Below, piece after piece: positions 1 to 64,000 of a DNA stretch of 64,000 bases. Both the position numbers and the translations under genes were made by a program. The notes beneath the pieces are model-generated. The model made no database searches. It worked only from the letters and a program-made list of their open reading frames with translations, and was not told the origin of the DNA. The stretch's first letter is position 1. Every line of letters starts with the position of its first letter. The stretch is from an uncultured Lachnospiraceae bacterium. GTDB lineage: Bacteria; Bacillota; Clostridia; Lachnospirales; Lachnospiraceae. The stretch lies in NCBI GenBank assembly GCA_947626945.1, contig CANQUC010000005.1:1-64000 (forward strand). The letters are read 5' to 3'.

Positions 1-117
1 GAGCAGATAGATGAGATCATGAAAGGCTTGGGTATGAAGCTGGCAGATTTTTATCAGTATGACGGGCGGTATGTTGTCGTTTATCAGAAGGATAGTTGCG
101 CAGTTTCAGTCAGGTGA
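1..117 (+). CDS. C-terminal fragment of an unidentified protein
   Basis: Frame 1 is open from the window edge to a TGA at 115-117 and gives the last 38 residues of a protein that begins outside the window. The tail (GLGMKLADFYQYDGRYVVVY) has the alternating pattern of a final beta hairpin. It would suit the end of a class I SAM-dependent methyltransferase, but 38 residues are too few to assign a family. The next gene's ribosome site starts about 35 bases downstream, so the two may be co-transcribed. Confidence 0.5.
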   Translation, partial: EQIDEIMKGLGMKLADFYQYDGRYVVVYQKDSCAVSVR

Positions 118-165
118 TTGCTGATCGTGTGTCAGGCATCTTTGAACAATAAAGGAGAATTATTT

Positions 166-1161
166 ATGAATAGTATAACAAAAACCAATTTATCGATAGA
201 AACGATTAGACATCTGGTGAAGTTGCATTTTCCGAAAGAAGAGGTTATTTCTATTGTCGAGCTTTCGGAAGGTATGTGTAATGGCGCATGGAAGATCACC
301 GGCACAGGTTGCCTGCAAAAGGGCGTAGTAATGAAAGCCGGACCGTCGAATCAGGCACAGATGCTTACCTATGAAAAAGACAAGCTGCGCACGGAGATCT
401 TTGTATATGGGCTTCTTTCGGACAGGGAGATTCCCATACCGAAGCTTTTGGCCAGTGACATATCTAGAAGTGAAGTGCCCTGTGATTATTTTTTTGTGGA
501 ATGGGTGCCGGGCGCTACATGGCTGTCCTGTCTGTATCAGATCCCCGCAGAGAACAGACCGGGGTTGATGCGGCAGCTTGGCCGGTGCTTCGGCGCGATC
601 CATTCTGTAGAAGGCGGCTGGTTCGGTTATATCAAAGAGGACGTCCGTTTTCAGTTTGATACATGGGGCGAGGCGTTTACGTCAATGATGACAGATATTC
701 TGAACGATGGGAAAAGACACGGATGCCTGCTGCCCTATGAAAAAATGGAGCAGGCATTGGCTGTGCACCGGAACCGTCTGGATGCGGTGAAAACGTCCAG
801 ACTGGTAGATTTCGACCTGTGGGCGGGAAATGTGTTTCTCAATGCGCCGGACTGTACCAGAATTACCGGAGTGATCGATTTTGAACAGTGCTTTTTTGGT
901 GATCCCCTTGCGGATTTTACCGCGGCAGTTCATTTGCTGAAGAATGTGGAATCGGAGCGGGAATTTTTGGAAGGATACGCGCAGATCCGGGGGCCGTTAA
1001 ATTTTGCGGAAGACGACCGGACCCGTATGGATCTGTACCGTTTGTATATGCAGGTCATTTTATTTGTGGAAGCATACCGGTTTGACGAAGCCTATGCAGA
1101 GAAGGTGAGAGAAAGATCCGGCAGGAAAATGGAAGCGCTGCTGGAGAAACTGACTGCCTGA
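166..1161 (+). CDS. Aminoglycoside phosphotransferase-like kinase (APH/choline kinase fold)
   Basis: A 331-residue cytosolic kinase-fold protein of the phosphotransferase enzyme family (PF01636 type), which moves phosphate from ATP or GTP to a small hydroxylated substrate. The catalytic loop reads DFDLWAGN with the predicted base at D217 and the metal-binding Asn four residues on. A DFE motif follows at D238 (VIDFEQCFFGDPLADF). The first position of the usual H-x-D loop is Asp rather than His. I chose the ATG at 166 because AAAGGAG sits 8-9 bases before it; an upstream TTG in frame has no such site. Members range from true antibiotic kinases to metabolite kinases such as those for choline, homoserine or fructosamine. 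Nothing here shows resistance, so the substrate is unknown. Confidence 0.75.
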   Translation: MNSITKTNLSIETIRHLVKLHFPKEEVISIVELSEGMCNGAWKITGTGCLQKGVVMKAGPSNQAQMLTYEKDKLRTEIFVYGLLSDREIPIPKLLASDISRSEVPCDYFFVEWVPGATWLSCLYQIPAENRPGLMRQLGRCFGAIHSVEGGWFGYIKEDVRFQFDTWGEAFTSMMTDILNDGKRHGCLLPYEKMEQALAVHRNRLDAVKTSRLVDFDLWAGNVFLNAPDCTRITGVIDFEQCFFGDPLADFTAAVHLLKNVESEREFLEGYAQIRGPLNFAEDDRTRMDLYRLYMQVILFVEAYRFDEAYAEKVRERSGRKMEALLEKLTA

Positions 1162-1379
1162 AGGGAAGCTTTTGCGGGATCTGCGATTACTTTTGGCATG
1201 CAAGAATAGATTTTAAGGTGAAACGGTCAAGATTTTTTTAGAAGAATAAAGTAACATAGTGATCACAGAAAGAACTCTTTCCTGTTATCTTTTAGACATG
1301 CAAAGGGGCGGATAGGAAGATGATTCGCTGGGAGTTTGTACTAGCCGGTCAATTCAATGATGTGAAAGGGAGGAAAACT
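1162..1379 (+). other. Intergenic leader before the broken AraC gene
   Basis: About 220 bases with no open frame worth calling. A good Shine-Dalgarno (GGGAGG) lies at its 3' end in front of the ATG at 1380. I see no clear hairpin terminator after the kinase gene and no convincing -35/-10 pair. Confidence 0.4.
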
Positions 1380-2267
1380 ATGTTACGATCAGAAATCAGT
1401 GTATTGATCTATCACGCGCTGGAATATGTGCGGACAAATCTGAAAAATCCTAAAATATCCGTGGAGGACGTAGCGTTTCACGCAGGATTTACAACGAATT
1501 ATTTTAATCAGGTTTTTGCGGCCCATACGGGATTCTCCGTCATGGAATATATCCGGTTTGAACGGCTGCGAAAGGCTGCAGGGCAGGTTCAGGCCACTGA
1601 CAAAGACATTCTGGATATTGCGTTGGACAACGGATATGAAACCCACGAAGGATTTACCCGTTCATTCAAACAGTAGTACGTCTGTACGCTTTCCGAATTC
1701 AGAGAGAAGAAAAAGGGGATTCTTTTGTGCTGGAAAGATGTGGCGGACCCTATGATGGCAAACGGTTTCTTGCGGATCATCCCGGGTTCAGGCTGGGTGC
1801 TTGCGGGAGACACGGCTTCACCGGATCGTCCTTATGAAGTGAGGCTGGTATGCGATGACAAGGATATCGCTGCCCGTTGGCTGAAGTCTGTGAAATATGT
1901 GACAGCGATTTACACAAATGCGGCGGAGGCGATGCCTGACTATGCGCCAGTGAATAAAGAATAAGATGAACATACATTGGAATACGGCGTGTTTACCGAT
2001 TATTTGCTGGCGGTTGCTGTCTGCGCGCCGGAAAGAGACCATGGGTTTGCGCTTAATGACTGTATCATGATTCTGTTTGCGGAGAAAGAGCAAGATCCCG
2101 ATCTGTATCGGATCATATACCGGTGGGTAACAAACCAGGTTGCAAAAGAGGGGCTGATCTCTTTTGACAATCTCCAACAGGGGGAGTATGCCAAAGCAAA
2201 TGGAGGTTTTTGTCCTGCGGATGTAGGATTTACATTTGTGAACCGGGTATATTGTCTGGAAAACTAG
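1380..2267 (+). pseudogene. AraC-family regulator with a large C-terminal domain, interrupted by two in-frame stops
   Basis: Residues 1-98 are an N-terminal AraC/XylS double helix-turn-helix (GFTTNYFNQVFAAHTGFS, then DNGYETHEGFTRSFKQ). The frame meets TAG at 1674-1676 exactly where the family normally reads a tyrosine in FKQYY.C.PSEFR. The same frame then carries on as YVCTLSEFRE and about 95 further codons, stops at TAA 1962-1964, and continues once more to a final TAG at 2265-2267. No shift of frame is needed anywhere. The simplest reading is a gene of about 295 codons broken by two point nonsense mutations, with an N-terminal DNA-binding and C-terminal sensing layout. A 98-residue stand-alone DNA-binding fragment may still be made from the ATG at 1380, which has a strong GGGAGG site. 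Readthrough is possible but less likely. Confidence 0.8.
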
Positions 2268-2315
2268 ATAAGAAAGCTATTTGGTAAAAAGGCACAGAGA
2301 AAAACAATCTGCCTA

Positions 2316-2501
2316 ATATTCAGATAGCATAATCTATGCAGTACATTCTGCACAGTGCTTCTAAAGAATAATTTTAATCCAAAAGCGGTATCACAGCTTA
2401 TGGGACATGCAAAGGAAATCATCACCATAGATGTATATGGAGATACTGAGATCATAGAGAACTACAGCAGAATACAGATTTTTCTTCAGATGATTATATA
2501 G
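2316..2501 (+). pseudogene. Tyrosine recombinase (phage-type integrase) C-terminal remnant
   Basis: In the frame of 2316 the text reads HNLCSTFCT, then NNFNPKAVSQLMGHAKE and ITIDVYGD, ending at TAG 2499-2501. Family knowledge: box B is normally H-D-L-R-H-T-F-C-T and box C is L-M-G-H with the catalytic Tyr in T-x-x-x-Y. Here the box-B catalytic Arg is Cys (TGC, one transition from CGC), there is a TAG just before the box-B His (2325-2327), and no N-terminal part exists. It is therefore a dead stub. It marks the strip up to uvrB as a former integration site. Confidence 0.75.
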
Positions 2502-2538
2502 ATTGTATGAAGTCAATTCTAATATAAAAGCAAAAGAA

Positions 2539-2572
2539 AAAGTACGGAATATAAACATTTGTTCTGTACTTT
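2539..2572 (+). terminator. Hairpin, possible terminator
   Basis: AAAGTACGGAA (2539-2549) pairs with TTCTGTACTTT (2562-2572) with one G-U pair, followed by CTTTATAT. It could end transcription of the integrase remnant. It encloses a LexA-like box, so the symmetry may have more than one meaning. Confidence 0.4.
2553..2564. promoter_or_regulatory. LexA-like SOS box
   Basis: AAACATTTGTTC matches the Firmicute LexA operator core GAAC-N4-GTTC at all but the first base. An AT-rich stretch with a possible -10 (TATACT, 2588-2593) follows. The uvrB-like relic lies about 115 bases downstream, and uvrB is a classic SOS gene, which supports the call. Confidence 0.45.
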
Positions 2573-2677
2573 CTTTATATGTTGTGATATACTATAAAAT
2601 AGAAAAAACAAAAAATTTGTGACCTAAGTGATGCGCTGTTATGCCTGGTGTTATCTAGTGCTGCAGCGTTTTGCAAA

Positions 2678-2746
2678 ATGGAAGCCTTAGTCAAAGGGTT
2701 TAAGGAAAGCAATCAATGCCAGACTTTACAAGGAGTTACGTCCTAA
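2678..2746 (+). pseudogene. 22-codon uvrB-like relic
   Basis: The frame from ATG 2678 reads EALVKGFKESNQCQTLQGVT and then stops. The intact uvrB has [20 protein letters not shown] at the same N-terminal place, just before its Walker A loop, so about 15 of 20 residues agree. Codon choice is AT-rich (TTA, AAA, CAA), unlike the resident uvrB, so this is not a recent copy of it. It is flanked by a 10-base direct repeat, GTTTTGCAAA, at 2668-2677 and 2767-2776. Confidence 0.65.
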
Positions 2747-2800
2747 AATGTGTATTAGAGTCATTTGTTTTGCAAATATAGTTTAAATGCGAGGGTGTAA

Positions 2801-3209
2801 ATGGAAAATAATAATATTGTACTATTTGAATCCGCAGATAATTTAATTACGTTATCAGTAAAATTACAAGATAAGACAGTATGGTTAAACCGGACACAAA
2901 TGGCGGAATTATTTGGACGAGATGTCAAAACAATTGGAAAAAAACATTAATAACGTATTGAAAGAAGAAGTTGATTTATCAACTGTCGCAAAATTTGCGA
3001 CAGTTTAAAAAGAGAGTATCAGAGAAGTTGAGAGAGATATCAAGCATTATAATTTAGATATGATCATATCAGTTGGATACCGCGTGAAATCCAAACGAGT
3101 TGTGGAATTTTGCAAATGGGCAAATTCTGTTCTGAGAAAATACATTTTGCAAGGTTATGCTGTAAATAATAATCGTATCAGTCAGTTGGGAGAAAGGTAC
3201 AGATTATGA
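2801..3209 (+). pseudogene. RhuM-family protein, frameshifted and interrupted
   Basis: From ATG 2801 (GAGGGTG upstream) the protein reads as a RhuM-type N-terminus: DKTVWLNRTQMAELFGRDVK. At the seven-A run 2938-2944 the frame must slip by one base to continue as NINNVLKEE and VAKFATV. A TAA at 3006-3008 then stands where the family usually has Gln (CAA to TAA). Homology goes on through HYNLDMIISVGYRVKS, KWANSVLRKYILQGYAVN and SQLGERY, and stops at 3207-3209. The C-terminal half is missing. RhuM genes are common on genomic islands next to defence genes; their function is poorly known. The gene is inactive as written. Confidence 0.8.
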
Positions 3210-3573
3210 TGCGAACAGAAAATGTATATATTAACAGCGTTATTTTTAATGGAATTGTGAGGGAAATTATTACTGTGATAGAAATGAAGTCTTGACAATG
3301 CTTCGAGATAAATCGGAAGCCATGATGGATATCGAATTATGGGGCAAGAGAAGTAACTGGCTTGTTAGCAACGGTAGTGAGGAAAGTGTCAAAGAAGATG
3401 GTGGAATGGAAAATTTTATTTGAGCCTGGTAAAACAGAAGTAGTAAATACTTCCTGAAATAATAAAAAATCAGTTTTATGCAAATAAAAAAATACTTTTC
3501 CGGATGTTTTTGACAACTACAAAAGAGAAAGGAAAATGATGTTTTGTGCGAAGAAACATCATGCAGGACGATA
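3210..3573 (+). other. AT-rich gap with unrecognised short frames before the reverse transcriptase
   Basis: No complete gene is visible. Two short open stretches exist. One begins at ATG 3299 and reaches a TGA near 3421, with no family recognised. The other is open from 3488 and ends in a TAA that overlaps the ATG at 3574 (TAATG). The second has a ribosome site (AGAAAGGAAA) before ATG 3536. It could be the tail of a lost gene or a short leader frame translationally coupled to the reverse transcriptase. Confidence 0.4.
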
Positions 3574-5274
3574 ATGATAGATTTTGATGCGCCAAATTTT
3601 GAATATAATACGAATATATTGATGGATGGCATATGGTATGCAGATTTGCCTGATATTATAGATTGGCAATGTATAAAAAATAATATGAAAAAAATTTTGG
3701 AAAAAATGGAAAATCAGGAATATGATTTTTTCGAATATGATGATGAGGGCTTTATAAAGGGGTTCAAGTCGATCTGTTCACCAGATTATATCCGCAGACC
3801 CGGTGTAGAGGCAATCTCTTTTTATTCGTTTAAGAAAGATGGCACTTTCCGGGAAATGCAGATGCCGAACTTATTGCATTATTGTGCTTTCGTTTATAAT
3901 TCATTGTTTATATTTAATGATTTTTTTAGCGTACTATATTTGAAGACAGAAAATGAGAAATATATCTCACATTCTAATTCCTATGTTGTTATTGGGGAAA
4001 CTTTTGTAATTCCGGCAGGGTACAATGTTGAGGAAGAATTTGAAGAAGGAAAATTTATTACAAAAAACAATAAAAACCAGGAACGTATGTCATTTGGTGA
4101 GAACATGCGCAGATATCATTGCCATCAGGATACCTATTTGTATTCTGCAAAGATTGATATCGAGTCATTCTTCCCCAATTTATATACACATTATTTTGAA
4201 AAAATTGCCAAATATGAACCGTATTGTTCGTTGGGGCTAGACAATAGATATTTTGCTTTTTTAGATATGTTTCATCAAAGAATTAATAATAATCAAACAA
4301 AAGGGATTCCTGCCGGACTATTTTCTTCCCACATTGCAGCCGAATTACTCATGCTGTGTGTGGATTATGATATTATACAAAAAATTGAAACAAAAGAAAT
4401 GGACTATATACGATATGTTGACGATATGGTATTTTTTTCTGATAGTAAACAGGAATTAGAAGAAATCGTTTCGGATGTGCAAAGGATCCTTGGGAAATAC
4501 CGGCTTAGAATCAATGGTACAAAAACTTTGTACTATATTAATTCAGTGAGTCCGGCAGAGCAGGCTAATATTGTGAAAACATACGCAAGACTTCCTTTCC
4601 TGGAAGTTGAAAATAAAATTGTTTTACAGGAAGAAGACTATAATGATTTTAAAGAATATATCACGGAGTTGTTCTGCGCAGATAAAATAGTACAAATAAA
4701 AGCAATCTTTTCTTTAATGATGAAAAAAATGAAAGATGATAAGATAGACTTGGGGGAGGGAAGCGAGAGATGGTTTTGCTATTTATTGACGTTGGCATTT
4801 CAAAATGTAAATTTAGTATGTCACATATATCGTTTATTAGATATAATCATGAAAAAAACTGATGAGAATTTAAGGGAAAAACATTTGTTAAGATTAAAGA
4901 AGAAAACATCATTAATAGAGTCTAAATATACAGAAACTTTATTTCAGATTTGGCATTATTATGTGATTACGAAATATATGACTAAAGGAGATAAAGCGAA
5001 CTATTTACAGAAATACATAGGAACTGGGAATATTAATCCTATTATTTTATGTATGTTTGTTGAAAGCGGAAAACATGAGAACAGGGAACTTCTTTCTATT
5101 ATTACAGATCAGATGAAGAAAGAGTCTTCTGAAAATGATTGGAGGCAGAAAATTATGTTTTCGCGGTGGTGGCTTCCTCTGATAAAGGTAAGGATGAAAG
5201 ATTCTTATAATTATTATAGTTTTTTGAGATCGACTTCTTTTCCAGATATTATTGCCGATTTAATAGATGATTAG
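3574..5274 (+). CDS. Abi/DRT-type reverse transcriptase, probable anti-phage defence protein
   Basis: A 566-residue protein with a reverse transcriptase core in its first 340 residues. The metal-binding Asp of motif A is D195 ([12 protein letters not shown]), the motif-B analogue is [10 protein letters not shown] near 243-252, and the catalytic box YVDD is at 281-284. The remaining 220 residues are helix-rich and lack maturase or endonuclease motifs. RT followed by a helical repeat domain is the layout of AbiA, AbiK, AbiP2 and the defence-associated (UG/DRT) reverse transcriptases, which act as single-gene phage-exclusion systems. Base composition is far more AT-rich than its neighbours, which points to transfer. 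The ATG at 3574 overlaps an upstream stop (TAATG); a TTG at 3544 is an alternative start. No msr-msd or intron domain V structure was recognised nearby. RT identity is near certain; the exact subfamily is not. Confidence 0.85.
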
Positions 5275-5297
5275 TTAAGGCGAAGAGGGACAGTTGT

Positions 5298-7286
5298 ATG
5301 GAATTTAGATTACATAGTGAATACAAGCCCACCGGCGATCAGCCTCAGGCCATAGAAAAGCTGGTGGCGGGCTTCAAAGAGGGCAACCAGTGTCAGACGC
5401 TTCTTGGCGTCACCGGGTCCGGCAAGACCTTTACCATGGCCAACGTGATCCAGCAGATGAACAAGCCTGCGCTGATCATTGCCCACAATAAGACTCTGGC
5501 GGCTCAGCTTTACAGTGAGTTTAAAGAATTTTTTCCGGAAAACGCGGTGGAGTATTTTGTGTCCTACTATGATTACTATCAGCCGGAGGCCTATGTGCCC
5601 TCCACAGACACTTATATTGCCAAGGATTCATCCATAAACGACGAGATCGACAAGCTGCGGCTGTCCGCCACCACGGCGCTGACAGAGCGCCGCGACGTGA
5701 TCATTGTTTCCAGCGTATCCTGTATTTACGGTCTGGGCAGTCCCGTGGACTATCAGAATATGGTTGTCTCCCTGCGGCCGGGCATGATCCGGGAACGGGA
5801 CGACGTGGCCAGAAAACTGGTGGATATTCAGTACAGTCGCAACGACATGGATTTTCACCGGGGCACCTTTCGGATTCATGGGGATGTACTGGACATTTAT
5901 CCGGCAGATTACACGGATACGGCGGTGCGGGTGGAATTTTTCGGAGACGAGGTGGACCGGATTACAGAGATTGATGTGCTCACAGGAGAGATCAAGGCCC
6001 AGCTGCAGCACATTGCCATCTTTCCGGCCTCTCATTATGTGGTGCCTATGGAGCAGATCCTGCGGGCGGCGGGAGACATTGAAGCGGAGCTGGAGGAGCG
6101 GATCCGGTATTTCAGGCAGAATGACAAGCTTTTGGAGGCTCAGCGCATTGCGGAGCGCACCAATTTCGACCTGGAAATGTTAAAGGAAACCGGCTTCTGC
6201 AGCGGTATTGAAAATTATTCCCGGCATCTGGCAGGCCTGCGGCCGGGACAGCCCCCCTATACCCTGATCGATTATTTTCCCGATGATTTTCTGATGATCA
6301 TTGACGAATCTCACATGACCATTCCTCAGGTCCGGGGCATGTACGCGGGAGACCGTTCCCGAAAGACCACCCTTGTGGATTACGGGTTTCGCCTGCCCTC
6401 GGCTTTGGACAACCGTCCCTTGAATTTTAGTGAATTTGAGAGTAAAATTGATCAGATCCTGTTTGTTTCCGCCACCCCGGCAGAATATGAAGAACAGCAT
6501 GAGCTGCTGCGGGCGGAGCAGATCATCCGCCCTACCGGGCTTTTGGATCCAAAGGTGCAGGTGCTTCCGGTGGAGGGGCAGATCGACAGTCTGATCGCCG
6601 AGATCAGAAAAGAAGTGGAAAAGAAACAGAAAGTGATGGTTACCACTCTGACCAAACGGATGGCGGAGGATCTGACAGATTATATGAAAGAGGCGGGGAT
6701 CCGGGTGCGGTATCTCCATTCCGATATTGATACGCTGGAGCGCAGCGAGATCATCCGGGATATGCGTCTGGATGTGTTTGATGTGCTTGTCGGCATCAAT
6801 CTGCTGCGGGAAGGCCTGGATATTCCCGAGATCTCCATGGTGGCCATACTGGATGCCGACAAGGAGGGCTTTCTTCGTTCGGAGACTTCCCTGATCCAGA
6901 CCATCGGCCGGGCCGCGAGAAACGCGGAAGGCCGGGTTCTGATGTACGCGGACGTGATGACCGATTCCATGAAAAAAGCCATTGAAGAGACGGAGCGTCG
7001 CCGCGCCATTCAGGAAAAATACAATCAGGAGCATCACATTACGCCCACCACCATTCAGAAATCTGTCAGGGATCTGATCAGGATCTCCAAAGATATTGCA
7101 AAGGAACAGATGAAGATCGAAAAGGATCCGGAGTCCATGTCCGCGAAAGAGCTTAAGGCGCTGATCGCCAGAGTGGAAAAACAGATGCGGAGAGCGGCGG
7201 CGGATCTGGATTTTGAAACAGCGGCAGAACTGCGGGATCAGATGATCCGGCTGAAGCAAAACCTTCAGGAACTGGAAGAAGCCTGA
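5298..7286 (+). CDS. uvrB: Excinuclease ABC subunit B
   Basis: UvrB (662 residues, full length) is the damage-verifying helicase of nucleotide excision repair; it is loaded by UvrA and cut with UvrC. Visible landmarks are Walker A GVTGSGKT near residue 40, the beta-hairpin [12 protein letters not shown] near 92-103, the DESH helicase box near 338, and a C-terminal UVR motif ([14 protein letters not shown]) for contact with UvrC. The start at 5298 follows AGAGGGA. It begins only 23 bases after the reverse transcriptase stop, so no room remains for a normal promoter. Transcription must come from within or beyond the island. uvrA follows after 54 bases, as in most Firmicutes. Confidence 0.98.
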
Positions 7287-7340
7287 CGGGTGCCGCCCGG
7301 CAAAGCCCAAACCGGCGCTTTGCGGCAAACAGGAGGGACT

Positions 7341-10181
7341 ATGGACAAGAGAATCAAAGAATTTATCAAAATACGGGGCGCCAACGAACACAATTTAAAG
7401 CATCTTGACGTGGACATTCCAAGAAACCAGCTGGTGGTGCTGACGGGGCTAAGCGGCTCCGGAAAATCTTCCCTGGCGTTTGACACCATTTACGCGGAAG
7501 GACAGCGCCGGTATATGGAATCTCTCTCCAGCTATGCCCGCCAGTTCCTGGGGCAGATGGAAAAGCCGGAGGTGGAGAGCATCGAGGGGTTAAGCCCCGC
7601 CATTTCCATTGATCAGAAATCTACCAACAAAAATCCCCGTTCGACTGTGGGCACGGTAACGGAGATCTACGATTACTTCCGGCTTTTGTATGCCCGCATC
7701 GGCATTCCCCACTGTCCCGTATGCGGAAAAGAGATCAGAAAACAGTCGGTGGATCAGATGGTAGATCAGATCATGTCGCTGCCGGAACGCACGAAGATCC
7801 AGCTGCTGGCTCCGGTAGTGCGGGGCCGGAAAGGCCGCCATGAAAAGCTTTTGGAGCGGGCCCGGAAAAGCGGTTATGTGCGGGTTCGGATCGACGGCAG
7901 TCTTTTTGAGCTGTCGGAGGACATCAGCCTGGATAAAAACATCAAGCATGATATAGAAATCGTGGTGGACCGGCTGATTGTAAAGGAGGGGATCCAGAAA
8001 CGTCTGACGGATTCCGCGGAAACAGTTCTGCAGCTGGCGGACGGGCTTCTTGTGGTGGATGTGGACGGTCAGGAGCCCATGTCTTTCAGCCAGAGCTTTT
8101 CCTGCCCCGATTGCGGCGTCAGTATTGAGGAGATCGAGCCCCGCAGCTTTTCTTTCAACAATCCTTTTGGCGCGTGCCCGGAATGCTTTGGACTTGGTTA
8201 TAAAATGGAATTTTCCCCGGAGCTGATGATCCCGGACCGGACTGTCAGTCTGAACGACGGGGCCATCACCGTACTTGGGTGGGCGTCCAGCACGGAAACC
8301 TCCAGTTTTACCCACGCGATCCTGAGCGCGCTGGCAAAAGAATACGATTTTAGTCTGGATACGCCATTTCAGGACTTGCCTGAATCGGTTCAGAAGATTA
8401 TAATATATGGTACAAACGGTCATTCGGTGAAAGTTCATTACAAAGGCCAGCGTGGCGAAGGCATTTACGATGTGGCTTTTGAGGGACTGATCCGCAATGT
8501 CCAGCGCCGTTACCGGGAGACTGCCTCCCAGACCATGAAGGAAGAATACGAAACCTTTATGAACATTACGCCCTGTCCGGCATGCGGCGGACAAAGGCTG
8601 AAAAAGGAAAGCCTTGCGGTGACGGTCTGTGATCGGAATATCCATGAGATCACATCTATGTCTATCGGCAGGCTGCAGGAATTTCTGGCGGCCATGACAC
8701 TTTCCAACCAACAAAAGCAGATCGGCGGCGAGGTGCTGAAAGAGATCCGGGCCCGGATCGGGTTCCTGGTGGACGTGGGTCTGGATTATCTGACCCTTGC
8801 AAGAGGCACCGCCTCCTTATCCGGCGGCGAGGCGCAGCGGATCCGGCTGGCTACCCAGATCGGTTCCGGACTGGTGGGCGTTGCCTATATTCTGGACGAG
8901 CCCAGCATCGGCCTTCATCAGCGGGACAACGACAAGCTGTTAAGGACGCTGAAGCAGCTGCGGGATCTGGGCAATACCCTGATCGTGGTGGAGCATGATG
9001 AGGACACCATGTTCGCGGCGGATCATATTGTGGATATCGGTCCCGGCGCAGGGGAAAACGGCGGACGCGTAGTGGCTCAGGGCACCGCGGAGGAGATCAT
9101 GAAGTGTAAGGAGTCTCTCACCGGCGACTATCTTTCCGGGAGACGGAAGATCCCGGTGCCGGAAAAGCGGAAAGCGCCTGCGGGCTGGCTGAAAGTGATC
9201 GGCGCCGCCCAGAACAATCTGAAAACGATAGATGTGGAAATCCCTCTGGGGATCATGACCTGCGTCACCGGTGTGTCCGGATCCGGAAAAAGCTCCCTTG
9301 TCAATGAGATCATTTATAAACGTCTTGCCAGGGAACTGAACCGGGCAAGAACCATTCCCGGCACTCACAAAAAGATCGAAGGGATCCGGCAGCTGGATAA
9401 GGTGATCAATATCGATCAATCTCCCATCGGCAGAACGCCCCGCTCCAATCCGGCCACATATACAGGGGTGTTTGATCAGATCCGGGATCTGTTTGCCTCC
9501 ACCGCGGACGCCAAGGCCAGAGGCTACAAAAAAGGCCGGTTCAGCTTTAATGTGCGGGGAGGCCGGTGTGAGGCATGCAGCGGCGACGGGATCATTAAGA
9601 TCGAAATGCACTTTTTGCCGGATGTATATGTGCCCTGCGAAGTGTGCGGCGGCAAACGGTACAACCGGGAGACCCTGGAGGTTCAGTACAAAGGAAAGAG
9701 CATCTACGACGTGCTGGATATGACGGTGGAAGAAGCGGTTCCGTTTTTTGACCATATTCCCAGTATCCGCAGAAAGATCGAGACGCTGAACGACGTGGGA
9801 CTGTCCTATCTGAAGCTGGGGCAGCCGTCTACGACCCTTTCCGGCGGCGAGGCCCAGCGGATCAAGCTGGCTGCGGAGCTTAGCCGCCGCAGCACAGGCA
9901 AGACCATCTATATTCTGGATGAGCCTACCACAGGGCTGCATTTCGCGGATGTTCACAAGCTGGTGGAGATTTTGCAGCGGCTTGCGGAAGGGGGCAATAC
10001 CGTATTGGTGATCGAGCACAATCTGGACGTGATCAAGACGGCTGATTATATCATTGACATGGGGCCGGAAGGAGGAGACGGAGGCGGCCGCGTGATTGCC
10101 AGCGGCACCCCGGAGGAAGTGGCGGAAAATCCGGCGTCCTACACGGGACAGTTTATAAAGAAGTATCTGCAGAGGAAATAA
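7341..10181 (+). CDS. uvrA: Excinuclease ABC subunit A
   Basis: UvrA (946 residues) is the dimeric damage sensor of nucleotide excision repair. It is a tandem ABC ATPase. The first half has Walker [10 protein letters not shown] and signature [12 protein letters not shown], the second GVSGSGKSS and [12 protein letters not shown]. Zinc-binding Cys clusters are seen as CPVCG in the first third, CPDCG/CPECFG and CPACGG around residues 250-430, and CEACSGDG with CEVCGGKRY in the second half. The ATG at 7341 follows AGGAGGG, and the frame upstream of it (from 7290) has no ribosome site. Co-transcribed with uvrB. Confidence 0.98.
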
Positions 10182-10187
10182 AAAAAG

Positions 10188-10206
10188 CGTTCCCATAAAG
10201 GGAACG
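10188..10206 (+). terminator. Hairpin after uvrA
   Basis: CGTTCCC-ATAAA-GGGAACG, a 7-bp perfect stem six bases after the uvrA stop. The U-rich stretch lies about 10 bases further on (CTTTTT at 10218-10223), so termination may be weak or assisted by Rho, which is encoded next. Confidence 0.6.
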
Positions 10207-10237
10207 GCCTTTGCGATCTTTTTAGAGAGGGAGCGCC

Positions 10238-10258
10238 CCGCCGGCTTTAGACCGGCGG
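10238..10258 (+). other. GC-rich hairpin in the rho leader
   Basis: CCGCCGG (10238-10244) pairs with CCGGCGG (10252-10258) around a 7-base loop. No U run follows, so it is not a standard terminator. It lies about 130 bases before rho, whose expression is autoregulated in several bacteria. A link to that is only inference. Confidence 0.4.
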
Positions 10259-10385
10259 AGCATGAGTTATGAAAATTATAAAAGCTGTTTGCTAGTACAT
10301 TTCATACTGTACTCCGTAAATGTGAAGAAATTGTGTTAAGATTTTGAAGGTTTTATGGAAAAAATGTGAAGAATGGAGAACCGAT

Positions 10386-12149
10386 ATGAGCATGAAAGAA
10401 AAATATGAGTCTCTGCCGCTGACAGAACTGAAACAGATCGCAAAGGTCAGAGGCCTGCGCAGGGTTTCCGCCATGAAAAAAGCAGATCTGATAGAGCGCA
10501 TGCTGGAAGAGGATGAAAAAGACCGGGCCCGGGAAACTGACGCCGCCCGTCAGCAGGAAGGATCTGACAGAGGCCGGGAAGCTGACGCCGCCCGGCGGCA
10601 GGAGGAAACTGGCAAAGTCCAGGAAACCGACGCTGCCCGTCAGCAGGAGGAGCCTGATCGTGTCCGGGAGATCGGCGCTGTCCGTCAGCAGGAGGAACCT
10701 GATCGTGTCCGGGAGACCGGCGCTGTCCGTCAGCAGGAGGAGCCTGGCCGTGTCCGGGAAACCGATGCTGTCCGTCAGCAGGAGGGACCTGACCGTGTCC
10801 GGGAAACCGGCGCCGCCCGTCAGCAGGAGGAACCTGACCGTGTCCGGGAGACTGACGCCGCCCGTCAGTGGGAGGAGCCCGACAGAACCCGGGACGAGGC
10901 GGAGCATCAGCGGAGGTCCCGTCCGGCATTCCGCAGCGGAGTCAATTCTCCCAGATATCACAGCAGCCCAGACTCTCAGCAGCAGGAAACGACTGCCCAT
11001 GTCAGCCCGAGACCGGATCTGGACAGCGGCATAGAAGCGGAGGGGATTCTGGAAGTAATGGCCGACGGGTTCGGCTTTATCCGCTGTGAAAATTTTCTGC
11101 CCGGTGAAAACGACGTATATGTGGCCCCCTCTCAGATCCGGCGTTTTCAGCTGCGAACCGGAGATATGATCTGCGGAAATACCCGGGTAAAAACCGCCGC
11201 GGAAAAATTTTCCGCGCTGCTGTATGTAAAAACGGTAAACGGCAGGAATCCCATAGACGCCACCCGACGCCCGAAATTTGAGGACGCGACGCCGGTTTTC
11301 CCGGACGAATGCTTTCATCTCTCCAACGGAACCAATAACATGGCCATGCGGATCGTGGATCTGATTTCCCCTGTGGGAAAAGGGCAAAGAGGTATGATCG
11401 TATCGCCGCCAAAGGCAGGAAAGACCACGCTGCTCAAGGAAGTGGCAAAATCCATTACCAGAAACAACCGGGAAGTCCATCTGATCATTCTGCTGATCGA
11501 CGAGCGTCCTGAGGAAGTGACCGACATTAAGGAATCCATCCAGGGGGAAAACGTAGAGGTGATCTACTCCACCTTTGATGAGCTCCCCGATCGGCATAAA
11601 CGGGTATCGGAGATGGTTCTGGAGCGGGCAAAGCGTCTGGCGGAGGAAAAACGGGATGTGGTGATTCTCCTTGACAGCATTACCCGTTTGGCAAGAGCTT
11701 ACAATCTGACGGTGCCTCCCAGCGGCCGGACTCTTTCCGGCGGTCTGGATCCGGCGGCCCTTCATATGCCTAAGCGGTTCTTTGGCGCGGCCAGAAATCT
11801 GCGGGAGGGAGGCAGTCTCACCATTCTGGCCACGGCTCTGGTAGACACCGGCAGCAAAATGGATGACGTGGTGTACGAGGAATTCAAGGGAACCGGCAAC
11901 ATGGAACTGGTACTGGATCGCCGGTTGTCTGAGAGACGGGTGTTCCCCGCTGTGGATATTGTGAAATCCGGCACCAGAAGGGAAGACCTGCTGCTTACAA
12001 GAGAGGAGCAGGAGGCAGTCTATATCATGCGCCGGGCCTTAAACGGAATGAAAGCGGATGAGGCCGTGGAACGGATTCTGGATCTGTTTGTGAAGACCAG
12101 GGACAATCGCGAACTGGTGTACCGTGTGAGAAAAATGAAATTTATCTGA
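10386..12149 (+). CDS. rho: Transcription termination factor Rho with N-terminal repeat insertion
   Basis: Rho is the hexameric RNA translocase that ends transcription. Of its 587 residues, 1-45 are a Rho N-terminal helix bundle ([22 protein letters not shown]). Residues 46-165 are eight tandem 15-residue repeats, then comes a charged linker. The RNA-binding OB domain ([13 protein letters not shown], then [13 protein letters not shown]) starts near 218. The ATPase domain has Walker [11 protein letters not shown] and ends with the usual R-loop and [11 protein letters not shown] tail. Family knowledge: the inserted domain varies widely between clostridial and actinobacterial Rho proteins and can raise RNA affinity or cause phase separation. 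The ATG at 10386 follows GGAGAA; another ATG two codons on would serve as well. Confidence 0.97.
10521..10880 (+). repeat. Eight tandem 45-bp coding repeats in rho
   Basis: Eight direct in-frame copies of a 45-base unit encode [17 protein letters not shown] and close variants; a decayed ninth (DRTRDEAE) follows. Copies 4, 5, 7 and 8 are nearly identical at the DNA level, which suggests recent unit duplication. The repeat is rich in Arg, Glu and Gln, almost charge-balanced, and predicted disordered or helical. Confidence 0.95.
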
Positions 12150-12180
12150 GCCCCGCCCGCGAAAATTATAAAAGTAGGGG

Positions 12181-12209
12181 TTGCATTCTCAAAATTCTTA
12201 TGCTATAAT
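12181..12209 (+). promoter_or_regulatory. Promoter of rpmE
   Basis: TTGCAT, 17-base spacer, TATAAT. The transcript would begin about 75 bases before the rpmE start. Confidence 0.75.
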
Positions 12210-12292
12210 GACAAAGCTGTTTCAGATAAATGATCCGACAGCTCTGCTGTTGGATTTCAATAGACAGAATCATGTGTAGTGAGGTGAAAATC

Positions 12293-12499
12293 ATGAAGGA
12301 AGGAATCCATCCCGCATACTATCAGGCAACTGTGACCTGCAACTGTGGCAATACATTTGTAACCGGCTCCACGAAAGAGGACATTCACGTTGAAATCTGT
12401 TCCAAGTGTCATTCTTTCTATACAGGACAGCAGAAAGCCGCAGCCGCAAGAGGACGGATTGATAAATTCAATCGTAAGTATGGTTTAAACAACAATTAG
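12293..12499 (+). CDS. rpmE: Large ribosomal subunit protein bL31
   Basis: bL31 (68 residues), a small protein bridging the large and small ribosomal subunits. It is the zinc-binding (C+) form: CNCG near residues 16-19 and CSKC near 36-39 supply the ligands. The tail SFYTGQQ and [10 protein letters not shown] is typical. The ATG at 12293 follows GTGAGGTG; the frame continues upstream without another good start. It has its own promoter and terminator. C+ paralogues are lost or swapped for zinc-free forms in zinc starvation in some bacteria; no second copy is in this window. Confidence 0.95.
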
Positions 12500-12510
12500 G
12501 CGGGTTTCAA

Positions 12511-12543
12511 AAAAGGGTTGGTGCCAAGGTACCAACCCTTTTT
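12511..12543 (+). terminator. Rho-independent terminator after rpmE
   Basis: AAAGGGTTGGT (12512-12522) pairs with ACCAACCCTTT (12531-12541) around an 8-base loop, flanked by A's and T's. Confidence 0.85.
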
Positions 12544-12601
12544 AAGCTACGGGAAACCTGTTAGGGATCATGCAAGTAACGGGAAGAAAGAAGGCGGCAG
12601 T

Positions 12602-13582
12602 ATGAAAAGTTCCAATATCGGCGGTCAGGCGGTGATGGAAGGCGTCATGATGAAGAACAAAGACCGATATGCGGTGGCCGTAAGAAAGCCGGATCATGAG
12701 ATCGAAGTGATGACGGACAGCTTCGAGGGCGTAATCAAATACAAGAAACTGACTACCATCCCCTTTATCCGGGGTATCTTTAATTTTGTGGATTCTCTTG
12801 TGCTGGGCATGAAAGCCCTGTCCTTTTCCGCGGATTTTTTCCTGGAGGAAGAGGAGCAAAGCGATCAGCAAAAAAAAGAGCAGGCATCTTCCGGAGAATC
12901 CAAAAAAGAAAAACCGGAAAAAAAGAGTACAGACGGACTGATGATCGGCACTGTGATCCTTGCCGTGATTCTTGCCATCGGTTTGTTTGTGGGGCTGCCC
13001 TTTCTGGCGGCGGAAGGACTTCGCCGGTTTGTAACCGGAAATGAATGGGTGGTCGTAGGCTGTGAGGGCCTGATCCGTCTGGCGCTGTTCATAGGATATG
13101 TTGTTCTGATCTCCTGTATGAAAGAAATCAAGAGAGTGTATATGTATCACGGGGCAGAACATAAATGTATCAACTGTATTGAAAGCGGTCTTCCCCTGAC
13201 AGTGGAAAATGTGAAAAAAAGCTCCAAGGAGCACAAGCGCTGCGGCACCAGCTTCCTGCTGTTCGTCATGCTGATCAGCATTGTCATCGGATTTATGCTT
13301 TACTGCAAAAATCCGCTGCTTCGGCTTCTTCTGCGGCTTTTGATGATTCCGGTTGTGGCCGGGATCGCTTATGAGCTGATCAAACTGGCCGGCAGAAGCG
13401 ACAATCCGGTGGTCAATCTGGTCAGCAAGCCTGGGCTGTGGCTCCAGCGGCTTACCACAAGAGAACCGGACGAGGAAATGATCGAGGTAGGCATCCAAAG
13501 CGTGGAGGCAGTGTTTGACTGGCGGGCCTATTTCCGGGAAAACGGAATTTCCCTGGAAGATGAGGCAGGTGAGCAGCCTTGA
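12602..13582 (+). CDS. DUF1385 membrane protein (YqhQ-like)
   Basis: A 326-residue member of the DUF1385 family (B. subtilis YqhQ type). The N-terminus carries the family motif GGQAVMEGVMMK. A Lys/Glu-rich segment (about 85-115) precedes three or four hydrophobic spans near 120-145, 158-180, 220-245 and 250-275. MYHGAEHKC (His and Cys) between spans looks like a metal site and is a family hallmark. The function is not established. It sits before prmC and prfA as in many Firmicutes, and its stop overlaps the prmC TTG start, so they are co-expressed. The start at 12602 follows AAGGCGG; upstream codons in frame run into the rpmE terminator. Confidence 0.85.
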   Translation: MKSSNIGGQAVMEGVMMKNKDRYAVAVRKPDHEIEVMTDSFEGVIKYKKLTTIPFIRGIFNFVDSLVLGMKALSFSADFFLEEEEQSDQQKKEQASSGESKKEKPEKKSTDGLMIGTVILAVILAIGLFVGLPFLAAEGLRRFVTGNEWVVVGCEGLIRLALFIGYVVLISCMKEIKRVYMYHGAEHKCINCIESGLPLTVENVKKSSKEHKRCGTSFLLFVMLISIVIGFMLYCKNPLLRLLLRLLMIPVVAGIAYELIKLAGRSDNPVVNLVSKPGLWLQRLTTREPDEEMIEVGIQSVEAVFDWRAYFRENGISLEDEAGEQP

Positions 13583-14535
13583 CGCCGGCAGAGCTGCTGG
13601 ATTGGGGTACTGCCTGTTTGTCCCGGGCGGAGGTGCCGGACGCGGTTACAGACGCCTGGATTCTGCTTTCCTTTGTGACAGGGCTTACAAAGGCCCGGTA
13701 TCTGCTTTGCGGCAGGGAAGATCTGGGGCAGGTGGCAAAGCAACAGAAATGGGATCAAAAGCAGTCCGGTGATCCCTCCCTGGAAAAGAATACGGCGGAC
13801 CACTGGGAACAGGAATATAAAAGGCTTATTCAGCTGCGATGCCGCAGAATCCCTCTTCAGCATCTGACAGAGGAACAGGAGTTTATGGGCTATTCTTTTC
13901 TTGTAAATTCCCATGTGCTGATTCCAAGGCAGGACACGGAAACACTTGTGGAGGAAGCCCTGGAGGAATTGAAAGAGATTTCCCGGGATTCAAAAAAACG
14001 CCAGAAGTCCGGACAGCCAAAGATTCTTGACCTGTGTACCGGATCCGGCTGCATCGGCATCAGTCTGAAGCTGCTGATGCCCCAGGCTCAGGTGACTGTC
14101 AGCGATATTTCCGGGGACGCCCTTTTGATTGCGGAAAAAAACGCGAAACGGCTTGGCGCCCGGGTCACAATTGTCCAAAGCGATCTGTTTGCCGGGCTGA
14201 AAGAAACCTATGACCTGATCCTATCCAATCCGCCTTATATCCCTACAAAGGTTATTGAAACGCTGATGCCGGAAGTAAAAGACCATGAACCTCTGCTTGC
14301 CCTGGACGGAGGCGGGGACGGTCTTTCTTTTTATAAAAGGATCGCCATGGAGGCGCCCGGTCATCTTCAGGAGGGCGGCAGACTGCTGCTTGAGATCGGT
14401 CACGATCAGGGAGGACCGGCAGAAGCGCTTCTGGATCTGGCAGGCTTTACTCAGATCCGGCGCAAAAAGGATCTGGCGGGCCTTGACCGGGTTGTAACGG
14501 GTGTGTACCATAAAAAGCAAGTGTATGAAAACTGA
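13579..14535 (+). CDS. prmC: Peptide chain release factor N5-glutamine methyltransferase
   Basis: PrmC (318 residues) methylates the Gln of the GGQ loop in release factors, here presumably the product of prfA directly downstream. An N-terminal helical domain with the family motif P-L-Q-H-L-T (residues 92-97) is followed by a Rossmann fold: the SAM loop DLCTGSGCIG and the catalytic NPPY at 217-220. The N-terminal domain holds about 25 extra residues near 50-75 (Gln/Lys-rich). TTG 13579 overlaps the stop of the DUF1385 gene (TTGA) and has AGGTGAG upstream. Confidence 0.95.
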   Translation: MTPAELLDWGTACLSRAEVPDAVTDAWILLSFVTGLTKARYLLCGREDLGQVAKQQKWDQKQSGDPSLEKNTADHWEQEYKRLIQLRCRRIPLQHLTEEQEFMGYSFLVNSHVLIPRQDTETLVEEALEELKEISRDSKKRQKSGQPKILDLCTGSGCIGISLKLLMPQAQVTVSDISGDALLIAEKNAKRLGARVTIVQSDLFAGLKETYDLILSNPPYIPTKVIETLMPEVKDHEPLLALDGGGDGLSFYKRIAMEAPGHLQEGGRLLLEIGHDQGGPAEALLDLAGFTQIRRKKDLAGLDRVVTGVYHKKQVYEN

Positions 14536-14547
14536 AAGGAAATAAAC

Positions 14548-15624
14548 ATGTTTGACAAATTAGAAGATCTGCAGATCCGTCTGGAAGAGGTGCTGAGCGC
14601 GCTGGGAGAACCGGATGTGACGGCAGACCAGAACCGTTTTCGCAGGCTGATGAAGGAGCAGAATGAGCTTACCCCCATTGTGGAGACTTATCAGAAATAC
14701 AAAGGGCAAAAGCAGACCGTGGAGGACAGCCTTTCCATGCTGGAGGAAGAAAACGACGAGGAAATGCGGGAAATGCTGAAAGAGGAGCTGGCCCTGGCCA
14801 GAACCTCCGTGGAGGAGCTGGAGCGTCAGCTGAAAGTGCTCTTGCTTCCAAAGGATCCCAACGATGAAAAGAATGTGATCGTGGAGATCCGCGCGGGAGC
14901 AGGAGGAGACGAGGCTGCTCTGTTTGCCGCCGATATTTTTCGGATGTACAGCCATTACGCGGAGACCAATCACTGGAAGATTGATACGATAAACTCCAAT
15001 GAAAACGGGCTGGGCGGCTTTAAGGAGATCGTATTTATGGTGAACGGTCAGGGCGCCTACAGCAAGCTGAAATATGAAAGCGGCGTGCACCGTGTACAGC
15101 GGATCCCGGTGACAGAATCCGGCGGACGGATCCATACCTCTACCATTACCGTGGCCATTATGCCGGAGGCAGAAGAGGTGGATGTGGAACTGGATCTGAA
15201 CGACTGCCGGTTCGATGTATTCCGCGCCAGCGGAAACGGCGGCCAGTGCGTCAACACAACGGACTCTGCCGTGCGTCTTACTCATATCCCGACAGGGATC
15301 GTGGTTTCCTGTCAGGATGAGAAAAGCCAGCTGAAAAACAAGGACAAGGCCCTGAAAGTATTGCGCAGCCGGCTGTATGAAATGGAGCTGGAGAAAAAGC
15401 ATGACGCGGAAGCCCAGGCCCGAAGAAGTCAGGTGGGAACCGGAGACCGGTCGGAGAAGATCCGCACCTATAATTTCCCCCAGGGAAGAGTAACGGATCA
15501 CCGGATTAAGCTGACGCTTCACCGGCTGGAAAGCATTCTGGACGGCGATATCCAGGAGATCGTCGACAGCCTTGTGGCTGCGGATCAGGCGGCGAAGCTG
15601 GCCCAGATGAATGAAGAAGCATAA
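14548..15624 (+). CDS. prfA: Peptide chain release factor 1
   Basis: RF1 (358 residues) ends translation at UAA and UAG. The GGQ catalytic loop is at 231-233 ([15 protein letters not shown]) and the stop-codon-reading tripeptide P-V-T lies in [10 protein letters not shown], typical of RF1 rather than RF2. The start ATG follows GAAAGGAAA. An active RF1 gene means that TAG is an ordinary stop here, which bears on the interrupted AraC gene at 1380. Confidence 0.97.
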
Positions 15625-15635
15625 TGAAAAACAGG

Positions 15636-15684
15636 AGACCCTGAAGGCTGGATGCAAGTCATACGGCCCCAGGGTCTTTTTTTT
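15636..15684 (+). terminator. Rho-independent terminator after prfA
   Basis: AGACCCTG (15636-15643) pairs with CAGGGTCT (15670-15677), with a partly paired interior, then an eight-T run. Confidence 0.85.
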
Positions 15685-15730
15685 ATGGATTCAAATGAAA
15701 CACATTTTTTTGAAATCATCATTTTTTTCA

Positions 15731-15759
15731 GTGACTTTTTCAGATAATAATGTTACAAT
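15731..15759 (+). promoter_or_regulatory. Predicted promoter of the DUF6603 operon
   Basis: GTGACT, 17-base spacer, TACAAT, in an AT-rich 130-base gap after the prfA terminator. The -35 match is moderate (TGAC core). It is the only likely promoter seen before the seven genes at 15814-29217. Confidence 0.5.
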
Positions 15760-15813
15760 TAAGAAAAATATTAAAAATAGTTTCAAAATGTAACGAAAAA
15801 GGAGACTGAAAGA

Positions 15814-17298
15814 GTGAAATCAGACAGCAATTTTTTCAAGGACAACAGGATCCTGCAGTTTTATGCCCACGATATCAGCAATTCCGACGGACGAATGAGT
15901 CTTTTCCCCGGCAATTTTGAGCTGGAGGGGATTCAAAGTGAAACAGTCTCCATGTTTCTTTCCGGGGAGGAAACAGATTTTATTTCTGAATCCGCAGATT
16001 TGCTCAGAGGGTATGAGCAGGTGAAAACAGCGTTTTTGCAGTTTGGACTGGAGGATCCCCGGTTTCAGATGCGAAAAGCGGATTATCTGACCCGGATCCC
16101 GGTGGTTTCGATTTCCGTCCGCGCAAAGGATCTGAACTTAAATTCTCCATTATGGAATGAAGACAGTCAGTGGTATTGCGTGTGTGTACATATGGATGAA
16201 ACGGCTGAAAAGTATGACCATGTCTGCATATTTGAGATTCCGGGAGTGGGAGAGCAGAGTTCTGAGGTTCCCTGCGAGATCCGGCAGGCGTCAGAACAGG
16301 ATGAAAGGAAGCTGAACGCGCTGTTCAGTCCCTATGTTGAGGAAGCTCATTTGATTTCCCCGGGAAAAAACAAAGAGGCAGTTTGGGCCGTTGGTCCAGA
16401 CACCGCGATTGACGCTGTTCAGGTGATGTATGTGGGCGCGGCTCTCTGCACCTGCCTGACGGCGGGAGACAGCGTTCCTCTTGGATATTTTGATATGGGA
16501 AGAGAAAGCCTGTACAGCAAGTACGTTTTGATCAATCGAAGTCCCGCTTACGGACAGTTTCTTTGTCAGAAAGAGGAAAACATTGTCGGCATGGTAAAGC
16601 ATGAAGCGGAGGTCCAGGGCAATCCCACGGTGATCATTTCCCATTGGCATGAGGACCATGTGAAAATATTATATGAAATGGCCCTGGCCTATTCTCAGGA
16701 CGGGCACTACAGAAATTTCTGGGAAAACGCGGTCTTTTTCTTCCCACAGTGCATCCAGAAGAAAGGCTGGGCCACTGTCCATGCCACAGCGATCCTGGGA
16801 GCCATTCAGAATGCGGGAAATCAAAATTATACAGTCATTCCCTATCAGAATTCCGACGAATATCGGCTGGAACGCCAGTACCAGAATCTGTCAATTTTCA
16901 GCTGTCACAGAAATGATCAAAGCGTATCCGCGCCAAATCCCCATGATCACGGGCTGTATGCCATTGTAACGCTTACAAGTGGAAAACGGGTGCTGTTGCC
17001 GGGAGACTGCAGCTATGACACCATGAGCGCCCAAAATAGCGGCGATTCCGTTTTGAAAGAATATGATTATCTTGTGGCCACTCACCATGGGGGAAAGTAT
17101 ACCCATACCACCGCAAATCATAAAACAGCCTACATCCCCACACCCAGGCAGGGAACGGCCTGCGATGCGATTTTTTCTGCCAACGGAGTGGCTTATGGTC
17201 ATCCAAACGCAACCGTTGTGAGTCAATATGGCAAAACCTGGAACTGTCTTCGCACAGATCAATTGCCCGGAAATTATGACATGTATATCCTCGGTTAG
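15814..17298 (+). CDS. MBL-fold hydrolase with extra N-terminal domain
   Basis: A 494-residue protein without signal peptide. Residues from about 205 form a metallo-beta-lactamase fold of the ComEC/Rec2-like branch: HWHEDH at 277-282 (two His, Asp, His ligands), bridging Asp in LLPGDCSYD at D398, and THHGG at 423-427. All metal ligands of a two-metal hydrolase are kept. Residues 1-200 are acidic, show no motif I recognise, and may bind a partner or substrate. The GTG start at 15814 follows AAGGAG at good distance. It leads the operon, 24 bases before the DUF6603 gene. Family members cleave phosphodiesters, nucleic acids or thioesters; the substrate here is unknown. Confidence 0.8.
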   Translation: MKSDSNFFKDNRILQFYAHDISNSDGRMSLFPGNFELEGIQSETVSMFLSGEETDFISESADLLRGYEQVKTAFLQFGLEDPRFQMRKADYLTRIPVVSISVRAKDLNLNSPLWNEDSQWYCVCVHMDETAEKYDHVCIFEIPGVGEQSSEVPCEIRQASEQDERKLNALFSPYVEEAHLISPGKNKEAVWAVGPDTAIDAVQVMYVGAALCTCLTAGDSVPLGYFDMGRESLYSKYVLINRSPAYGQFLCQKEENIVGMVKHEAEVQGNPTVIISHWHEDHVKILYEMALAYSQDGHYRNFWENAVFFFPQCIQKKGWATVHATAILGAIQNAGNQNYTVIPYQNSDEYRLERQYQNLSIFSCHRNDQSVSAPNPHDHGLYAIVTLTSGKRVLLPGDCSYDTMSAQNSGDSVLKEYDYLVATHHGGKYTHTTANHKTAYIPTPRQGTACDAIFSANGVAYGHPNATVVSQYGKTWNCLRTDQLPGNYDMYILG

Positions 17299-17322
17299 CA
17301 TGATCGGAAAGGAACGGATTTT

Positions 17323-20300
17323 ATGGATCTGATGGAATTATACCAAAAATGGGACGCGCAGCTGAAGCAGACAAAACAGGTCATTTTAAGCGGGCAGGAC
17401 TCCGGTCTTTTGGAGATGGATCTGCTCTGCGGCACTTTCGGAATAAAGGAAATTGTCCTGCGGGAGGGAATCTGCGCATGGGAACAGGAGATGCTTTCCC
17501 TTGCCGGAAAGTTTTTTGTCGGGGAAAGTCGCCTTGGACAGGATGGCGGGGATCAGGGCCTTGAGATGAAGCTGGCCATGAAGCTGGACAAAAACGGCCG
17601 GATTGACTGTGAAATCCGGATTCCGGACGTTGTGTTGGACGAAGCCGGATTGTTTTGTATCCGAAACGGGCTGCTGCACATCATTTTGCAAGAGGGAACA
17701 GACGCCTTTTTGGAAACCCTGAATGGGGAACTGCCGTTTGGAGGCCATGTGTTTCAGGTCAGCGCCCGGCGGCAGGATCAGAGAAAACAAAGACAGCTGC
17801 AGATCCGCAGCCGGGGCAGTCTGGACGTGATGGCTCTTCTGGCTTCTCTTCTGGGGATGGTGGGGCTGGATATAGAAGCGTTTCCGTTTTCCCATACAAG
17901 CCTGACAACAGACATGCCTTTGACTTTTTTTTATACGGAGCCTACCGGGTTTCTTACGGCGTCGCAGCCGGAAAAAAACAGGTATGATGATGCTTTGCGT
18001 CTGCGGATCGAGACCGGGCTGGGGTTTTTGGCAGGCGGTTCCTTTGGGATCGAGAACGCGGCGTTTTCCGTGGGAAAATGCGGTTCCCGGTACGATTTTT
18101 TCATAGACGGAGAAATGAAGCTGTTTCACGCAGGCATTCCTTTTCAGATCCGCTTTGGCGACGGATGCGTGATGTTTGCCGCCGGTCTGGATCAAAAAAT
18201 CCCGTTGAACAGTGTCAACGACATGGGAGCTCCCGTTGGGGAATCCCAGGTACTGGACCGGTTTCCGGAAACCCTGCGACCATCCGGAGCCGTATGTCTG
18301 CATACCCTTCAGCTGATCGTATCCTCTGACTTCAAAACGCTGTATGATTTTCAGATCACGGTTGAACTGGAGGATTCCTGGAATTTCTGCCCGGAGCTGA
18401 ATCTGTCGGTATCCGATCTGCTCCTTTCCTTTGGAATCTCTATGGGGATGAAGCAGTTTGCCCTTGCCGGAGACGTAACTTTCTGCAATGTAAAAAGCCG
18501 GCTTTCCGCAGCCATTTTATCGGAGAGCTCCGGACCGGCAAGCTGGTCTCTGAAGTGGCGGATGTATGAAGAGGAGTCTGTCAGTCTCACTGCGCTGGCA
18601 AAAAATCTGGCAGACGCCTTTGGGATCGCCACCCGGATAACCCTTCCCGATATTTCCGTGGGACATGTGGCCGTGGAATTTTCCAACCGGGGATTTTCTG
18701 TGGGCGCATTGATCACTTTGTCCGATAAAAAGCTGTTCTCTTCGGAGATGGATCTGCGGTTTGTCTGCGAGGGAAGCGGAGCAGACCGTAGATTTGCGGG
18801 AACCTTTCAGTGGAAAAGTCAAAACGCCGGGCTGACGGTGGAACATGTTCTGACAGAGTGCGGGGTAACCGACGGACTGGAGGCAGTTCCCGATTTTATC
18901 AAAAAGCTTGGGATTTCGCAGGTGACACTTGGCTATGAGTTTGCGGAAAATAAAATGACGGCTGTGATCAGGACGGCAGAAGCGGACGCCTTTGCCATTG
19001 TCCTGTATTTTGAGGGAACAGAACAGAAACAATGTCAATACATTCTTGCCGCTGAGTTTCACCATCAGATCAGCCTTGCGGATCTGCCGGCAGCAGGCGG
19101 CGTGTCGCCGTCCCTGAAAGAGATCAGGATTGAGGCGTTTTCCCTGACAGCGGCCTCCTGCAGCAGAGAAAATGTAACCATACCGGACATGATGCAGGGC
19201 CGTTCTGTCAAAAAAGGCATCACCCTTTCCTGCCAAATGTCTGTAAAGAAACAGAATATCCCGCTGGAACTGCATGTTCTTGGAGATTCGCCAGAAGAGG
19301 CCCAAAAGCAGCTGCCGGCGGCAGAGCGGACAGAGCAGAAAGGGGAAAAAGAGATCCCGCTGCATCTGCGCCTGGGACCGCTGGAGCTTGTAAGCATCCG
19401 CCTGGGGTACAGGGACGGCAGCGTGACATTTGGAATTACCGCCCAAATCCAAAACGACGCCCTGTGCTTTTCCCTGGAAGGCCTGACAGCGGCGGTCAGT
19501 CTTGGGGACGGAAAGATTTCATTTGGCCTGGATGGCATCTCTGTAAGACTTACCACGGATACGGTAGACGTAAGAGGCGGTTTTCTCAATCTGGGAGATG
19601 AAAATTACAGAGGAACGCTGCTGCTGCAGGCCGGCCAATTGTGCCTGACCGCGGTGGGAGCATATCGGGAGAAACCTTTCCGGTCTTTTCTCGTCTTTGC
19701 TTCCATGAAAGGAAACCTGGGAGGACCGCCCTGCTTTTCGGTTAAGGGACTGGCCGCGGGATTCGGATGGCAGCACAGCCTTTCGATTCCGGAAGTGACA
19801 AACCTTCAGCAGTTTCCTCTTTTGCAGGCGGCGGCAGGGACATTGGATACCGAAGAGCTCTTGTCTCATACAGACAGCTACTTTCCCATACAGGAAGGCC
19901 AGCTGTGGATTGCCGCGGGGGTTTTGGTTCAAACGTTTCAAATGGCGGATTCCGCCGCGGTTCTGTCGGTGAGTCTGGGCAGGGAAACAGAGGTGACTCT
20001 TACCGGCCAGACGCTGCTGAATGTACCCTTTGATGAGGAAAAAGCGCCTATTGCCCACGGGCTGCTGCTGTTAAAGGCTTCTTTCCGGCCGTCGGAGGGC
20101 CTGATCTCTGTGGAGGGAGCCCTTTCCCAGGAATCCTATGTGATCTGCAGGGAGTGCCATATTACCGGGGGATTTGCTTTTGATACATGGTACGGCGGCC
20201 CCCACGCGGGAGATTTTGTGCTTACTATGGGAGGATATCACCCCTCCTATGAAAAACCGGCCCATTATCCGGAGGTAAAACGGCTGGGTCTTTGCTGGCG

Positions 20301-21414
20301 GATTTCCGATCAGCTGTCTGCGGAGGGGGACGTCTACTTTGCGCTGACCCCTTCGGCGCTGATGGCCGGCGGCGGAATGAAGTTTTTGTTCAGCACCTCC
20401 AGTGTGGATGCCTGGCTGGAGGCAAGAATCCATATGCTGCTGCAGTGGAAGCCTTATGCGTATGATTTTGATGTGGGAGTCTGTGCCGGCGTGCGGGTTC
20501 ATCTTGGCTGGATCCGGTTTGGCCTGGAGCTGGGCTGCGACCTTCATATATGGGGACCGGAGTTTTCGGGAAAAGCGCGCATGAAGCTTTGGTGCATTTC
20601 CTTTACGGTGGCTTTTGGCGCCGGAAGTCCAACCGGGGCCAGTTCCATCGGGACAGAGGAATTTCGGAAATCCTTTCTGGAATCTGAAAAAGGGGAGCAG
20701 GCCGGCGGTTTCCGGCTGGCAATTGCCCGGGGTATTTTGAAAGAGCAAAAAACAAAACAGGGAGAACCGGAATGGACAGTGGCTCCGGAACAGCTGCAGC
20801 TGGCGCTGCAAACAGCAGTTCCGGTGAAAAGCCTCCTGTTTGACCCGGGAGATTCCGCAAGGGAACCTCACCCTGTCTATCATGCCACGGAAGACTTTTA
20901 TGTGCGGCCCTGTAAAAAATATCTGAGCCAGTCGGAACTGACGGTGCGGATCAGCGCCGTAAAAGAAAACGGGGAGGCAGATGGGGAAAGAAGAAAATCC
21001 GCGGAAGAGCGTTTTGTGGCGGAGGCACAATATGAGCAGCTGCCCGCGGCTTTGTGGGGACTGCCGGATGAACGCGGGGAGACGGTCACATGCTGCGCCG
21101 GAATCCGGATCAGCGTGAAAAAAGAAGAACCCGCAAAGCTGCAGTTTCGCAGGGCGCCGGTGGTTATGCAGGAAGAAAGGCTTCTCCTTTCGCCGCCGCA
21201 GCTGGAACTGAAGCAGTATGATGACAGGCCGGTGTTTGACTACATCGCCCGGGCGGCGGATGGCGATCTCTCGGAAAAAAGGCGGCAGCTGTTTGACGGG
21301 CTTGGAGAAGCATATGAAAAGATACAGGTGGCAGACTGGGCAAACAGAGCGAAAGAGCTGTTCTGCCAGGAGCCAAAAGCAGTTGACACAGGAGGAATGG
21401 CTCAATGGATGTAA
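17323..21414 (+). CDS. Giant DUF6603-type beta-rich protein
   Basis: A 1363-residue protein with no signal peptide or membrane span. The C-terminal half matches what I remember of DUF6603: LGGPPCFSVKGLAAGFGW near 800-816, then GDFVLTMGGYHPSYEKPAHY, RLGLCWRISDQLSAEG, YFALTPSALMAGGGMKF and DLHIWGPEFSGKARM near 965-1090. The N-terminal 750 residues are many short alternating strands in repeating units, likely one long beta-rich stack. A helical, acidic tail of about 230 residues ends the protein. The family is found in scattered bacteria and fungi without an assigned function to my knowledge. The stop overlaps the next ATG by 10 bases. The fold suggests a scaffold or a hydrophobic groove; that is inference. 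Confidence 0.75.
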   Translation: MDLMELYQKWDAQLKQTKQVILSGQDSGLLEMDLLCGTFGIKEIVLREGICAWEQEMLSLAGKFFVGESRLGQDGGDQGLEMKLAMKLDKNGRIDCEIRIPDVVLDEAGLFCIRNGLLHIILQEGTDAFLETLNGELPFGGHVFQVSARRQDQRKQRQLQIRSRGSLDVMALLASLLGMVGLDIEAFPFSHTSLTTDMPLTFFYTEPTGFLTASQPEKNRYDDALRLRIETGLGFLAGGSFGIENAAFSVGKCGSRYDFFIDGEMKLFHAGIPFQIRFGDGCVMFAAGLDQKIPLNSVNDMGAPVGESQVLDRFPETLRPSGAVCLHTLQLIVSSDFKTLYDFQITVELEDSWNFCPELNLSVSDLLLSFGISMGMKQFALAGDVTFCNVKSRLSAAILSESSGPASWSLKWRMYEEESVSLTALAKNLADAFGIATRITLPDISVGHVAVEFSNRGFSVGALITLSDKKLFSSEMDLRFVCEGSGADRRFAGTFQWKSQNAGLTVEHVLTECGVTDGLEAVPDFIKKLGISQVTLGYEFAENKMTAVIRTAEADAFAIVLYFEGTEQKQCQYILAAEFHHQISLADLPAAGGVSPSLKEIRIEAFSLTAASCSRENVTIPDMMQGRSVKKGITLSCQMSVKKQNIPLELHVLGDSPEEAQKQLPAAERTEQKGEKEIPLHLRLGPLELVSIRLGYRDGSVTFGITAQIQNDALCFSLEGLTAAVSLGDGKISFGLDGISVRLTTDTVDVRGGFLNLGDENYRGTLLLQAGQLCLTAVGAYREKPFRSFLVFASMKGNLGGPPCFSVKGLAAGFGWQHSLSIPEVTNLQQFPLLQAAAGTLDTEELLSHTDSYFPIQEGQLWIAAGVLVQTFQMADSAAVLSVSLGRETEVTLTGQTLLNVPFDEEKAPIAHGLLLLKASFRPSEGLISVEGALSQESYVICRECHITGGFAFDTWYGGPHAGDFVLTMGGYHPSYEKPAHYPEVKRLGLCWRISDQLSAEGDVYFALTPSALMAGGGMKFLFSTSSVDAWLEARIHMLLQWKPYAYDFDVGVCAGVRVHLGWIRFGLELGCDLHIWGPEFSGKARMKLWCISFTVAFGAGSPTGASSIGTEEFRKSFLESEKGEQAGGFRLAIARGILKEQKTKQGEPEWTVAPEQLQLALQTAVPVKSLLFDPGDSAREPHPVYHATEDFYVRPCKKYLSQSELTVRISAVKENGEADGERRKSAEERFVAEAQYEQLPAALWGLPDERGETVTCCAGIRISVKKEEPAKLQFRRAPVVMQEERLLLSPPQLELKQYDDRPVFDYIARAADGDLSEKRRQLFDGLGEAYEKIQVADWANRAKELFCQEPKAVDTGGMAQWM

Positions 21415-22664
21415 CGGAAGAAAAAACCATTGTTTTTACAGATGACTGTCAGGTCCCGCTGCAGGACGGCCGGTATCAGGTCTGTATGGAGCAGAAAACG
21501 GAACTGTGGCCGGGGCTTCAGTCGCAGCCGCTGAACTTTCGGGTAGAGGGGCCCAGATTTGATCTGGGAGAAGAGGGAGTGCACAGCTGTTATCCGCCGG
21601 ATCAGACCACGGGCGGATATGGAAGCGTGCTCCCCCATGTTGTGCTGAACCGAAGAACGCTTCCCTGGGAGCGCAGAGAAACAGACCGGGAATCCGGGGA
21701 AAGAAAAATACCCTGGATGTGCCTTTTGCTCCTTTGGGAGGAAGAGATCCCGCAGCTGCGGCAGGAAGAGGCAGAAAATGCCTTAAACCCGGAAAAAGCA
21801 AAAGAGGTGTATATTCCGGGCCTTTCCCTGGATCAAAATGAAAAAAGCCAGATCTGCCGATTTATAGATCTGGAGAAAGAGCTGTTTTTAAAAATCGCGC
21901 CAAGGATCAGGGAACTGCCCTGGCTCTGCCACGGAGGATATGCCGGAAAAGACGGTCTGGCAGCAGTATCGGACCCGGAAAAAGAACCGGAGGACAAGGG
22001 CTGGTACAGCACAGTGATGGCAAACCGTTTCCCGGAATCCTCTGAGGCGGGCGCAAAAAATCATGTGTACCTGGTTTCTCTGGAAGGATACGGGGACTAT
22101 GAAGAAGCGCTGCCCAAGGCCGCCCAGTCTCATGTAAGGCTGTTTGTGCTGCACGACTGGGAGTTTATTTCCCATAAATCACAGTATGGGTTTGGCCACA
22201 GAGTGCAGGAGCTTTCTGTGGGATATCTGACAATGCCCCTGGAAAAAGCGTCAGAAAACCTGGCTCCCATCCTGCAAAACGGTTATGTGCCAATGGAGCA
22301 TCGGCTGCGGAACGGCGAGCGGACGGTTTCCTTTTACCGAAGCTGCTGTGTGCCAAAGCCCTGGAAACAGGCGGAGGTGGAAGCAGACACGGCGGACGGC
22401 CTGTACGGCTATGATCCCCGCTGGGGCGTACTGGACGTGTCCTATGGGGCGGCATGGCAGGCGGGACGGCTTGCGGCCCTGAACCGGAAAACCGTGGCGG
22501 AACAGATCATGGAGCGCAGGAGAAAGGATCTGATGGAAGTAAGACGCAGGGTGCACAGGCAGCTGCTGCAGGAAAATGTGCAGGGCCTTTTGCCGGATGG
22601 GAATGAGACGGTAGGGCATTCCGTTCTTACCTTGTTAGAGGACATAGGAGGAAGACTGTTATGA
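21405..22664 (+). CDS. Unknown protein of the DUF6603 operon (419 aa)
   Basis: No named domain recognised. The N-terminus is beta-rich (residues 1-60) and contains HSCYPPDQTTGGYGSVLPHV and RRTLPWER near 65-95, motifs I associate with uncharacterised proteins that travel with DUF6603 genes. The middle is a mixed fold; the last 60 residues are a basic helix (RRKDLMEVRRRVHRQLLQ). There is no signal peptide and no membrane span. ATG 21405 has GGAGGAA upstream and lies inside the end of the DUF6603 gene, so translation is coupled. The stop overlaps the next start as ATGA. The tight overlap implies fixed stoichiometry in one complex. Confidence 0.7.
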   Translation: MDVTEEKTIVFTDDCQVPLQDGRYQVCMEQKTELWPGLQSQPLNFRVEGPRFDLGEEGVHSCYPPDQTTGGYGSVLPHVVLNRRTLPWERRETDRESGERKIPWMCLLLLWEEEIPQLRQEEAENALNPEKAKEVYIPGLSLDQNEKSQICRFIDLEKELFLKIAPRIRELPWLCHGGYAGKDGLAAVSDPEKEPEDKGWYSTVMANRFPESSEAGAKNHVYLVSLEGYGDYEEALPKAAQSHVRLFVLHDWEFISHKSQYGFGHRVQELSVGYLTMPLEKASENLAPILQNGYVPMEHRLRNGERTVSFYRSCCVPKPWKQAEVEADTADGLYGYDPRWGVLDVSYGAAWQAGRLAALNRKTVAEQIMERRRKDLMEVRRRVHRQLLQENVQGLLPDGNETVGHSVLTLLEDIGGRLL

Positions 22665-23467
22665 AGTCCTGGTTTGATTATGAGCGGTTTGACAGGGAAT
22701 TGGGACAGTTTCAGCCCCATGAGGGAAACGGTGCCGGTCAGCAGGAAAAAGAAGATGTGGAAGCTTTTCTGGAGGGACTTTCTCTTCTGGAGGGGCTGCC
22801 TCTGTCTTATCTGGTGCCAAAGGCAGACATGCTTCCGCCGGAAAGTCTGCGGCTGTTTTGGATTGACGAAACGTGGATACGCGCCTGTCAGGCAGGCGCG
22901 CTGAGCCTGGGGAAAAATTATGAGACAGACCGCCGCCGTCACAGGCTGCTGTTTGGATCCAAGGCAAAAGAAACTGACCGGCAGCAGGAATCCGGAGGAA
23001 ACCGGATGGGATTTTTGCTTAGGTCGTCTCTTGTGTTGGGCTGGCCCGGAATGAAACCGGAGTGCGTGGATGGAAACGGTCAGCCCGTAAAGCTGCTGAC
23101 TCTGCGAAAATACGGAAAAGATATTCTCCTGGGCATTGGGGAGGGAGAGATCGCCCGGCTGATCTTTCGGGAACCTCAGGAGGCGCTTCACTATGGGACA
23201 GAAGCCTCTCAGAATGGCGGAACCGTCAGCCTGGTGTCCATGAAAGCCGGAAAAGAGGGAGAAGATCTGCGCCTGATTCAGGAGGCGCGGTACAGAGACC
23301 CGGAAAAAGGGGTTTTGCAGGTGGAGCAGCTTGCGGGGGAAATCGAGAAAAAACTCAAAGGTGCCGACGCTCTGGAAGGAACCCTTTCCCCTGCCATGTT
23401 TGCGGCAGAGCTGCTGTACCGGACTCAGGTGACGGCGCTGGATACAAAAAAGGAGGAACGGACATGA
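22661..23467 (+). CDS. Unknown protein of the DUF6603 operon (268 aa)
   Basis: No catalytic motif is recognised. Landmarks are LLEGLPLSYLVPKADMLPPE near residues 43-62, WIDETWI-type segments (LFWIDETWIRACQAGALSLG), then RMGFLLRSSLVLGWPGMKPE near 108-127. The same sequence signature occurs, from memory, in uncharacterised genes next to the large DUF6603 proteins of other bacteria. The last third (LIFREPQEALHYG, then a helical tail) is well ordered. ATG 22661 overlaps the previous stop (ATGA), and its own stop overlaps the next ATG, so it is coupled on both sides. Probably a structural subunit; function unknown. Confidence 0.7.
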   Translation: MKSWFDYERFDRELGQFQPHEGNGAGQQEKEDVEAFLEGLSLLEGLPLSYLVPKADMLPPESLRLFWIDETWIRACQAGALSLGKNYETDRRRHRLLFGSKAKETDRQQESGGNRMGFLLRSSLVLGWPGMKPECVDGNGQPVKLLTLRKYGKDILLGIGEGEIARLIFREPQEALHYGTEASQNGGTVSLVSMKAGKEGEDLRLIQEARYRDPEKGVLQVEQLAGEIEKKLKGADALEGTLSPAMFAAELLYRTQVTALDTKKEERT

Positions 23468-26400
23468 CAGAAACATTCCTGTATGTACCGGTATCGCTGC
23501 AGGCCCTTGTTCATGGGCGGCACAATGAGGGGGCGGCAGACATGACGCCGGCCTATGATCTGCTTGCCTATGAGCCGCCTTTTGGAAACAGTGTATCCAA
23601 CACCTGGTTTTCCCGCGGAACAAGAGAACCCGGCATTCATCTTCACTGGGCAATGCCGGACGGGCTGCTTCACGGAAAACAGAAAGAGGACGGGACCATG
23701 ATGTTTCCCGCGCTCCCAAACAGGTTTCTTTTGCAGCGCCTCTGGGAACAGGATGGCGTGGTTTGCAGAAAAGCGTGGCTGATCTACAGCGATTTTGTGG
23801 GGTCGGATCCCGACGACCGGATCCAGACTACCGTACCGGTTTTTGTATGCCGCGACGGTATCTGGCAGGGAGGGGGCAAAAACGGCCAGCTGTACGGTTA
23901 TCAGGGCGCGGTGACGGAATACGGACAGCCCCTTGACAAAGAGGGATTTTATCTGGACAGACTTACCGGGATCGGTGACGGAAACCCGGCATTTGCCGCG
24001 TATTACCCCGACAGCTGCAGTGTGTTTGGATTTTATGACGATATGAAAGACGTGGAGCAGGGTACTTTTTCCTATCTGCTGACAGGATATTATGAAAAAG
24101 GAGATCCATTGTCCGGGCCGCAGCCGGAGAAGCCGGAGGATCTGGAATGGCAGATCCGGGAAGGCGGGGCTGTCCCCGCCCGGACGATGATCCATGGATA
24201 TGTGAAACAGGTAGTATGGAGGGGACCGGACGAATATTATGAGGACCGGATCCCAAAGGACCCGGTTCAGATTTATATGGGAGACAATACGGCAGAGGCG
24301 CTGTCCGTGTTGATCCAGGATCAGGTGCCGGATATTGCGGGGATGGAACGGCTGATGAATTATATTCAAAACGACGCCGTGCAGGTGCTGGCCAATGAAA
24401 GTGATCCAGACGGACTGATCAAAGGAGAGGAATTGCTTCACAGTAAAAAATTTACGGCGTGGGAAGGAGGCTGCCTGTGGGAGATCCGGGATGAACGGGA
24501 ACAAGACCGGCTCTCTCAGACAGAAGAGGACAAGGAAAAGGAAAACCTGCTGCAGGAACAGCTGAGGCGCCTGAACTGCCTGCAGGAACAGCTGAACCGG
24601 GCCGAAGAGCAGGCAGGATCCCATCGGGAACAGCTTTACGGGGCCTGGTGGATGTATGTGACAGAGCAGTGGGAGAAAGAAAAAAAAGCTCCCGTTCCCC
24701 AGGAGATCAGCCGGGAGATGGATACCCTTACCCGGCTGCTGGAGCAGGCAGAAGCCTGGGGAAAGGAGGCATCCCTTCTGCGGGAAACCATAAAAAAACG
24801 GCTGGAATCCTCCGGACGCTGTTTATACAGGCAAAACGAAAACCGGTATTACAGACCCAACCCGCCGGTGGTGCTGCTGGCAGGTCCGGGCGTCCTGCGC
24901 AGCTTCCGCCAGGGTGTGACCACGCAGAACGGAGAATTGCTTCCCTGCCGCAAAACATTGCTGCAGTCTTTGTGTGTTCCGCTGCCGGACCAAAAAACCG
25001 AAATCGGGGCAAAGGATCTGGAAGCCGCAATGCAGCCGCTTGCTACGCTGCTGCCGGATCCCGTACAGGCGCTGCTGACAGAATGTCTGCTGCTGGATGA
25101 TCTTTTCGCGGCGTATGTGGCGAAAATCGCGCTGAAAAAAGCAGGCCTGAGTGTTTCCCAAAAAGAGCTGCGGCAGCTGGCCGACCAGGTGGCAGAATTG
25201 CAGCGACAGCTGCGGGAGACAGACGGGGCGCCAAAGGCGGCGTCCTTTGAAAACTGGCAGCAGCCGTGGAATCCGTTGTTTCTTCAGTGGAGGGCGTCCT
25301 TTGCCCCTTACCGGACCACCCTTTCTCCGGACAATTCGTTTCAGGAATTTGTATTGGGTGAACTGGACCTGGAGACGGGAAAAGAGGGGCCCCAGGAGCA
25401 AAAGCCATTGGAGATCAAAGGCCGGTCTCTGATGCTGCCTCACGGTGTGATCCATCTAAGCGAGATGCTGCAAAGGCTGGTGGAACTGTACGGAAAAGAG
25501 GGGGAGACCTATGAAAAGCTGCAAAAGGCGGCCCATGCCATTCAGGGAATGAATGTGCTGTCCCAGCAGCTGACCGGCTTTCTGGAAGCTTTGGCGCAAA
25601 AGGAAGACGTTCCCCTCTTTCCCCTGATCCCTCTGGAGAATGTGCCGGAGACGGAAGCAGTGACGGCGCAGGCAAACAGACTTCTGCAGGAAAAGGATAC
25701 GGGGATTCACAGTCCTGTGCCGGGATATGAGGAATCCTCTTTCGTGCCTGTGCGGGCGGGAACTCTGCGGCTGGAGCAGCTGTGGCTGGTAGACAGTTTT
25801 GGCCAGATTCAGGATATACCGGTAAAGCAGGAGACTGTACGGCAGACAGAGACTCTGAGGCGGCAGAAAGACGGCGGCATTGTGCTGCCGCCCCGGTTTG
25901 TTTCTCCTGTACGGGTACAGTTCCGGTGGCAGGACAAGACGCCGGTGTTTGGCTGTGTGATGCCAAACTTTCTGGACCGGTGTCTGGTGGTCTATAACGG
26001 ACAGGGAACGCTTCTCGGTTCCATACAGGAAAAAAAGAAAGGCGCTCTGTGGATCAGCGCTCCGGGGACCACAATTTGTCCCCGGGAGATTCCCGACGGG
26101 GAAGGACATCTTCAGGCGTTTATAGAAAGCTTTCTGGGAGAAGACAATGACCGTCTTGCAAAGCTGCTGGCGGATCTGGACAAACGGGCTTTTGCGGTGG
26201 AAGGCGGCAGCCGTTTTTTGCAGCTTTGCTTTGGAAGTGTTTTGTTTCTTGGATGGGCATGCCTGGGACTGGAAGAAATGGGGCTTTCCATCCGTTCCAG
26301 TATTTGGGGCGGAAAACCGGATACCCATGGCTATGAAACCCAGCCTGTGACCGTAAGGCTTGGAGATGTGAGAAAGGCAGGCGACGGCCTGGCAGGCTTT

Positions 26401-26835
26401 TATATCCATGAACAGGATCCGGCCGCCTCTTATGACCGGTTTTATTCCTGCCTGGAGGGCACGGCGGATCTGAAAATTTCCCTGAGGGATGAGCCGGCAT
26501 GGCTTACCCTGCTGTTTGTGCCTCTGGGAGAGATCAGCATCCGCACCGGATTTCTGCCCGCAGCCTCTGCCCCGGCATTTCCACGGCGGGGAGAAGACAG
26601 GCTGGAAGAGCTGGATATGATGTTCCGGCTGATGCCGATCCCAGGAGTTTTGGAGGAACTGTCGGTTCCCCTGCCGGGAAATCTGGAGGATTTTTGGGAG
26701 TTTTGCTATATGGAGAACACAGAGCGGGAAAACACAGCCGCGGATCTGAAGCCTCCTTCCGAAAGTCTGCCGCCGGACGGCATGGCGCTGCTGGAGGGAT
26801 TTATGAAAACAAAGAGGAAAAAGGAAAAACAGTAA
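23464..26835 (+). CDS. Unknown large protein of the DUF6603 operon (1123 aa)
   Basis: The ATG at 23464 follows GGAGGAACGG and overlaps the previous stop. Frame-open sequence upstream (from 23062) belongs to the preceding gene in another frame. The N-terminus has TFLYVPVSLQALVHG, GIHLHWAMPDGLLHG (residues 58-72) and FPALPNRFLLQRL, which look like a conserved family start. Residues about 340-445 form a long charged coiled coil (LLQEQLRRLNCLQEQLNRAE). RYYRPNPPVVLLAGPGVLRS follows near 460-480. The second half is mixed alpha/beta with no known motif. No signal peptide or transmembrane span. By size and coiled coil it could be a scaffold partner of the DUF6603 protein. Confidence 0.72.
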   Translation: MTETFLYVPVSLQALVHGRHNEGAADMTPAYDLLAYEPPFGNSVSNTWFSRGTREPGIHLHWAMPDGLLHGKQKEDGTMMFPALPNRFLLQRLWEQDGVVCRKAWLIYSDFVGSDPDDRIQTTVPVFVCRDGIWQGGGKNGQLYGYQGAVTEYGQPLDKEGFYLDRLTGIGDGNPAFAAYYPDSCSVFGFYDDMKDVEQGTFSYLLTGYYEKGDPLSGPQPEKPEDLEWQIREGGAVPARTMIHGYVKQVVWRGPDEYYEDRIPKDPVQIYMGDNTAEALSVLIQDQVPDIAGMERLMNYIQNDAVQVLANESDPDGLIKGEELLHSKKFTAWEGGCLWEIRDEREQDRLSQTEEDKEKENLLQEQLRRLNCLQEQLNRAEEQAGSHREQLYGAWWMYVTEQWEKEKKAPVPQEISREMDTLTRLLEQAEAWGKEASLLRETIKKRLESSGRCLYRQNENRYYRPNPPVVLLAGPGVLRSFRQGVTTQNGELLPCRKTLLQSLCVPLPDQKTEIGAKDLEAAMQPLATLLPDPVQALLTECLLLDDLFAAYVAKIALKKAGLSVSQKELRQLADQVAELQRQLRETDGAPKAASFENWQQPWNPLFLQWRASFAPYRTTLSPDNSFQEFVLGELDLETGKEGPQEQKPLEIKGRSLMLPHGVIHLSEMLQRLVELYGKEGETYEKLQKAAHAIQGMNVLSQQLTGFLEALAQKEDVPLFPLIPLENVPETEAVTAQANRLLQEKDTGIHSPVPGYEESSFVPVRAGTLRLEQLWLVDSFGQIQDIPVKQETVRQTETLRRQKDGGIVLPPRFVSPVRVQFRWQDKTPVFGCVMPNFLDRCLVVYNGQGTLLGSIQEKKKGALWISAPGTTICPREIPDGEGHLQAFIESFLGEDNDRLAKLLADLDKRAFAVEGGSRFLQLCFGSVLFLGWACLGLEEMGLSIRSSIWGGKPDTHGYETQPVTVRLGDVRKAGDGLAGFYIHEQDPAASYDRFYSCLEGTADLKISLRDEPAWLTLLFVPLGEISIRTGFLPAASAPAFPRRGEDRLEELDMMFRLMPIPGVLEELSVPLPGNLEDFWEFCYMENTERENTAADLKPPSESLPPDGMALLEGFMKTKRKKEKQ

Positions 26836-26854
26836 TCAAAAAAGGAGGGAACAT

Positions 26855-28144
26855 ATGGATTCCTATCAGGTAGAATACCGGCTGCAGCCGGGCTGTGTCA
26901 CGGTTTCCACCAATGAAAACCAGATGGAGTTTTTTATTACAAATCCCACGGATGAGCCGATCATTTTCAAAAACGACGGACAGGTAACCGTGAAAGAATA
27001 TCCTGCTTTGGGAGAAAACTGCAGAGCAAACGATCCGCCCGGATTTGAACTGATTTTTTCCTATGGAAGCGGCGACGGGGATCTGAATTTGGCGGAGATC
27101 TGCAGGAATATTACTGTCAGCCGCGTTCAGGGCGGCAGCTGGCAGATCATGGAAAAATATTCGGGAAAAGGCCCTTACTGGCAGATCATTCCCCGTGGAA
27201 CCACTGTGCTGAAGCCAAAGGAAAGCCTGATCCTGCTGCTGGACAATCTTTCCGTAAACGATAAGCGGGGTGAAACAAATCTGACTGTGAATTTCAAAGC
27301 GCCCGGGATCCAGCGGAAAGCGGAGCTTGGAATACTGAAACTGGCAAAACCGCAAATCCGCCGGTTTGGTACGGAAAAGGCCCGGTATGAGCTGGAGGAT
27401 GAGGTCAGGTTTACATGGACACTGACAGATTATGTCCCTGTAGAGGCCAATCTGCTTTTGGACGGCATTCCCGTTTCCGGAAACGGAACCGTTTTGAAAA
27501 AAGTGACCAAAAAAATCCACCGGCTTCAGGTGCGGAATCAGGCCGGCTACCTGACAGAAGCCCAGACGGAGATTGCCTTTGACTGTTATAGCAAAATAGA
27601 GATCACAAAGTGCGGTTCGGGAACGGTAACGGTCTGCTGGGATACCAGAAGCATGAAAAACTGCCGTCTGAACGGTCAGGCGGTGGGAAAAAGCGGCAGC
27701 AGAGAGTTTCCGGTGACAGGAGACACAGAATTTACCCTAACCGCCATCCGCCGGGTGACGGAAATAACCGAAAAAAAGACGCTGTCCTTTTTTATGCCGG
27801 TGATCCTTTCCTTTCAGGCAAATCCGCAAAAAAAGCAAGCGCGGCCTTTGGAGGGTTTTCTTTCTTTGGAGCAGGTGAAAGATCCGGCGGCGGTTCCAAA
27901 GACGGTAGTGCCCTACGCGGCGCCGGATCCGGGACCCATTCCTCCGCCGCCGGCCCGGATCACGATTCAGTTCTCCTGGAAAACAAAAAACACAAACAGC
28001 TGTGAAATCCCGGAGGCGGGAATCCGCTCAAAAAATCCCTCAGATGCCTGTGTCGGTTCCGTGGAGAGAAAGTGTACCTCCGTAATCCTGCGGGCAACGG
28101 GAAATTACGGGTATCAGGTCACAATGACAAAGAAAATCCAATAG
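26855..28144 (+). CDS. Beta-sandwich (Ig-like) protein of the DUF6603 operon
   Basis: A 429-residue protein, almost wholly beta. Residues 1-150 resemble an Ig-like fold (MEFFITNPTDEPIIF, then PKESLILLLDNLSV). Two or three further repeats follow, with VRFTWTLTDYVPVEANLLLDG and a matching SKIEITKCGSGTVTVCWDT. A Pro-rich hinge (PDPGPIPPPPA near 365-375) leads to a last 50-residue beta unit with three Cys. No secretion signal. ATG 26855 follows AAAGGAGGG. The gap to the radical SAM gene is 14 bases. The Cys-bearing C-terminus is one candidate target of that enzyme; this is speculation. Confidence 0.7.
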   Translation: MDSYQVEYRLQPGCVTVSTNENQMEFFITNPTDEPIIFKNDGQVTVKEYPALGENCRANDPPGFELIFSYGSGDGDLNLAEICRNITVSRVQGGSWQIMEKYSGKGPYWQIIPRGTTVLKPKESLILLLDNLSVNDKRGETNLTVNFKAPGIQRKAELGILKLAKPQIRRFGTEKARYELEDEVRFTWTLTDYVPVEANLLLDGIPVSGNGTVLKKVTKKIHRLQVRNQAGYLTEAQTEIAFDCYSKIEITKCGSGTVTVCWDTRSMKNCRLNGQAVGKSGSREFPVTGDTEFTLTAIRRVTEITEKKTLSFFMPVILSFQANPQKKQARPLEGFLSLEQVKDPAAVPKTVVPYAAPDPGPIPPPPARITIQFSWKTKNTNSCEIPEAGIRSKNPSDACVGSVERKCTSVILRATGNYGYQVTMTKKIQ

Positions 28145-28158
28145 AAGGAGAAAACCCA

Positions 28159-29217
28159 ATGAAATATAAGCTGGAAACATGTGTGTGGGAGATCACGCTG
28201 GGATGCAATTTCCGCTGCAGACACTGCGGTTCCTCCTGCGCGGAGCCTGCGCCCGATGAGCTGACAACAGAGGAGGCGCTGGATCTGGCAGATCAGATCG
28301 GCGTTTTAAAGCCAAGATACCTGTCCCTGACCGGGGGAGAGCCGCTGATGAGAAAGGACTGGTCTCTGATCACGGAAAGACTGACGGCGCAGGGCATTCA
28401 GGTCTGTATGATCACCAACGGTTCGCTGATCGATGAAGAGACGGCAGAAAAAATGGAAAGGGCGGGCCTTTCACTTGTTTCCGTCAGTATGGACGGCACA
28501 AGGCAGATCCATAATTACATGCGGGGCGTGGACTGCTATGACAAAAGTAAAAGAGCATACCGCCTGCTGTCAGGGACAAAGATCCTCAGGGCGGCAAATA
28601 CTACCCTTGTAAAGGAAAATCTTTCCTGTCTGGAGGAAATGCGTCTGGAGCTGATGGAGCTGGGAGTACAGAAATGGCAGCTGCAGATAGGGCTGCCGGT
28701 GGGAACGCTGAAAAAAAACAAAGCCTCCGTAATTGATCCGGAGGATCTGCCCGGGGTCATTGATTTTGTCTATGAGGCAAACAGCAAAGGGGGCATTCAG
28801 GTGACGCTGGCGGAAAGCGCCGGGTATTACAGCAAAAAGGAGGCGATGGCCGCCCGGATGGCGGATCCCCTGGGACGGCTCAGCGTGTTTCGGGGGTGCA
28901 ACGCGGGCATCCGAAGCCTTGGGATCCTTCAAAACGGAGACGTAACCGGCTGCACATCCATCCGAGATCCCCGGTTTATAGAGGGAACCGTCCGGAAAAG
29001 ACCGCTGTGGGAAATCTGGCAGGATGAGCAGGCATTTGCCTGGCGCCGGCAGATGACAGTTCAGAAAGAGCAGCAGGGCTTTTGCGGACGTTGTCCATAC
29101 GCAGAGGTCTGTCTGGGAGGATGCACCAACACAAAACTGACAACTGCCGGAAGCATTTACAAAGAAAACAGGTACTGCGTATATCACCTGGCACACGCCT
29201 GCCAGAATCAGACATAA
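28159..29217 (+). CDS. Radical SAM/SPASM-domain enzyme
   Basis: A 352-residue enzyme with the [4Fe-4S] site C-x3-C-x2-C at C16, C20 and C23 (GCNFRCRHCG), the SAM-binding LTGGEPLM near 66-73 and a radical SAM barrel to about 230. A C-terminal SPASM region follows, with Cys in FRGCNAGIRS, VTGCTSIRDP, CGRCPYAEVCLGGC and a last YCVYH. SPASM enzymes of this kind modify peptides or proteins (PqqE, AlbA and anaerobic sulfatase activators). No short precursor peptide is evident beside it, so the target may be one of the operon's larger proteins. ATG 28159 follows AGAAGGAG; an upstream in-frame start overlaps the previous gene and is less likely. Confidence 0.88.
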   Translation: MKYKLETCVWEITLGCNFRCRHCGSSCAEPAPDELTTEEALDLADQIGVLKPRYLSLTGGEPLMRKDWSLITERLTAQGIQVCMITNGSLIDEETAEKMERAGLSLVSVSMDGTRQIHNYMRGVDCYDKSKRAYRLLSGTKILRAANTTLVKENLSCLEEMRLELMELGVQKWQLQIGLPVGTLKKNKASVIDPEDLPGVIDFVYEANSKGGIQVTLAESAGYYSKKEAMAARMADPLGRLSVFRGCNAGIRSLGILQNGDVTGCTSIRDPRFIEGTVRKRPLWEIWQDEQAFAWRRQMTVQKEQQGFCGRCPYAEVCLGGCTNTKLTTAGSIYKENRYCVYHLAHACQNQT

Positions 29218-29276
29218 AACGCCTCTGCCAGTCGAAGACTGTCGAACGATTTTTCCGTAAAATCAGGCGCCGGGCA

Positions 29277-29305
29277 ATGACAAAAACTGGCCGTTATGGT
29301 ATAGT
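29277..29305 (+). promoter_or_regulatory. Promoter of the nuclease-like/coiled-coil cassette
   Basis: ATGACA, 17-base spacer, TATAGT, within the 118-base gap after the radical SAM gene, about 30 bases before the next start. Confidence 0.65.
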
Positions 29306-29335
29306 AAAACCAGTTCTTCCGAAAGGGGCGGCCAT

Positions 29336-30301
29336 ATGTATTACAGAGCCTGGCGCAAAGTTCTGGAACACATCAAACAGCGGTTTATGGATGAGACAGG
29401 GCTTACAGAGCAGGATTTTTTTTGTGAGGGCGAGATTGACGCCATACAGGAGACCTTTTACCTGCGGGATATGAAAAACAACCTGATCGCGGAACCGTCC
29501 CCCGTACATCAAAAAGAATTTTCATCCGGCAAAAGCGTGCTTTCCACTTTCCGCTATCTGGCATCTTCCTATGCCATGGCTTTCAATCTTCTGGGAAACA
29601 ATGCGGTCAGGCTGATCGGAAACCGTCACGGGATTCTGCCCGGAACATACAGAATCACATACAAAAAAACATTAAGAGCGCTGAAAAGTAAAAATGCCTT
29701 TGTGACCATTGACGGAGCACTGTTTTCCGAGGACGGGACAAGCTGTCTCTGCATGGAGATGAAAATGCTGGAATGGTTTGTATTTAAGGTAAACCCCATC
29801 AAAGACACCTTTATGGAGGCGGACAATTATTATTTTCCGGATACAGCTCCGGTGTTCATTGAGACCATTCAGATGCTGGTGCCTTTTTTAAACAGGGACG
29901 GCTGGGAGCATTTCGGCAGTTTTCAGAACTGCGATGAATTTCTGATTATGCGCCAGCTTCTTGGAATTTACAACGTGCTTCGCATGGAAAAGGAGTCCCG
30001 TAAAGAAACCGGGCAGGCGGATGAGAAGCCGGGGCTAAAGCAGCTGACGCTGGCCTCCGTTTACTGGTCCGCAAAGAACCCGGACTGCTACGGCCATTAC
30101 CGGGAACGGATCCTGAAAGCGGAAAAACAGATGAAAAATGAAATGCGGTTTCTGCGGGAGATCATCCAGCCGGTGAGAGACCTGTTTGAGGATACGCTGG
30201 GCGTGGCGCTGCAGGTCATTGCCATAGATCACAGGGAACTGCTTGCAATGCTGGATAAGACGCCGGAAGAGAGACGGTGGCTGGAGCGATATGAGATTTG
30301 A
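29336..30301 (+). CDS. Putative PD-(D/E)xK nuclease-fold protein
   Basis: A 321-residue protein. The segment SSYAMAFNLLGN (residues 81-92), the Asp in TIDGALF (D126) and MEMKMLEW with E141 and K143 together follow the D-x(n)-E-x-K pattern of PD-(D/E)xK nucleases, and recall the PGN_0703-like group of putative restriction endonucleases. The remainder is helical; the C-terminus (ERILKAEKQMKNEMRFLREI) may form a coiled coil. ATG 29336 follows GAAAGGGGCGG. Two small coiled-coil proteins follow at once. The fold call rests on a short motif and is moderate; a role in nucleic-acid cutting or defence is inferred only. Confidence 0.5.
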   Translation: MYYRAWRKVLEHIKQRFMDETGLTEQDFFCEGEIDAIQETFYLRDMKNNLIAEPSPVHQKEFSSGKSVLSTFRYLASSYAMAFNLLGNNAVRLIGNRHGILPGTYRITYKKTLRALKSKNAFVTIDGALFSEDGTSCLCMEMKMLEWFVFKVNPIKDTFMEADNYYFPDTAPVFIETIQMLVPFLNRDGWEHFGSFQNCDEFLIMRQLLGIYNVLRMEKESRKETGQADEKPGLKQLTLASVYWSAKNPDCYGHYRERILKAEKQMKNEMRFLREIIQPVRDLFEDTLGVALQVIAIDHRELLAMLDKTPEERRWLERYEI

Positions 30302-30327
30302 GGAGAGGATGCCGAGGTGAAAGCGTA

Positions 30328-30549
30328 ATGGAGATGGCAGGTGAGAAAACAGAAGAAGCGCTTTTGGCGCTGCAGAGAGAAAACGCCGCTTTGCGGGAAG
30401 AAAACAGGCGGCTGGAGCAGGAGATCCGGATCGAGCAGCGGATCTACCTGAAATGGAAGCAGACGGCCATGCTTTTTCATGACGCCCTGTGGGAGGCTCT
30501 GTTAAAATATGACCCGGAGCAGTATGGAAAAAGGGGAAAGAAAGATTAG
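30328..30549 (+). CDS. Small coiled-coil protein, paralogue 1
   Basis: A 73-residue protein: an N-terminal heptad helix (ALLALQRENAALREENRRLE) then a conserved end, WKQTAMLFHDALWEALLKYD and PEQYG. ATG 30328 has GAGGTG at proper distance; the in-frame TTG at 30298 overlaps the previous stop and has no site. Not in any family I know. The protein 30 bases downstream shares the same layout and C-terminal signature. Possibly a dimerising partner or inhibitor of the upstream nuclease-like protein. Confidence 0.65.
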   Translation: MEMAGEKTEEALLALQRENAALREENRRLEQEIRIEQRIYLKWKQTAMLFHDALWEALLKYDPEQYGKRGKKD

Positions 30550-30579
30550 CGCGGCAATCACGCGCGCATGGAGAGCAGG

Positions 30580-30843
30580 ATGGAAAGAAAGGAAGCGGAA
30601 GTCAGAAAATTACTGGAAGAAAACCGGCAGCTGAAATTGCAGAAAGAGAAATTAAGACGGCTTCTGGAGCAAAAGGTGGAAAAACATCAGGAGTGGGAAC
30701 AGATCGCTTCCTGTTTTCACGATACGCTTTGGAAAGTGCTTTTAAAATATGAACCGGACACTTACGGCGTACTGTATCCGGACAGAAAGACCGACGGACA
30801 GCTTGGCATTGGAGAATTGCCCAGACTGCGGGGACGGACATGA
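30580..30843 (+). CDS. Small coiled-coil protein, paralogue 2
   Basis: An 87-residue paralogue of the preceding protein. Its coiled coil (VRKLLEENRQLKLQKEKLRR) is followed by WEQIASCFHDTLWKVLLKYE and PDTYG, matching the neighbour's F-H-D-x-L-W-x-x-L-L-K-Y-x-P-x-x-Y-G block. It has a further 19-residue basic tail. The ATG at 30580 is favoured because GGAG lies 8 bases before; an ATG at 30568 lacks a site. Tandem duplication is likely. Confidence 0.65.
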   Translation: MERKEAEVRKLLEENRQLKLQKEKLRRLLEQKVEKHQEWEQIASCFHDTLWKVLLKYEPDTYGVLYPDRKTDGQLGIGELPRLRGRT

Positions 30844-30866
30844 CAGGAAACAGGCCCAGGATGTAT

Positions 30867-30896
30867 TTGACAAAATGCCTTTTCGGGATGTATGAT
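30867..30896 (+). promoter_or_regulatory. Promoter of glmS
   Basis: TTGACA, 18-base spacer, TATGAT. The start of transcription falls about 30 bases before the glmS ATG, leaving no room for a glmS ribozyme. Confidence 0.75.
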
Positions 30897-30930
30897 AGGA
30901 AAGAAAAAAGTCAGTACGGGAGTGTTGTAC

Positions 30931-32751
30931 ATGTGTGGAATCGTAGGATATGTCGGTGCCAAAAACTGCATCGACGTTTTGATAGACGGCCTTTCCAAAC
31001 TGGAATACAGAGGATATGACTCCGCGGGCATCGCGGTGTTTGAAAAAAATAAGATTTGGGTGGAAAAAACAAAAGGGCGGCTGGCAGACCTGAGCGCGAA
31101 GCTGGAGCAAAGCAGCCGGCCGGATAGCCACTGCGGCATTGGCCATACCAGATGGGCCACTCATGGGGAGCCAAGCGACATCAATTCCCATCCCCATGGC
31201 AATAAGCGCGTGACCATTGTCCATAACGGCATTATAGAAAATTACCGGGAGCTGAAAAAGTTTCTGGACGGTCAGGGCTATAAATTTGAAAGCGAGACTG
31301 ACACAGAGGCCATCGCAAAGCTTCTGGACTATTATTATGACGGAGACCCTCTGGATACGATCACCAATGTGATCCAGAATCTGCGGGGCTCCTATGCCCT
31401 TGGGATCCTGTTCCGGGATTTCCCGGATCGGATTTATGCGGTGCGGATGGAAAGTCCGCTGATCGTAGGGGCCGGCAAGGGAGAAAATTTTATTGCCTCC
31501 GACGTGCCCGCCATTTTGAAATACACAAGAGATTATTATCTTCTGGAAAAAGAAGAGATTGCGGAAGTGACCGCGAAAAAAATCTGTTTTTACGATATTC
31601 ACGGGCAGCACATTGAAAAAGAGCTGAACACGGCCACCTGGGATGTGGACGCGGCGGAAAAAGGCGGCTACGAGCATTTCATGCGGAAAGAGATCTATGA
31701 GCAGCCGGTGGCGGTAAAGACGACCATTACCCCCAGGATCCGGGATAACATGCCCAATCTGGAGGAATGCGGCATTCTTCCAGGCTCCCTGAAGGACATC
31801 CGACGCCTGTTTGTTGTGGCATGCGGCACGGCCATGCACGCGGGCATGGTTGGAAAATATGTAATTGAACGGCTTGCCAGAGTGGAGGTTACGGTGGATA
31901 TCGCTTCCGAATTCCGTTACCGGGATCCGCTGATCTCAAAAAAGGATCTGGTGGTGCTGATCACCCAGTCCGGGGAAACGGCGGATACGCTGGCGGCTCT
32001 GCGCCTTGCAAAGGAGCGGGGCGCCAGAACCCTTGCCATTGTAAATGTAAAGGGCTCCTCCATCGCCAGAGAGGCGGACATGGTGATCTATACCCACGCG
32101 GGGCCGGAGATCTCGGTTGCCTCCACAAAGGCCTATTCGGTACAGCTGGCGGTGATGTATCTGCTGGCGTTTTCCCTTGCCTATGAGAGGGGAGAGATTA
32201 CCAGGGAGCGCTGCATGGAACTGACAGAAAAGCTGCAGCAGATCCCGGAGCAGATCCGGGAGACTTTGCAGACAGAAGATGTCTGCCAGTATGTGGCGTC
32301 CAAGCTGGTCAGCGCCGACAGCCTGCTGTATATTGGAAGAGGGCTGGATTATGCTCTCAGCATGGAAGGCTCCCTGAAGCTGAAAGAGATTTCCTATATC
32401 CATTCGGAATCCTATGCGGCGGGAGAGCTGAAGCATGGAACCATCAGCCTGATCACCGATCTGATGCCGGTGGTTGCCGTAGTGACCCAGTCCGCCCTTG
32501 TGGAAAAGACCATCAGCAACATGAAAGAGGTCAAGGCAAGAGGCGCGAAGGTGACCGCCATCTGCAGGCAGTCCGTGGAACTGACAGAGGATGTGGCGGA
32601 TCATGTGGTGAAGCTGCCGGATGTGGAGGATCTTTTGATGCCCATGATCGCGGTGGTGCCGCTGCAGCTGATCGCCTATTATACGGCAGTGTTAAAAGGC
32701 TGCGATGTGGATAAGCCCAGAAACCTGGCAAAGTCTGTTACGGTAGAATAG
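30931..32751 (+). CDS. glmS: Glutamine-fructose-6-phosphate aminotransferase (isomerizing)
   Basis: GlmS (606 residues) makes glucosamine-6-phosphate from fructose-6-phosphate and glutamine, the first step to UDP-GlcNAc for peptidoglycan. The N-terminal glutaminase domain begins MCGIVGY with the catalytic Cys exposed after Met removal, which fixes the start at 30931. HTRWATHG and NGIIENY are further glutaminase marks. Two SIS sugar-isomerase domains follow (TQSGETADTLAALR near 350 and a second after 450), and the C-terminal KSVTVE is standard. Confidence 0.97.
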   Translation: MCGIVGYVGAKNCIDVLIDGLSKLEYRGYDSAGIAVFEKNKIWVEKTKGRLADLSAKLEQSSRPDSHCGIGHTRWATHGEPSDINSHPHGNKRVTIVHNGIIENYRELKKFLDGQGYKFESETDTEAIAKLLDYYYDGDPLDTITNVIQNLRGSYALGILFRDFPDRIYAVRMESPLIVGAGKGENFIASDVPAILKYTRDYYLLEKEEIAEVTAKKICFYDIHGQHIEKELNTATWDVDAAEKGGYEHFMRKEIYEQPVAVKTTITPRIRDNMPNLEECGILPGSLKDIRRLFVVACGTAMHAGMVGKYVIERLARVEVTVDIASEFRYRDPLISKKDLVVLITQSGETADTLAALRLAKERGARTLAIVNVKGSSIAREADMVIYTHAGPEISVASTKAYSVQLAVMYLLAFSLAYERGEITRERCMELTEKLQQIPEQIRETLQTEDVCQYVASKLVSADSLLYIGRGLDYALSMEGSLKLKEISYIHSESYAAGELKHGTISLITDLMPVVAVVTQSALVEKTISNMKEVKARGAKVTAICRQSVELTEDVADHVVKLPDVEDLLMPMIAVVPLQLIAYYTAVLKGCDVDKPRNLAKSVTVE

Positions 32752-32769
32752 ATCAGAAAGAAAACCTGC

Positions 32770-32797
32770 TTGACATTTCGCAGGCGGATGGTATACT
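32770..32797 (+). promoter_or_regulatory. Promoter of the thrS leader
   Basis: TTGACA, 16-base spacer, TATACT, directly upstream of the T-box leader. Confidence 0.8.
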
Positions 32798-32799
32798 GA

Positions 32800-33040
32800 A
32801 TGTCAGATACATATGGCAACGCGATGACAGGAAGAGTAAGCTGAGAAACCATTCAGAGAGAAATGCGCATGCTGGAAGCATTTTATGGAGCATCAGCCCA
32901 AAACCACCCTGGAGCGGCTTTAATACAGCCCGGCCGGCGCCGTTACCGCCAAAAAAAGTGGCACATGCAAAATGGGTGGAACCGCGGTATTTGATTATCG
33001 TCCCTGAATGATCCGACGGATCGTTCAGGGATTTTTTTCC
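32800..33040 (+). ncRNA. T-box riboswitch, threonine-specific
   Basis: The T-box core AATGGGTGGAACCGCGG spans 32971-32987, followed by a terminator with stem arms 33001-33014 and 33018-33031 and a T run to 33038. Stem I marks are seen upstream (AGAGAG near 32856, GAAGCA near 32875). A threonine ACC codon, at 32903-32905 or 32906-32908, stands just before CTGGAGC, the usual specifier position. Uncharged tRNA-Thr would favour the antiterminator and turn on thrS. Confidence 0.92.
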
Positions 33041-33085
33041 ATATGTAAAAAGATGAAGCAGTACAAAAAATAAGGAGGAATGATT

Positions 33086-35020
33086 GTGAAGATTACACTG
33101 AAAGACGGTTCCGTAAAGGAATACGCGGAAGCCAGGTCCGTACTGGAGATCGCGGCCGATATCAGCGAGGGGCTGGCAAGAGCAGCCACGGCGGGAGAAG
33201 TGGACGGGAAAACGGTGGATCTGAGAACGGTCATCGACCGGGACTGTCAGTTAAATATTCTGACCTTTGAGAACAGCGAGGGAGGCGCAGGCGCTTTCCG
33301 CCATACCACGTCTCACATTATGGCGCAGGCCATCAAGCGGCTTTATCCGGAAACAAAGCTTGCCATCGGACCCTCCATCGCCGATGGATTTTATTATGAC
33401 GTAGACAGCGAAACGCCGCTGACCGCGGAAGACCTGACAAAGATCGAGGAGGAAATGAAAAAGATCGTCAGGGAAAATCTGGAAATCACCCGGTTTACCA
33501 AAAGCCGTGCCGACGCCATCGCGTATTTTCAGGAAAAAAACGAACCCTATAAGGTGGAGCTCATTCAGGATCTGCCGGAGGACGCGGAAATCAGTTTTTA
33601 CCAGCAGGGAGAGTTTGTGGATCTGTGCGCAGGCCCTCATCTGATGTCCACAAAACCGGTAAAGGCCTTTAAGCTTACCAGCCTGGCGGGAGCCTACTGG
33701 AGAGGCAGCGAGAAGAACAAGATGCTTACCCGGATCTACGGAACCTCTTTTACAAAGAAAGCAGATCTGGATGCCTATCTTACCAGACTGGAGGAGGCAA
33801 AGAAGCGGGATCACAGGAAGCTGGGCAAGCAGCTTGGCCTGTTTATGCTCAGGGACGAAGGCCCCGGTTTTCCTTTCTTTCTTCCAAAAGGTATGGTGCT
33901 GAAAAACAAGCTGCTGGATTACTGGCGGGAGATCCACAGTAAGGCGGGCTATGTGGAGATCTCCACGCCCATTATGCTGACCCGTCAGCTATGGGAGACC
34001 TCCGGCCACTGGGATCATTACAAAGACAATATGTACACCACCGTCATTGACGACACAGATTTTGCCATCAAGCCCATGAACTGTCCCGGCGGCATTCTGG
34101 TTTATCAGTCGGAGCCCCGTTCTTACAAAGATCTGCCCCTGCGGATGGGAGAGCTTGGCCTGGTGCACAGACATGAAAAATCCGGACAGCTGCACGGGCT
34201 GATGCGGGTGCGCTGCTTTACCCAGGACGACGCCCATATTTTCATGACGCCCGAACAGATCCGGGGAGAGATCAAAAATGTAGCCAAGCTCATTGACAGC
34301 GTATATCAGCTTTTTGGATTCAAATATCATGTGGAGCTGTCTACCCGTCCGGAGGATTCCATGGGAAGCGATGAAGACTGGGAGATGGCAACAGACGCTC
34401 TTCGGGGCGCTCTGGAAGATCTGGGCCTGGACTATGTGGTCAACGAGGGAGACGGAGCGTTTTACGGGCCAAAGATCGATTTCCATCTGGAGGATTCCAT
34501 CGGCAGAACCTGGCAGTGCGGCACCATCCAGCTGGATTTCCAGCTGCCCCAGCGGTTTGAGCTGGAGTATACGGGAGCAGACGGCGAAAAGCACCGCCCC
34601 ATTATGATCCACCGGGTGGCCTTTGGCTCCATTGAGCGGTTTATCGGTATTCTGATCGAGCATTTTGCCGGTGCGTTTCCCACCTGGCTTGCGCCGGAGC
34701 AGGTTCGGGTGCTTCCCATTTCCGACAAATTCCTGGATTACGCGGATCAGGTCAATGAAAGGCTGAAAGAGCAGGGAATACTCAGCACTGTGGACAGCCG
34801 GGCGGAAAAGATCGGTTACAAGATCAGAGAAAGCCGTCTTGCCAAGGTGCCTTACATGCTTGTGGTAGGCGCCAAGGAAGAGGAAACTAAAACGGTTTCC
34901 GTCAGAAGCAGATTTGCGGGAGATGAAGGACAAAAGACGCTGGAACAGTTCCTTGATCAGATCCGGGATGAGATTCAAAATAAAATCATCCGGGAAGTGG
35001 AGCAGCAGGAGAATAATTAA
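33086..35020 (+). CDS. thrS: Threonyl-tRNA synthetase
   Basis: ThrRS (644 residues, full length). It has an N-terminal TGS domain (1-60), an editing domain with HTTSHIMAQAIKRLYP and CAGPH, and a class II catalytic core with MNCPGG (motif 2 region), VRCFTQDDAHIF and HRVAFGSIERF. A C-terminal anticodon-binding domain starts after about 535. GTG 33086 is preferred, since AAGGAGG lies 7 bases before it, while the in-frame ATG at 33080 almost touches that site. Expression is set by the T-box leader. Confidence 0.97.
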   Translation: MKITLKDGSVKEYAEARSVLEIAADISEGLARAATAGEVDGKTVDLRTVIDRDCQLNILTFENSEGGAGAFRHTTSHIMAQAIKRLYPETKLAIGPSIADGFYYDVDSETPLTAEDLTKIEEEMKKIVRENLEITRFTKSRADAIAYFQEKNEPYKVELIQDLPEDAEISFYQQGEFVDLCAGPHLMSTKPVKAFKLTSLAGAYWRGSEKNKMLTRIYGTSFTKKADLDAYLTRLEEAKKRDHRKLGKQLGLFMLRDEGPGFPFFLPKGMVLKNKLLDYWREIHSKAGYVEISTPIMLTRQLWETSGHWDHYKDNMYTTVIDDTDFAIKPMNCPGGILVYQSEPRSYKDLPLRMGELGLVHRHEKSGQLHGLMRVRCFTQDDAHIFMTPEQIRGEIKNVAKLIDSVYQLFGFKYHVELSTRPEDSMGSDEDWEMATDALRGALEDLGLDYVVNEGDGAFYGPKIDFHLEDSIGRTWQCGTIQLDFQLPQRFELEYTGADGEKHRPIMIHRVAFGSIERFIGILIEHFAGAFPTWLAPEQVRVLPISDKFLDYADQVNERLKEQGILSTVDSRAEKIGYKIRESRLAKVPYMLVVGAKEEETKTVSVRSRFAGDEGQKTLEQFLDQIRDEIQNKIIREVEQQENN

Positions 35021-35079
35021 ACCGGCTGCAAGGAATACTAACTCCTGTCAGTTTATTTTTCATAAAGGAGGTAGTAGCC

Positions 35080-35229
35080 ATGCCCGATCTGGTATGTTCA
35101 GCCGTTGACTGTGTTTTTAACGATGAGCAGCTTTGCACGGCGGATAAGATCCACATTGAGGACGATACCTGCTGCGAGAGCTACTGTGACGATCCGAGAA
35201 CGGAAAACAAAGGCTGCAGCTGCAAGTAA
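35080..35229 (+). CDS. DUF1540 cysteine-rich small protein
   Basis: A 49-residue protein with seven or more Cys (LVCSAVDCVFNDEQLCTA, then CCESYC and CSC), the pattern of DUF1540 proteins, which probably bind zinc or another metal. AAAGGAGG precedes the ATG by 6 bases, and a strong terminator follows. Such short Cys-rich proteins are common in clostridia, and their role is unknown. Confidence 0.85.
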   Translation: MPDLVCSAVDCVFNDEQLCTADKIHIEDDTCCESYCDDPRTENKGCSCK

Positions 35230-35234
35230 GCCAC

Positions 35235-35263
35235 AAAAAGAGGTGTCCGGGACACCTCTTTTT
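35235..35263 (+). terminator. Rho-independent terminator
   Basis: AAAAAGAGGTGT (35235-35246) pairs with ACACCTCTTTTT (35252-35263) around CCGGG. Ends the thrS/DUF1540 unit. Confidence 0.88.
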
Positions 35264-35272
35264 GTTTGCATC

Positions 35273-35301
35273 TTGCTTTTGATAGGGAAAATTGGTAAAA
35301 T
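35273..35301 (+). promoter_or_regulatory. Promoter of the methyltransferase-hslO-nadE unit
   Basis: TTGCTT, 17-base spacer, TAAAAT, just after the preceding terminator and 38 bases before the next start. Confidence 0.65.
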
Positions 35302-35338
35302 ATCCGTGGTGTGACATTTTTTGGAAAGGATCATTGCC

Positions 35339-36103
35339 ATGGAGGCTTATGGGGAATTCGCGGAGGTATACGATCTGTTTATGGAAGAGGTGCCCTACGG
35401 GGCATGGTGCGACTATTTGAAGCAGCAGCTGCGGGAACATGGGGTCAGGGACGGCCTTTTGCTGGATCTGGGCTGCGGCACCGGAACCATGACTTCTCTG
35501 CTTGCAAAGGCAGGTTACGATATGATCGGAGTGGACCGGTCAGAGGAAATGCTTCGGCAGGCGTACGAAAAAAAGCAGAGGGATGGGCAGGATATCTTAT
35601 ATCTCTGTCAGGATATGAGCGCTTTTGAACTGTATGGAACCGTCCGGGGAATCGTCTGTGTCTGCGACGCGCTGAATTATATTCTGGAAGAAAAACAGCT
35701 TCTGGAAACATTCCGGCTGGTGAACAATTATCTGGATCCGGGCGGACTGTTTCTGTTTGATATGAACACTCCTTACAAATACAGCCGGATTCTGGGGGAT
35801 CATGTGTTTGCCCAAAACCGGCAGGAGGGCAGCTATATCTGGGAAAATCATTTTGACAGGGAAAGCGGCATCAATGAGTATGCCGTGACCTTTTATGTCC
35901 GGCAGGAAGAAGAGCGATACCGCCGGTTTGAGGAAATTCATTATCAGAGAGCCTACAGCCCTCACAGGATCAGGCAGCTGCTTTCTCAGGCCGGACTGGC
36001 TCTGGAGGCTGTCTACGACGGATACCGGAAAGCGCCGCCAAGGGCTGACAGCCAGCGGATCTGTTTTGTGGCCAGAGAGTGTACCAAGAAACAGGAAGGA
36101 TGA
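35339..36103 (+). CDS. Class I SAM-dependent methyltransferase
   Basis: A 254-residue soluble methyltransferase. The SAM loop LLDLGCGTGTMTSLLAK (residues 41-57) and acidic strand end GVDRSEEML are clear, followed by VCDALNYIL in the post-II region. The C-terminal part is beta-rich. The substrate cannot be told from sequence. ATG 35339 follows GGAAAGGA; a TTG further up in frame is less likely. The stop at 36101-36103 lies 5 bases before hslO, so they share an mRNA. Confidence 0.85.
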   Translation: MEAYGEFAEVYDLFMEEVPYGAWCDYLKQQLREHGVRDGLLLDLGCGTGTMTSLLAKAGYDMIGVDRSEEMLRQAYEKKQRDGQDILYLCQDMSAFELYGTVRGIVCVCDALNYILEEKQLLETFRLVNNYLDPGGLFLFDMNTPYKYSRILGDHVFAQNRQEGSYIWENHFDRESGINEYAVTFYVRQEEERYRRFEEIHYQRAYSPHRIRQLLSQAGLALEAVYDGYRKAPPRADSQRICFVARECTKKQEG

Positions 36104-36108
36104 AACAG

Positions 36109-37014
36109 ATGGAAGATTATATTGTTCGCGCGACGGCAGGAAACGGACAGCTTCGGGCTTTCGCGGCCACTACCGCGAACCTGGTGGAGCAGGCCAGAGC
36201 CATTCACGGAACAAGCCCCGTGGCAACAGCGGCGCTTGGAAGGCTTTTGACCGCGGGAGCGATGATGGGCGCCATGATGAAAGGAGAGCGGGATCTGCTG
36301 ACCTTGCAGATCAAGGGCTCCGGAGCCCTGGGCGGCATTGTGGTCACCGCGGACAGCAAAGCCAACGTAAAGGGCTATGTCCATGAGCCTGTGGTGCTGC
36401 TGCCGCCAAATGAAAAAGGAAAGCTGGATGTGTCCGGAGCCATTGGACCCGGCATTTTAAACGTGATCAAGGATCTGGGTATGAAAGAACCCTATTCCGG
36501 CCAGGTGGCCCTGCAGACAGGCGAGATCGCGGAGGATCTGACCTACTATTTTGCCGTATCCGAGCAGGTGCCCTCCACAGTGGGACTGGGCGTGCTGATG
36601 AACCGGGACAATACGGTATGTCAGGCAGGCGGCTTTATCATTCAGGTAATGCCCTTTGCGGAGGAAAGCACCATTGCTTCCCTGGAGCAGAAGCTGGGGC
36701 AGGTTACCGGCGTTACCGATCTGCTCAATGAGGGCCTGTCTCCGGAACAGATATTGGAAATGCTGACGGGATCCCTGGGGCTGCAGATCACAGACCGGAT
36801 GCCCGCCGCGTATCACTGCGGCTGTTCCAGAGAGCGGATGCTGCGCGCTCTGGCAAGTATCGGAAGAAAGGACCTGGAAGAACTGGCCGCGGCAGGAGAG
36901 CCGGTAGAGATGAGCTGCCACTTCTGCAATACCAGGTATACCTTTTCCGGAGAGGAAATCAGCGAACTGCTGAACCGAAATGAAGACCGTGACGGAGGAA
37001 TCAGAACAGAATGA
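36109..37014 (+). CDS. hslO: Redox-regulated chaperonin Hsp33
   Basis: Hsp33 (301 residues) is a holdase activated by oxidative unfolding. The zinc-binding switch near the C-terminus is intact: C-x-C in YHCGCSRERM and C-x2-C in MSCHFCNTRY. The N-terminal domain starts DYIVRATAGNGQLRAFAA, as in the family. ATG 36109 has GGAAGG 9 bases upstream; ATG 36100 overlaps the previous stop but lies too close to that site. Its stop overlaps the nadE start (ATGA). Confidence 0.95.
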   Translation: MEDYIVRATAGNGQLRAFAATTANLVEQARAIHGTSPVATAALGRLLTAGAMMGAMMKGERDLLTLQIKGSGALGGIVVTADSKANVKGYVHEPVVLLPPNEKGKLDVSGAIGPGILNVIKDLGMKEPYSGQVALQTGEIAEDLTYYFAVSEQVPSTVGLGVLMNRDNTVCQAGGFIIQVMPFAEESTIASLEQKLGQVTGVTDLLNEGLSPEQILEMLTGSLGLQITDRMPAAYHCGCSRERMLRALASIGRKDLEELAAAGEPVEMSCHFCNTRYTFSGEEISELLNRNEDRDGGIRTE

Positions 37015-38909
37015 AACAGGGATTTGTGAAAACAGCGGCGGCGGTTCCCCACATTCAGGTGGCGGACGTACCTTACAATGTAGAGCAGATCTGCCGGCTA
37101 ATCGAGGAGACCGCCGGCGCAGGCGCGAAGATCACCGTATTTCCGGAGCTTTGTATCACCGGATATACATGCGGCGATCTGTTCCTGCAAAGGACGCTTC
37201 TGGAACGGGCCCGGGAGGGCCTGGACACCATTGCCGCGTTTACGAAAGGGAAAGACGGCCTCTATTTCGTGGGCCTGCCTTATATGGTCCGTGGAAAGCT
37301 GTATAATGCCGCGGCGGCCATATGCGGCGGAACAATTCTGGGACTGGTTCCCAAGAAGCATATTCCCAATTACGGGGAATTTTATGAAGGAAGATGGTTT
37401 GCTCCGGGACCTGAGGAGTGCACACTGACAGAAGAGGGCATCCCCTTTGGCGCAAATCAGCTTTTTTCCTGCCGGGAACTGCCGCAGCTGGTTGTGGCCG
37501 CGGAGATCTGTGAAGATCTCTGGGCGCCGGATCCGGAAAGCAGCCGGCACGCCATGGCGGGGGCGTCTGTGATCGTGAACCTGTCTGCCAGCGACGAGGT
37601 GACCGCAAAGGACGTGTACCGGAGAGATCTGGTAAAGGGGCAGTCTGCCCGTCTGCTGTGCGGTTATGTATTTTCCTCTGCCGGAGAGGGAGAGTCCACA
37701 ACGGACCTGGTGTTTGGAGGACATTGCCTGATCAGTGAGAATGGGGTGCTGCTGGCGCAGTCTCAGCGCTTTGCCAACGAGACGGTTTACGGTGATCTGG
37801 ATGTGTTCCGGATTGAATCAGAAAGACGGCGGCTCAATACTTTTACACAAAATGGGGATTCCTACCGTGTAAGCAGCTTTTCTCTGTCTGTGGAGGAAAC
37901 AAAGCTGACCCGCCGTTTTGACCCGGAGCCTTTTGTGCCGTCGGCGGCTGCGGACCGGGAAAAGCGGTGCGAGGATATTATCGCCATTCAGGCTATGGGC
38001 CTGAAAAAGCGGCTGCAGCATACAAAAACAGGCCATGCAGTGATCGGCATCTCCGGCGGGCTGGATTCGGCGCTGGCGCTGCTTGTGACCGTGCGGGCCT
38101 TTGATTATCTGGAAATTCCAAGATCCAATATTACAGCGGTGACCATGCCATGCTTTGGTACTACGGACCGTACTTACCGGAATGCCTGCAGACTGACAAA
38201 AGCCCTGGGGGCCACCTTGCGGGAGATTCCCATAGGGGAAGCGGTGACCGGGCATTTTCAGGACATCGGCCAGGACCCGTCCCTGCACGACGTGACCTAT
38301 GAGAATGCCCAGGCACGGGAGCGGACCCAGGTTCTGATGGATCTTGCCAACCGGGAAAACGGTCTGGTGATCGGCACCGGGGACATGTCTGAACTTGCCC
38401 TTGGATGGGCGACCTACAACGGAGATCACATGTCCATGTACGGCGTCAACGTGTCGGTGCCCAAAACGCTTGTGCGGCACCTGGTAAAATACTTTGCGGA
38501 TACCTGCAGGGAACCGGCGCTGAGCGAAGTGCTTCTGGACGTGCTGGATACGCCGGTGAGCCCGGAGCTGCTTCCCCCGGAAGACGGGGTCATTGCCCAG
38601 AAGACAGAGGATCTGGTAGGGCCTTACCGGCTCCACGACTTTTTCCTTTACTATATGCTGCGGTTCGGCTATGGGCCGGACAAGATCTTCCGGATCGCAA
38701 AGACTGCCTTTCTGGGGCAGTATGAGGACGGGGAGATCCTAAAATGGCTGAAGACCTTTTATCACAGATTTTTTTCTCAGCAGTTCAAGCGTTCCTGCCT
38801 TCCGGACGGACCAAAGGTGGGCACGGTGTCCATTTCTCCCAGAGGAGACCTGAGAATGCCCAGCGATGCCTGCGAGGCTGTCTGGATGGAAGTATTGGAC
38901 ACGTTGTAA
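37011..38909 (+). CDS. nadE: Glutamine-dependent NAD+ synthetase
   Basis: The two-domain NadE (632 residues) makes NAD+ from deamido-NAD+, ATP and glutamine. The N-terminal nitrilase-type amidase has its Glu in FPELCITGYTCGDL, Lys in VPKKHIPNYGEFYE and nucleophile Cys in AAEICEDLWAP. The C-terminal synthetase has the PP-loop GISGGLDSALAL and later TGDMSELALGW. Length matches the family. The 3' end overlaps, by 133 bases, a small open frame on the opposite strand. Confidence 0.97.
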   Translation: MKQGFVKTAAAVPHIQVADVPYNVEQICRLIEETAGAGAKITVFPELCITGYTCGDLFLQRTLLERAREGLDTIAAFTKGKDGLYFVGLPYMVRGKLYNAAAAICGGTILGLVPKKHIPNYGEFYEGRWFAPGPEECTLTEEGIPFGANQLFSCRELPQLVVAAEICEDLWAPDPESSRHAMAGASVIVNLSASDEVTAKDVYRRDLVKGQSARLLCGYVFSSAGEGESTTDLVFGGHCLISENGVLLAQSQRFANETVYGDLDVFRIESERRRLNTFTQNGDSYRVSSFSLSVEETKLTRRFDPEPFVPSAAADREKRCEDIIAIQAMGLKKRLQHTKTGHAVIGISGGLDSALALLVTVRAFDYLEIPRSNITAVTMPCFGTTDRTYRNACRLTKALGATLREIPIGEAVTGHFQDIGQDPSLHDVTYENAQARERTQVLMDLANRENGLVIGTGDMSELALGWATYNGDHMSMYGVNVSVPKTLVRHLVKYFADTCREPALSEVLLDVLDTPVSPELLPPEDGVIAQKTEDLVGPYRLHDFFLYYMLRFGYGPDKIFRIAKTAFLGQYEDGEILKWLKTFYHRFFSQQFKRSCLPDGPKVGTVSISPRGDLRMPSDACEAVWMEVLDTL

Positions 38910-39043
38910 TCTTCTGTTTTGGGCGGCTTTTTGCTGAACATCTGCACAAGAAGGAAGATCAGCAGGATCAGAAGCGCCACGAAGACAATTGTATAGATCA
39001 GCTCTTTGGTGCGGATTACAAAAATTTTCGTTTTAGAGCTCAT
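38777..39043 (-). CDS. Small single-span membrane protein, antisense to the nadE end
   Basis: Reading right to left from 39043, a well-spaced AAGGAAAG site precedes ATG. The first 39 residues (SSKTKIFVIRTKELIYTIVF, then a leucine-rich span to about residue 35) form a charged start and one membrane helix, like small membrane proteins I have seen in Lachnospiraceae. Those usually continue into a secreted domain; here the frame after about residue 45 enters nadE's antisense strand and has no family look. Either the protein is naturally short, or it lost its 3' part when placed against nadE. The N-terminal 40 codons look real; the rest is doubtful. Confidence 0.5.
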   Translation of the reverse strand: MSSKTKIFVIRTKELIYTIVFVALLILLIFLLVQMFSKKPPKTEDYNVSNTSIQTASQASLGILRSPLGEMDTVPTFGPSGRQERLNC

Positions 39044-39120
39044 AGGGATTTCTTTCCTTTTTTTTCAATATATGAAAGAGAGAAACCGGGTATTACATTT
39101 AGAGAAAGGAATGGTCTGCG

Positions 39121-40008
39121 ATGAAGAAAAAGCTGCTGTTTATCTACAACGCCCGTGCCGGAAAGGGACAGATCAAGAGCAGACTGGCGGACATCATAGA
39201 TATTTTTGTAAAGAGAGAGTACGAGGTGACAGCCTATCCCACCCAGGATTATCTGGACGGAAAAAATAAAGTGACGGCGGCGGGAAACGATTACGATCTG
39301 ATCGTGTGCAGCGGCGGAGACGGCACTTTAAACGAAGTTCTGTCGGGCCTTATGGAACTGGACCGGCAGATCCCTGTGGGATACATACCGATGGGATCCA
39401 CCAACGATTTCTCTGCCAGCCTGGGGATTCCCAAACAGCCGCTGAAAGCGGCGGAAGTAGCGGTGGGCCAGCGGGTGTTTGCCAGCGATATTGGCACCAT
39501 GAACGGCAGATACTTTGTCTATGTGGCGGCATTTGGCCTGTTTACGGACGTTTCCTATCAGACCAGGCAGGAAATGAAAAATCTGCTGGGCCATTCCGCC
39601 TATCTTCTGGAAGGGGTGAAGCACCTTTCCAAGATCCCCTCTTATCCGTTAAAGGTCCAGTATGACGGCAACGAGCTTGCGGGAGATTACATTTACGGAA
39701 TGGTGACCAATTCCATTTCCGTAGGCGGGTTTAAAAACCTTACGGGAAAAGAGGTTCTGCTGGACGACGGCCTTTATGAGGTGGTGCTGATCCGCAATCC
39801 CCAGAATCTGGGCCAGCTGAACGAAGTGCTGGGATCGGTGATCAGCGGCGATCTGAAAGCGGCCAACATTGACAGCTTCAAGGCATCCAGCCTGAAGATC
39901 GTCTGTGAGGAGGAGATTCCCTGGACGTTAGACGGGGAGTTTGGCGGAAAACATCATCAGGTGGAGATCGTCAATCACCGCCGGGCGGTGCAGATCCACA
40001 TTCCCTGA
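39121..40008 (+). CDS. Diacylglycerol kinase-family lipid kinase (DagK/YegS type)
   Basis: A 295-residue lipid kinase. The nucleotide-binding signature CSGGDGTLNEV is near residues 62-72, with the glycine-rich IPMGSTNDFS after it and the C-terminal WTLDGEF typical of the family. The N-terminus (FIYNARAGKG) matches the first strand of the fold. Such enzymes phosphorylate diacylglycerol or related lipids at the inner face of the membrane and recycle lipid left from lipoteichoic acid or glycolipid building, which suits the glycolipid-synthase-like genes at 44-46 kb. Confidence 0.88.
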   Translation: MKKKLLFIYNARAGKGQIKSRLADIIDIFVKREYEVTAYPTQDYLDGKNKVTAAGNDYDLIVCSGGDGTLNEVLSGLMELDRQIPVGYIPMGSTNDFSASLGIPKQPLKAAEVAVGQRVFASDIGTMNGRYFVYVAAFGLFTDVSYQTRQEMKNLLGHSAYLLEGVKHLSKIPSYPLKVQYDGNELAGDYIYGMVTNSISVGGFKNLTGKEVLLDDGLYEVVLIRNPQNLGQLNEVLGSVISGDLKAANIDSFKASSLKIVCEEEIPWTLDGEFGGKHHQVEIVNHRRAVQIHIP

Positions 40009-40055
40009 GGCTGTCCGAAAAATCCAAAAAAGCCCTGAGGGGGCCTGGGGAAACG

Positions 40056-40084
40056 TTGCATTTTGCGGGCAGATATGATACACT
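40056..40084 (+). promoter_or_regulatory. Promoter of the aldolase gene
   Basis: TTGCAT, 17-base spacer, TACACT, about 35 bases before the start codon. Confidence 0.65.
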
Positions 40085-40119
40085 GAAAATAAGATAAAAA
40101 CTGGAAACGGAGGGTTATT

Positions 40120-40986
40120 ATGTTAGTTTCGGCAAAAGAAATGTTACAGAAGGCAAAAGCGGGCCATTATGCGGTAGGCCAGTTCAACATCAACAATCTG
40201 GAGTGGACGAAAGCCATTCTTTCCGTTGCGGAAGAGCTGAAATCCCCTGTGATCCTGGGCGTGTCCGAGGGCGCGGGAAAGTATATGACCGGGTTTCAGA
40301 CCGTGGCGGCCATGGTAAAGGCCATGATCGGTGAGATGAACATTACCGTGCCTGTTGCCCTGCATCTGGATCACGGCACTTATGAGGGCTGCATGAAATG
40401 TGTGGAAGCAGGATTTTCTTCCATCATGTTTGACGGTTCCCATTACCCCATCGAGGAAAACGTAGCCAAGACAAAGGAACTGGTGCAGATCTGTGCCCAA
40501 CGGGGCATGAGCCTGGAGGCAGAGGTAGGTTCCATTGGCGGTGAAGAAGACGGCGTTATCGGCGCGGGCGAGTGCGCGGATCCCAAGGAGTGCAAGATGA
40601 TCGCGGATCTGGGCATTGACATGCTGGCAGCCGGTATTGGCAATATTCATGGAAAATACCCCGCAAACTGGGCCGGCCTCAGCTTTGAGACGCTGGACGC
40701 CATTCAGCAGCTGACCAAAGAAATGCCTCTGGTGCTTCACGGGGGCACAGGCATTCCCGAGGATATGATCAAAAAGGCCATTTCCCTTGGAGTGGCAAAG
40801 ATCAACGTAAATACAGAGTGTCAGCTTTCTTTTGCGGACGCCACAAGAAAATATATCGAGGCCGGAAAGGATCTGGAGGGCAAGGGCTTTGATCCCCGTA
40901 AGCTTCTTCTTCCCGGAACGGAAGCCATTAAGGAAACAGTCCGTGAAAAAATGCGGTTGTTCGGTTCCGTAGGGAAAGCGGAATAA
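40120..40986 (+). CDS. fba: Class II fructose-bisphosphate aldolase
   Basis: A zinc-dependent aldolase of 288 residues, which splits fructose-1,6-bisphosphate (or tagatose-1,6-bisphosphate) in glycolysis. Marks are the FNINNLEW start region, LHLDHG with a zinc-ligand His near 85, FDGSHYPIEEN, the active-site GNIHGKYP and LHGGTGIPEDMI near 210, and INVNTECQ for phosphate binding. The family includes GatY and KbaY, which cannot be excluded by sequence alone, but its isolated place suggests the glycolytic enzyme. Confidence 0.92.
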   Translation: MLVSAKEMLQKAKAGHYAVGQFNINNLEWTKAILSVAEELKSPVILGVSEGAGKYMTGFQTVAAMVKAMIGEMNITVPVALHLDHGTYEGCMKCVEAGFSSIMFDGSHYPIEENVAKTKELVQICAQRGMSLEAEVGSIGGEEDGVIGAGECADPKECKMIADLGIDMLAAGIGNIHGKYPANWAGLSFETLDAIQQLTKEMPLVLHGGTGIPEDMIKKAISLGVAKINVNTECQLSFADATRKYIEAGKDLEGKGFDPRKLLLPGTEAIKETVREKMRLFGSVGKAE

Positions 40987-41085
40987 TCTGCTGTTGCAGG
41001 GACGGTATCCCAGGCGGAAGATGTTTGCCGGACGGATCCGTCTCTGTTTGTTTTTTGGATCCACAAAAAAGAAAGGGCGGGTTAC

Positions 41086-41883
41086 ATGAACATTGCGTTT
41101 GACTGTCTGCCGGGCGGACTGCAGAAAGCGGTAACCATGAGCTTTGACGACGGAAAGCTGGCGGATGTGCGGCTGGCGGAGCTTTTCAGGCGTTATGGCA
41201 TCAGGGGCACGTTTCATTACAACAGCGCCAATATCGGCAGGGATACATATGTGACGGAAGAGCAGATCAGAAAGATCGGAGAATACCATGAGATTTCCGC
41301 TCACGGCGCCACGCATCCTTTTCTGGAAAGGCTGCCCGTACCCATGGCGGTACAGGAGATCATGGACGACAGGCGGAGGCTGGAGCCGCTGGCGGGCAGG
41401 CCGGTGCGGGGGATGAGCTATCCTTACGGCACCTACTCTCAGCCGCTGAAAGAGGCGCTTCGGGCGTCGGGGATCGAGTACAGCCGTACCATACAGAATA
41501 CGGCGGAATTTGATCTTCCTCAGGATTTTATGGAATGGCATCCCACCTGTCACCAGAGCCATGATCTTGACGGGCTGTGGCAGCGGTTTTATAACAAGAA
41601 AAAACACATCCGGGTTTTTTATCTGTGGGGACACAGCTATGAATTTGACCGGGATCATTCCTGGGATCGGATGGAGCGTTTTTGTGAAAAGATCAGCGGA
41701 CTTGACAATATCTGGTACGCCACCAATCAGGAGATCGTGGATTATGTGACGGCCATGCGCCGGATCGTGGTCTCTCTGGACCGGTCAAGCGTCTATAATC
41801 CAAGCGCGCTGGACGTATGGATCCTGGTGGAGAATGAGCCGGTGCGCATTCCCGGGGGAGCCACGGTAACTCTGAAAAAATGA
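41086..41883 (+). CDS. Polysaccharide deacetylase-like protein (CE4 fold)
   Basis: A 265-residue NodB-homology protein. MSFDDGKLAD provides the metal Asp pair near residues 18-21; EISAHGATHPFL provides the His-x3-His pair near 68-73; later GMSYPYGTYS and FYLWGHSYEFD fit motifs 3-5. There is no signal peptide, so it acts inside the cell, unlike the usual wall deacetylases. It may act on a sugar or a nucleotide-linked sugar. The stop is 21 bases before the nucleotidyltransferase start. Confidence 0.8.
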   Translation: MNIAFDCLPGGLQKAVTMSFDDGKLADVRLAELFRRYGIRGTFHYNSANIGRDTYVTEEQIRKIGEYHEISAHGATHPFLERLPVPMAVQEIMDDRRRLEPLAGRPVRGMSYPYGTYSQPLKEALRASGIEYSRTIQNTAEFDLPQDFMEWHPTCHQSHDLDGLWQRFYNKKKHIRVFYLWGHSYEFDRDHSWDRMERFCEKISGLDNIWYATNQEIVDYVTAMRRIVVSLDRSSVYNPSALDVWILVENEPVRIPGGATVTLKK

Positions 41884-41903
41884 GGATAAATGGAGGAAAA
41901 AGT

Positions 41904-42824
41904 ATGAAAAAAACTGCACTGGTTGTAATGGCGGCCGGCATCGGAAGCCGCTTTGGCGGGGGAATCAAGCAGCTGGAGCCTGTGGGGCCAAACGGTGAGA
42001 TCATTATGGACTACGCCATCTACGACGCCATTGAAGCCGGGTTTGACGAGATCGTGTTTATCATCCGGAAAGATCTGTACGCGGATTTCAAGGAGATCAT
42101 CGGAAACCGCATTGAAAAGATCATTCCCGTATCCTATGCCTTTCAGGAGCTTCAGGATCTGCCGGCAGGCCATACCGTGCCGGAGGGAAGAAAGAAACCC
42201 TGGGGGACAGGTCAGGCTGTGCTTGCGGCAAAAGATGTGATCCGCCACCCTTTTGTGGTGATCAATGCCGATGATTACTATGGAAAGGAAGCCTTTGTCA
42301 AGGTCCATGAGTTCCTTGTACAGGACGCGCCCAAAGAAGACGCTTACCGGTTCTGCATGGCAGGCTTTATTCTTGGCAATACTTTGAGCGAGAACGGCGG
42401 CGTCACAAGAGGAGTTTGCGACGTGGGCGCCGACGGCTACCTGAAAAACGTAGTGGAGACAGGTGGAATTGAGAAAAACGCGGAGGGACAGGTGATCTGT
42501 GAGCGGGACGGCGCAATTGCCACTTTGTCGGAAACCTGTCATGTTTCCATGAACATGTGGGGCTTTACCACAGACATTCTAAAAGAACTGGAAACAGGAT
42601 TTGCCCGTTTCCTGAATGAGATGAAGCCGGAAGAGGCTCTGAAGAAAGAATATCTGCTGCCGGGAGTGGTGGGAGAGCTGGTTCAGAGCGGCCGGGCAAA
42701 GGTTGCCGTGCTGGAAACCAGGGACAAATGGTTTGGCGTTACCTACAGAGAAGACAAGCAGAGCGTGGTGGATTCTTTTAAAAAGCTGATTGCCGACGGG
42801 GTTTACCCGGAAAAATTGTTTTAA
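41904..42824 (+). CDS. Sugar nucleotidyltransferase-like protein
   Basis: A 306-residue Rossmann protein of the NTP-transferase type. VMAAGIGSRFGGGIKQLEPV at residues 7-26 is the NTP-binding loop, with the metal Asp in VINADDYYG near 117. It belongs near glucose-1-phosphate thymidylyl- or uridylyl-transferases, though the precise sugar and NTP are unknown. The ATG at 41904 follows TGGAGGAAAA. Adjacent deacetylase, VanZ and glycosyltransferase genes hint at cell-envelope sugar work. Confidence 0.82.
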   Translation: MKKTALVVMAAGIGSRFGGGIKQLEPVGPNGEIIMDYAIYDAIEAGFDEIVFIIRKDLYADFKEIIGNRIEKIIPVSYAFQELQDLPAGHTVPEGRKKPWGTGQAVLAAKDVIRHPFVVINADDYYGKEAFVKVHEFLVQDAPKEDAYRFCMAGFILGNTLSENGGVTRGVCDVGADGYLKNVVETGGIEKNAEGQVICERDGAIATLSETCHVSMNMWGFTTDILKELETGFARFLNEMKPEEALKKEYLLPGVVGELVQSGRAKVAVLETRDKWFGVTYREDKQSVVDSFKKLIADGVYPEKLF

Positions 42825-42837
42825 AGGCGGCTGACAT

Positions 42838-43287
42838 ATGAAGAAAAGGTGGTTATGGTGGATTCCGGCCATTCTGGTCATGGGGCTGATCTTTTGGTTT
42901 TCCCAGATGGACGGGCCGGACTCCGCCGCGCTGAGCGGCGGCACCGTGCGCAGGCTGCTTCGGCTTCTTGCCAGAATGGGGATTTTGAAAGATCAGGAAC
43001 AGCTGTTTCCTGTTTTGGAAACGCTGGTGCGGAAAGCCGCCCATGCTGCGGAATACGCTCTCCTGGGCGGCTGTCTGGTGCTGCCCTTTGCCTTTCATCT
43101 GCAAAAACGGGGCAGGGCGCTTTTTGCGCTGCCTCTGGCGGCGTCTGTGGTTTACGCCTGCAGTGACGAGCTGCATCAGCTGTTCATTGCGGAAAGGGCA
43201 GGCAGAATTCTGGATATTGGCATTGACAGCGGGGGAGCCTGTCTGGGAATTTTGCTGGCTCTGTTTTTATTGCGAAAAAATTTATAA
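42838..43287 (+). CDS. VanZ-like membrane protein
   Basis: A 149-residue protein with four membrane spans: about 5-20, 60-80, 88-104 and 120-145. It carries the VanZ marks RKAAHAAEYALLG (His, Glu), SDELHQLF and DIGIDSGGACLG. VanZ proteins give low-level teicoplanin resistance in one case; in most cases the function is unknown. It starts 13 bases after the nucleotidyltransferase. Confidence 0.85.
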   Translation: MKKRWLWWIPAILVMGLIFWFSQMDGPDSAALSGGTVRRLLRLLARMGILKDQEQLFPVLETLVRKAAHAAEYALLGGCLVLPFAFHLQKRGRALFALPLAASVVYACSDELHQLFIAERAGRILDIGIDSGGACLGILLALFLLRKNL

Positions 43288-43306
43288 ATATTTTACAAAT
43301 AGCATC

Positions 43307-43334
43307 TTGAATCTTAATTTTTCTGGCGTACAAT
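43307..43334 (+). promoter_or_regulatory. Promoter of the TVP38/glycosyltransferase unit
   Basis: TTGAAT, 16-base spacer, TACAAT in an AT-rich gap. Confidence 0.6.
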
Positions 43335-43391
43335 AAAATTGGTCGATTTTGATCGTATTGCCGGCATAGACAGGTTGGAGGTGCTGTTTTT

Positions 43392-43994
43392 TTGGACAAA
43401 ATACAAAAGAAGTATCAGCTGATCATGCACATCTCCACCATCATTGGGGTAACCGCCTCTGTCGCCTTTCTGATCTACGCATATCGAACAGGAATTCTCA
43501 CTTCTGAGGAAGCCATGAAAAATTTTCTGGCGCCTTTTGGATTCTGGGCGCCGCTGATCTTTGTCCTGATTCAGGCAGTGCAGGTGGTTTTGCCCATCCT
43601 GCCGGGCGCCATCGGCTGCGTGATCGGCGTTGTGATGTTTGGCGCCTGGAATGGGTTCTGCTACAATTACATTGGAATCTGCATCGGCTCCGTGGGCGCG
43701 TTTGTGCTTGCCAAAATGTACGGCAAGCCGCTGCTGCAGCTGGTGGCGCCTAAAAAGCTTTACCGCAGATATCTGGGATGGCTGGACCGGAATCAGAAGC
43801 ATTTTGACAAGCTGTTTGCCATTGCCATCTTTATGCCGGTGGCGCCGGATGATTTTCTCTGTTATCTGGCGGGGGTCACCCATATGAAGCTGAAAAAATT
43901 TGTGACCATCATTTTGCTTGGAAAGCCCCTTGCCATAGCGGCGTATTCTCTGGGACTGGAATTTTTGCTGCGCAGGCTGCTTGTGCTGTTTTGA
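43392..43994 (+). CDS. TVP38/TMEM64-family (VTT domain) membrane protein
   Basis: A 200-residue integral membrane protein of the SNARE-associated/VTT family. It has spans near 12-30, 50-70 (with the re-entrant VLPILPGAIGCVIG), 73-105, 140-162 and 170-195. The conserved PGA and G-x(n)-R-type segments are present, and MPVAPDDFLCYLAG fits the second half. Relatives move or flip lipids such as undecaprenyl phosphate or phosphatidylethanolamine. The TTG at 43392 is the only start in frame with a site (GGAGGTG, 8 bases before). Confidence 0.85.
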   Translation: MDKIQKKYQLIMHISTIIGVTASVAFLIYAYRTGILTSEEAMKNFLAPFGFWAPLIFVLIQAVQVVLPILPGAIGCVIGVVMFGAWNGFCYNYIGICIGSVGAFVLAKMYGKPLLQLVAPKKLYRRYLGWLDRNQKHFDKLFAIAIFMPVAPDDFLCYLAGVTHMKLKKFVTIILLGKPLAIAAYSLGLEFLLRRLLVLF

Positions 43995-44020
43995 AATGAA
44001 ACTGCAGAGGAGAGAATGGC

Positions 44021-45058
44021 TTGAAGGTATACATTTACACAGGACTCCTTGGGACGATCCGCAAAAGCGGCATTGCCAAGGCAATCTATCATCAGATGTC
44101 CGCCCTGAAACGGGCAGGGATTCCCTACACGACCAGACAGGACGAGGAATATGAGATCGTTCATGTGAATATGATCTTTCCGGACGCTTACCGCTTTGCG
44201 AAAAAGGCAAAGCGTCAGGGAAAGTTTGTCATCTATTACGCTCATTCCACCATGGAGGATTTCCGCAATTCCTTTAAGGGCTCCAACCAGTTTGCGCCCT
44301 TTTTTAAAAAATGGATCAAAAAATGTTATGAGGCAGGAGACGTGGTCATTACGCCCACAGACTATTCCAGAAAGCTTCTGCTGTCCTACGGGATCAAAAA
44401 GCCTATATACAGCCTGACCAACGGCATTGACCTTAGAACCTACAAAAAAAGCCCGGAGAAAGGCAAAAAATTCCGAATGGAGTATGGCCTGAAGCCGGAA
44501 GATAAAGTGATCATTTCCGTAGGCCATTACATTGAGCGGAAAGGGATCCTGGATTTTGTGAAGCTTGCGGAGCAGTTTCCTCAATATCAGTTTTTGTGGT
44601 TTGGCTATACCAATCTGAGCATTGTGCCCGGAAAGATCAGAAAGGTGCTAAAGCGCGCCTATCCCAATCTGCGCTTCCCCGGGTATGTGGAAAAGGAAGA
44701 GCTGATCCGGGCCTACGCAGGCAGCGACCTGTTCCTGTTTATGACCAATGAGGAGACGGAGGGGATCGTGATGCTGGAGGCCATGGCCATGGAGATCCCC
44801 ATACTGGTGCGGGATATTCCCATATATGAAACATGGCTGCCAAAGGATCAGGCGGTGTACAAGGCTTCCAGGCTGGAAGAGTTTGCCGCGCTGCTGCCAG
44901 AGATCGTGGAGGGGCAGCTGCCGGATCTGACAAAGGCCGCGTATGAGATCGTGAAAAATCATGATCTTCGTGTAGTGGGAAAGAAACTGAAAGAAATATA
45001 CAGAGAGCTTGAGGATGGAACTGTAACACAGTCAAATGAGACCGGGTATTCCGATTAG
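44021..45058 (+). CDS. Glycosyltransferase family 4, CpoA-like glycolipid synthase
   Basis: A 345-residue GT-B protein. The start (KVYIYTGLLG, SGIAKAIYHQMSALKRAGI), HSTMEDFRNSFKGSN near 80-94 and TPTDYSRKLLLSYGI strongly recall pneumococcal CpoA, which adds the second sugar to monoglucosyl-diacylglycerol. The donor site has the E-x7-E pattern (EETEGIVMLEAMAME). No signal or span; probably bound to the inner membrane surface. The TTG at 44021 follows GAGGAGAG; a nearby ATG leads to an immediate stop. The second GT begins 14 bases after its end. Confidence 0.8.
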   Translation: MKVYIYTGLLGTIRKSGIAKAIYHQMSALKRAGIPYTTRQDEEYEIVHVNMIFPDAYRFAKKAKRQGKFVIYYAHSTMEDFRNSFKGSNQFAPFFKKWIKKCYEAGDVVITPTDYSRKLLLSYGIKKPIYSLTNGIDLRTYKKSPEKGKKFRMEYGLKPEDKVIISVGHYIERKGILDFVKLAEQFPQYQFLWFGYTNLSIVPGKIRKVLKRAYPNLRFPGYVEKEELIRAYAGSDLFLFMTNEETEGIVMLEAMAMEIPILVRDIPIYETWLPKDQAVYKASRLEEFAALLPEIVEGQLPDLTKAAYEIVKNHDLRVVGKKLKEIYRELEDGTVTQSNETGYSD

Positions 45059-45072
45059 GAGTGAAAGCAGAT

Positions 45073-46248
45073 ATGAGGATTTTAATTGCAACAGACTGGT
45101 ATAAACCGGTGATCAACGGGGTGGTGACTTCCGTGGTGAATCTGGAAAACACGCTGCGCCTTCAGGGACATGATGTGCGGGTGCTGACGCTGTCCTCCAA
45201 TGTGCATTCTCACGAAGATGAATATGTATATTATCTCCGCTCCCTCAGCATCAACAAGATCTACCCCAATGCCAGGATCATTTACTCAACATCCAGGAAG
45301 CATATCAAAGAGATCATTGACTGGAAACCGGAGATCATTCATACCCAGTGTGAATTCAGCAGTTTTCTCATGGCAAAGCGGATTGCCCACAGGCTGGATA
45401 TTCCGCTGGTTCATACTTACCATACGGTTTACGAGGATTACACCCATTATTTTGCCCCTACGGCCAATATGGGGCGGAACATAGCGGCGGTGATCACCCG
45501 GATCGTTTCCAAAAAGGTGGATCGGATGATCGTGCCTACGGAAAAGGTTCAGAAGCTGCTGCGGGGATACCGGGTGGAAAACCCCATCGACGTGATCCCA
45601 AGCGGCATCAATCTGGAACGGTTTTTCAAGCCCTGCTCAAAAGAGCAGATGGTGGCAGAGCGGAACCGCCTGGGCATTCCGCTTCATCACAAGCTCTGTG
45701 TTTCCGTGGGACGTCTGGCAAAGGAGAAAAATGAAACAGAGCTGCTGCAGTTTTTCAAAAAACTGGCCCCCAAAGACTGCACCTATCTGATCGTGGGAGA
45801 CGGGCCATACCGGGAAAATCTGGAAAAGCTTACCAGGGAACTGGGGCTGGAGGATCAGGTGATTTTCCGGGGCATGGTACAGCCGAAGGAGGTGCCCCTT
45901 TACTATCAGATGAGCGATCTTTTTCTGTGCGCGTCCAGCAGCGAGACTCAGGGGATCACTTATATCGAGGCAATGGCAAGCGGCGTCCCGGTGCTGTGCA
46001 GAGCCGACGCCTGCCTGGAAAGCGTGATCCAGAACGGAGTCAACGGCTGCTGCTACGAAGACTTCGATCAGTTTTCGGAAGCCTTTTCCCGGCTGCTGCA
46101 GGATCCGGAATTTTGCGAAAAGCTGTCGGAAAACGCGCGGATCAAAGCCAATGAATACAGTCTGGACACATTTGCCAGCAGAGTAATGGAAAGCTATAAA
46201 AAAACCATCCGGGGAGCAACGGCTCTTTCCGATCAAAAAGTTGTATAA
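45073..46248 (+). CDS. Glycosyltransferase family 4, diacylglycerol glucosyltransferase-like
   Basis: A 391-residue GT-B enzyme. TDWYKPVINGVVTSVVNLEN near residues 7-26 and HTYHTVYEDYTHYF near 118-131 mark the alpha-monoglucosyldiacylglycerol synthase group; the donor site is SSSETQGITYIEAMASG. It probably makes the first sugar-lipid bond, with the preceding gene's product adding the second sugar, to give the anchor of lipoteichoic acid-like polymers. ATG 45073 is chosen because a GTG at 45061 falls inside the AGGAG site itself. Confidence 0.82.
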   Translation: MRILIATDWYKPVINGVVTSVVNLENTLRLQGHDVRVLTLSSNVHSHEDEYVYYLRSLSINKIYPNARIIYSTSRKHIKEIIDWKPEIIHTQCEFSSFLMAKRIAHRLDIPLVHTYHTVYEDYTHYFAPTANMGRNIAAVITRIVSKKVDRMIVPTEKVQKLLRGYRVENPIDVIPSGINLERFFKPCSKEQMVAERNRLGIPLHHKLCVSVGRLAKEKNETELLQFFKKLAPKDCTYLIVGDGPYRENLEKLTRELGLEDQVIFRGMVQPKEVPLYYQMSDLFLCASSSETQGITYIEAMASGVPVLCRADACLESVIQNGVNGCCYEDFDQFSEAFSRLLQDPEFCEKLSENARIKANEYSLDTFASRVMESYKKTIRGATALSDQKVV

Positions 46249-46259
46249 GGCCTTTCTGA

Positions 46260-46300
46260 AAAAACAGGGATTTTTGCTTTGCAATATGCCCTGTTTTTTT
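46260..46300 (+). terminator. Rho-independent terminator after the glycosyltransferases
   Basis: AAAAACAGGG (46260-46269) pairs with CCCTGTTTTT (46289-46298) with a 19-base loop and a seven-T run. Confidence 0.8.
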
Positions 46301-46307
46301 GTATACT
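46279..46307 (+). promoter_or_regulatory. Promoter of the two-component system, nested in the terminator
   Basis: TTGCAA (46279-46284), 17-base spacer, TATACT (46302-46307). The -35 is in the terminator loop and the spacer covers its 3' arm. Confidence 0.65.
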
Positions 46308-46333
46308 GAAGTTGGCGGAAAGGAGACAAAACC

Positions 46334-47782
46334 ATGACGATTCGGAAACAGCTTTTTGTATCCAATATCCTGATGATCATTGCGGCTCTTCTGATCCTGG
46401 TTCTTTCCATGACCATCATTGGCGCCGGCCTGCGGGTCATTTACAACAATGAATGGCAGGATATGAAAAACGTGGATGAACATGTATATGAAGTGGTCAC
46501 CCTGATGCGTCAGCTGGACGATACAAAAGACGGATCCATGGAGCGGTTTGAAGAGCTTGCCGGACAGTGCGGCCAGTATGAATACAATCTGTATGTGAAA
46601 AAAAACGGGAAGATCTTGTTCAGCGATCTGAGCACCAAGGAGCGGAACGCGGTGGAAGCCCTTGATATCAAGCAGCTGCAGACGTCCAGCGGCGTGCCCA
46701 GAGTTGCCCAGACCAGAAACCGCACCGTAATCTACAATTCCTTTCAGCGGCAGAACGACCGTTACGACGTAGTGGCGGTAGGGCAGAACAGTTCTCTTCA
46801 GGTGTCCAGAAGAGAACTTGTGGAAATGGTGCTGGCCACCGGATCCGTGCTGATGCTGGTGGCGATTCTGGTGATCATTTTGCTGAGCCGTTTTTTCAGC
46901 AAAAAGCTTATAGACCGGTTTCTGGTGCCTGTGCGGAAGCTGACGGACGGCGCCAAAAGGATCCAGCAGGGAAATTTTGAGGAGATGATCTATTACTCAG
47001 GCAGCAACGAGTTTGCCCTTTTATGCGGCACCTTTAACGATATGCAGGAATCCCTGCGGCGGGAGATTGAAAAGAACGCCGTATACAGACAGTCCCGGAT
47101 CGAAATGATCGCGGGGATCTCCCATGATCTTCGCACCCCGCTGACGTCCATCAAAGGGTATATCAAGGGGATGATAGACGGGGTGGCCAACACGCCGCAA
47201 AAGCAGCGGATGTATCTGGAGACCGCTTATGAAAAGGCGTCGGAGATGGATGTGCTGCTGCAGCAGCTGTTTCTGTTTTCCAGGCTGGAGACAGGCAATC
47301 TGCCTCTTACCCGTCAGAAAGTGTCTCTGGACGGGTATCTGCGGGAGTACTGCGCCAGGAATCAGGATGCCTTTGCCCTGCGGGGCGCCCGGCTGCGCTA
47401 TGTCAGTTATGATCAGCAGGCGGAGGCCAGGATCGACCTGGATCAGATGAACCGGGTGTTCAATAACATCATAGACAACAGTATCAAATATAAAGTGAGA
47501 GAAACCGTAAAGATCACCATTTCTCTTTACCGGGCGTCGGAAGAAGCGCTGATCTCCGTGAAAGACGACGGCGGAGGCGTGCCGGAGGAAAATCTTCCCT
47601 ACATCTTTGAAAGCTACTACCGGATCCATGACAGGAACGGCCGGATGGATGAGGGAAGCGGACTGGGGCTTTCCATTGTGAAATACATTGTAGAGGCTCA
47701 CGGGGGACGGCTCCAGGCAAGAAACAGAGAGGGACTGGAGATCTTGATCTACCTGAAGAACGAGGAGAAGCAGGAATCATGA
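46334..47782 (+). CDS. Sensor histidine kinase
   Basis: A 482-residue membrane kinase. Two spans (about 10-33 and 167-190) enclose an extracytoplasmic sensor domain of about 130 residues, then HAMP. The phosphorylated His is H264 in GISHDLRTPLTSIKGY; the ATPase has NIIDNSIKY (N box), VKDDGGGVP (G1) and EGSGLGLSIVK (G2). It partners with the response regulator that overlaps its stop. The signal is unknown. The pair sits just before the glycan-use genes and could regulate them. Confidence 0.93.
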   Translation: MTIRKQLFVSNILMIIAALLILVLSMTIIGAGLRVIYNNEWQDMKNVDEHVYEVVTLMRQLDDTKDGSMERFEELAGQCGQYEYNLYVKKNGKILFSDLSTKERNAVEALDIKQLQTSSGVPRVAQTRNRTVIYNSFQRQNDRYDVVAVGQNSSLQVSRRELVEMVLATGSVLMLVAILVIILLSRFFSKKLIDRFLVPVRKLTDGAKRIQQGNFEEMIYYSGSNEFALLCGTFNDMQESLRREIEKNAVYRQSRIEMIAGISHDLRTPLTSIKGYIKGMIDGVANTPQKQRMYLETAYEKASEMDVLLQQLFLFSRLETGNLPLTRQKVSLDGYLREYCARNQDAFALRGARLRYVSYDQQAEARIDLDQMNRVFNNIIDNSIKYKVRETVKITISLYRASEEALISVKDDGGGVPEENLPYIFESYYRIHDRNGRMDEGSGLGLSIVKYIVEAHGGRLQARNREGLEILIYLKNEEKQES

Positions 47783-48471
47783 AGCGAATACTGATCGTGG
47801 AGGACGACAAAACCATTGCCGCCCTGGAAAAGGATTATCTGGAGATTTACGGATTTGAAACGGAGATCATAGGGGACGGAAAAGAAGCGCTGGACCGGAT
47901 CTTACATGACAGCTTTGACCTGATCCTGCTGGATCTGATGCTGCCCGGCCTGAGCGGTTACGAGATCTGTAAGGCAGTGCGGCGGGAAAAGGAGGTTCCC
48001 ATTCTGATGGTGACGGCCCGGAATGAATCTTTGGACAAGATCCGGGGACTGGGTCTGGGGGCGGATGACTTTATTTCCAAGCCCTTTGATCCGCTGGAGC
48101 TGGTGGCCCGCGTCAACGCTCATTTAAACCGCTATGAAAGGCTCACCGGCATGGGCTCCAAAAAAGAGGACATTTCCTTTGGGGAGATTACCATTGATCC
48201 AAAGGGCCGCAAGGTTTTTTGCAGAGACACAGAGCTGAGATTTCCAAAGAAAGAATTTGAACTGCTGTTGTTTTTGGCGGAAAATCCCAATGTTGTTTTT
48301 TCCAAGGAACAGCTTCTGGAAAAAATATGGGGGTATGAGGCCATGGGAGACGTTGCCACGGTGACGGTGCACATCAACCGGATCCGGGAAAAGATCGAAA
48401 AGGACAGCAACAGTCCGGAATATATTGAGACAGTCTGGGGAACCGGATACCGGTTCAATGCCGGCGCGTAA
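47779..48471 (+). CDS. OmpR/PhoB-family response regulator
   Basis: A 230-residue regulator: a receiver domain with phospho-acceptor D52 (LLDLMLPGLSGYE), acidic VEDDK at 8-12 and Lys in ISKPFDP, and a winged-helix DNA-binding domain from about 130 (FPKKEFELLLFLAENPNVVF, ending VWGTGYRF). The ATG overlaps the kinase stop (ATGA). The GH2 gene follows after 33 bases with no visible terminator, so the glycosidase genes may be read from the same transcript. Confidence 0.93.
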   Translation: MKRILIVEDDKTIAALEKDYLEIYGFETEIIGDGKEALDRILHDSFDLILLDLMLPGLSGYEICKAVRREKEVPILMVTARNESLDKIRGLGLGADDFISKPFDPLELVARVNAHLNRYERLTGMGSKKEDISFGEITIDPKGRKVFCRDTELRFPKKEFELLLFLAENPNVVFSKEQLLEKIWGYEAMGDVATVTVHINRIREKIEKDSNSPEYIETVWGTGYRFNAGA

Positions 48472-48504
48472 AGAAAGCCGGCCAAAGAATCAGAAAGGAA
48501 GAAA

Positions 48505-51500
48505 ATGACTATGGCAAACAACGATTATTTTGCGGAGATCGCCACAATGCAGCATCCTCTGGGGAGCACGGATAAGGAAGTGCTTCCGGTAAAGACGGCA
48601 GAAGTCTTTTTTGAAAAAACCGGGGAGCAGTTTCCCTACGGACAGGTACGGGTGCCCCAGGATATCAGCGATGAGGAACGGTTTCTTCAGTTCCGGCAGG
48701 ATCTGCGGGATCTGAAAGAACAGTACCGGCCTTATTTGCGGAACTTTCTGCCGGAAACAAAAAATCCTGAAACTGTGGAGCTGAAAGAATTTTTGTTCCG
48801 GTATCTGAAAAAGGGAGAGATCTTTTCTGAACTGGAAAAGGCCAACGACTGGGAGCCGGTGACGATTCCCGACTACCGGGGGCCGGTGGGCAAATGGAAA
48901 GCCTACTACCGGACCACGTTCCCCGCAAGAGCGCTGAAAGACCGGGAGCATGGCGTCCTTTCCTTTCAATGTGTGGACTATAAGGCCAGAATCTATGTGA
49001 ACGGTTGTTATGTGGGAGGCCATGAAGGATTTTTCGCTCCGTTTTCATTTGATATTTCCGATTATCTTCAGGAGGAAAACCAGCTGATCATCGAGGTGGA
49101 GAACGACGTATCCATACTGGGCGAAGGCCCGGTGCTGGACGGCGATAAGATCTACGCGGCTACCGGCCCGGGCTGGGACGACCCGGCTCTTGGCTGGCAT
49201 CACTGCCCGGCAGGGGCGGGGGTATTTGGAAAGGTAAGCTTTTCCTATCGGCCGGAGGTGTTCATTGACGATATTTTTGTACGGCCGGATATTGACAGAG
49301 ACTGTGTGGAGCTGCGTCTGGGAGTGTACAATTACAGCGGTGACCTGCGGCAGGATTTTGACCTGCAGGTAAAGCTGCTGCCTAAAAATTTTGAGGAAGC
49401 GTTCTGCGTGGATTTTACGGCCCGGATCCAGGTGGCAGGGCCGGGCAGCAATGAATACCGGTATCACATCCCCGTAAAGGGGTACCGCCTGTGGGAGCCT
49501 GAAGCGCCCTATCTGTACGGGGCTGTCTGTACCATTACCCAAAATGGAAGCCTGGTGACGGAAAAGGCCGGTCACTTTGGCATGCGGAAATTTGTCAGCG
49601 ATGAGACTACGGAACCAAAAGGAAAATTTTTCTTCAACAACCGTCCCATTGTGCTGCGGGGAGCCAATGAAATGGGACATCTTCAGCAGTGCGTCATGAA
49701 AGGAGATTTTGAGCAGCTGACAGAGGACATCCTCATCGCAAAGCTGTGTCACAACAATTATTACCGGCTGACCCAGCGTCCTGTTCAGGAGGAGATCTAT
49801 GATTATATGGATATGCTGGGCATGTTCAACCAGACCGATCTGCCGCTGTTCAGCTATCTGCGCCGTCCCCAGGTCTGCCAGGCGGTGAAGCAGGCGTCGG
49901 AAATGGAGCATCTTATCCGGAAGCATCCCTCCGCCATTTTTGTCACGCTGATCAACGAGCCGGTGAGCATGCGAAGAACCGAAGATCCCAACAGCAAGTT
50001 TTCCAAGCGCTTTGATCTGAAAGGGCACCGGCATTTACAGAGAGACGAGCTGGAAGCCTTTTTTGTGGCGGCCAGAAAAGTGATTTATATTGAGAATCCC
50101 GACCGGGTCATTAAAAATGTGGAGGGAGATTACGATCCCCCTACCACCGACGGCATGCCGGACTTTCACTGTTATACCATGTGGTACAGCAATCACGGAG
50201 TGCCAATCGGCAAGCTGTACCGGGGATATCTGCCTCCCGTAAAGGAGGGCTGGATGATCGGCTGCGGAGAATACGGGGCAGAGGGTCTTGACAATGAAAA
50301 CGTCATGCGGGAGTACTATCCGAAAGAATGGATGGAGAAAGATGAAGAGGGCCGCTGGTATCCGGTAAACATTGTGCGCCAGCAGACAAACGGCGCTCAC
50401 GGGGACTGGTATCCGGAGCAGACCACGGTAAAGGACTGGATCCGGGAAAGCCAGAAGCATCAGGCAAGGGCAACTGCGATGATGACCGACGCTTTTCGGA
50501 GGCGGGCGGATATTTTAAACCACACAGCCATTCATTTGCTGATCGACGCCTGGCCCGCCGGCTGGATGAAGACCATCGTCTGCTGCGACCGGACGCCGAA
50601 AAAAGCGTTTTACGCCTACGCAGACTCCCTGATCCCCCTGCGGATCAACCTGCGGGGAGACAGAAGCTATCTGTACAGCGGAGAAACCTGTCACCTGGAA
50701 GCCTGGGCATTAAACGACACCTCCTATGAGGAAGAGGTGGAAATGATCGCGACCCTTTCCATGGACGGACAGCCGCTGGAATCTTTCCGGCTGGACACGA
50801 CAGCACCGGCGGCTACAGCCGTCTGCGCGGGCCTGATTCCTCTTTCCATGCCTCAGACAAATCAGCCGAAAGAGCTTCATGTGGACGCGGTGATGAGGAA
50901 AAAAGACGGCACCATTTTGAACGCGGAGCGAAAAGAACTGTTTGTGTATCCTGACCGGGAGACCATGAAAGGAGAGGGCCCTCTGGCCTGCATTGGCGAA
51001 GACGCGGAAAAAATTGCAAAGATTTTCGGATACGAGTTGACAGATGTGGAAAAGGCGGATAAAATACTCATCAGTGCACCGGAAGGTTATGAAGAACAGA
51101 TCAGAAAAGCCGTGGAACGGGGTGCCACGGCGGTACTTCTGACTCCGGATGTCAGTCTGTCGGAATATCGGTTTGGAGATCTGCAGATTTCCACCAAAAA
51201 AGGACCGAAGCTGTTCATTGCCATGACCAATGAGAAAACAGACAAGTACCGGTTCGATATGCTGTACAATGCCGAGACAGACTACATTGATTTTATTGGC
51301 CGAAAGGTGATCGAAAGCAATATCCCGGGAGAAGAGCTTGTATTTACTTATGGGAAAAGCGGAGCGGACGGAAGGCCGGCACCGAAGATTCATCGGCCTC
51401 TGGCAGAGAAGTTCTCTCTGGGCAAAGGAACTATGTATGTAATCAGCCTGATTTTAAAGGGAAGAGTGGGGGTAAACGCCAACTTAGACCAGTTCCTGGC

Positions 51501-51525
51501 AGACTGCGTGGAAGGCAGGGTCTGA
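48505..51525 (+). CDS. Glycoside hydrolase family 2
   Basis: A 1006-residue GH2 enzyme (beta-galactosidase/glucuronidase/mannosidase clan). A jelly-roll sugar-binding domain (about 110-250, YVNGCYVGGHEGFFAPFSFD) is followed by an Ig-like domain and a TIM barrel. The acid/base is E485 in LINEP and the nucleophile probably E589 in CGEYGAEG. Beta domains follow from about 720. There is no signal peptide. The exact sugar is uncertain because the barrel is divergent (RGANEMGHLQQCVMKGDF). ATG 48505 and 48511 are both possible starts. Confidence 0.85.
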   Translation: MTMANNDYFAEIATMQHPLGSTDKEVLPVKTAEVFFEKTGEQFPYGQVRVPQDISDEERFLQFRQDLRDLKEQYRPYLRNFLPETKNPETVELKEFLFRYLKKGEIFSELEKANDWEPVTIPDYRGPVGKWKAYYRTTFPARALKDREHGVLSFQCVDYKARIYVNGCYVGGHEGFFAPFSFDISDYLQEENQLIIEVENDVSILGEGPVLDGDKIYAATGPGWDDPALGWHHCPAGAGVFGKVSFSYRPEVFIDDIFVRPDIDRDCVELRLGVYNYSGDLRQDFDLQVKLLPKNFEEAFCVDFTARIQVAGPGSNEYRYHIPVKGYRLWEPEAPYLYGAVCTITQNGSLVTEKAGHFGMRKFVSDETTEPKGKFFFNNRPIVLRGANEMGHLQQCVMKGDFEQLTEDILIAKLCHNNYYRLTQRPVQEEIYDYMDMLGMFNQTDLPLFSYLRRPQVCQAVKQASEMEHLIRKHPSAIFVTLINEPVSMRRTEDPNSKFSKRFDLKGHRHLQRDELEAFFVAARKVIYIENPDRVIKNVEGDYDPPTTDGMPDFHCYTMWYSNHGVPIGKLYRGYLPPVKEGWMIGCGEYGAEGLDNENVMREYYPKEWMEKDEEGRWYPVNIVRQQTNGAHGDWYPEQTTVKDWIRESQKHQARATAMMTDAFRRRADILNHTAIHLLIDAWPAGWMKTIVCCDRTPKKAFYAYADSLIPLRINLRGDRSYLYSGETCHLEAWALNDTSYEEEVEMIATLSMDGQPLESFRLDTTAPAATAVCAGLIPLSMPQTNQPKELHVDAVMRKKDGTILNAERKELFVYPDRETMKGEGPLACIGEDAEKIAKIFGYELTDVEKADKILISAPEGYEEQIRKAVERGATAVLLTPDVSLSEYRFGDLQISTKKGPKLFIAMTNEKTDKYRFDMLYNAETDYIDFIGRKVIESNIPGEELVFTYGKSGADGRPAPKIHRPLAEKFSLGKGTMYVISLILKGRVGVNANLDQFLADCVEGRV

Positions 51526-51554
51526 CAGGAACAGAAAAGAGAGGATCTTATCAC

Positions 51555-52640
51555 ATGATTAAAGAAGAATTGGAAATCAGGCATCTTCCGAAACTTCTTG
51601 TAAGCGAAGACGGCACCAAGGTAGAAACGGTTCCCCAGTGGGAGCACAGACGGGAGGAGATCGTGGAAATCCTGGATAATTTCCTGATCGGCATTGAACC
51701 TCAGCTGAAGCCTCATACAGAGGGAAAGATTGAGCGCACCGATGAAAACGCCATGGCAGGTAAAGCGGTTTACCATTTTGTGGACGTGGAGGTAGACACG
51801 CTGGGAGGATTTTTCCAGTTCCCCATACATATGATCCTGCCCAAGCATGTGGAAAAGCCCCCGATGTTTTTCTACCTTTCCTTTGAGCCGGCTCTTGTCA
51901 ATGAGTTCTGCCCGGTTGAGGAAATCCTGGATAACGGCTATGGAATCGTCAGCATGTATTATCAGGACATTGCGCCGGATACAGACAGCCGTTTTCTGAC
52001 CGGAGCCGCCAGACTTGCTCCCCGGAACAATTTCAACAGCTGGGGAACCATCGGCATGTGGGCATGGGCAGGTCACCGGGTAATGGATTATCTGCAGACA
52101 CAAAGCGATCTGATCGACACGAACCGGATCGCCGTAGTGGGACATTCCCGTCTGGGCAAAACGTCTCTGTGGTGCGGGGCTACCGATCCCCGGTTTTCCA
52201 TGGTGATCACAAACGATTCCGGCGGCGCGGGCTCCGCGCTGTTCCGCGGGAAAAAGGGCGAGATGATCATGAACCTGAAGCACGGTTCTTCCAAGTATTG
52301 GTACTGCGGAAATTTCCTGGATTACGCAAGGAATGAGCGGCAGCTTCCTTTTGACCAGCATTTTGTGATGGCGCTTGTAGCTCCAAGATATCTTTATGTA
52401 AGCAGCGCCGAGCAGGACGAATGGGCGGATCCCCGCTCTGAGTTTCTGGGGGCAATGGCTTCCAATGAGGCATATGAACTGCTTGGAGAAAAAGGACTGG
52501 TGGCGCCGGATCGCTTCCCGGTACCGGGAGATACGTTCCATGAGGGAAAGATCGGTTATCATATGCGCCCCGGCACTCATTTTCTGAGCCGCTATGACTG
52601 GGAAAAATTTATGGATTACAGAAAACTGCACGGCTGCTGA
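51555..52640 (+). CDS. CE15-like esterase (glucuronoyl esterase/acetylxylan esterase type)
   Basis: A 361-residue alpha/beta hydrolase. The nucleophile elbow GHSRLGKT has S198. NDSGGAGSAL and APRYLYVSSAEQDEWADPRS supply the acid and the conserved substrate-site residues, and the catalytic His is likely that in GTHFLSRYDWE. These are marks of carbohydrate esterase family 15, whose members cleave the ester between glucuronic acid on xylan and lignin or a smaller alcohol. It is cytosolic here, so an oligosaccharide substrate is expected. ATG 51555 follows GAGAGGAT. Confidence 0.78.
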   Translation: MIKEELEIRHLPKLLVSEDGTKVETVPQWEHRREEIVEILDNFLIGIEPQLKPHTEGKIERTDENAMAGKAVYHFVDVEVDTLGGFFQFPIHMILPKHVEKPPMFFYLSFEPALVNEFCPVEEILDNGYGIVSMYYQDIAPDTDSRFLTGAARLAPRNNFNSWGTIGMWAWAGHRVMDYLQTQSDLIDTNRIAVVGHSRLGKTSLWCGATDPRFSMVITNDSGGAGSALFRGKKGEMIMNLKHGSSKYWYCGNFLDYARNERQLPFDQHFVMALVAPRYLYVSSAEQDEWADPRSEFLGAMASNEAYELLGEKGLVAPDRFPVPGDTFHEGKIGYHMRPGTHFLSRYDWEKFMDYRKLHGC

Positions 52641-52706
52641 CGCACCGTGCAGATTCTTTATAAACGGTTTTTAAAGGACGCTTTCAACCTGTGAAAGGAG
52701 GGCATC

Positions 52707-54986
52707 ATGAAACATATCATCGCGCTGAAAAAGGCGGCGAAAACATGGGAAGAGGGGCTGCCTCTGGGAAACGGACGGCTTGGCGCCACCATTCTTGGAA
52801 AGATCAACGAAGAGGTGATCACCATCAATGAGGAGACCATCTGGTACGGCCCGTTCCGGGATCGGAAAAATCCGGACTGTCTGGGGCAGATTGACCGGAT
52901 CCGGCAGCTGCTTCTGGATGGAGAAGTGCAGAAAGCCCAGTTCCTGGCAAAAATGGCCATGACCTCCACGCCAAAATATATGAACCCTTATCAGCCGGCG
53001 GGAGATCTGAAGATCCAGTTCCCGGGACATCTGGCAAAACGCACCGCAAACAGGGCCTGCTATCTGGATCTGGACGACGGGATTGCCTGGGTGAAGTATG
53101 ATCTGGAAGGGGCCTCCTACGGGCGGGAGCATTTTGTAAGTCAGAAGTACAATGTATTTGTCACAAAGCTGACCTGCAGTGAAAAAGGCAGGCTGACCAT
53201 CAGCGCCAATCTGAACCGAAAGCCCTTTGAGGAAAACACAGAGGCGCTGGATGATCATACTGTGTGCAATTACGGACAGTGCGGACCCGGCGGCGTTCAT
53301 TACTTTACCGCCCTTCGCATGGCGGCAAAAGGCGGACAGGTACATACCATGGGCGATTTCGTCTATGTGGAGGACGCGGATGAGGTATACCTGTATGTCA
53401 CGGCACAGACAGACTTTGGCGGGGTTTCCGATTATCGGGAACAGTGTCTCAAAAGACTGGATAACGCGGAGGCGGCAGGACCGGATGTGATGGAACAGGC
53501 TCACCTGGACTGGTACCACAGCCTGAATGAGCGGGTAAACCTGGAGATCAACGGCTGCGCAACAGACCAACGGCCGGTGGAAGTCCAGCTGCAGGAGCTG
53601 ATCAGCGGAGAGGCAGAGCAAAGCGATTACCTGACGGTGCTGTTGTTTGCCTTTGCCAAATATCTGATGATCTCCAGCTCCTATGACTGTCAGCTGCCCG
53701 CCAATCTGCAGGGAATCTGGAACGGGGAGTATGTTCCGCCCTGGCAAAGTGAATTTACCATCAACATCAATACGGAGATGAATTACTGGATGGCGGAAAA
53801 ATGCCATCTGCCGGAATGTCACCTGCCTCTGTTTGACCTGGTGGACCGCCTGGCGGAAAACGGAAAGAAGACCGCCCGGGATCTTTACGGCTGCCGGGGC
53901 TTTGTGGCTCATCACAATACAAATCTCTGGGCAAATACAGATCCGGAGGGGATCATGGACGCCTCCCCCTTCTGGGTTATGGGCGGCGCATGGCTGTCTC
54001 TGCATCTGTATGAGCATTATCTTTACACCGAAGACAAAGAATTTCTGGGGACACGGGCGCTTCCCGTTATGAGAGAGGCCATCCGCTTTTTTGAGGACTA
54101 CCTGTATGAAATGCCGGACGGCACTCTGGTGACAGGGCCAAGCGTTTCTCCGGAAAATTCCTATATCTCTAAGATCGGGATCAAAGGCGCGCTGTGTATG
54201 GGCCCTACCATGGACAGCATGATCCTGCGGCAGCTGTTTACCTGGTATCTGGAAGGCTGCGGGATCCTGAACGGGGAAGACGGTGGGGTCTACCCGGCGC
54301 TTTTTGCCGACAAAGAGGACCAGGAAAAGATCCGGCATATGCTGGAGCGGCTGCCAAAGACAAAGGTGGGCTCCGACGGACGGGTGATGGAGTGGCAGGA
54401 AGAATATGAGGAGCCGGAGCCGGGCCACCGGCACATCTCCCACATGTACGGCCTGTATCCCGGCAACGAGATCACCGCGGACAAGCCGGAGCTGTTTGAA
54501 GGGGCAAAAAAGACCATTGAGGCCCGTTTGAGCCACGGCGGCGGCCACACCGGCTGGAGCCGGGCATGGATCGCCTGCTTTTTCGCCAGGCTGCGGGACG
54601 GGGAAAAAGTATTGGAAAACATCAACGGACTGCTGAAAAAGTCCATCAAGATCAACCTGTACGATACCCATCCTCCATTCCAGATCGACGGAAACTTTGG
54701 AATCGCCTCCGCCATTCTGGAATCGCTGGTGCAGTCCCACAACGGCTGTATCGATCTGCTTCCGGCTCTGCCGAAAGCGTGGAAAAGGGGCCGCCTTACC
54801 GGCATCCGCCTGCGGGGAGCCATTACCTGTGACCTTGCCTGGGACGAGGGCAGGGTCACAAGCTGTGTGCTGACGGCGGACAGTGAAAAACAGAACGTCA
54901 TTGTAAAATGGGACGGCGGGACCATTCGGACAGACCTGCCGGCAGGCGAAAAGGTAGCTGTGGTGGAAAGGAAAGAAGCGGTATGA
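52707..54986 (+). CDS. Glycoside hydrolase family 95 (alpha-L-fucosidase/alpha-L-galactosidase)
   Basis: A 759-residue inverting GH95 enzyme. The N-terminal beta domain begins AAKTWEEGLPLGNGRLGATI, typical of the family; the (alpha/alpha)6 barrel has NLQGIWN, WQSEFTININTEMNYWMAE near 348-366 and HHNTNLWANTDPEG near 405, where general acid and base-assisting Asn/Asp residues lie. It removes alpha-1,2-L-fucose (or L-galactose) from glycans. No signal peptide. The stop overlaps the following VanZ start. Confidence 0.93.
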   Translation: MKHIIALKKAAKTWEEGLPLGNGRLGATILGKINEEVITINEETIWYGPFRDRKNPDCLGQIDRIRQLLLDGEVQKAQFLAKMAMTSTPKYMNPYQPAGDLKIQFPGHLAKRTANRACYLDLDDGIAWVKYDLEGASYGREHFVSQKYNVFVTKLTCSEKGRLTISANLNRKPFEENTEALDDHTVCNYGQCGPGGVHYFTALRMAAKGGQVHTMGDFVYVEDADEVYLYVTAQTDFGGVSDYREQCLKRLDNAEAAGPDVMEQAHLDWYHSLNERVNLEINGCATDQRPVEVQLQELISGEAEQSDYLTVLLFAFAKYLMISSSYDCQLPANLQGIWNGEYVPPWQSEFTININTEMNYWMAEKCHLPECHLPLFDLVDRLAENGKKTARDLYGCRGFVAHHNTNLWANTDPEGIMDASPFWVMGGAWLSLHLYEHYLYTEDKEFLGTRALPVMREAIRFFEDYLYEMPDGTLVTGPSVSPENSYISKIGIKGALCMGPTMDSMILRQLFTWYLEGCGILNGEDGGVYPALFADKEDQEKIRHMLERLPKTKVGSDGRVMEWQEEYEEPEPGHRHISHMYGLYPGNEITADKPELFEGAKKTIEARLSHGGGHTGWSRAWIACFFARLRDGEKVLENINGLLKKSIKINLYDTHPPFQIDGNFGIASAILESLVQSHNGCIDLLPALPKAWKRGRLTGIRLRGAITCDLAWDEGRVTSCVLTADSEKQNVIVKWDGGTIRTDLPAGEKVAVVERKEAV

Positions 54987-55480
54987 CAGGCCGGAAAAAG
55001 GACTGGCGGAACGGATGCAGGATTCTCATAAAAATCAGTGTAATCTTTTATCTGCCCGCACTGCTGTTTATCCTGTTTGTTTTTGGAAGAAGTGATCGCT
55101 ACGGGGCAGAGGGCAGCTTTCTGCAGTTTGTCAGATACAATACGAATCTGGTGCCTTTCAGAACCATCGGGGAATATTTCAGATCCCTTGCCGGAAACAC
55201 GCAAAATTACGATATCCCCGTAAAGAATCTCCTGGGAAATTTGCTGCTGTTTCTGCCCATGGGCGTATATCTTCCCCTGTTTTTCAAAAAGGCGCAGAGG
55301 TTTTGGGTCTATGTTCTGGTGATGCTGGGACTGCTGTTTTTGGTGGAATTGTTTCAGCTGATTACGCGAAGCGGCAGCTTCGACGTGGATGATATGATTT
55401 TAAATTTCCTGGGCGCCTGTATGGGATTTGGGCTGTATGGGGCAGGGCGAAAAGCGCTTTGGCGTTTTGGACGGCCCTGA
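54983..55480 (+). CDS. VanZ-like membrane protein
   Basis: A 165-residue membrane protein with spans near 17-35, 80-100, 107-128 and 135-155. VanZ features are NLVPFRTIGEY near 56-66, NLLGNLLLFLPMGVYLPLFF, VELFQLITRSGSFDVDD and NFLGACMGFG. ATG 54983 overlaps the GH95 stop (ATGA), so it is coupled to a glycosidase gene, an odd pairing. It is of a different VanZ subtype from the 149-residue protein at 42.8 kb. Confidence 0.85.
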   Translation: MTGRKKDWRNGCRILIKISVIFYLPALLFILFVFGRSDRYGAEGSFLQFVRYNTNLVPFRTIGEYFRSLAGNTQNYDIPVKNLLGNLLLFLPMGVYLPLFFKKAQRFWVYVLVMLGLLFLVELFQLITRSGSFDVDDMILNFLGACMGFGLYGAGRKALWRFGRP

Positions 55481-55530
55481 CGCCTGGCGGCCGGACTGAA
55501 ACGGCAGTTTCCCTTACAGAGACATAGGCA

Positions 55531-55558
55531 GATTGGAGCGCAAACGCTCGGATTGGAG
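55531..55558 (+). repeat. Short direct repeat around a small hairpin
   Basis: GATTGGAG occurs at 55531-55538 and 55551-55558; between them GAGCG pairs with CGCTC around CAAA. The second copy serves as the ribosome site of the GT2 gene, so folding could mask or expose it. Significance is unproven. Confidence 0.4.
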
Positions 55559-55563
55559 ATTTT

Positions 55564-56571
55564 ATGGAACAACTGCTTTCGGTGATCGTACCGGTATACA
55601 ATGGAGAAAAAACCATTTCCCGCTGTGTAAAAAGCATTCTGGCATCCACCTTTCAAAATCTTGAGGTGCTTGTTGTGAACGACGGTTCCACAGACGGAAC
55701 CGCCTCCGTGGTGGAAGCCATTGCCGAAAAGGATCCAAGGGTGATTTTGATCTCCACGGAAAACGGCGGCGTGGCAAAGGCGAGAAACACCGGACTTGCC
55801 CGCGCAAAGGGATGTTTCATCGGGTTTGTGGACGCCGACGATTTCATTTCTCCGGATATGTACCAGACCATGGCAGACGCCATGGGGGAAGACTGCGACA
55901 TGGTGATCTGCGGCAGCTATCACTGCGACGGAGACGGAAACGTCACCGACCGGAATCCGGCAAACTTAAAAGGATACAGAAAAAACTGCCCGAAAGAAGC
56001 GCTGGACAGCGTAATCTATGAACATACGACCATGGCCGTATGGAGCAAGTTGTTTAGAAGCAGCCGGATCAAAAAAGAAGACGGCACCCTTGCCCTGTCT
56101 TTCCGGCAGGATCTGGTCAATTATGAGGACCTGGTGTTTGTCAGCGAATATGTTTCCCGCTGCAGCGGATACATTGAGCTGATCCCGTTTCGGCTGTATT
56201 ATTACTGTTTCAGCCAGGGAAGCCTTTCGGGAAAGACTGTTCCCCCTGAAAATCTGAAAACAGGCCTGACCTATCTGACCGATCTGTGCGGCCGGTTCCC
56301 GGAAGGAAGCCTGTCCGCTCCCAAATTATTTTATCTGGAAACCTTTCTCAAATACTGGTATATCCAGGTGATCCGCCACAGGGAATATAAAAAGCTGCGG
56401 GACATTCCGGAAAACCGTCTGCTTCTGGAGGAGATCAGGCGGTACTACAGTCTGTACAAATCCGCTCCAAACGTGGCCTTTTACAAAAAGCTCACCGCGG
56501 CTGTGCTGACGGCCCATCCCGCTTTGACCTTTTTCCTTGTAAAGACTGTGCGGCGGTTTGTCAAGCTGTAG
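55564..56571 (+). CDS. Glycosyltransferase family 2
   Basis: A 335-residue GT-A enzyme. VSVIVPVYNGE-type start (LLSVIVPVYNGEKTISRCV), VNDGSTDGT near 41-49 and the metal-binding DADD near 92-95 are plain. The C-terminal third is helical with a possible membrane-touching end. It adds a sugar in envelope polysaccharide or a similar polymer; the acceptor is unknown. ATG 55564 follows GGATTGGAG. Confidence 0.85.
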   Translation: MEQLLSVIVPVYNGEKTISRCVKSILASTFQNLEVLVVNDGSTDGTASVVEAIAEKDPRVILISTENGGVAKARNTGLARAKGCFIGFVDADDFISPDMYQTMADAMGEDCDMVICGSYHCDGDGNVTDRNPANLKGYRKNCPKEALDSVIYEHTTMAVWSKLFRSSRIKKEDGTLALSFRQDLVNYEDLVFVSEYVSRCSGYIELIPFRLYYYCFSQGSLSGKTVPPENLKTGLTYLTDLCGRFPEGSLSAPKLFYLETFLKYWYIQVIRHREYKKLRDIPENRLLLEEIRRYYSLYKSAPNVAFYKKLTAAVLTAHPALTFFLVKTVRRFVKL

Positions 56572-56606
56572 TCCGGAATCACGAAGATTTGGCGAAAAGG
56601 TTGGGA

Positions 56607-56634
56607 TTGTCATTTCCTGAAATTATAGTATAAT
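56607..56634 (+). promoter_or_regulatory. Promoter of the GH29-GH42-GH31 operon
   Basis: TTGTCA, 16-base spacer, TATAAT. This splits the glycosidase genes into two transcription units. Confidence 0.8.
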
Positions 56635-56684
56635 ATTCATAGATTATGGATTGATTTGAAACTGCATCAGTGAGGAGGAAAACC

Positions 56685-58046
56685 ATGGCGGAAAAGAAAA
56701 AACCGAGAGAGATGACCGGAGCGGAGCTGGCGTCCATGTTAAAGAGCAGCATCAATTTTAAAAGCCTGGGAGGACTGCGCTGCCCGGAACTGAATCTGTC
56801 GGCGGAAGATATGCAGTGGTGGCGCGACGCCAAGATCGGCATGTTCGTCCACTGGGGTCTGTATTCCATTTTGGGACGGGGCGAATGGGTGCGCCACAAC
56901 GAGCAGATCCCCTGGGAGGAATACTGCGCCCTTGCGGATGAGTTTGATCCCCAGGACTTTGACATGCACCAGTGGACAAGCCTGGCCAGGGATTTTGGAG
57001 CCAACTACATGGTCATGGTTACAAGGCATCATGACGGTTTTGCCCTTTGGGACAGTCCCGGAAGCTATCAGGGATTTACAAGCTACAATACCGCTTCCCA
57101 CAGAGATTTTGTGCGGGAATATACCGACGCCGCCAGAGAGGCGGGGCTTCGGGTAGGGCTTTATTATTCCCCTATGGACTGGCGGTTTCCCGGTTATTTT
57201 GACCCGAAAGGAGAGCAGGATCCCGCCAACGCCCAAAGCGCCCTGCGCATGAAAAAACAGTGTTACGATCAGGTAGAGGAGCTTTGCAGCAAATACGGCC
57301 CCATTGACATTTTGTGGTACGACGGGGCATGGCTTGCCCACAGCGGCAGCGATACTACCAGCTCCTGGCTCTGGGAACCGGTAAAGCTGAACAAAATGGC
57401 AAGGAAATATAATCCGAAAATGATCATGAATCCCCGCTCCGGATGGGAAGGAAACTTTTACTGCGACGAAGGCTCACATCAGATCACCGGCGGTATTGTG
57501 CCGGTGCCCTGGGAGAAAAACATGTGCGTCTGCAGCGGTACTTCCTGGGGCTGGATGGCAGACGATCCGGTGTCGGATTTTGACTGGCTCATCAAGATGA
57601 TCGTGGACGTAGTGTGCAGAGACGGCAACATGCTTATGAACGTAGGCCCCGACCGGAACGGACATGTGCCGGACGCGGTGCAGGCCCGTATGCGGGAGAT
57701 CGGACAGTGGCTGCGGGAAAACGGGGAGACCATTTACAAGACCAGAGGGGGCCCCATAGAGCCGGTGGACAACGTGTACGGCGCCACCTACCGGGACAAC
57801 CAGATCTTTTTACATATTACGGATACAAAGGCTTTCGCAAAGGAAACCCTGCCCAAGCTGCCATATTCTGTTGAGCGTTGTACTTACAAGGGACAGCCGG
57901 TGCGGTTTTCCCAGCAGGAGGGCGTCCTTTCCGTTACATTGCCGGAGGGCATCCCGGCGGAGGCGGACACCATCATCACCATTACGCTGAAGGAAAATGT
58001 GAAGCCTGCCGATCATGGGGACATTCATTTTACGGGAAAGGAATAA
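56685..58046 (+). CDS. Glycoside hydrolase family 29 alpha-L-fucosidase
   Basis: A 453-residue retaining fucosidase. Family marks: MFVHWGLYSILGRGEW near residues 51-66, VTRHHDGFALWDSPGS near 110-125 and the nucleophile D213 in ILWYDGAW. The C-terminal part is a beta domain (from about 360). No signal peptide. It removes alpha-linked L-fucose; the linkage may differ from that served by the GH95 enzyme. ATG 56685 follows GAGGAGGAAAA. The next gene starts 60 bases on. Confidence 0.92.
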   Translation: MAEKKKPREMTGAELASMLKSSINFKSLGGLRCPELNLSAEDMQWWRDAKIGMFVHWGLYSILGRGEWVRHNEQIPWEEYCALADEFDPQDFDMHQWTSLARDFGANYMVMVTRHHDGFALWDSPGSYQGFTSYNTASHRDFVREYTDAAREAGLRVGLYYSPMDWRFPGYFDPKGEQDPANAQSALRMKKQCYDQVEELCSKYGPIDILWYDGAWLAHSGSDTTSSWLWEPVKLNKMARKYNPKMIMNPRSGWEGNFYCDEGSHQITGGIVPVPWEKNMCVCSGTSWGWMADDPVSDFDWLIKMIVDVVCRDGNMLMNVGPDRNGHVPDAVQARMREIGQWLRENGETIYKTRGGPIEPVDNVYGATYRDNQIFLHITDTKAFAKETLPKLPYSVERCTYKGQPVRFSQQEGVLSVTLPEGIPAEADTIITITLKENVKPADHGDIHFTGKE

Positions 58047-58106
58047 AAACGTCACCGGCGAGGGACTGTCGCTTTACAGGAAAACAATCATTTGGAGGAA
58101 CCAGTT

Positions 58107-60176
58107 ATGATGTTATACGGCGTATCTTATTACCCGGAACATAAGACAAAAGAGGAGCTGCAGCATGACCTGAAGCTGCTGGCGGAGTCCGGCATCAACA
58201 CGGTGCGGATGGGCGAATTTGCCTGGTGCCGCTGGGAGCCGGAGGAAGGCCGATATGAAACTGCCTGGATGGACGAAACGGTGGAATATCTTGGGCAGCA
58301 TGGCATTCGAACCATCATCTGCACCCCCACTGCCTGCCCTCCGGCCTGGATGATCGAAAAGCATCCGGATATTTTATATACGGACAACCGGGGCGTGGTA
58401 CGGCCCTTTGGGGGACGGCGCCACTATTGCTACAACAACCGGACATACCGGGAATACTCCAGAAAGATTGCCCGGATGCTGGGAGAGCATTACGGAAAAA
58501 ATCCCTATGTGGCCGGGTTTCAGATTGACAATGAACCGGCCCAGGAGGGAACCGGCCGCTGTCACTGCGCTTTCTGCAATCTGCAGTTTCAGAAATATCT
58601 GGAAAAGAAGTATGGCACCATAGAGCAGTTTAACAGGCGCAGCGGCGGAATTTTCTGGTCTCAGGAATATACCGGCTTCCATCAGGTAAACATCCCGGTA
58701 AACACCATTGAAACAGGGGCCATGGAAAGCATTAAGAATTACTATGAAAATCCTACGGTCCGTCTGGAATTTGAACGGTTTGCCAGCGAATGCCAGATTG
58801 AATATCAGAATATTCAGGCGCGGGAGCTGAAAGCGTGCACCGACTATCCGGTGACCACCAATGCCACAGGCCTTGCCACCAACAGCATTGATTATTACCG
58901 GAGCACAAAGACGCTGGACAATTATGCCTTTGATTCTTATCCGGAGCTGCGGGACGCGGAGGTGGATTCTTTCCCCTACGCCTTTGCCAGAGGGGTTAAG
59001 GACGGCGCTCCTTTCTGGGTTATGGAATTTATGTCCGGAGGCGGGCACCGTTTCTCCGGCAGCGGCAGAAGACAGCCAAACCCGGGAGCCCTGAAGCAGG
59101 CGGTACTGCAGTCCTACGCTTACGGGGCGGAGCTGATGCTCCATTTTCAGTTCCGCACGTTCCCCTTTGGAGCGGAACAGTTAAACTATGCCATTGTGGA
59201 CATGGACGGCGTGCCCAGAAGACGTTATTATGAAATGCAGGAGACGGCGGCGCTGCTGAAAAAGCTGGAGCCTTATCAGTGCGCCGGCTTTGACAATCAG
59301 GTGGCCATATGTGTGGATTACGATGTACACTGGGCTTTGCGGATCAAGCCGGTAAATGATCCGGAATTCCGGTATTTTGATTTTTGCGGCAGGCTGTACC
59401 ACAGTCTGGAGGCAAACGGGGTCAACGCGGATGTGATCTCCTACGACGGAGATTTCTCTGATTATAAGATGGTGATTTTGCCCAGCGCGTTTGTACTGCC
59501 AGAGCGGTACCGGCAGAAATGCAAGGATTATGTGGCAGGGGGAGGCGTACTGGTGGGTACTTTCCTGACCAGCGCCAAAAATCAGGACAATGTAGGTTAT
59601 ACGGAGACGCTTCCTGCCGGACTGACGGATCTGTTTGGGGTAACGGTGGAGGAAGTGGAGCCTGTCTTTGACAGCAACCGGGCTGCGGTTCGGGTAGACG
59701 TGCTGGGGGAGTATGTGGATACCATTGACCGGGACTGGTGTGATCTTCTGGCGCCGGTGCCGGTGGATTCTCCTTTGGCGGTGCCTCCCGCAGGCGCGGA
59801 ATTTGAGGAGGCGGAAATGATCGGCAACTATGTGGATTCCTACAAGGCCGGTCAGGGCATTATTTCAAAGCACCCTTACGGAAAAGGAACCGCCTATTAT
59901 CTTGGCACCGGTATTGGAAAGGAAGCGCTGGACGCGCTTTTTGACCGGATCTGCGCGGAGCAGGGGATTTTTGAAAATCCGTTTCCCAATATGGAAAGGG
60001 TGCAGATAGTCCGCAGGATTTATGAGGGAAAAAATCTTTACTACATTCTGAATTTCTCAGGAGAGGATAAGACCATTCCCCTGCAGGAGGCTTATACGGA
60101 CTGTCTCACCGGTCAGACGGCGGAAGGCCGGATCGAGATTCCCTCCGTGGGATACAGCGTTCTTCTGGAGCTGTAA
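58107..60176 (+). CDS. Glycoside hydrolase family 42 beta-galactosidase
   Basis: A 689-residue GH42 enzyme. It has a TIM barrel with GVSYYPEHKTKEELQHDLKL at the start, acid/base E143 in IDNEPAQEG, and nucleophile E307 in WVMEFMSGG. A Cys cluster near 150-160 (GRCHCAFCN) suits the zinc site seen in several GH42 enzymes. A trimerisation domain (flavodoxin-like, 390-600) and a short beta domain follow. Cytosolic. ATG 58107 follows GGAGGAA; the stop overlaps an upstream in-frame ATG of the GH31 gene. Confidence 0.93.
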   Translation: MMLYGVSYYPEHKTKEELQHDLKLLAESGINTVRMGEFAWCRWEPEEGRYETAWMDETVEYLGQHGIRTIICTPTACPPAWMIEKHPDILYTDNRGVVRPFGGRRHYCYNNRTYREYSRKIARMLGEHYGKNPYVAGFQIDNEPAQEGTGRCHCAFCNLQFQKYLEKKYGTIEQFNRRSGGIFWSQEYTGFHQVNIPVNTIETGAMESIKNYYENPTVRLEFERFASECQIEYQNIQARELKACTDYPVTTNATGLATNSIDYYRSTKTLDNYAFDSYPELRDAEVDSFPYAFARGVKDGAPFWVMEFMSGGGHRFSGSGRRQPNPGALKQAVLQSYAYGAELMLHFQFRTFPFGAEQLNYAIVDMDGVPRRRYYEMQETAALLKKLEPYQCAGFDNQVAICVDYDVHWALRIKPVNDPEFRYFDFCGRLYHSLEANGVNADVISYDGDFSDYKMVILPSAFVLPERYRQKCKDYVAGGGVLVGTFLTSAKNQDNVGYTETLPAGLTDLFGVTVEEVEPVFDSNRAAVRVDVLGEYVDTIDRDWCDLLAPVPVDSPLAVPPAGAEFEEAEMIGNYVDSYKAGQGIISKHPYGKGTAYYLGTGIGKEALDALFDRICAEQGIFENPFPNMERVQIVRRIYEGKNLYYILNFSGEDKTIPLQEAYTDCLTGQTAEGRIEIPSVGYSVLLEL

Positions 60177-60199
60177 TGAGGAAGAAAGGGGAAGATGAC

Positions 60200-62524
60200 A
60201 TGATCAAGACAATACCGGTCAGCCGGCAGATCCTGCGGGTAATCTGCTGCGCCGATGAAAAGGATCTGAACCGGGCGCTTTCGCGCCGGTCGCTGCTTGT
60301 TGAGCCACAGCCTGCTTTTTCCGGAGACTGCCGGGTACAGGCCCTGGAAAGGGAAGCGGGCGGTCTGGACTTTTACAGAGAGGACAAAATCCTGTTTTCC
60401 CAGAAAGGATTTTCTCTGGAACCAAAGGAAATCTTCCGATACACCTTTTCCGGCGGAAAGCCAAAGATCGTCACCAGACGGACGGTAGACGGAGAGCGGT
60501 CTTTTGTGGAAAACGCGGAAACCGTTAAGGTGGGAGACGCCTATGAGGGAAAACTGACTTTTTCCATTGGACCTGAGGAGGCCATTTACGGGCTGGGGCA
60601 GCAGGAGGACGGTATTTACAATTATCGGAACGTAAAGGAGTACCTCTATCACAACAACATGAAGATCCCCATGCCTGTCTTTCTTTCTTCCGGCAATTAC
60701 GGTGTGTTTTTTGACTGCACCAGCATGTTTACCTATGAGGAAAAAGAAAATGTGATCACCATGACCTTTGACGCGGTGGATCAGATCGACTACTATGTGA
60801 TCTTTGGGGACTGCTTTGATGAGCTGGTGGCCGGAATCCGCACCCTGACCGGTGCGCCTGCCATGCTGCCAAAGTGGGCTTTCGGCTATATCCAGTCAAA
60901 GGAGCGGTACAAGACTCAGCAGGAGATTCTGGAGACGGCGGCCCGTTTCCGGAAAGAACAGATCCCTCTGGACTGTATTGTGCTGGACTGGCTCAGCTGG
61001 GAAGAGGGAAAATGGGGCAACAAGATCTTTGATAAATCCCGTTTTCCTGACGCGAAAGCAATGGTGGAGCAGCTTCACAAACAGGGAGTGGCCTTTATGA
61101 TCTCCATTTGGCCAAACTGTAAGGAAGACTGCGAAAACAACGACGAGTTTGCCAGAAAGGGCAAGCTGCTCTGTAATTTTTCTACATACGACGCCTTTGA
61201 CGAGAAAGCCAGGGATCTGTACTGGAAACAGTGCGAAAAAGAGCTGTTTGCCGCCGGTACTGACGCCTGGTGGTGTGATTCTACGGAGCCGTTTACGCCG
61301 GACTGGAACGGATTGGAAAAGCGGCCGGGGGATGTGCGTTATCAGATGGCCAGGGAGTCCACCAACCAATATCTGGATGCCCGCACTTCCAGCGCCTATT
61401 GCCTTGCCCACGCAAAGGGGATCTATGAGCATCAGCGGAAAGCGGATGAAACGCGCCGTGTGGCCAATCTGACACGGGCGGGCTATCCGGGCATTCAGAA
61501 ATACGGCGCGATTTTGTGGTCCGGCGATATCGCCGCCACATGGGAGGTGCTGCGCAGGCAGGTGGCAGAGGGCCTTTCCATGTGCATGTCCGGGATCCCT
61601 TTCTGGACCATGGATATCGGCGCTTTCTTTGCGGGAAATACGGAAAGCTGGAAACGCTGGGCAAATCAGACAGAAGGCCAGGCGCCCTGGTTCTGGCACG
61701 GGCTTTTTGAGGATGGGGTGTCAGATCTGGGCTACCGGGAGCTTTATACCCGCTGGCTTCAGTTTGGCACATTCCTGCCCATTATGCGTTCCCATGGAAC
61801 CGATACTCCAAGAGAACCCTGGAATTTCGGGGAAAAGGGATCCGTCTACTACGATACCATCGTCAAATACATCCGCCTGCGGGAAAGGCTGATGCCCTAT
61901 ACTTATTCCATCGCCATGGGGGCGGTTCTGGATCAGGGCACCATGATGCGCAGCCTGATGTTTGACTTTGCGGATGACCCGGAAGTAAAGGAGATTTCCG
62001 ATCAGTTCCTGTATGGACCGGCATTTCTTGTGTGTCCGGTAACGGAGCCGCTTGGTTACGGGCCGGGCAGCAAAAAGCTGGATAAGCCCATGAAACGGAC
62101 TGTGTATCTTCCCGCCGGCGCCGGCTGGTTTGATTATGAGACAAAGAAGTTTTCATCGGGCGGACAGACCCTGATGGCGGACGCGCCCATTACTGCCATG
62201 CCTCTGTATGTGAAAGCGGGGGCCGTGATCCCTGTTTCCGTAAGCGGAGGGCTGGTTCCTGATGAGCTGGAGATCTACGGCGGCGCGGACGGTTCTTTTT
62301 TGCTGACCATAGACAACGGACAGGACTATGCTTATGAATCAGGCCGGTATGCCCGGCTTCGGATCACCTGGAAAGACGCAAAGAGACAGCTTACCATCAG
62401 CAAGCAGGAGGGCAGTTACCCTCTGGAGCCTTTTAAGATGGAAGTGGTGCTCTGCGAACCGGAAGGCGGCTGCCGGGACGCGCTGGTGACCTGGAACGGC
62501 GGAGAGGTCAGCGTAAACCTGTAG
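60200..62524 (+). CDS. Glycoside hydrolase family 31 (alpha-xylosidase-like)
   Basis: A 774-residue retaining GH31 enzyme. The N-terminal beta domain has AIYGLGQQEDGIYNYRN; the barrel has DCIVLDWLSWEEGKWGN near 263-279, the probable nucleophile D360 in WWCDSTEPF, then GAILWSGDIAATWEVLRRQV and PFWTMDIGAFF. Sequence of this kind is nearer to bacterial alpha-xylosidases than to starch alpha-glucosidases. No signal peptide. ATG 60200 follows AAAGGGGA at 7 bases; ATG 60176 overlaps the GH42 stop (TAATG) and could also be used. Confidence 0.88.
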   Translation: MIKTIPVSRQILRVICCADEKDLNRALSRRSLLVEPQPAFSGDCRVQALEREAGGLDFYREDKILFSQKGFSLEPKEIFRYTFSGGKPKIVTRRTVDGERSFVENAETVKVGDAYEGKLTFSIGPEEAIYGLGQQEDGIYNYRNVKEYLYHNNMKIPMPVFLSSGNYGVFFDCTSMFTYEEKENVITMTFDAVDQIDYYVIFGDCFDELVAGIRTLTGAPAMLPKWAFGYIQSKERYKTQQEILETAARFRKEQIPLDCIVLDWLSWEEGKWGNKIFDKSRFPDAKAMVEQLHKQGVAFMISIWPNCKEDCENNDEFARKGKLLCNFSTYDAFDEKARDLYWKQCEKELFAAGTDAWWCDSTEPFTPDWNGLEKRPGDVRYQMARESTNQYLDARTSSAYCLAHAKGIYEHQRKADETRRVANLTRAGYPGIQKYGAILWSGDIAATWEVLRRQVAEGLSMCMSGIPFWTMDIGAFFAGNTESWKRWANQTEGQAPWFWHGLFEDGVSDLGYRELYTRWLQFGTFLPIMRSHGTDTPREPWNFGEKGSVYYDTIVKYIRLRERLMPYTYSIAMGAVLDQGTMMRSLMFDFADDPEVKEISDQFLYGPAFLVCPVTEPLGYGPGSKKLDKPMKRTVYLPAGAGWFDYETKKFSSGGQTLMADAPITAMPLYVKAGAVIPVSVSGGLVPDELEIYGGADGSFLLTIDNGQDYAYESGRYARLRITWKDAKRQLTISKQEGSYPLEPFKMEVVLCEPEGGCRDALVTWNGGEVSVNL

Positions 62525-62593
62525 CAGAACACCTGAAACCCTTATTTTGCGGCACTTAATTTTATACAATCAAATAAAAAGGAGGAAATGAAA

Positions 62594-63136
62594 ATGAGTA
62601 AAAATCCTTATGCGGGAACAAAGACAGAAAAGAATCTCTGGGAAGCCTTTGCGGGAGAATCCCAGGCCAGAAACCGGTATACTTATTTTGCTTCTGTGGC
62701 AAAAAAAGCCGGTTACGAACAGATCGCGGCCCTGTTTCTGAAAACGGCGGATAATGAAAAAGAGCATGCCAAGCTTTGGTTCAAGGCCCTTGGCGAACTG
62801 GGAGACACCCCGGAAAATCTGCTTCATGCCGCGGAAGGGGAAAATGCGGAGTGGACCGATATGTATGAGCGTATGGCAAGAGAAGCGGAAGAAGAAGGCT
62901 TCACTGCCCTTGCGGAACAGTTCCGGGGCGTAGCGGCCATTGAAAAGCAGCATGAGGAGCGCTACCGCGCGCTGCTGAAAAATGTTGAAACAAAGCAGGT
63001 ATTTGAAAAGAGCGGCGTGCAGATCTGGGAGTGCAGAAACTGCGGTCATGTTGTGGTTGGCACCACGGCTCCGGAGGTGTGCCCCGTCTGCAATCATCCC
63101 CAGAGCTTTTTTGAGATCAAGAAAGAAAATTACTGA
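62594..63136 (+). CDS. rbr: Rubrerythrin
   Basis: Rubrerythrin (180 residues) reduces hydrogen peroxide in anaerobes. The N-terminal four-helix bundle holds the di-iron site ligands in [30 protein letters not shown] and [10 protein letters not shown]. The C-terminal rubredoxin-like domain has C-x2-C twice (WECRNCGH and VCPVCNHP). ATG 62594 is chosen since GGAGG lies 8 bases before; the ATG at 62588 is too near that site. Confidence 0.96.
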
Positions 63137-63174
63137 TAAAAACAAGACAAACAGGAGACGCAAAAAAGCAAAAC

Positions 63175-63206
63175 AAAAAGAGGCTGTTTTGAGACAGCCT
63201 CTTTTT
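63175..63206. terminator. Bidirectional terminator between rbr and csp
   Basis: AAAAAGAGGCTGT (63175-63187) pairs with ACAGCCTCTTTTT (63194-63206) around TTTGAG. The A run and T run allow it to serve both converging genes. Confidence 0.85.
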
Positions 63207-63298
63207 GATCAAACACAATCATCTCGTTTCCAATATAACTCATTTCTGTAACAATGCTTTTATGTTATAGAAAAAGGTACACTGTATAAAACCGGTGA

Positions 63299-63499
63299 TT
63301 AAAGTTTTGTTACGTTGGTAGCCTGAGGTCCTTTTTCGCCCTGGATTACTTCAAACTCTACTTCCTGTCCTTCGTCGAGGGACTTGAAGCCTTCCATGTT
63401 CAGCCCTGAGTAGTGAACAAAAACATCGTTTCCGTTCTCGTCAGAGATGAATCCGTAACCCTTCTGGTTGTTGAACCACTTTACTGTACCTTTGTTCAT
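63299..63499 (-). CDS. Cold-shock protein
   Basis: A 66-residue CspA-family protein: a single cold-shock domain with RNP1 KGYGFI and RNP2 VFVHY, which binds single-stranded RNA or DNA as a chaperone. On the - strand, GGAGG lies 9 bases before the ATG. An untranslated leader of about 70 bases is expected from the predicted promoter; csp leaders often fold differently with temperature. Confidence 0.95.
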
Positions 63500-63577
63500 T
63501 GATCTATACCTCCAAAAATATAAATAAAATAGTATTTGTGCCGCTCAGGCAATTTGCCAAAAGCACATATGTACATT

Positions 63578-63606
63578 AACATAAAATAAAAAAAAAGTAA
63601 AGACAA
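63578..63606 (-). promoter_or_regulatory. Promoter of csp
   Basis: On the - strand, TTGTCT (63606-63601), 17-base spacer, TATGTT (63583-63578). Confidence 0.5.
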
Positions 63607-63628
63607 TTTTGTAAAATTATGCTATAAT
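63600..63628 (+). promoter_or_regulatory. Divergent promoter of the terminal membrane protein
   Basis: AAGACA (63600-63605), 17-base spacer, TATAAT (63623-63628). Its -35 covers the same bases as the csp -35 on the other strand. Confidence 0.6.
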
Positions 63629-63695
63629 GATACGGCAGGCAGATAAAAGCTCTGGCAAAATCTCCTGCGTTATTCTAAAAAACGAGGCGAATGAT

Positions 63696-64000
63696 ATGGT
63701 AGCAATTTCCCCGGTGACGATTGTCTGTATTCTGATCAGCACGCTGATCTCCATACTGTTTCCCATTGCGTATCTGCTTGTGGGAAAAATAAAAATGAAA
63801 GGTTCCCTGCTTTCGGCGCTCTTTAGCCTGCCTGTATTCCTGCTGGTCTTTCTGCTGCAGGCGCTGATCTGGAGCGCGCTGAACCTGGACGACGTACTGG
63901 TGAAGCTTTTGGGAACGGAAAATTCTGACGGAGTGATTGCGGCCATCCGCTGCGTGTATATGGGTCTGCTGGAGACGGCAGGCATCTGGCTGTATTTCCT
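63696..64000 (+). CDS. Multi-pass membrane protein, N-terminal part (possibly YhfC-like)
   Basis: The frame from ATG 63696 is open to the window edge and gives 101 complete residues. There are hydrophobic spans near 5-28 (TIVCILISTLISILFPIAYL), 36-60 and 85-101. The Glu in VYMGLLETAG within the third span recalls the YhfC group of intramembrane protease-like proteins, but this is a weak hint from a fragment. A - strand frame over the same bases lacks family character and is taken as a shadow. Confidence 0.6.
   Translation, partial: MVAISPVTIVCILISTLISILFPIAYLLVGKIKMKGSLLSALFSLPVFLLVFLLQALIWSALNLDDVLVKLLGTENSDGVIAAIRCVYMGLLETAGIWLYF

What the first reader, a model, noticed from the sequence alone, without database searches (positions are those of the whole stretch)
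15731..29217. Seven-gene DUF6603 operon: MBL hydrolase, giant beta protein, three coupled unknowns, Ig-like protein and radical SAM enzyme
Seen: seven genes in one direction, gaps of 24, 19 and 14 bases or overlaps of 4-10 bases, one predicted promoter, no internal terminator, no signal peptides or membrane spans. Known: DUF6603 has no function I am aware of; MBL and SPASM enzymes often process or modify macromolecules. Inference: the proteins at 17323-26835 form one large cytosolic assembly with fixed ratios, an enzyme at each end of the operon matures or regulates it, and the whole is an undescribed system.
Basis: partly seen in the sequence, partly recalled or inferred. Interest (0 to 1): 0.92.

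Follow-up and report, generated by a model that had tools for sequence, protein, structure and literature searches.

The report
Undescribed modular DUF6603 enzyme-carrying complex
A mobile gene cassette found in at least seven bacterial phyla pairs the same four unknown proteins with a swappable hydrolase (nuclease, lipase or protease) on one side and a swappable binding protein on the other, which suggests an undescribed machine for delivering enzymes.

Summary
In detail: seven same-strand genes at 15814-29217 with gaps of 24, 19 and 14 bases and overlaps of 4-10. In two congeners only a short spacer lies between prfA and gene H, so the operon is an acquired cassette of about 13.5 kb. Only DUF6603 and the radical SAM enzyme match Pfam.

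In 93 related loci from at least seven phyla, homologues of the DUF6603 protein (B) travel with C, D and E; C and D are often fused. In 299 genomes of the family, the DUF6603, D and E profiles hit the same three genomes. F is a fifth component: its N-terminal domain lies directly downstream of E in 52 of 78 loci, with variable fibre- or lectin-like extensions. The gene before B is a slot for interchangeable hydrolases: Lipase_3, two ComEC-type MBL families, DNase-I-like, subtilase, HNH, M91. These change at least 11 times on the B tree.

B is predicted to be a large amphipathic beta-meander (closest to ApoB, porins, LptD). E folds confidently but resembles nothing solved.

Best reading: a polymorphic effector-delivery complex with cargo enzyme, conserved core and variable binding subunit; no contractile parts were found. 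Delivery is inferred, not shown. 'Maturation enzymes at each end' is not supported.

The parts
15700..29234 (+). Acquired cassette A-G inserted between prfA and gene H (boundaries approximate)
   Evidence: In the two other genomes of the genus prfA is followed directly by the H homologue (about 140 and 195 bases apart); the shared GTCGAACGATTTTT motif before H resumes just after the G stop codon
15731..15759 (+). Promoter-like site upstream of A
   Evidence: 9 of 12 sigma-70 consensus with TG before -10; not above chance by itself
15814..17298 (+). A: ComEC/Rec2-type metallo-beta-lactamase fold hydrolase, 494 aa; occupant of the variable hydrolase slot
   Evidence: Metal motifs H277-W-H279-E-D281-H282, D398, H424/H425, H463; family with L011, L024, L068; profile similar to MBL slot family A18 (prob 92, E 5.6e-7) and weakly to ComEC/Rec2 structures (E 0.008)
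17323..21414 (+). B: DUF6603 protein, 1363 aa; core component, predicted giant amphipathic beta-meander (barrel- or belt-like)
   Evidence: PF20248 E 8.8e-125; AlphaFold of residues 440-1363 pLDDT 83.5, pTM 0.67; fold matches ApoB100, porins, LptD, VDAC; strand amphipathicity 2.94 against 1.58 +/- 0.19 in shuffles
21405..22664 (+). C: core component, 419 aa, unknown fold
   Evidence: Found in 90 loci; fused to D in about half
22661..23467 (+). D: core component, 268 aa, unknown fold
   Evidence: Found in 85 loci; in 299 family genomes only in the three that have DUF6603
23464..26835 (+). E: core component, 1123 aa, with a central helical hairpin (residues 354-447)
   Evidence: Found in 84 loci; same three family genomes as B; AlphaFold pLDDT 85.4, pTM 0.84; no Foldseek match with E below 0.001 in PDB or BFVD
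26855..28144 (+).
   Evidence: Iterated profile of F hits 78 proteins, 52 directly downstream of E; partners carry LamG, Peptidase_S74, F5/8C, Kelch or propeller domains
28159..29217 (+). G: radical SAM/SPASM protein, 352 aa; came with the cassette but is not conserved in the system
   Evidence: Pfam, start codon; all NCBIfam equivalog scores below cut-off; G-like hit in one other locus only

Best explanation
A mobile, modular effector-delivery complex. B, C, D and E (with the conserved domain of F) form a conserved multiprotein vehicle. The gene before B supplies an interchangeable hydrolase cargo (in this genome a ComEC-type metallo-beta-lactamase, probably a nuclease or phosphodiesterase). 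The C-terminal part of the post-E protein F supplies interchangeable target binding. B, a very large amphipathic beta-meander without signal peptide, is the likeliest membrane-inserting pore, shell or lipid-coated belt that carries the cargo across. Shown: conserved core, co-occurrence, cassette insertion, polymorphic hydrolase slot, shared F domain with variable extensions, predicted folds of B and E. Inferred: that the proteins bind each other, that the enzyme is cargo, how the complex leaves the cell (no Sec signals, so lysis or an unknown route), and that B is the pore.
For: B-C-D-E together in almost every locus long enough to show them; DUF6603, D and E profiles hit exactly the same 3 of 299 family genomes; C-D fusions in about half the loci. 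Of 72 proteins in the slot before B, 39 belong to hydrolase families: Lipase_3 14, MBL 10, Exo_endo_phos 8, ComEC-like MBL 4 including the window, Peptidase_S8, HNH and Peptidase_M91 ('Effector protein') 1 each. The slot changes at least 11 times on the B tree (40 labelled rows, 7 classes; shuffled mean 21.9), so it is partly inherited and repeatedly swapped. Post-E proteins share the F domain and add LamG, Peptidase_S74, Gp53-like fibre, F5/8C, Kelch or propeller domains; LamG domains are also inserted in some C and E proteins (L025, L026, L091, L092). Hint auto-processing proteins lie near the operon in 11 loci. Signal-like N-terminal segments: slot 1 of 56, F-like 0 of 65, C 0 of 83, against 110 of 549 for other genes. 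Beyond these parts the neighbours are mixed ordinary genes. Congeners show the empty site.
Against: No experiment; no direct evidence of export, target, toxicity or physical assembly. No immunity gene recognised. 33 of 72 slot proteins have no recognised enzyme, and in several loci the slot is empty. Some slot Pfam scores are marginal (HNH below cut-off, several Exo_endo_phos just above). The slot enzymes share no common docking domain that BLAST could detect. In this window the post-E gene has no recognisable lectin or fibre domain. Fold matches of B are generic for beta-meanders (rmsd mostly 9 to 16 A), so pore, belt and shell cannot be told apart. The F profile had not converged after six rounds.
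Confidence: 0.45

Rival explanations
1. Intracellular defence or stress system: core proteins sense an intruder and the interchangeable hydrolase is the intracellular effector, as in defence systems with swappable nucleases, lipases and proteases.
For: No signal peptides; the hydrolase repertoire resembles that of effector-swapping immune systems (own knowledge); patchy distribution and cassette insertion.
Against: No PADLOC match for B-F; no NTPase, cyclase or other usual sensor recognised in the core; fibre, lectin and Peptidase_S74 domains are unusual for intracellular sensors; the core is absent from phages and viral contigs, which neither supports nor excludes defence.
Confidence: 0.13
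2. Extracellular or surface polymer or lipid processing apparatus: B is a lipid-binding belt like ApoB, the slot enzymes are catabolic hydrolases, and the lectin-type partners bind substrate.
For: ApoB100 is the top fold match of B; lipases are the commonest slot enzymes; LamG and F5/8C domains bind glycans in general (own knowledge).
Against: Nucleases and ComEC-type MBL are poor partners for glycan or lipid use; no transporter or sugar-utilisation family recurs nearby; no Sec signals.
Confidence: 0.2
3. One reading: a cytosolic assembly in which the MBL and radical SAM enzymes mature or regulate the core proteins.
For: Tight operon with enzymes at both ends; both came with the cassette.
Against: A is replaced by unrelated hydrolases elsewhere and G is absent from nearly all loci while the core is unchanged.
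Confidence: 0.08

Closest known systems
Pfam PF20248 DUF6603
   Same: B is a member (E 8.8e-125)
   Different: The Pfam family has no function; the conserved partners C, D, E and F have no Pfam family and no system is described in the papers searched
Tc toxin complexes
   Same: Would work alike if the best explanation holds: large multi-subunit vehicle, cargo enzyme and binding parts variable (own knowledge of Tc)
   Different: No Pfam match to Tc subunits in A-G; Foldseek of E gives no significant match
Extracellular contractile injection systems and tailocins
   Same: Variable effectors and tail-fibre-like receptor binding domains (Peptidase_S74, Gp53-like)
   Different: No Pfam match to sheath, tube, baseplate or AAA parts in the core, and none among the commonest neighbour families
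Polymorphic toxin systems (PMC3482391)
   Same: Diverse interchangeable hydrolase domains, Hint auto-processing domains nearby
   Different: Here the enzyme is a separate gene before a conserved multi-gene core rather than the C-terminal tip of a long secreted protein; no immunity gene seen
ComEC/Rec2 MBL domain (predicted nuclease, PMC5031224)
   Same: Slot MBL family A18 matches ComEC structures at E 5e-29; window A shares the motifs and matches weakly
   Different: Stand-alone soluble proteins with about 190 extra N-terminal residues in A, no ComEC membrane channel

Membership tests
DUF6603 (PF20248) | Profile match over the curated cut-off of 27 bits | tested here: met
   417.6 bits, residues 680-1160
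Contractile injection system | Sheath, tube, baseplate and AAA ATPase genes in the cluster | tested here: not met
   No such Pfam match in A-G; none among the 25 commonest Pfam families of 110 neighbour genes
Tc toxin | TcA, TcB and TcC homologous subunits | tested here: not met
   No Pfam match over cut-off in A or C-F, and only DUF6603 in B
Tc toxin | TcA-like alpha-helical channel fold | tested here: inconclusive
   Only the helical hairpin of E aligns with TcdA1 (Z 7.7, rmsd 3.8, 100 residues), as it does with unrelated coiled coils; C and D were not folded
Polymorphic toxin system | Interchangeable toxin or hydrolase domains on a conserved carrier | tested here: met
   Seven hydrolase classes in the slot before B, at least 11 changes on the B tree, as separate genes
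Polymorphic toxin system | Linked immunity gene | not tested
   No dedicated search for small immunity genes was made
Polymorphic toxin system | Secretion route or signal | tested here: inconclusive
   No Sec-type N-termini by a crude test; no recurrent secretion genes nearby
ComEC-type metallo-beta-lactamase fold (gene A) | HxHxDH or HxDxDH metal motif, GD, HHG | tested here: met
   Conserved in all four family members, H279 being D in L068 as in ComEC-type proteins
Known anti-phage systems | Match to PADLOC models | tested here: not met
   Nothing for B-F; A only 16 bits to one model; G matches viperin models less well than other radical SAM families

The most novel reading that the evidence does not exclude
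A previously undescribed, non-contractile protein-delivery machine present in at least seven bacterial phyla: a conserved B-C-D-E(-F) vehicle with a giant amphipathic beta-protein as translocator, carrying interchangeable nuclease, lipase or protease cargo and interchangeable binding subunits.
Probability: 0.4. Interest if true: 0.95.

Novelty: categorically new. Interest (0 to 1): 0.85.

Why it matters
If true, it adds a vehicle unrelated to contractile systems, Tc toxins and secreted polymorphic toxins to the short list of bacterial protein-delivery machines, in organisms from gut Lachnospiraceae to cyanobacteria, Bacteroidota and Streptomyces relatives. Even if the delivery reading fails, five conserved protein families (about 3600 residues here) with no known function, one with a confidently predicted fold that resembles nothing solved, are shown to be one system.

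Tried and rejected
Scans of viral contigs with the DUF6603 protein and two alignments, and tblastn against phages with B, C and E, found nothing, so a phage origin is not supported. The first genome-contig scan with the window protein alone found nothing; an eight-member alignment was too diverse; a four-member alignment worked. C, D and E are not paralogues of one another by profile comparison. PDB sequence searches with profiles of B, C and D gave nothing significant; E matched only designed and natural coiled coils through its hairpin. No common docking domain was found among slot enzymes by BLAST. VIA-align and Foldseek lists for E hold no relative beyond coiled-coil matches. Neighbour genes other than the listed parts showed no recurrent secretion, phage or defence family. 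A DNase-I-like slot protein (L066) had no PDB sequence match. Paper searches for DUF6603 and PF20248 returned none; only open-access PMC was searched.

Full report
Observation. The seven genes are present as described; the radical SAM gene starts at 28159. Gaps of 24, 19 and 14 bases and overlaps of 10, 4 and 4 match the finding. Only B (DUF6603) and G (Radical_SAM, SPASM) have Pfam matches over cut-off. The genome holds one DUF6603 gene.

Cassette. In the two other genomes of the genus, prfA is followed directly by the homologue of H (window 29336-30301), about 140 and 195 bases downstream. In the window about 13.5 kb carrying A-G lies between them, and the sequence shared with the relatives resumes within about 20 bases of the G stop codon. 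The whole operon, including the radical SAM gene, is therefore most simply one acquired unit. No transposase or integrase was seen within it. G+C differs little (0.534 against 0.510). One congener (G555) was screened and lacks DUF6603; the other (G692, 79% complete) was not screened with DUF6603.

Conservation of the core. DUF6603 is rare: 2 of 398 genomes of the phylum and 3 of 299 of the family. A scan of 84,980 species genomes gave 135 confirmed relatives, of which 80 loci were kept. With the plasmid and genome loci, phmmer with the window proteins found B in 93 loci, C in 90, D in 85 and E in 84 (the counts include the window and a few duplicate or short loci). Missing members are mostly explained by contig ends. 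C and D are one fused protein in about half of the loci. Two gene orders dominate: B-C-D-E, and E-(fibre)-(enzyme)-B-CD. Named phyla include Bacteroidota 20, Bacillota 17, Cyanobacteriota 13, Pseudomonadota 11, Acidobacteriota 6, Actinomycetota 5 and Chloroflexota 2. As an independent test, D and E profiles were run over 299 family genomes: each hit exactly the same three genomes as DUF6603. One exception was seen: a Paenibacillus sonchi plasmid keeps CD and E with no B detected in the stretch (L012).

Hydrolase slot. The gene directly before B is not conserved but is often a hydrolase. Clustering gave Lipase_3 (14), MBL (10), Exo_endo_phos (8) and a ComEC-like MBL family containing the window's A (4); single loci carry Peptidase_S8, HNH (below its cut-off) and Peptidase_M91, described by Pfam as effector protein (Pfam was run on representatives of each cluster, not on every member). 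That is 39 of 72 slot proteins. On a tree of B these states need at least 11 changes, against six if each of the seven classes arose once and a mean of 21.9 for shuffled labels: inherited within clades, yet repeatedly exchanged. A itself has the motifs of the ComEC/Rec2 MBL domain; the other MBL family matches ComEC structures at E 5e-29 and A's family aligns with it. The ComEC MBL has been proposed to be a nuclease (PMC5031224); the activity of A is inferred.

Post-E slot. An iterated profile of F reached 78 proteins, 52 of them directly downstream of E among 78 loci with a gene there; it had not fully converged. These proteins share an N-terminal or central domain and differ in the rest: Laminin_G_3, Peptidase_S74 fibre chaperone, Gp53-like fibre tip, F5/8 type C, Kelch and other propellers. 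LamG domains are also inserted into C or E in four loci. In eleven loci, mostly Lachnospiraceae and other Clostridia, a further protein with a shared N-terminal part and, where the contig reaches that far, a Hint domain is associated; one carries DUF6765 after the Hint.

Structure. AlphaFold of B residues 440-1363 with 67 sequences gave pLDDT 83.5 and pTM 0.67: a long series of antiparallel strands. Best fold matches are ApoB100, chaperone-usher pores, LptD, porins and VDAC, with large rmsd, so only the class (large beta-meander) is safe. Its strands alternate hydrophobic and polar faces far beyond shuffles, which fits a pore, a lipid-covered belt or a large shell, but also ordinary sheets. 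E folded with pLDDT 85.4 and pTM 0.84 and has no significant Foldseek match in PDB or BFVD; only its helical hairpin aligns with coiled coils. C, D and F were not folded.

Localisation. N-terminal hydrophobic segments are nearly absent from slot enzymes, C and F-like proteins compared with other genes at the same loci. Twenty of 70 E proteins exceed the crude threshold, but the window's E begins with predicted strands, not a helix. So Sec export is unlikely; release by lysis or an unknown route is a guess.

Interpretation. A conserved core, an exchangeable hydrolase and an exchangeable binding part form the pattern of effector-delivery systems (Tc toxins, contractile systems, polymorphic toxins, PMC3482391), but no defining structural part of those systems was found. 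I therefore propose that it works like a delivery complex without being a member of any known one. The chief rivals are an intracellular defence system with exchangeable effectors and an extracellular lipid or polymer processing complex.

Limits. The count of loci is limited by the degenerate patterns used. Literature was limited to open-access PMC, so a description in a subscription journal or preprint cannot be excluded. Physical interaction, export, cargo status and target are all untested.

Noticed in passing
L012 (Paenibacillus sonchi plasmid) 12927-17898: CD and E genes without a detectable DUF6603 gene, near an IS630 transposase gene: a possible decayed copy.
   Followed up: partly
L048 (Marinomonas rhodophyticola) 2138-19746: C, E and the lipase gene are broken into several frames, while a closely related copy with open frames exists in another Marinomonas (L055).
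   Followed up: no
L061:5569-8577 (-) and ten other loci such as L017:19148-21010: Hint-domain proteins with a conserved N-terminal half near the operon in Clostridia; the complete ones mostly end just after the Hint domain, one continues with DUF6765.
   Followed up: partly
L006 (Paenibacillus polymyxa plasmid p-YT9A) 5433-11981: Two baseplate-V-like genes, a DUF4280 gene, a GH-E nuclease fragment and an ankyrin gene lie roughly 7-14 kb upstream of DUF6603; probably a separate cluster on the same plasmid.
   Followed up: no
L045, L050, L057-L059, L063, L078, L089 upstream of the lipase gene: Recurrent small genes of about 173, 216 (weak collagen-like match) and 246 aa before the lipase-B-C-D-E cluster with B of 3100-3300 aa; possibly further components of that branch.
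   Followed up: no
window 29336-30301: H, a 321-aa protein without any family match, is conserved next to prfA in the genus and belongs to the ancestral context, not to the cassette.
   Followed up: partly
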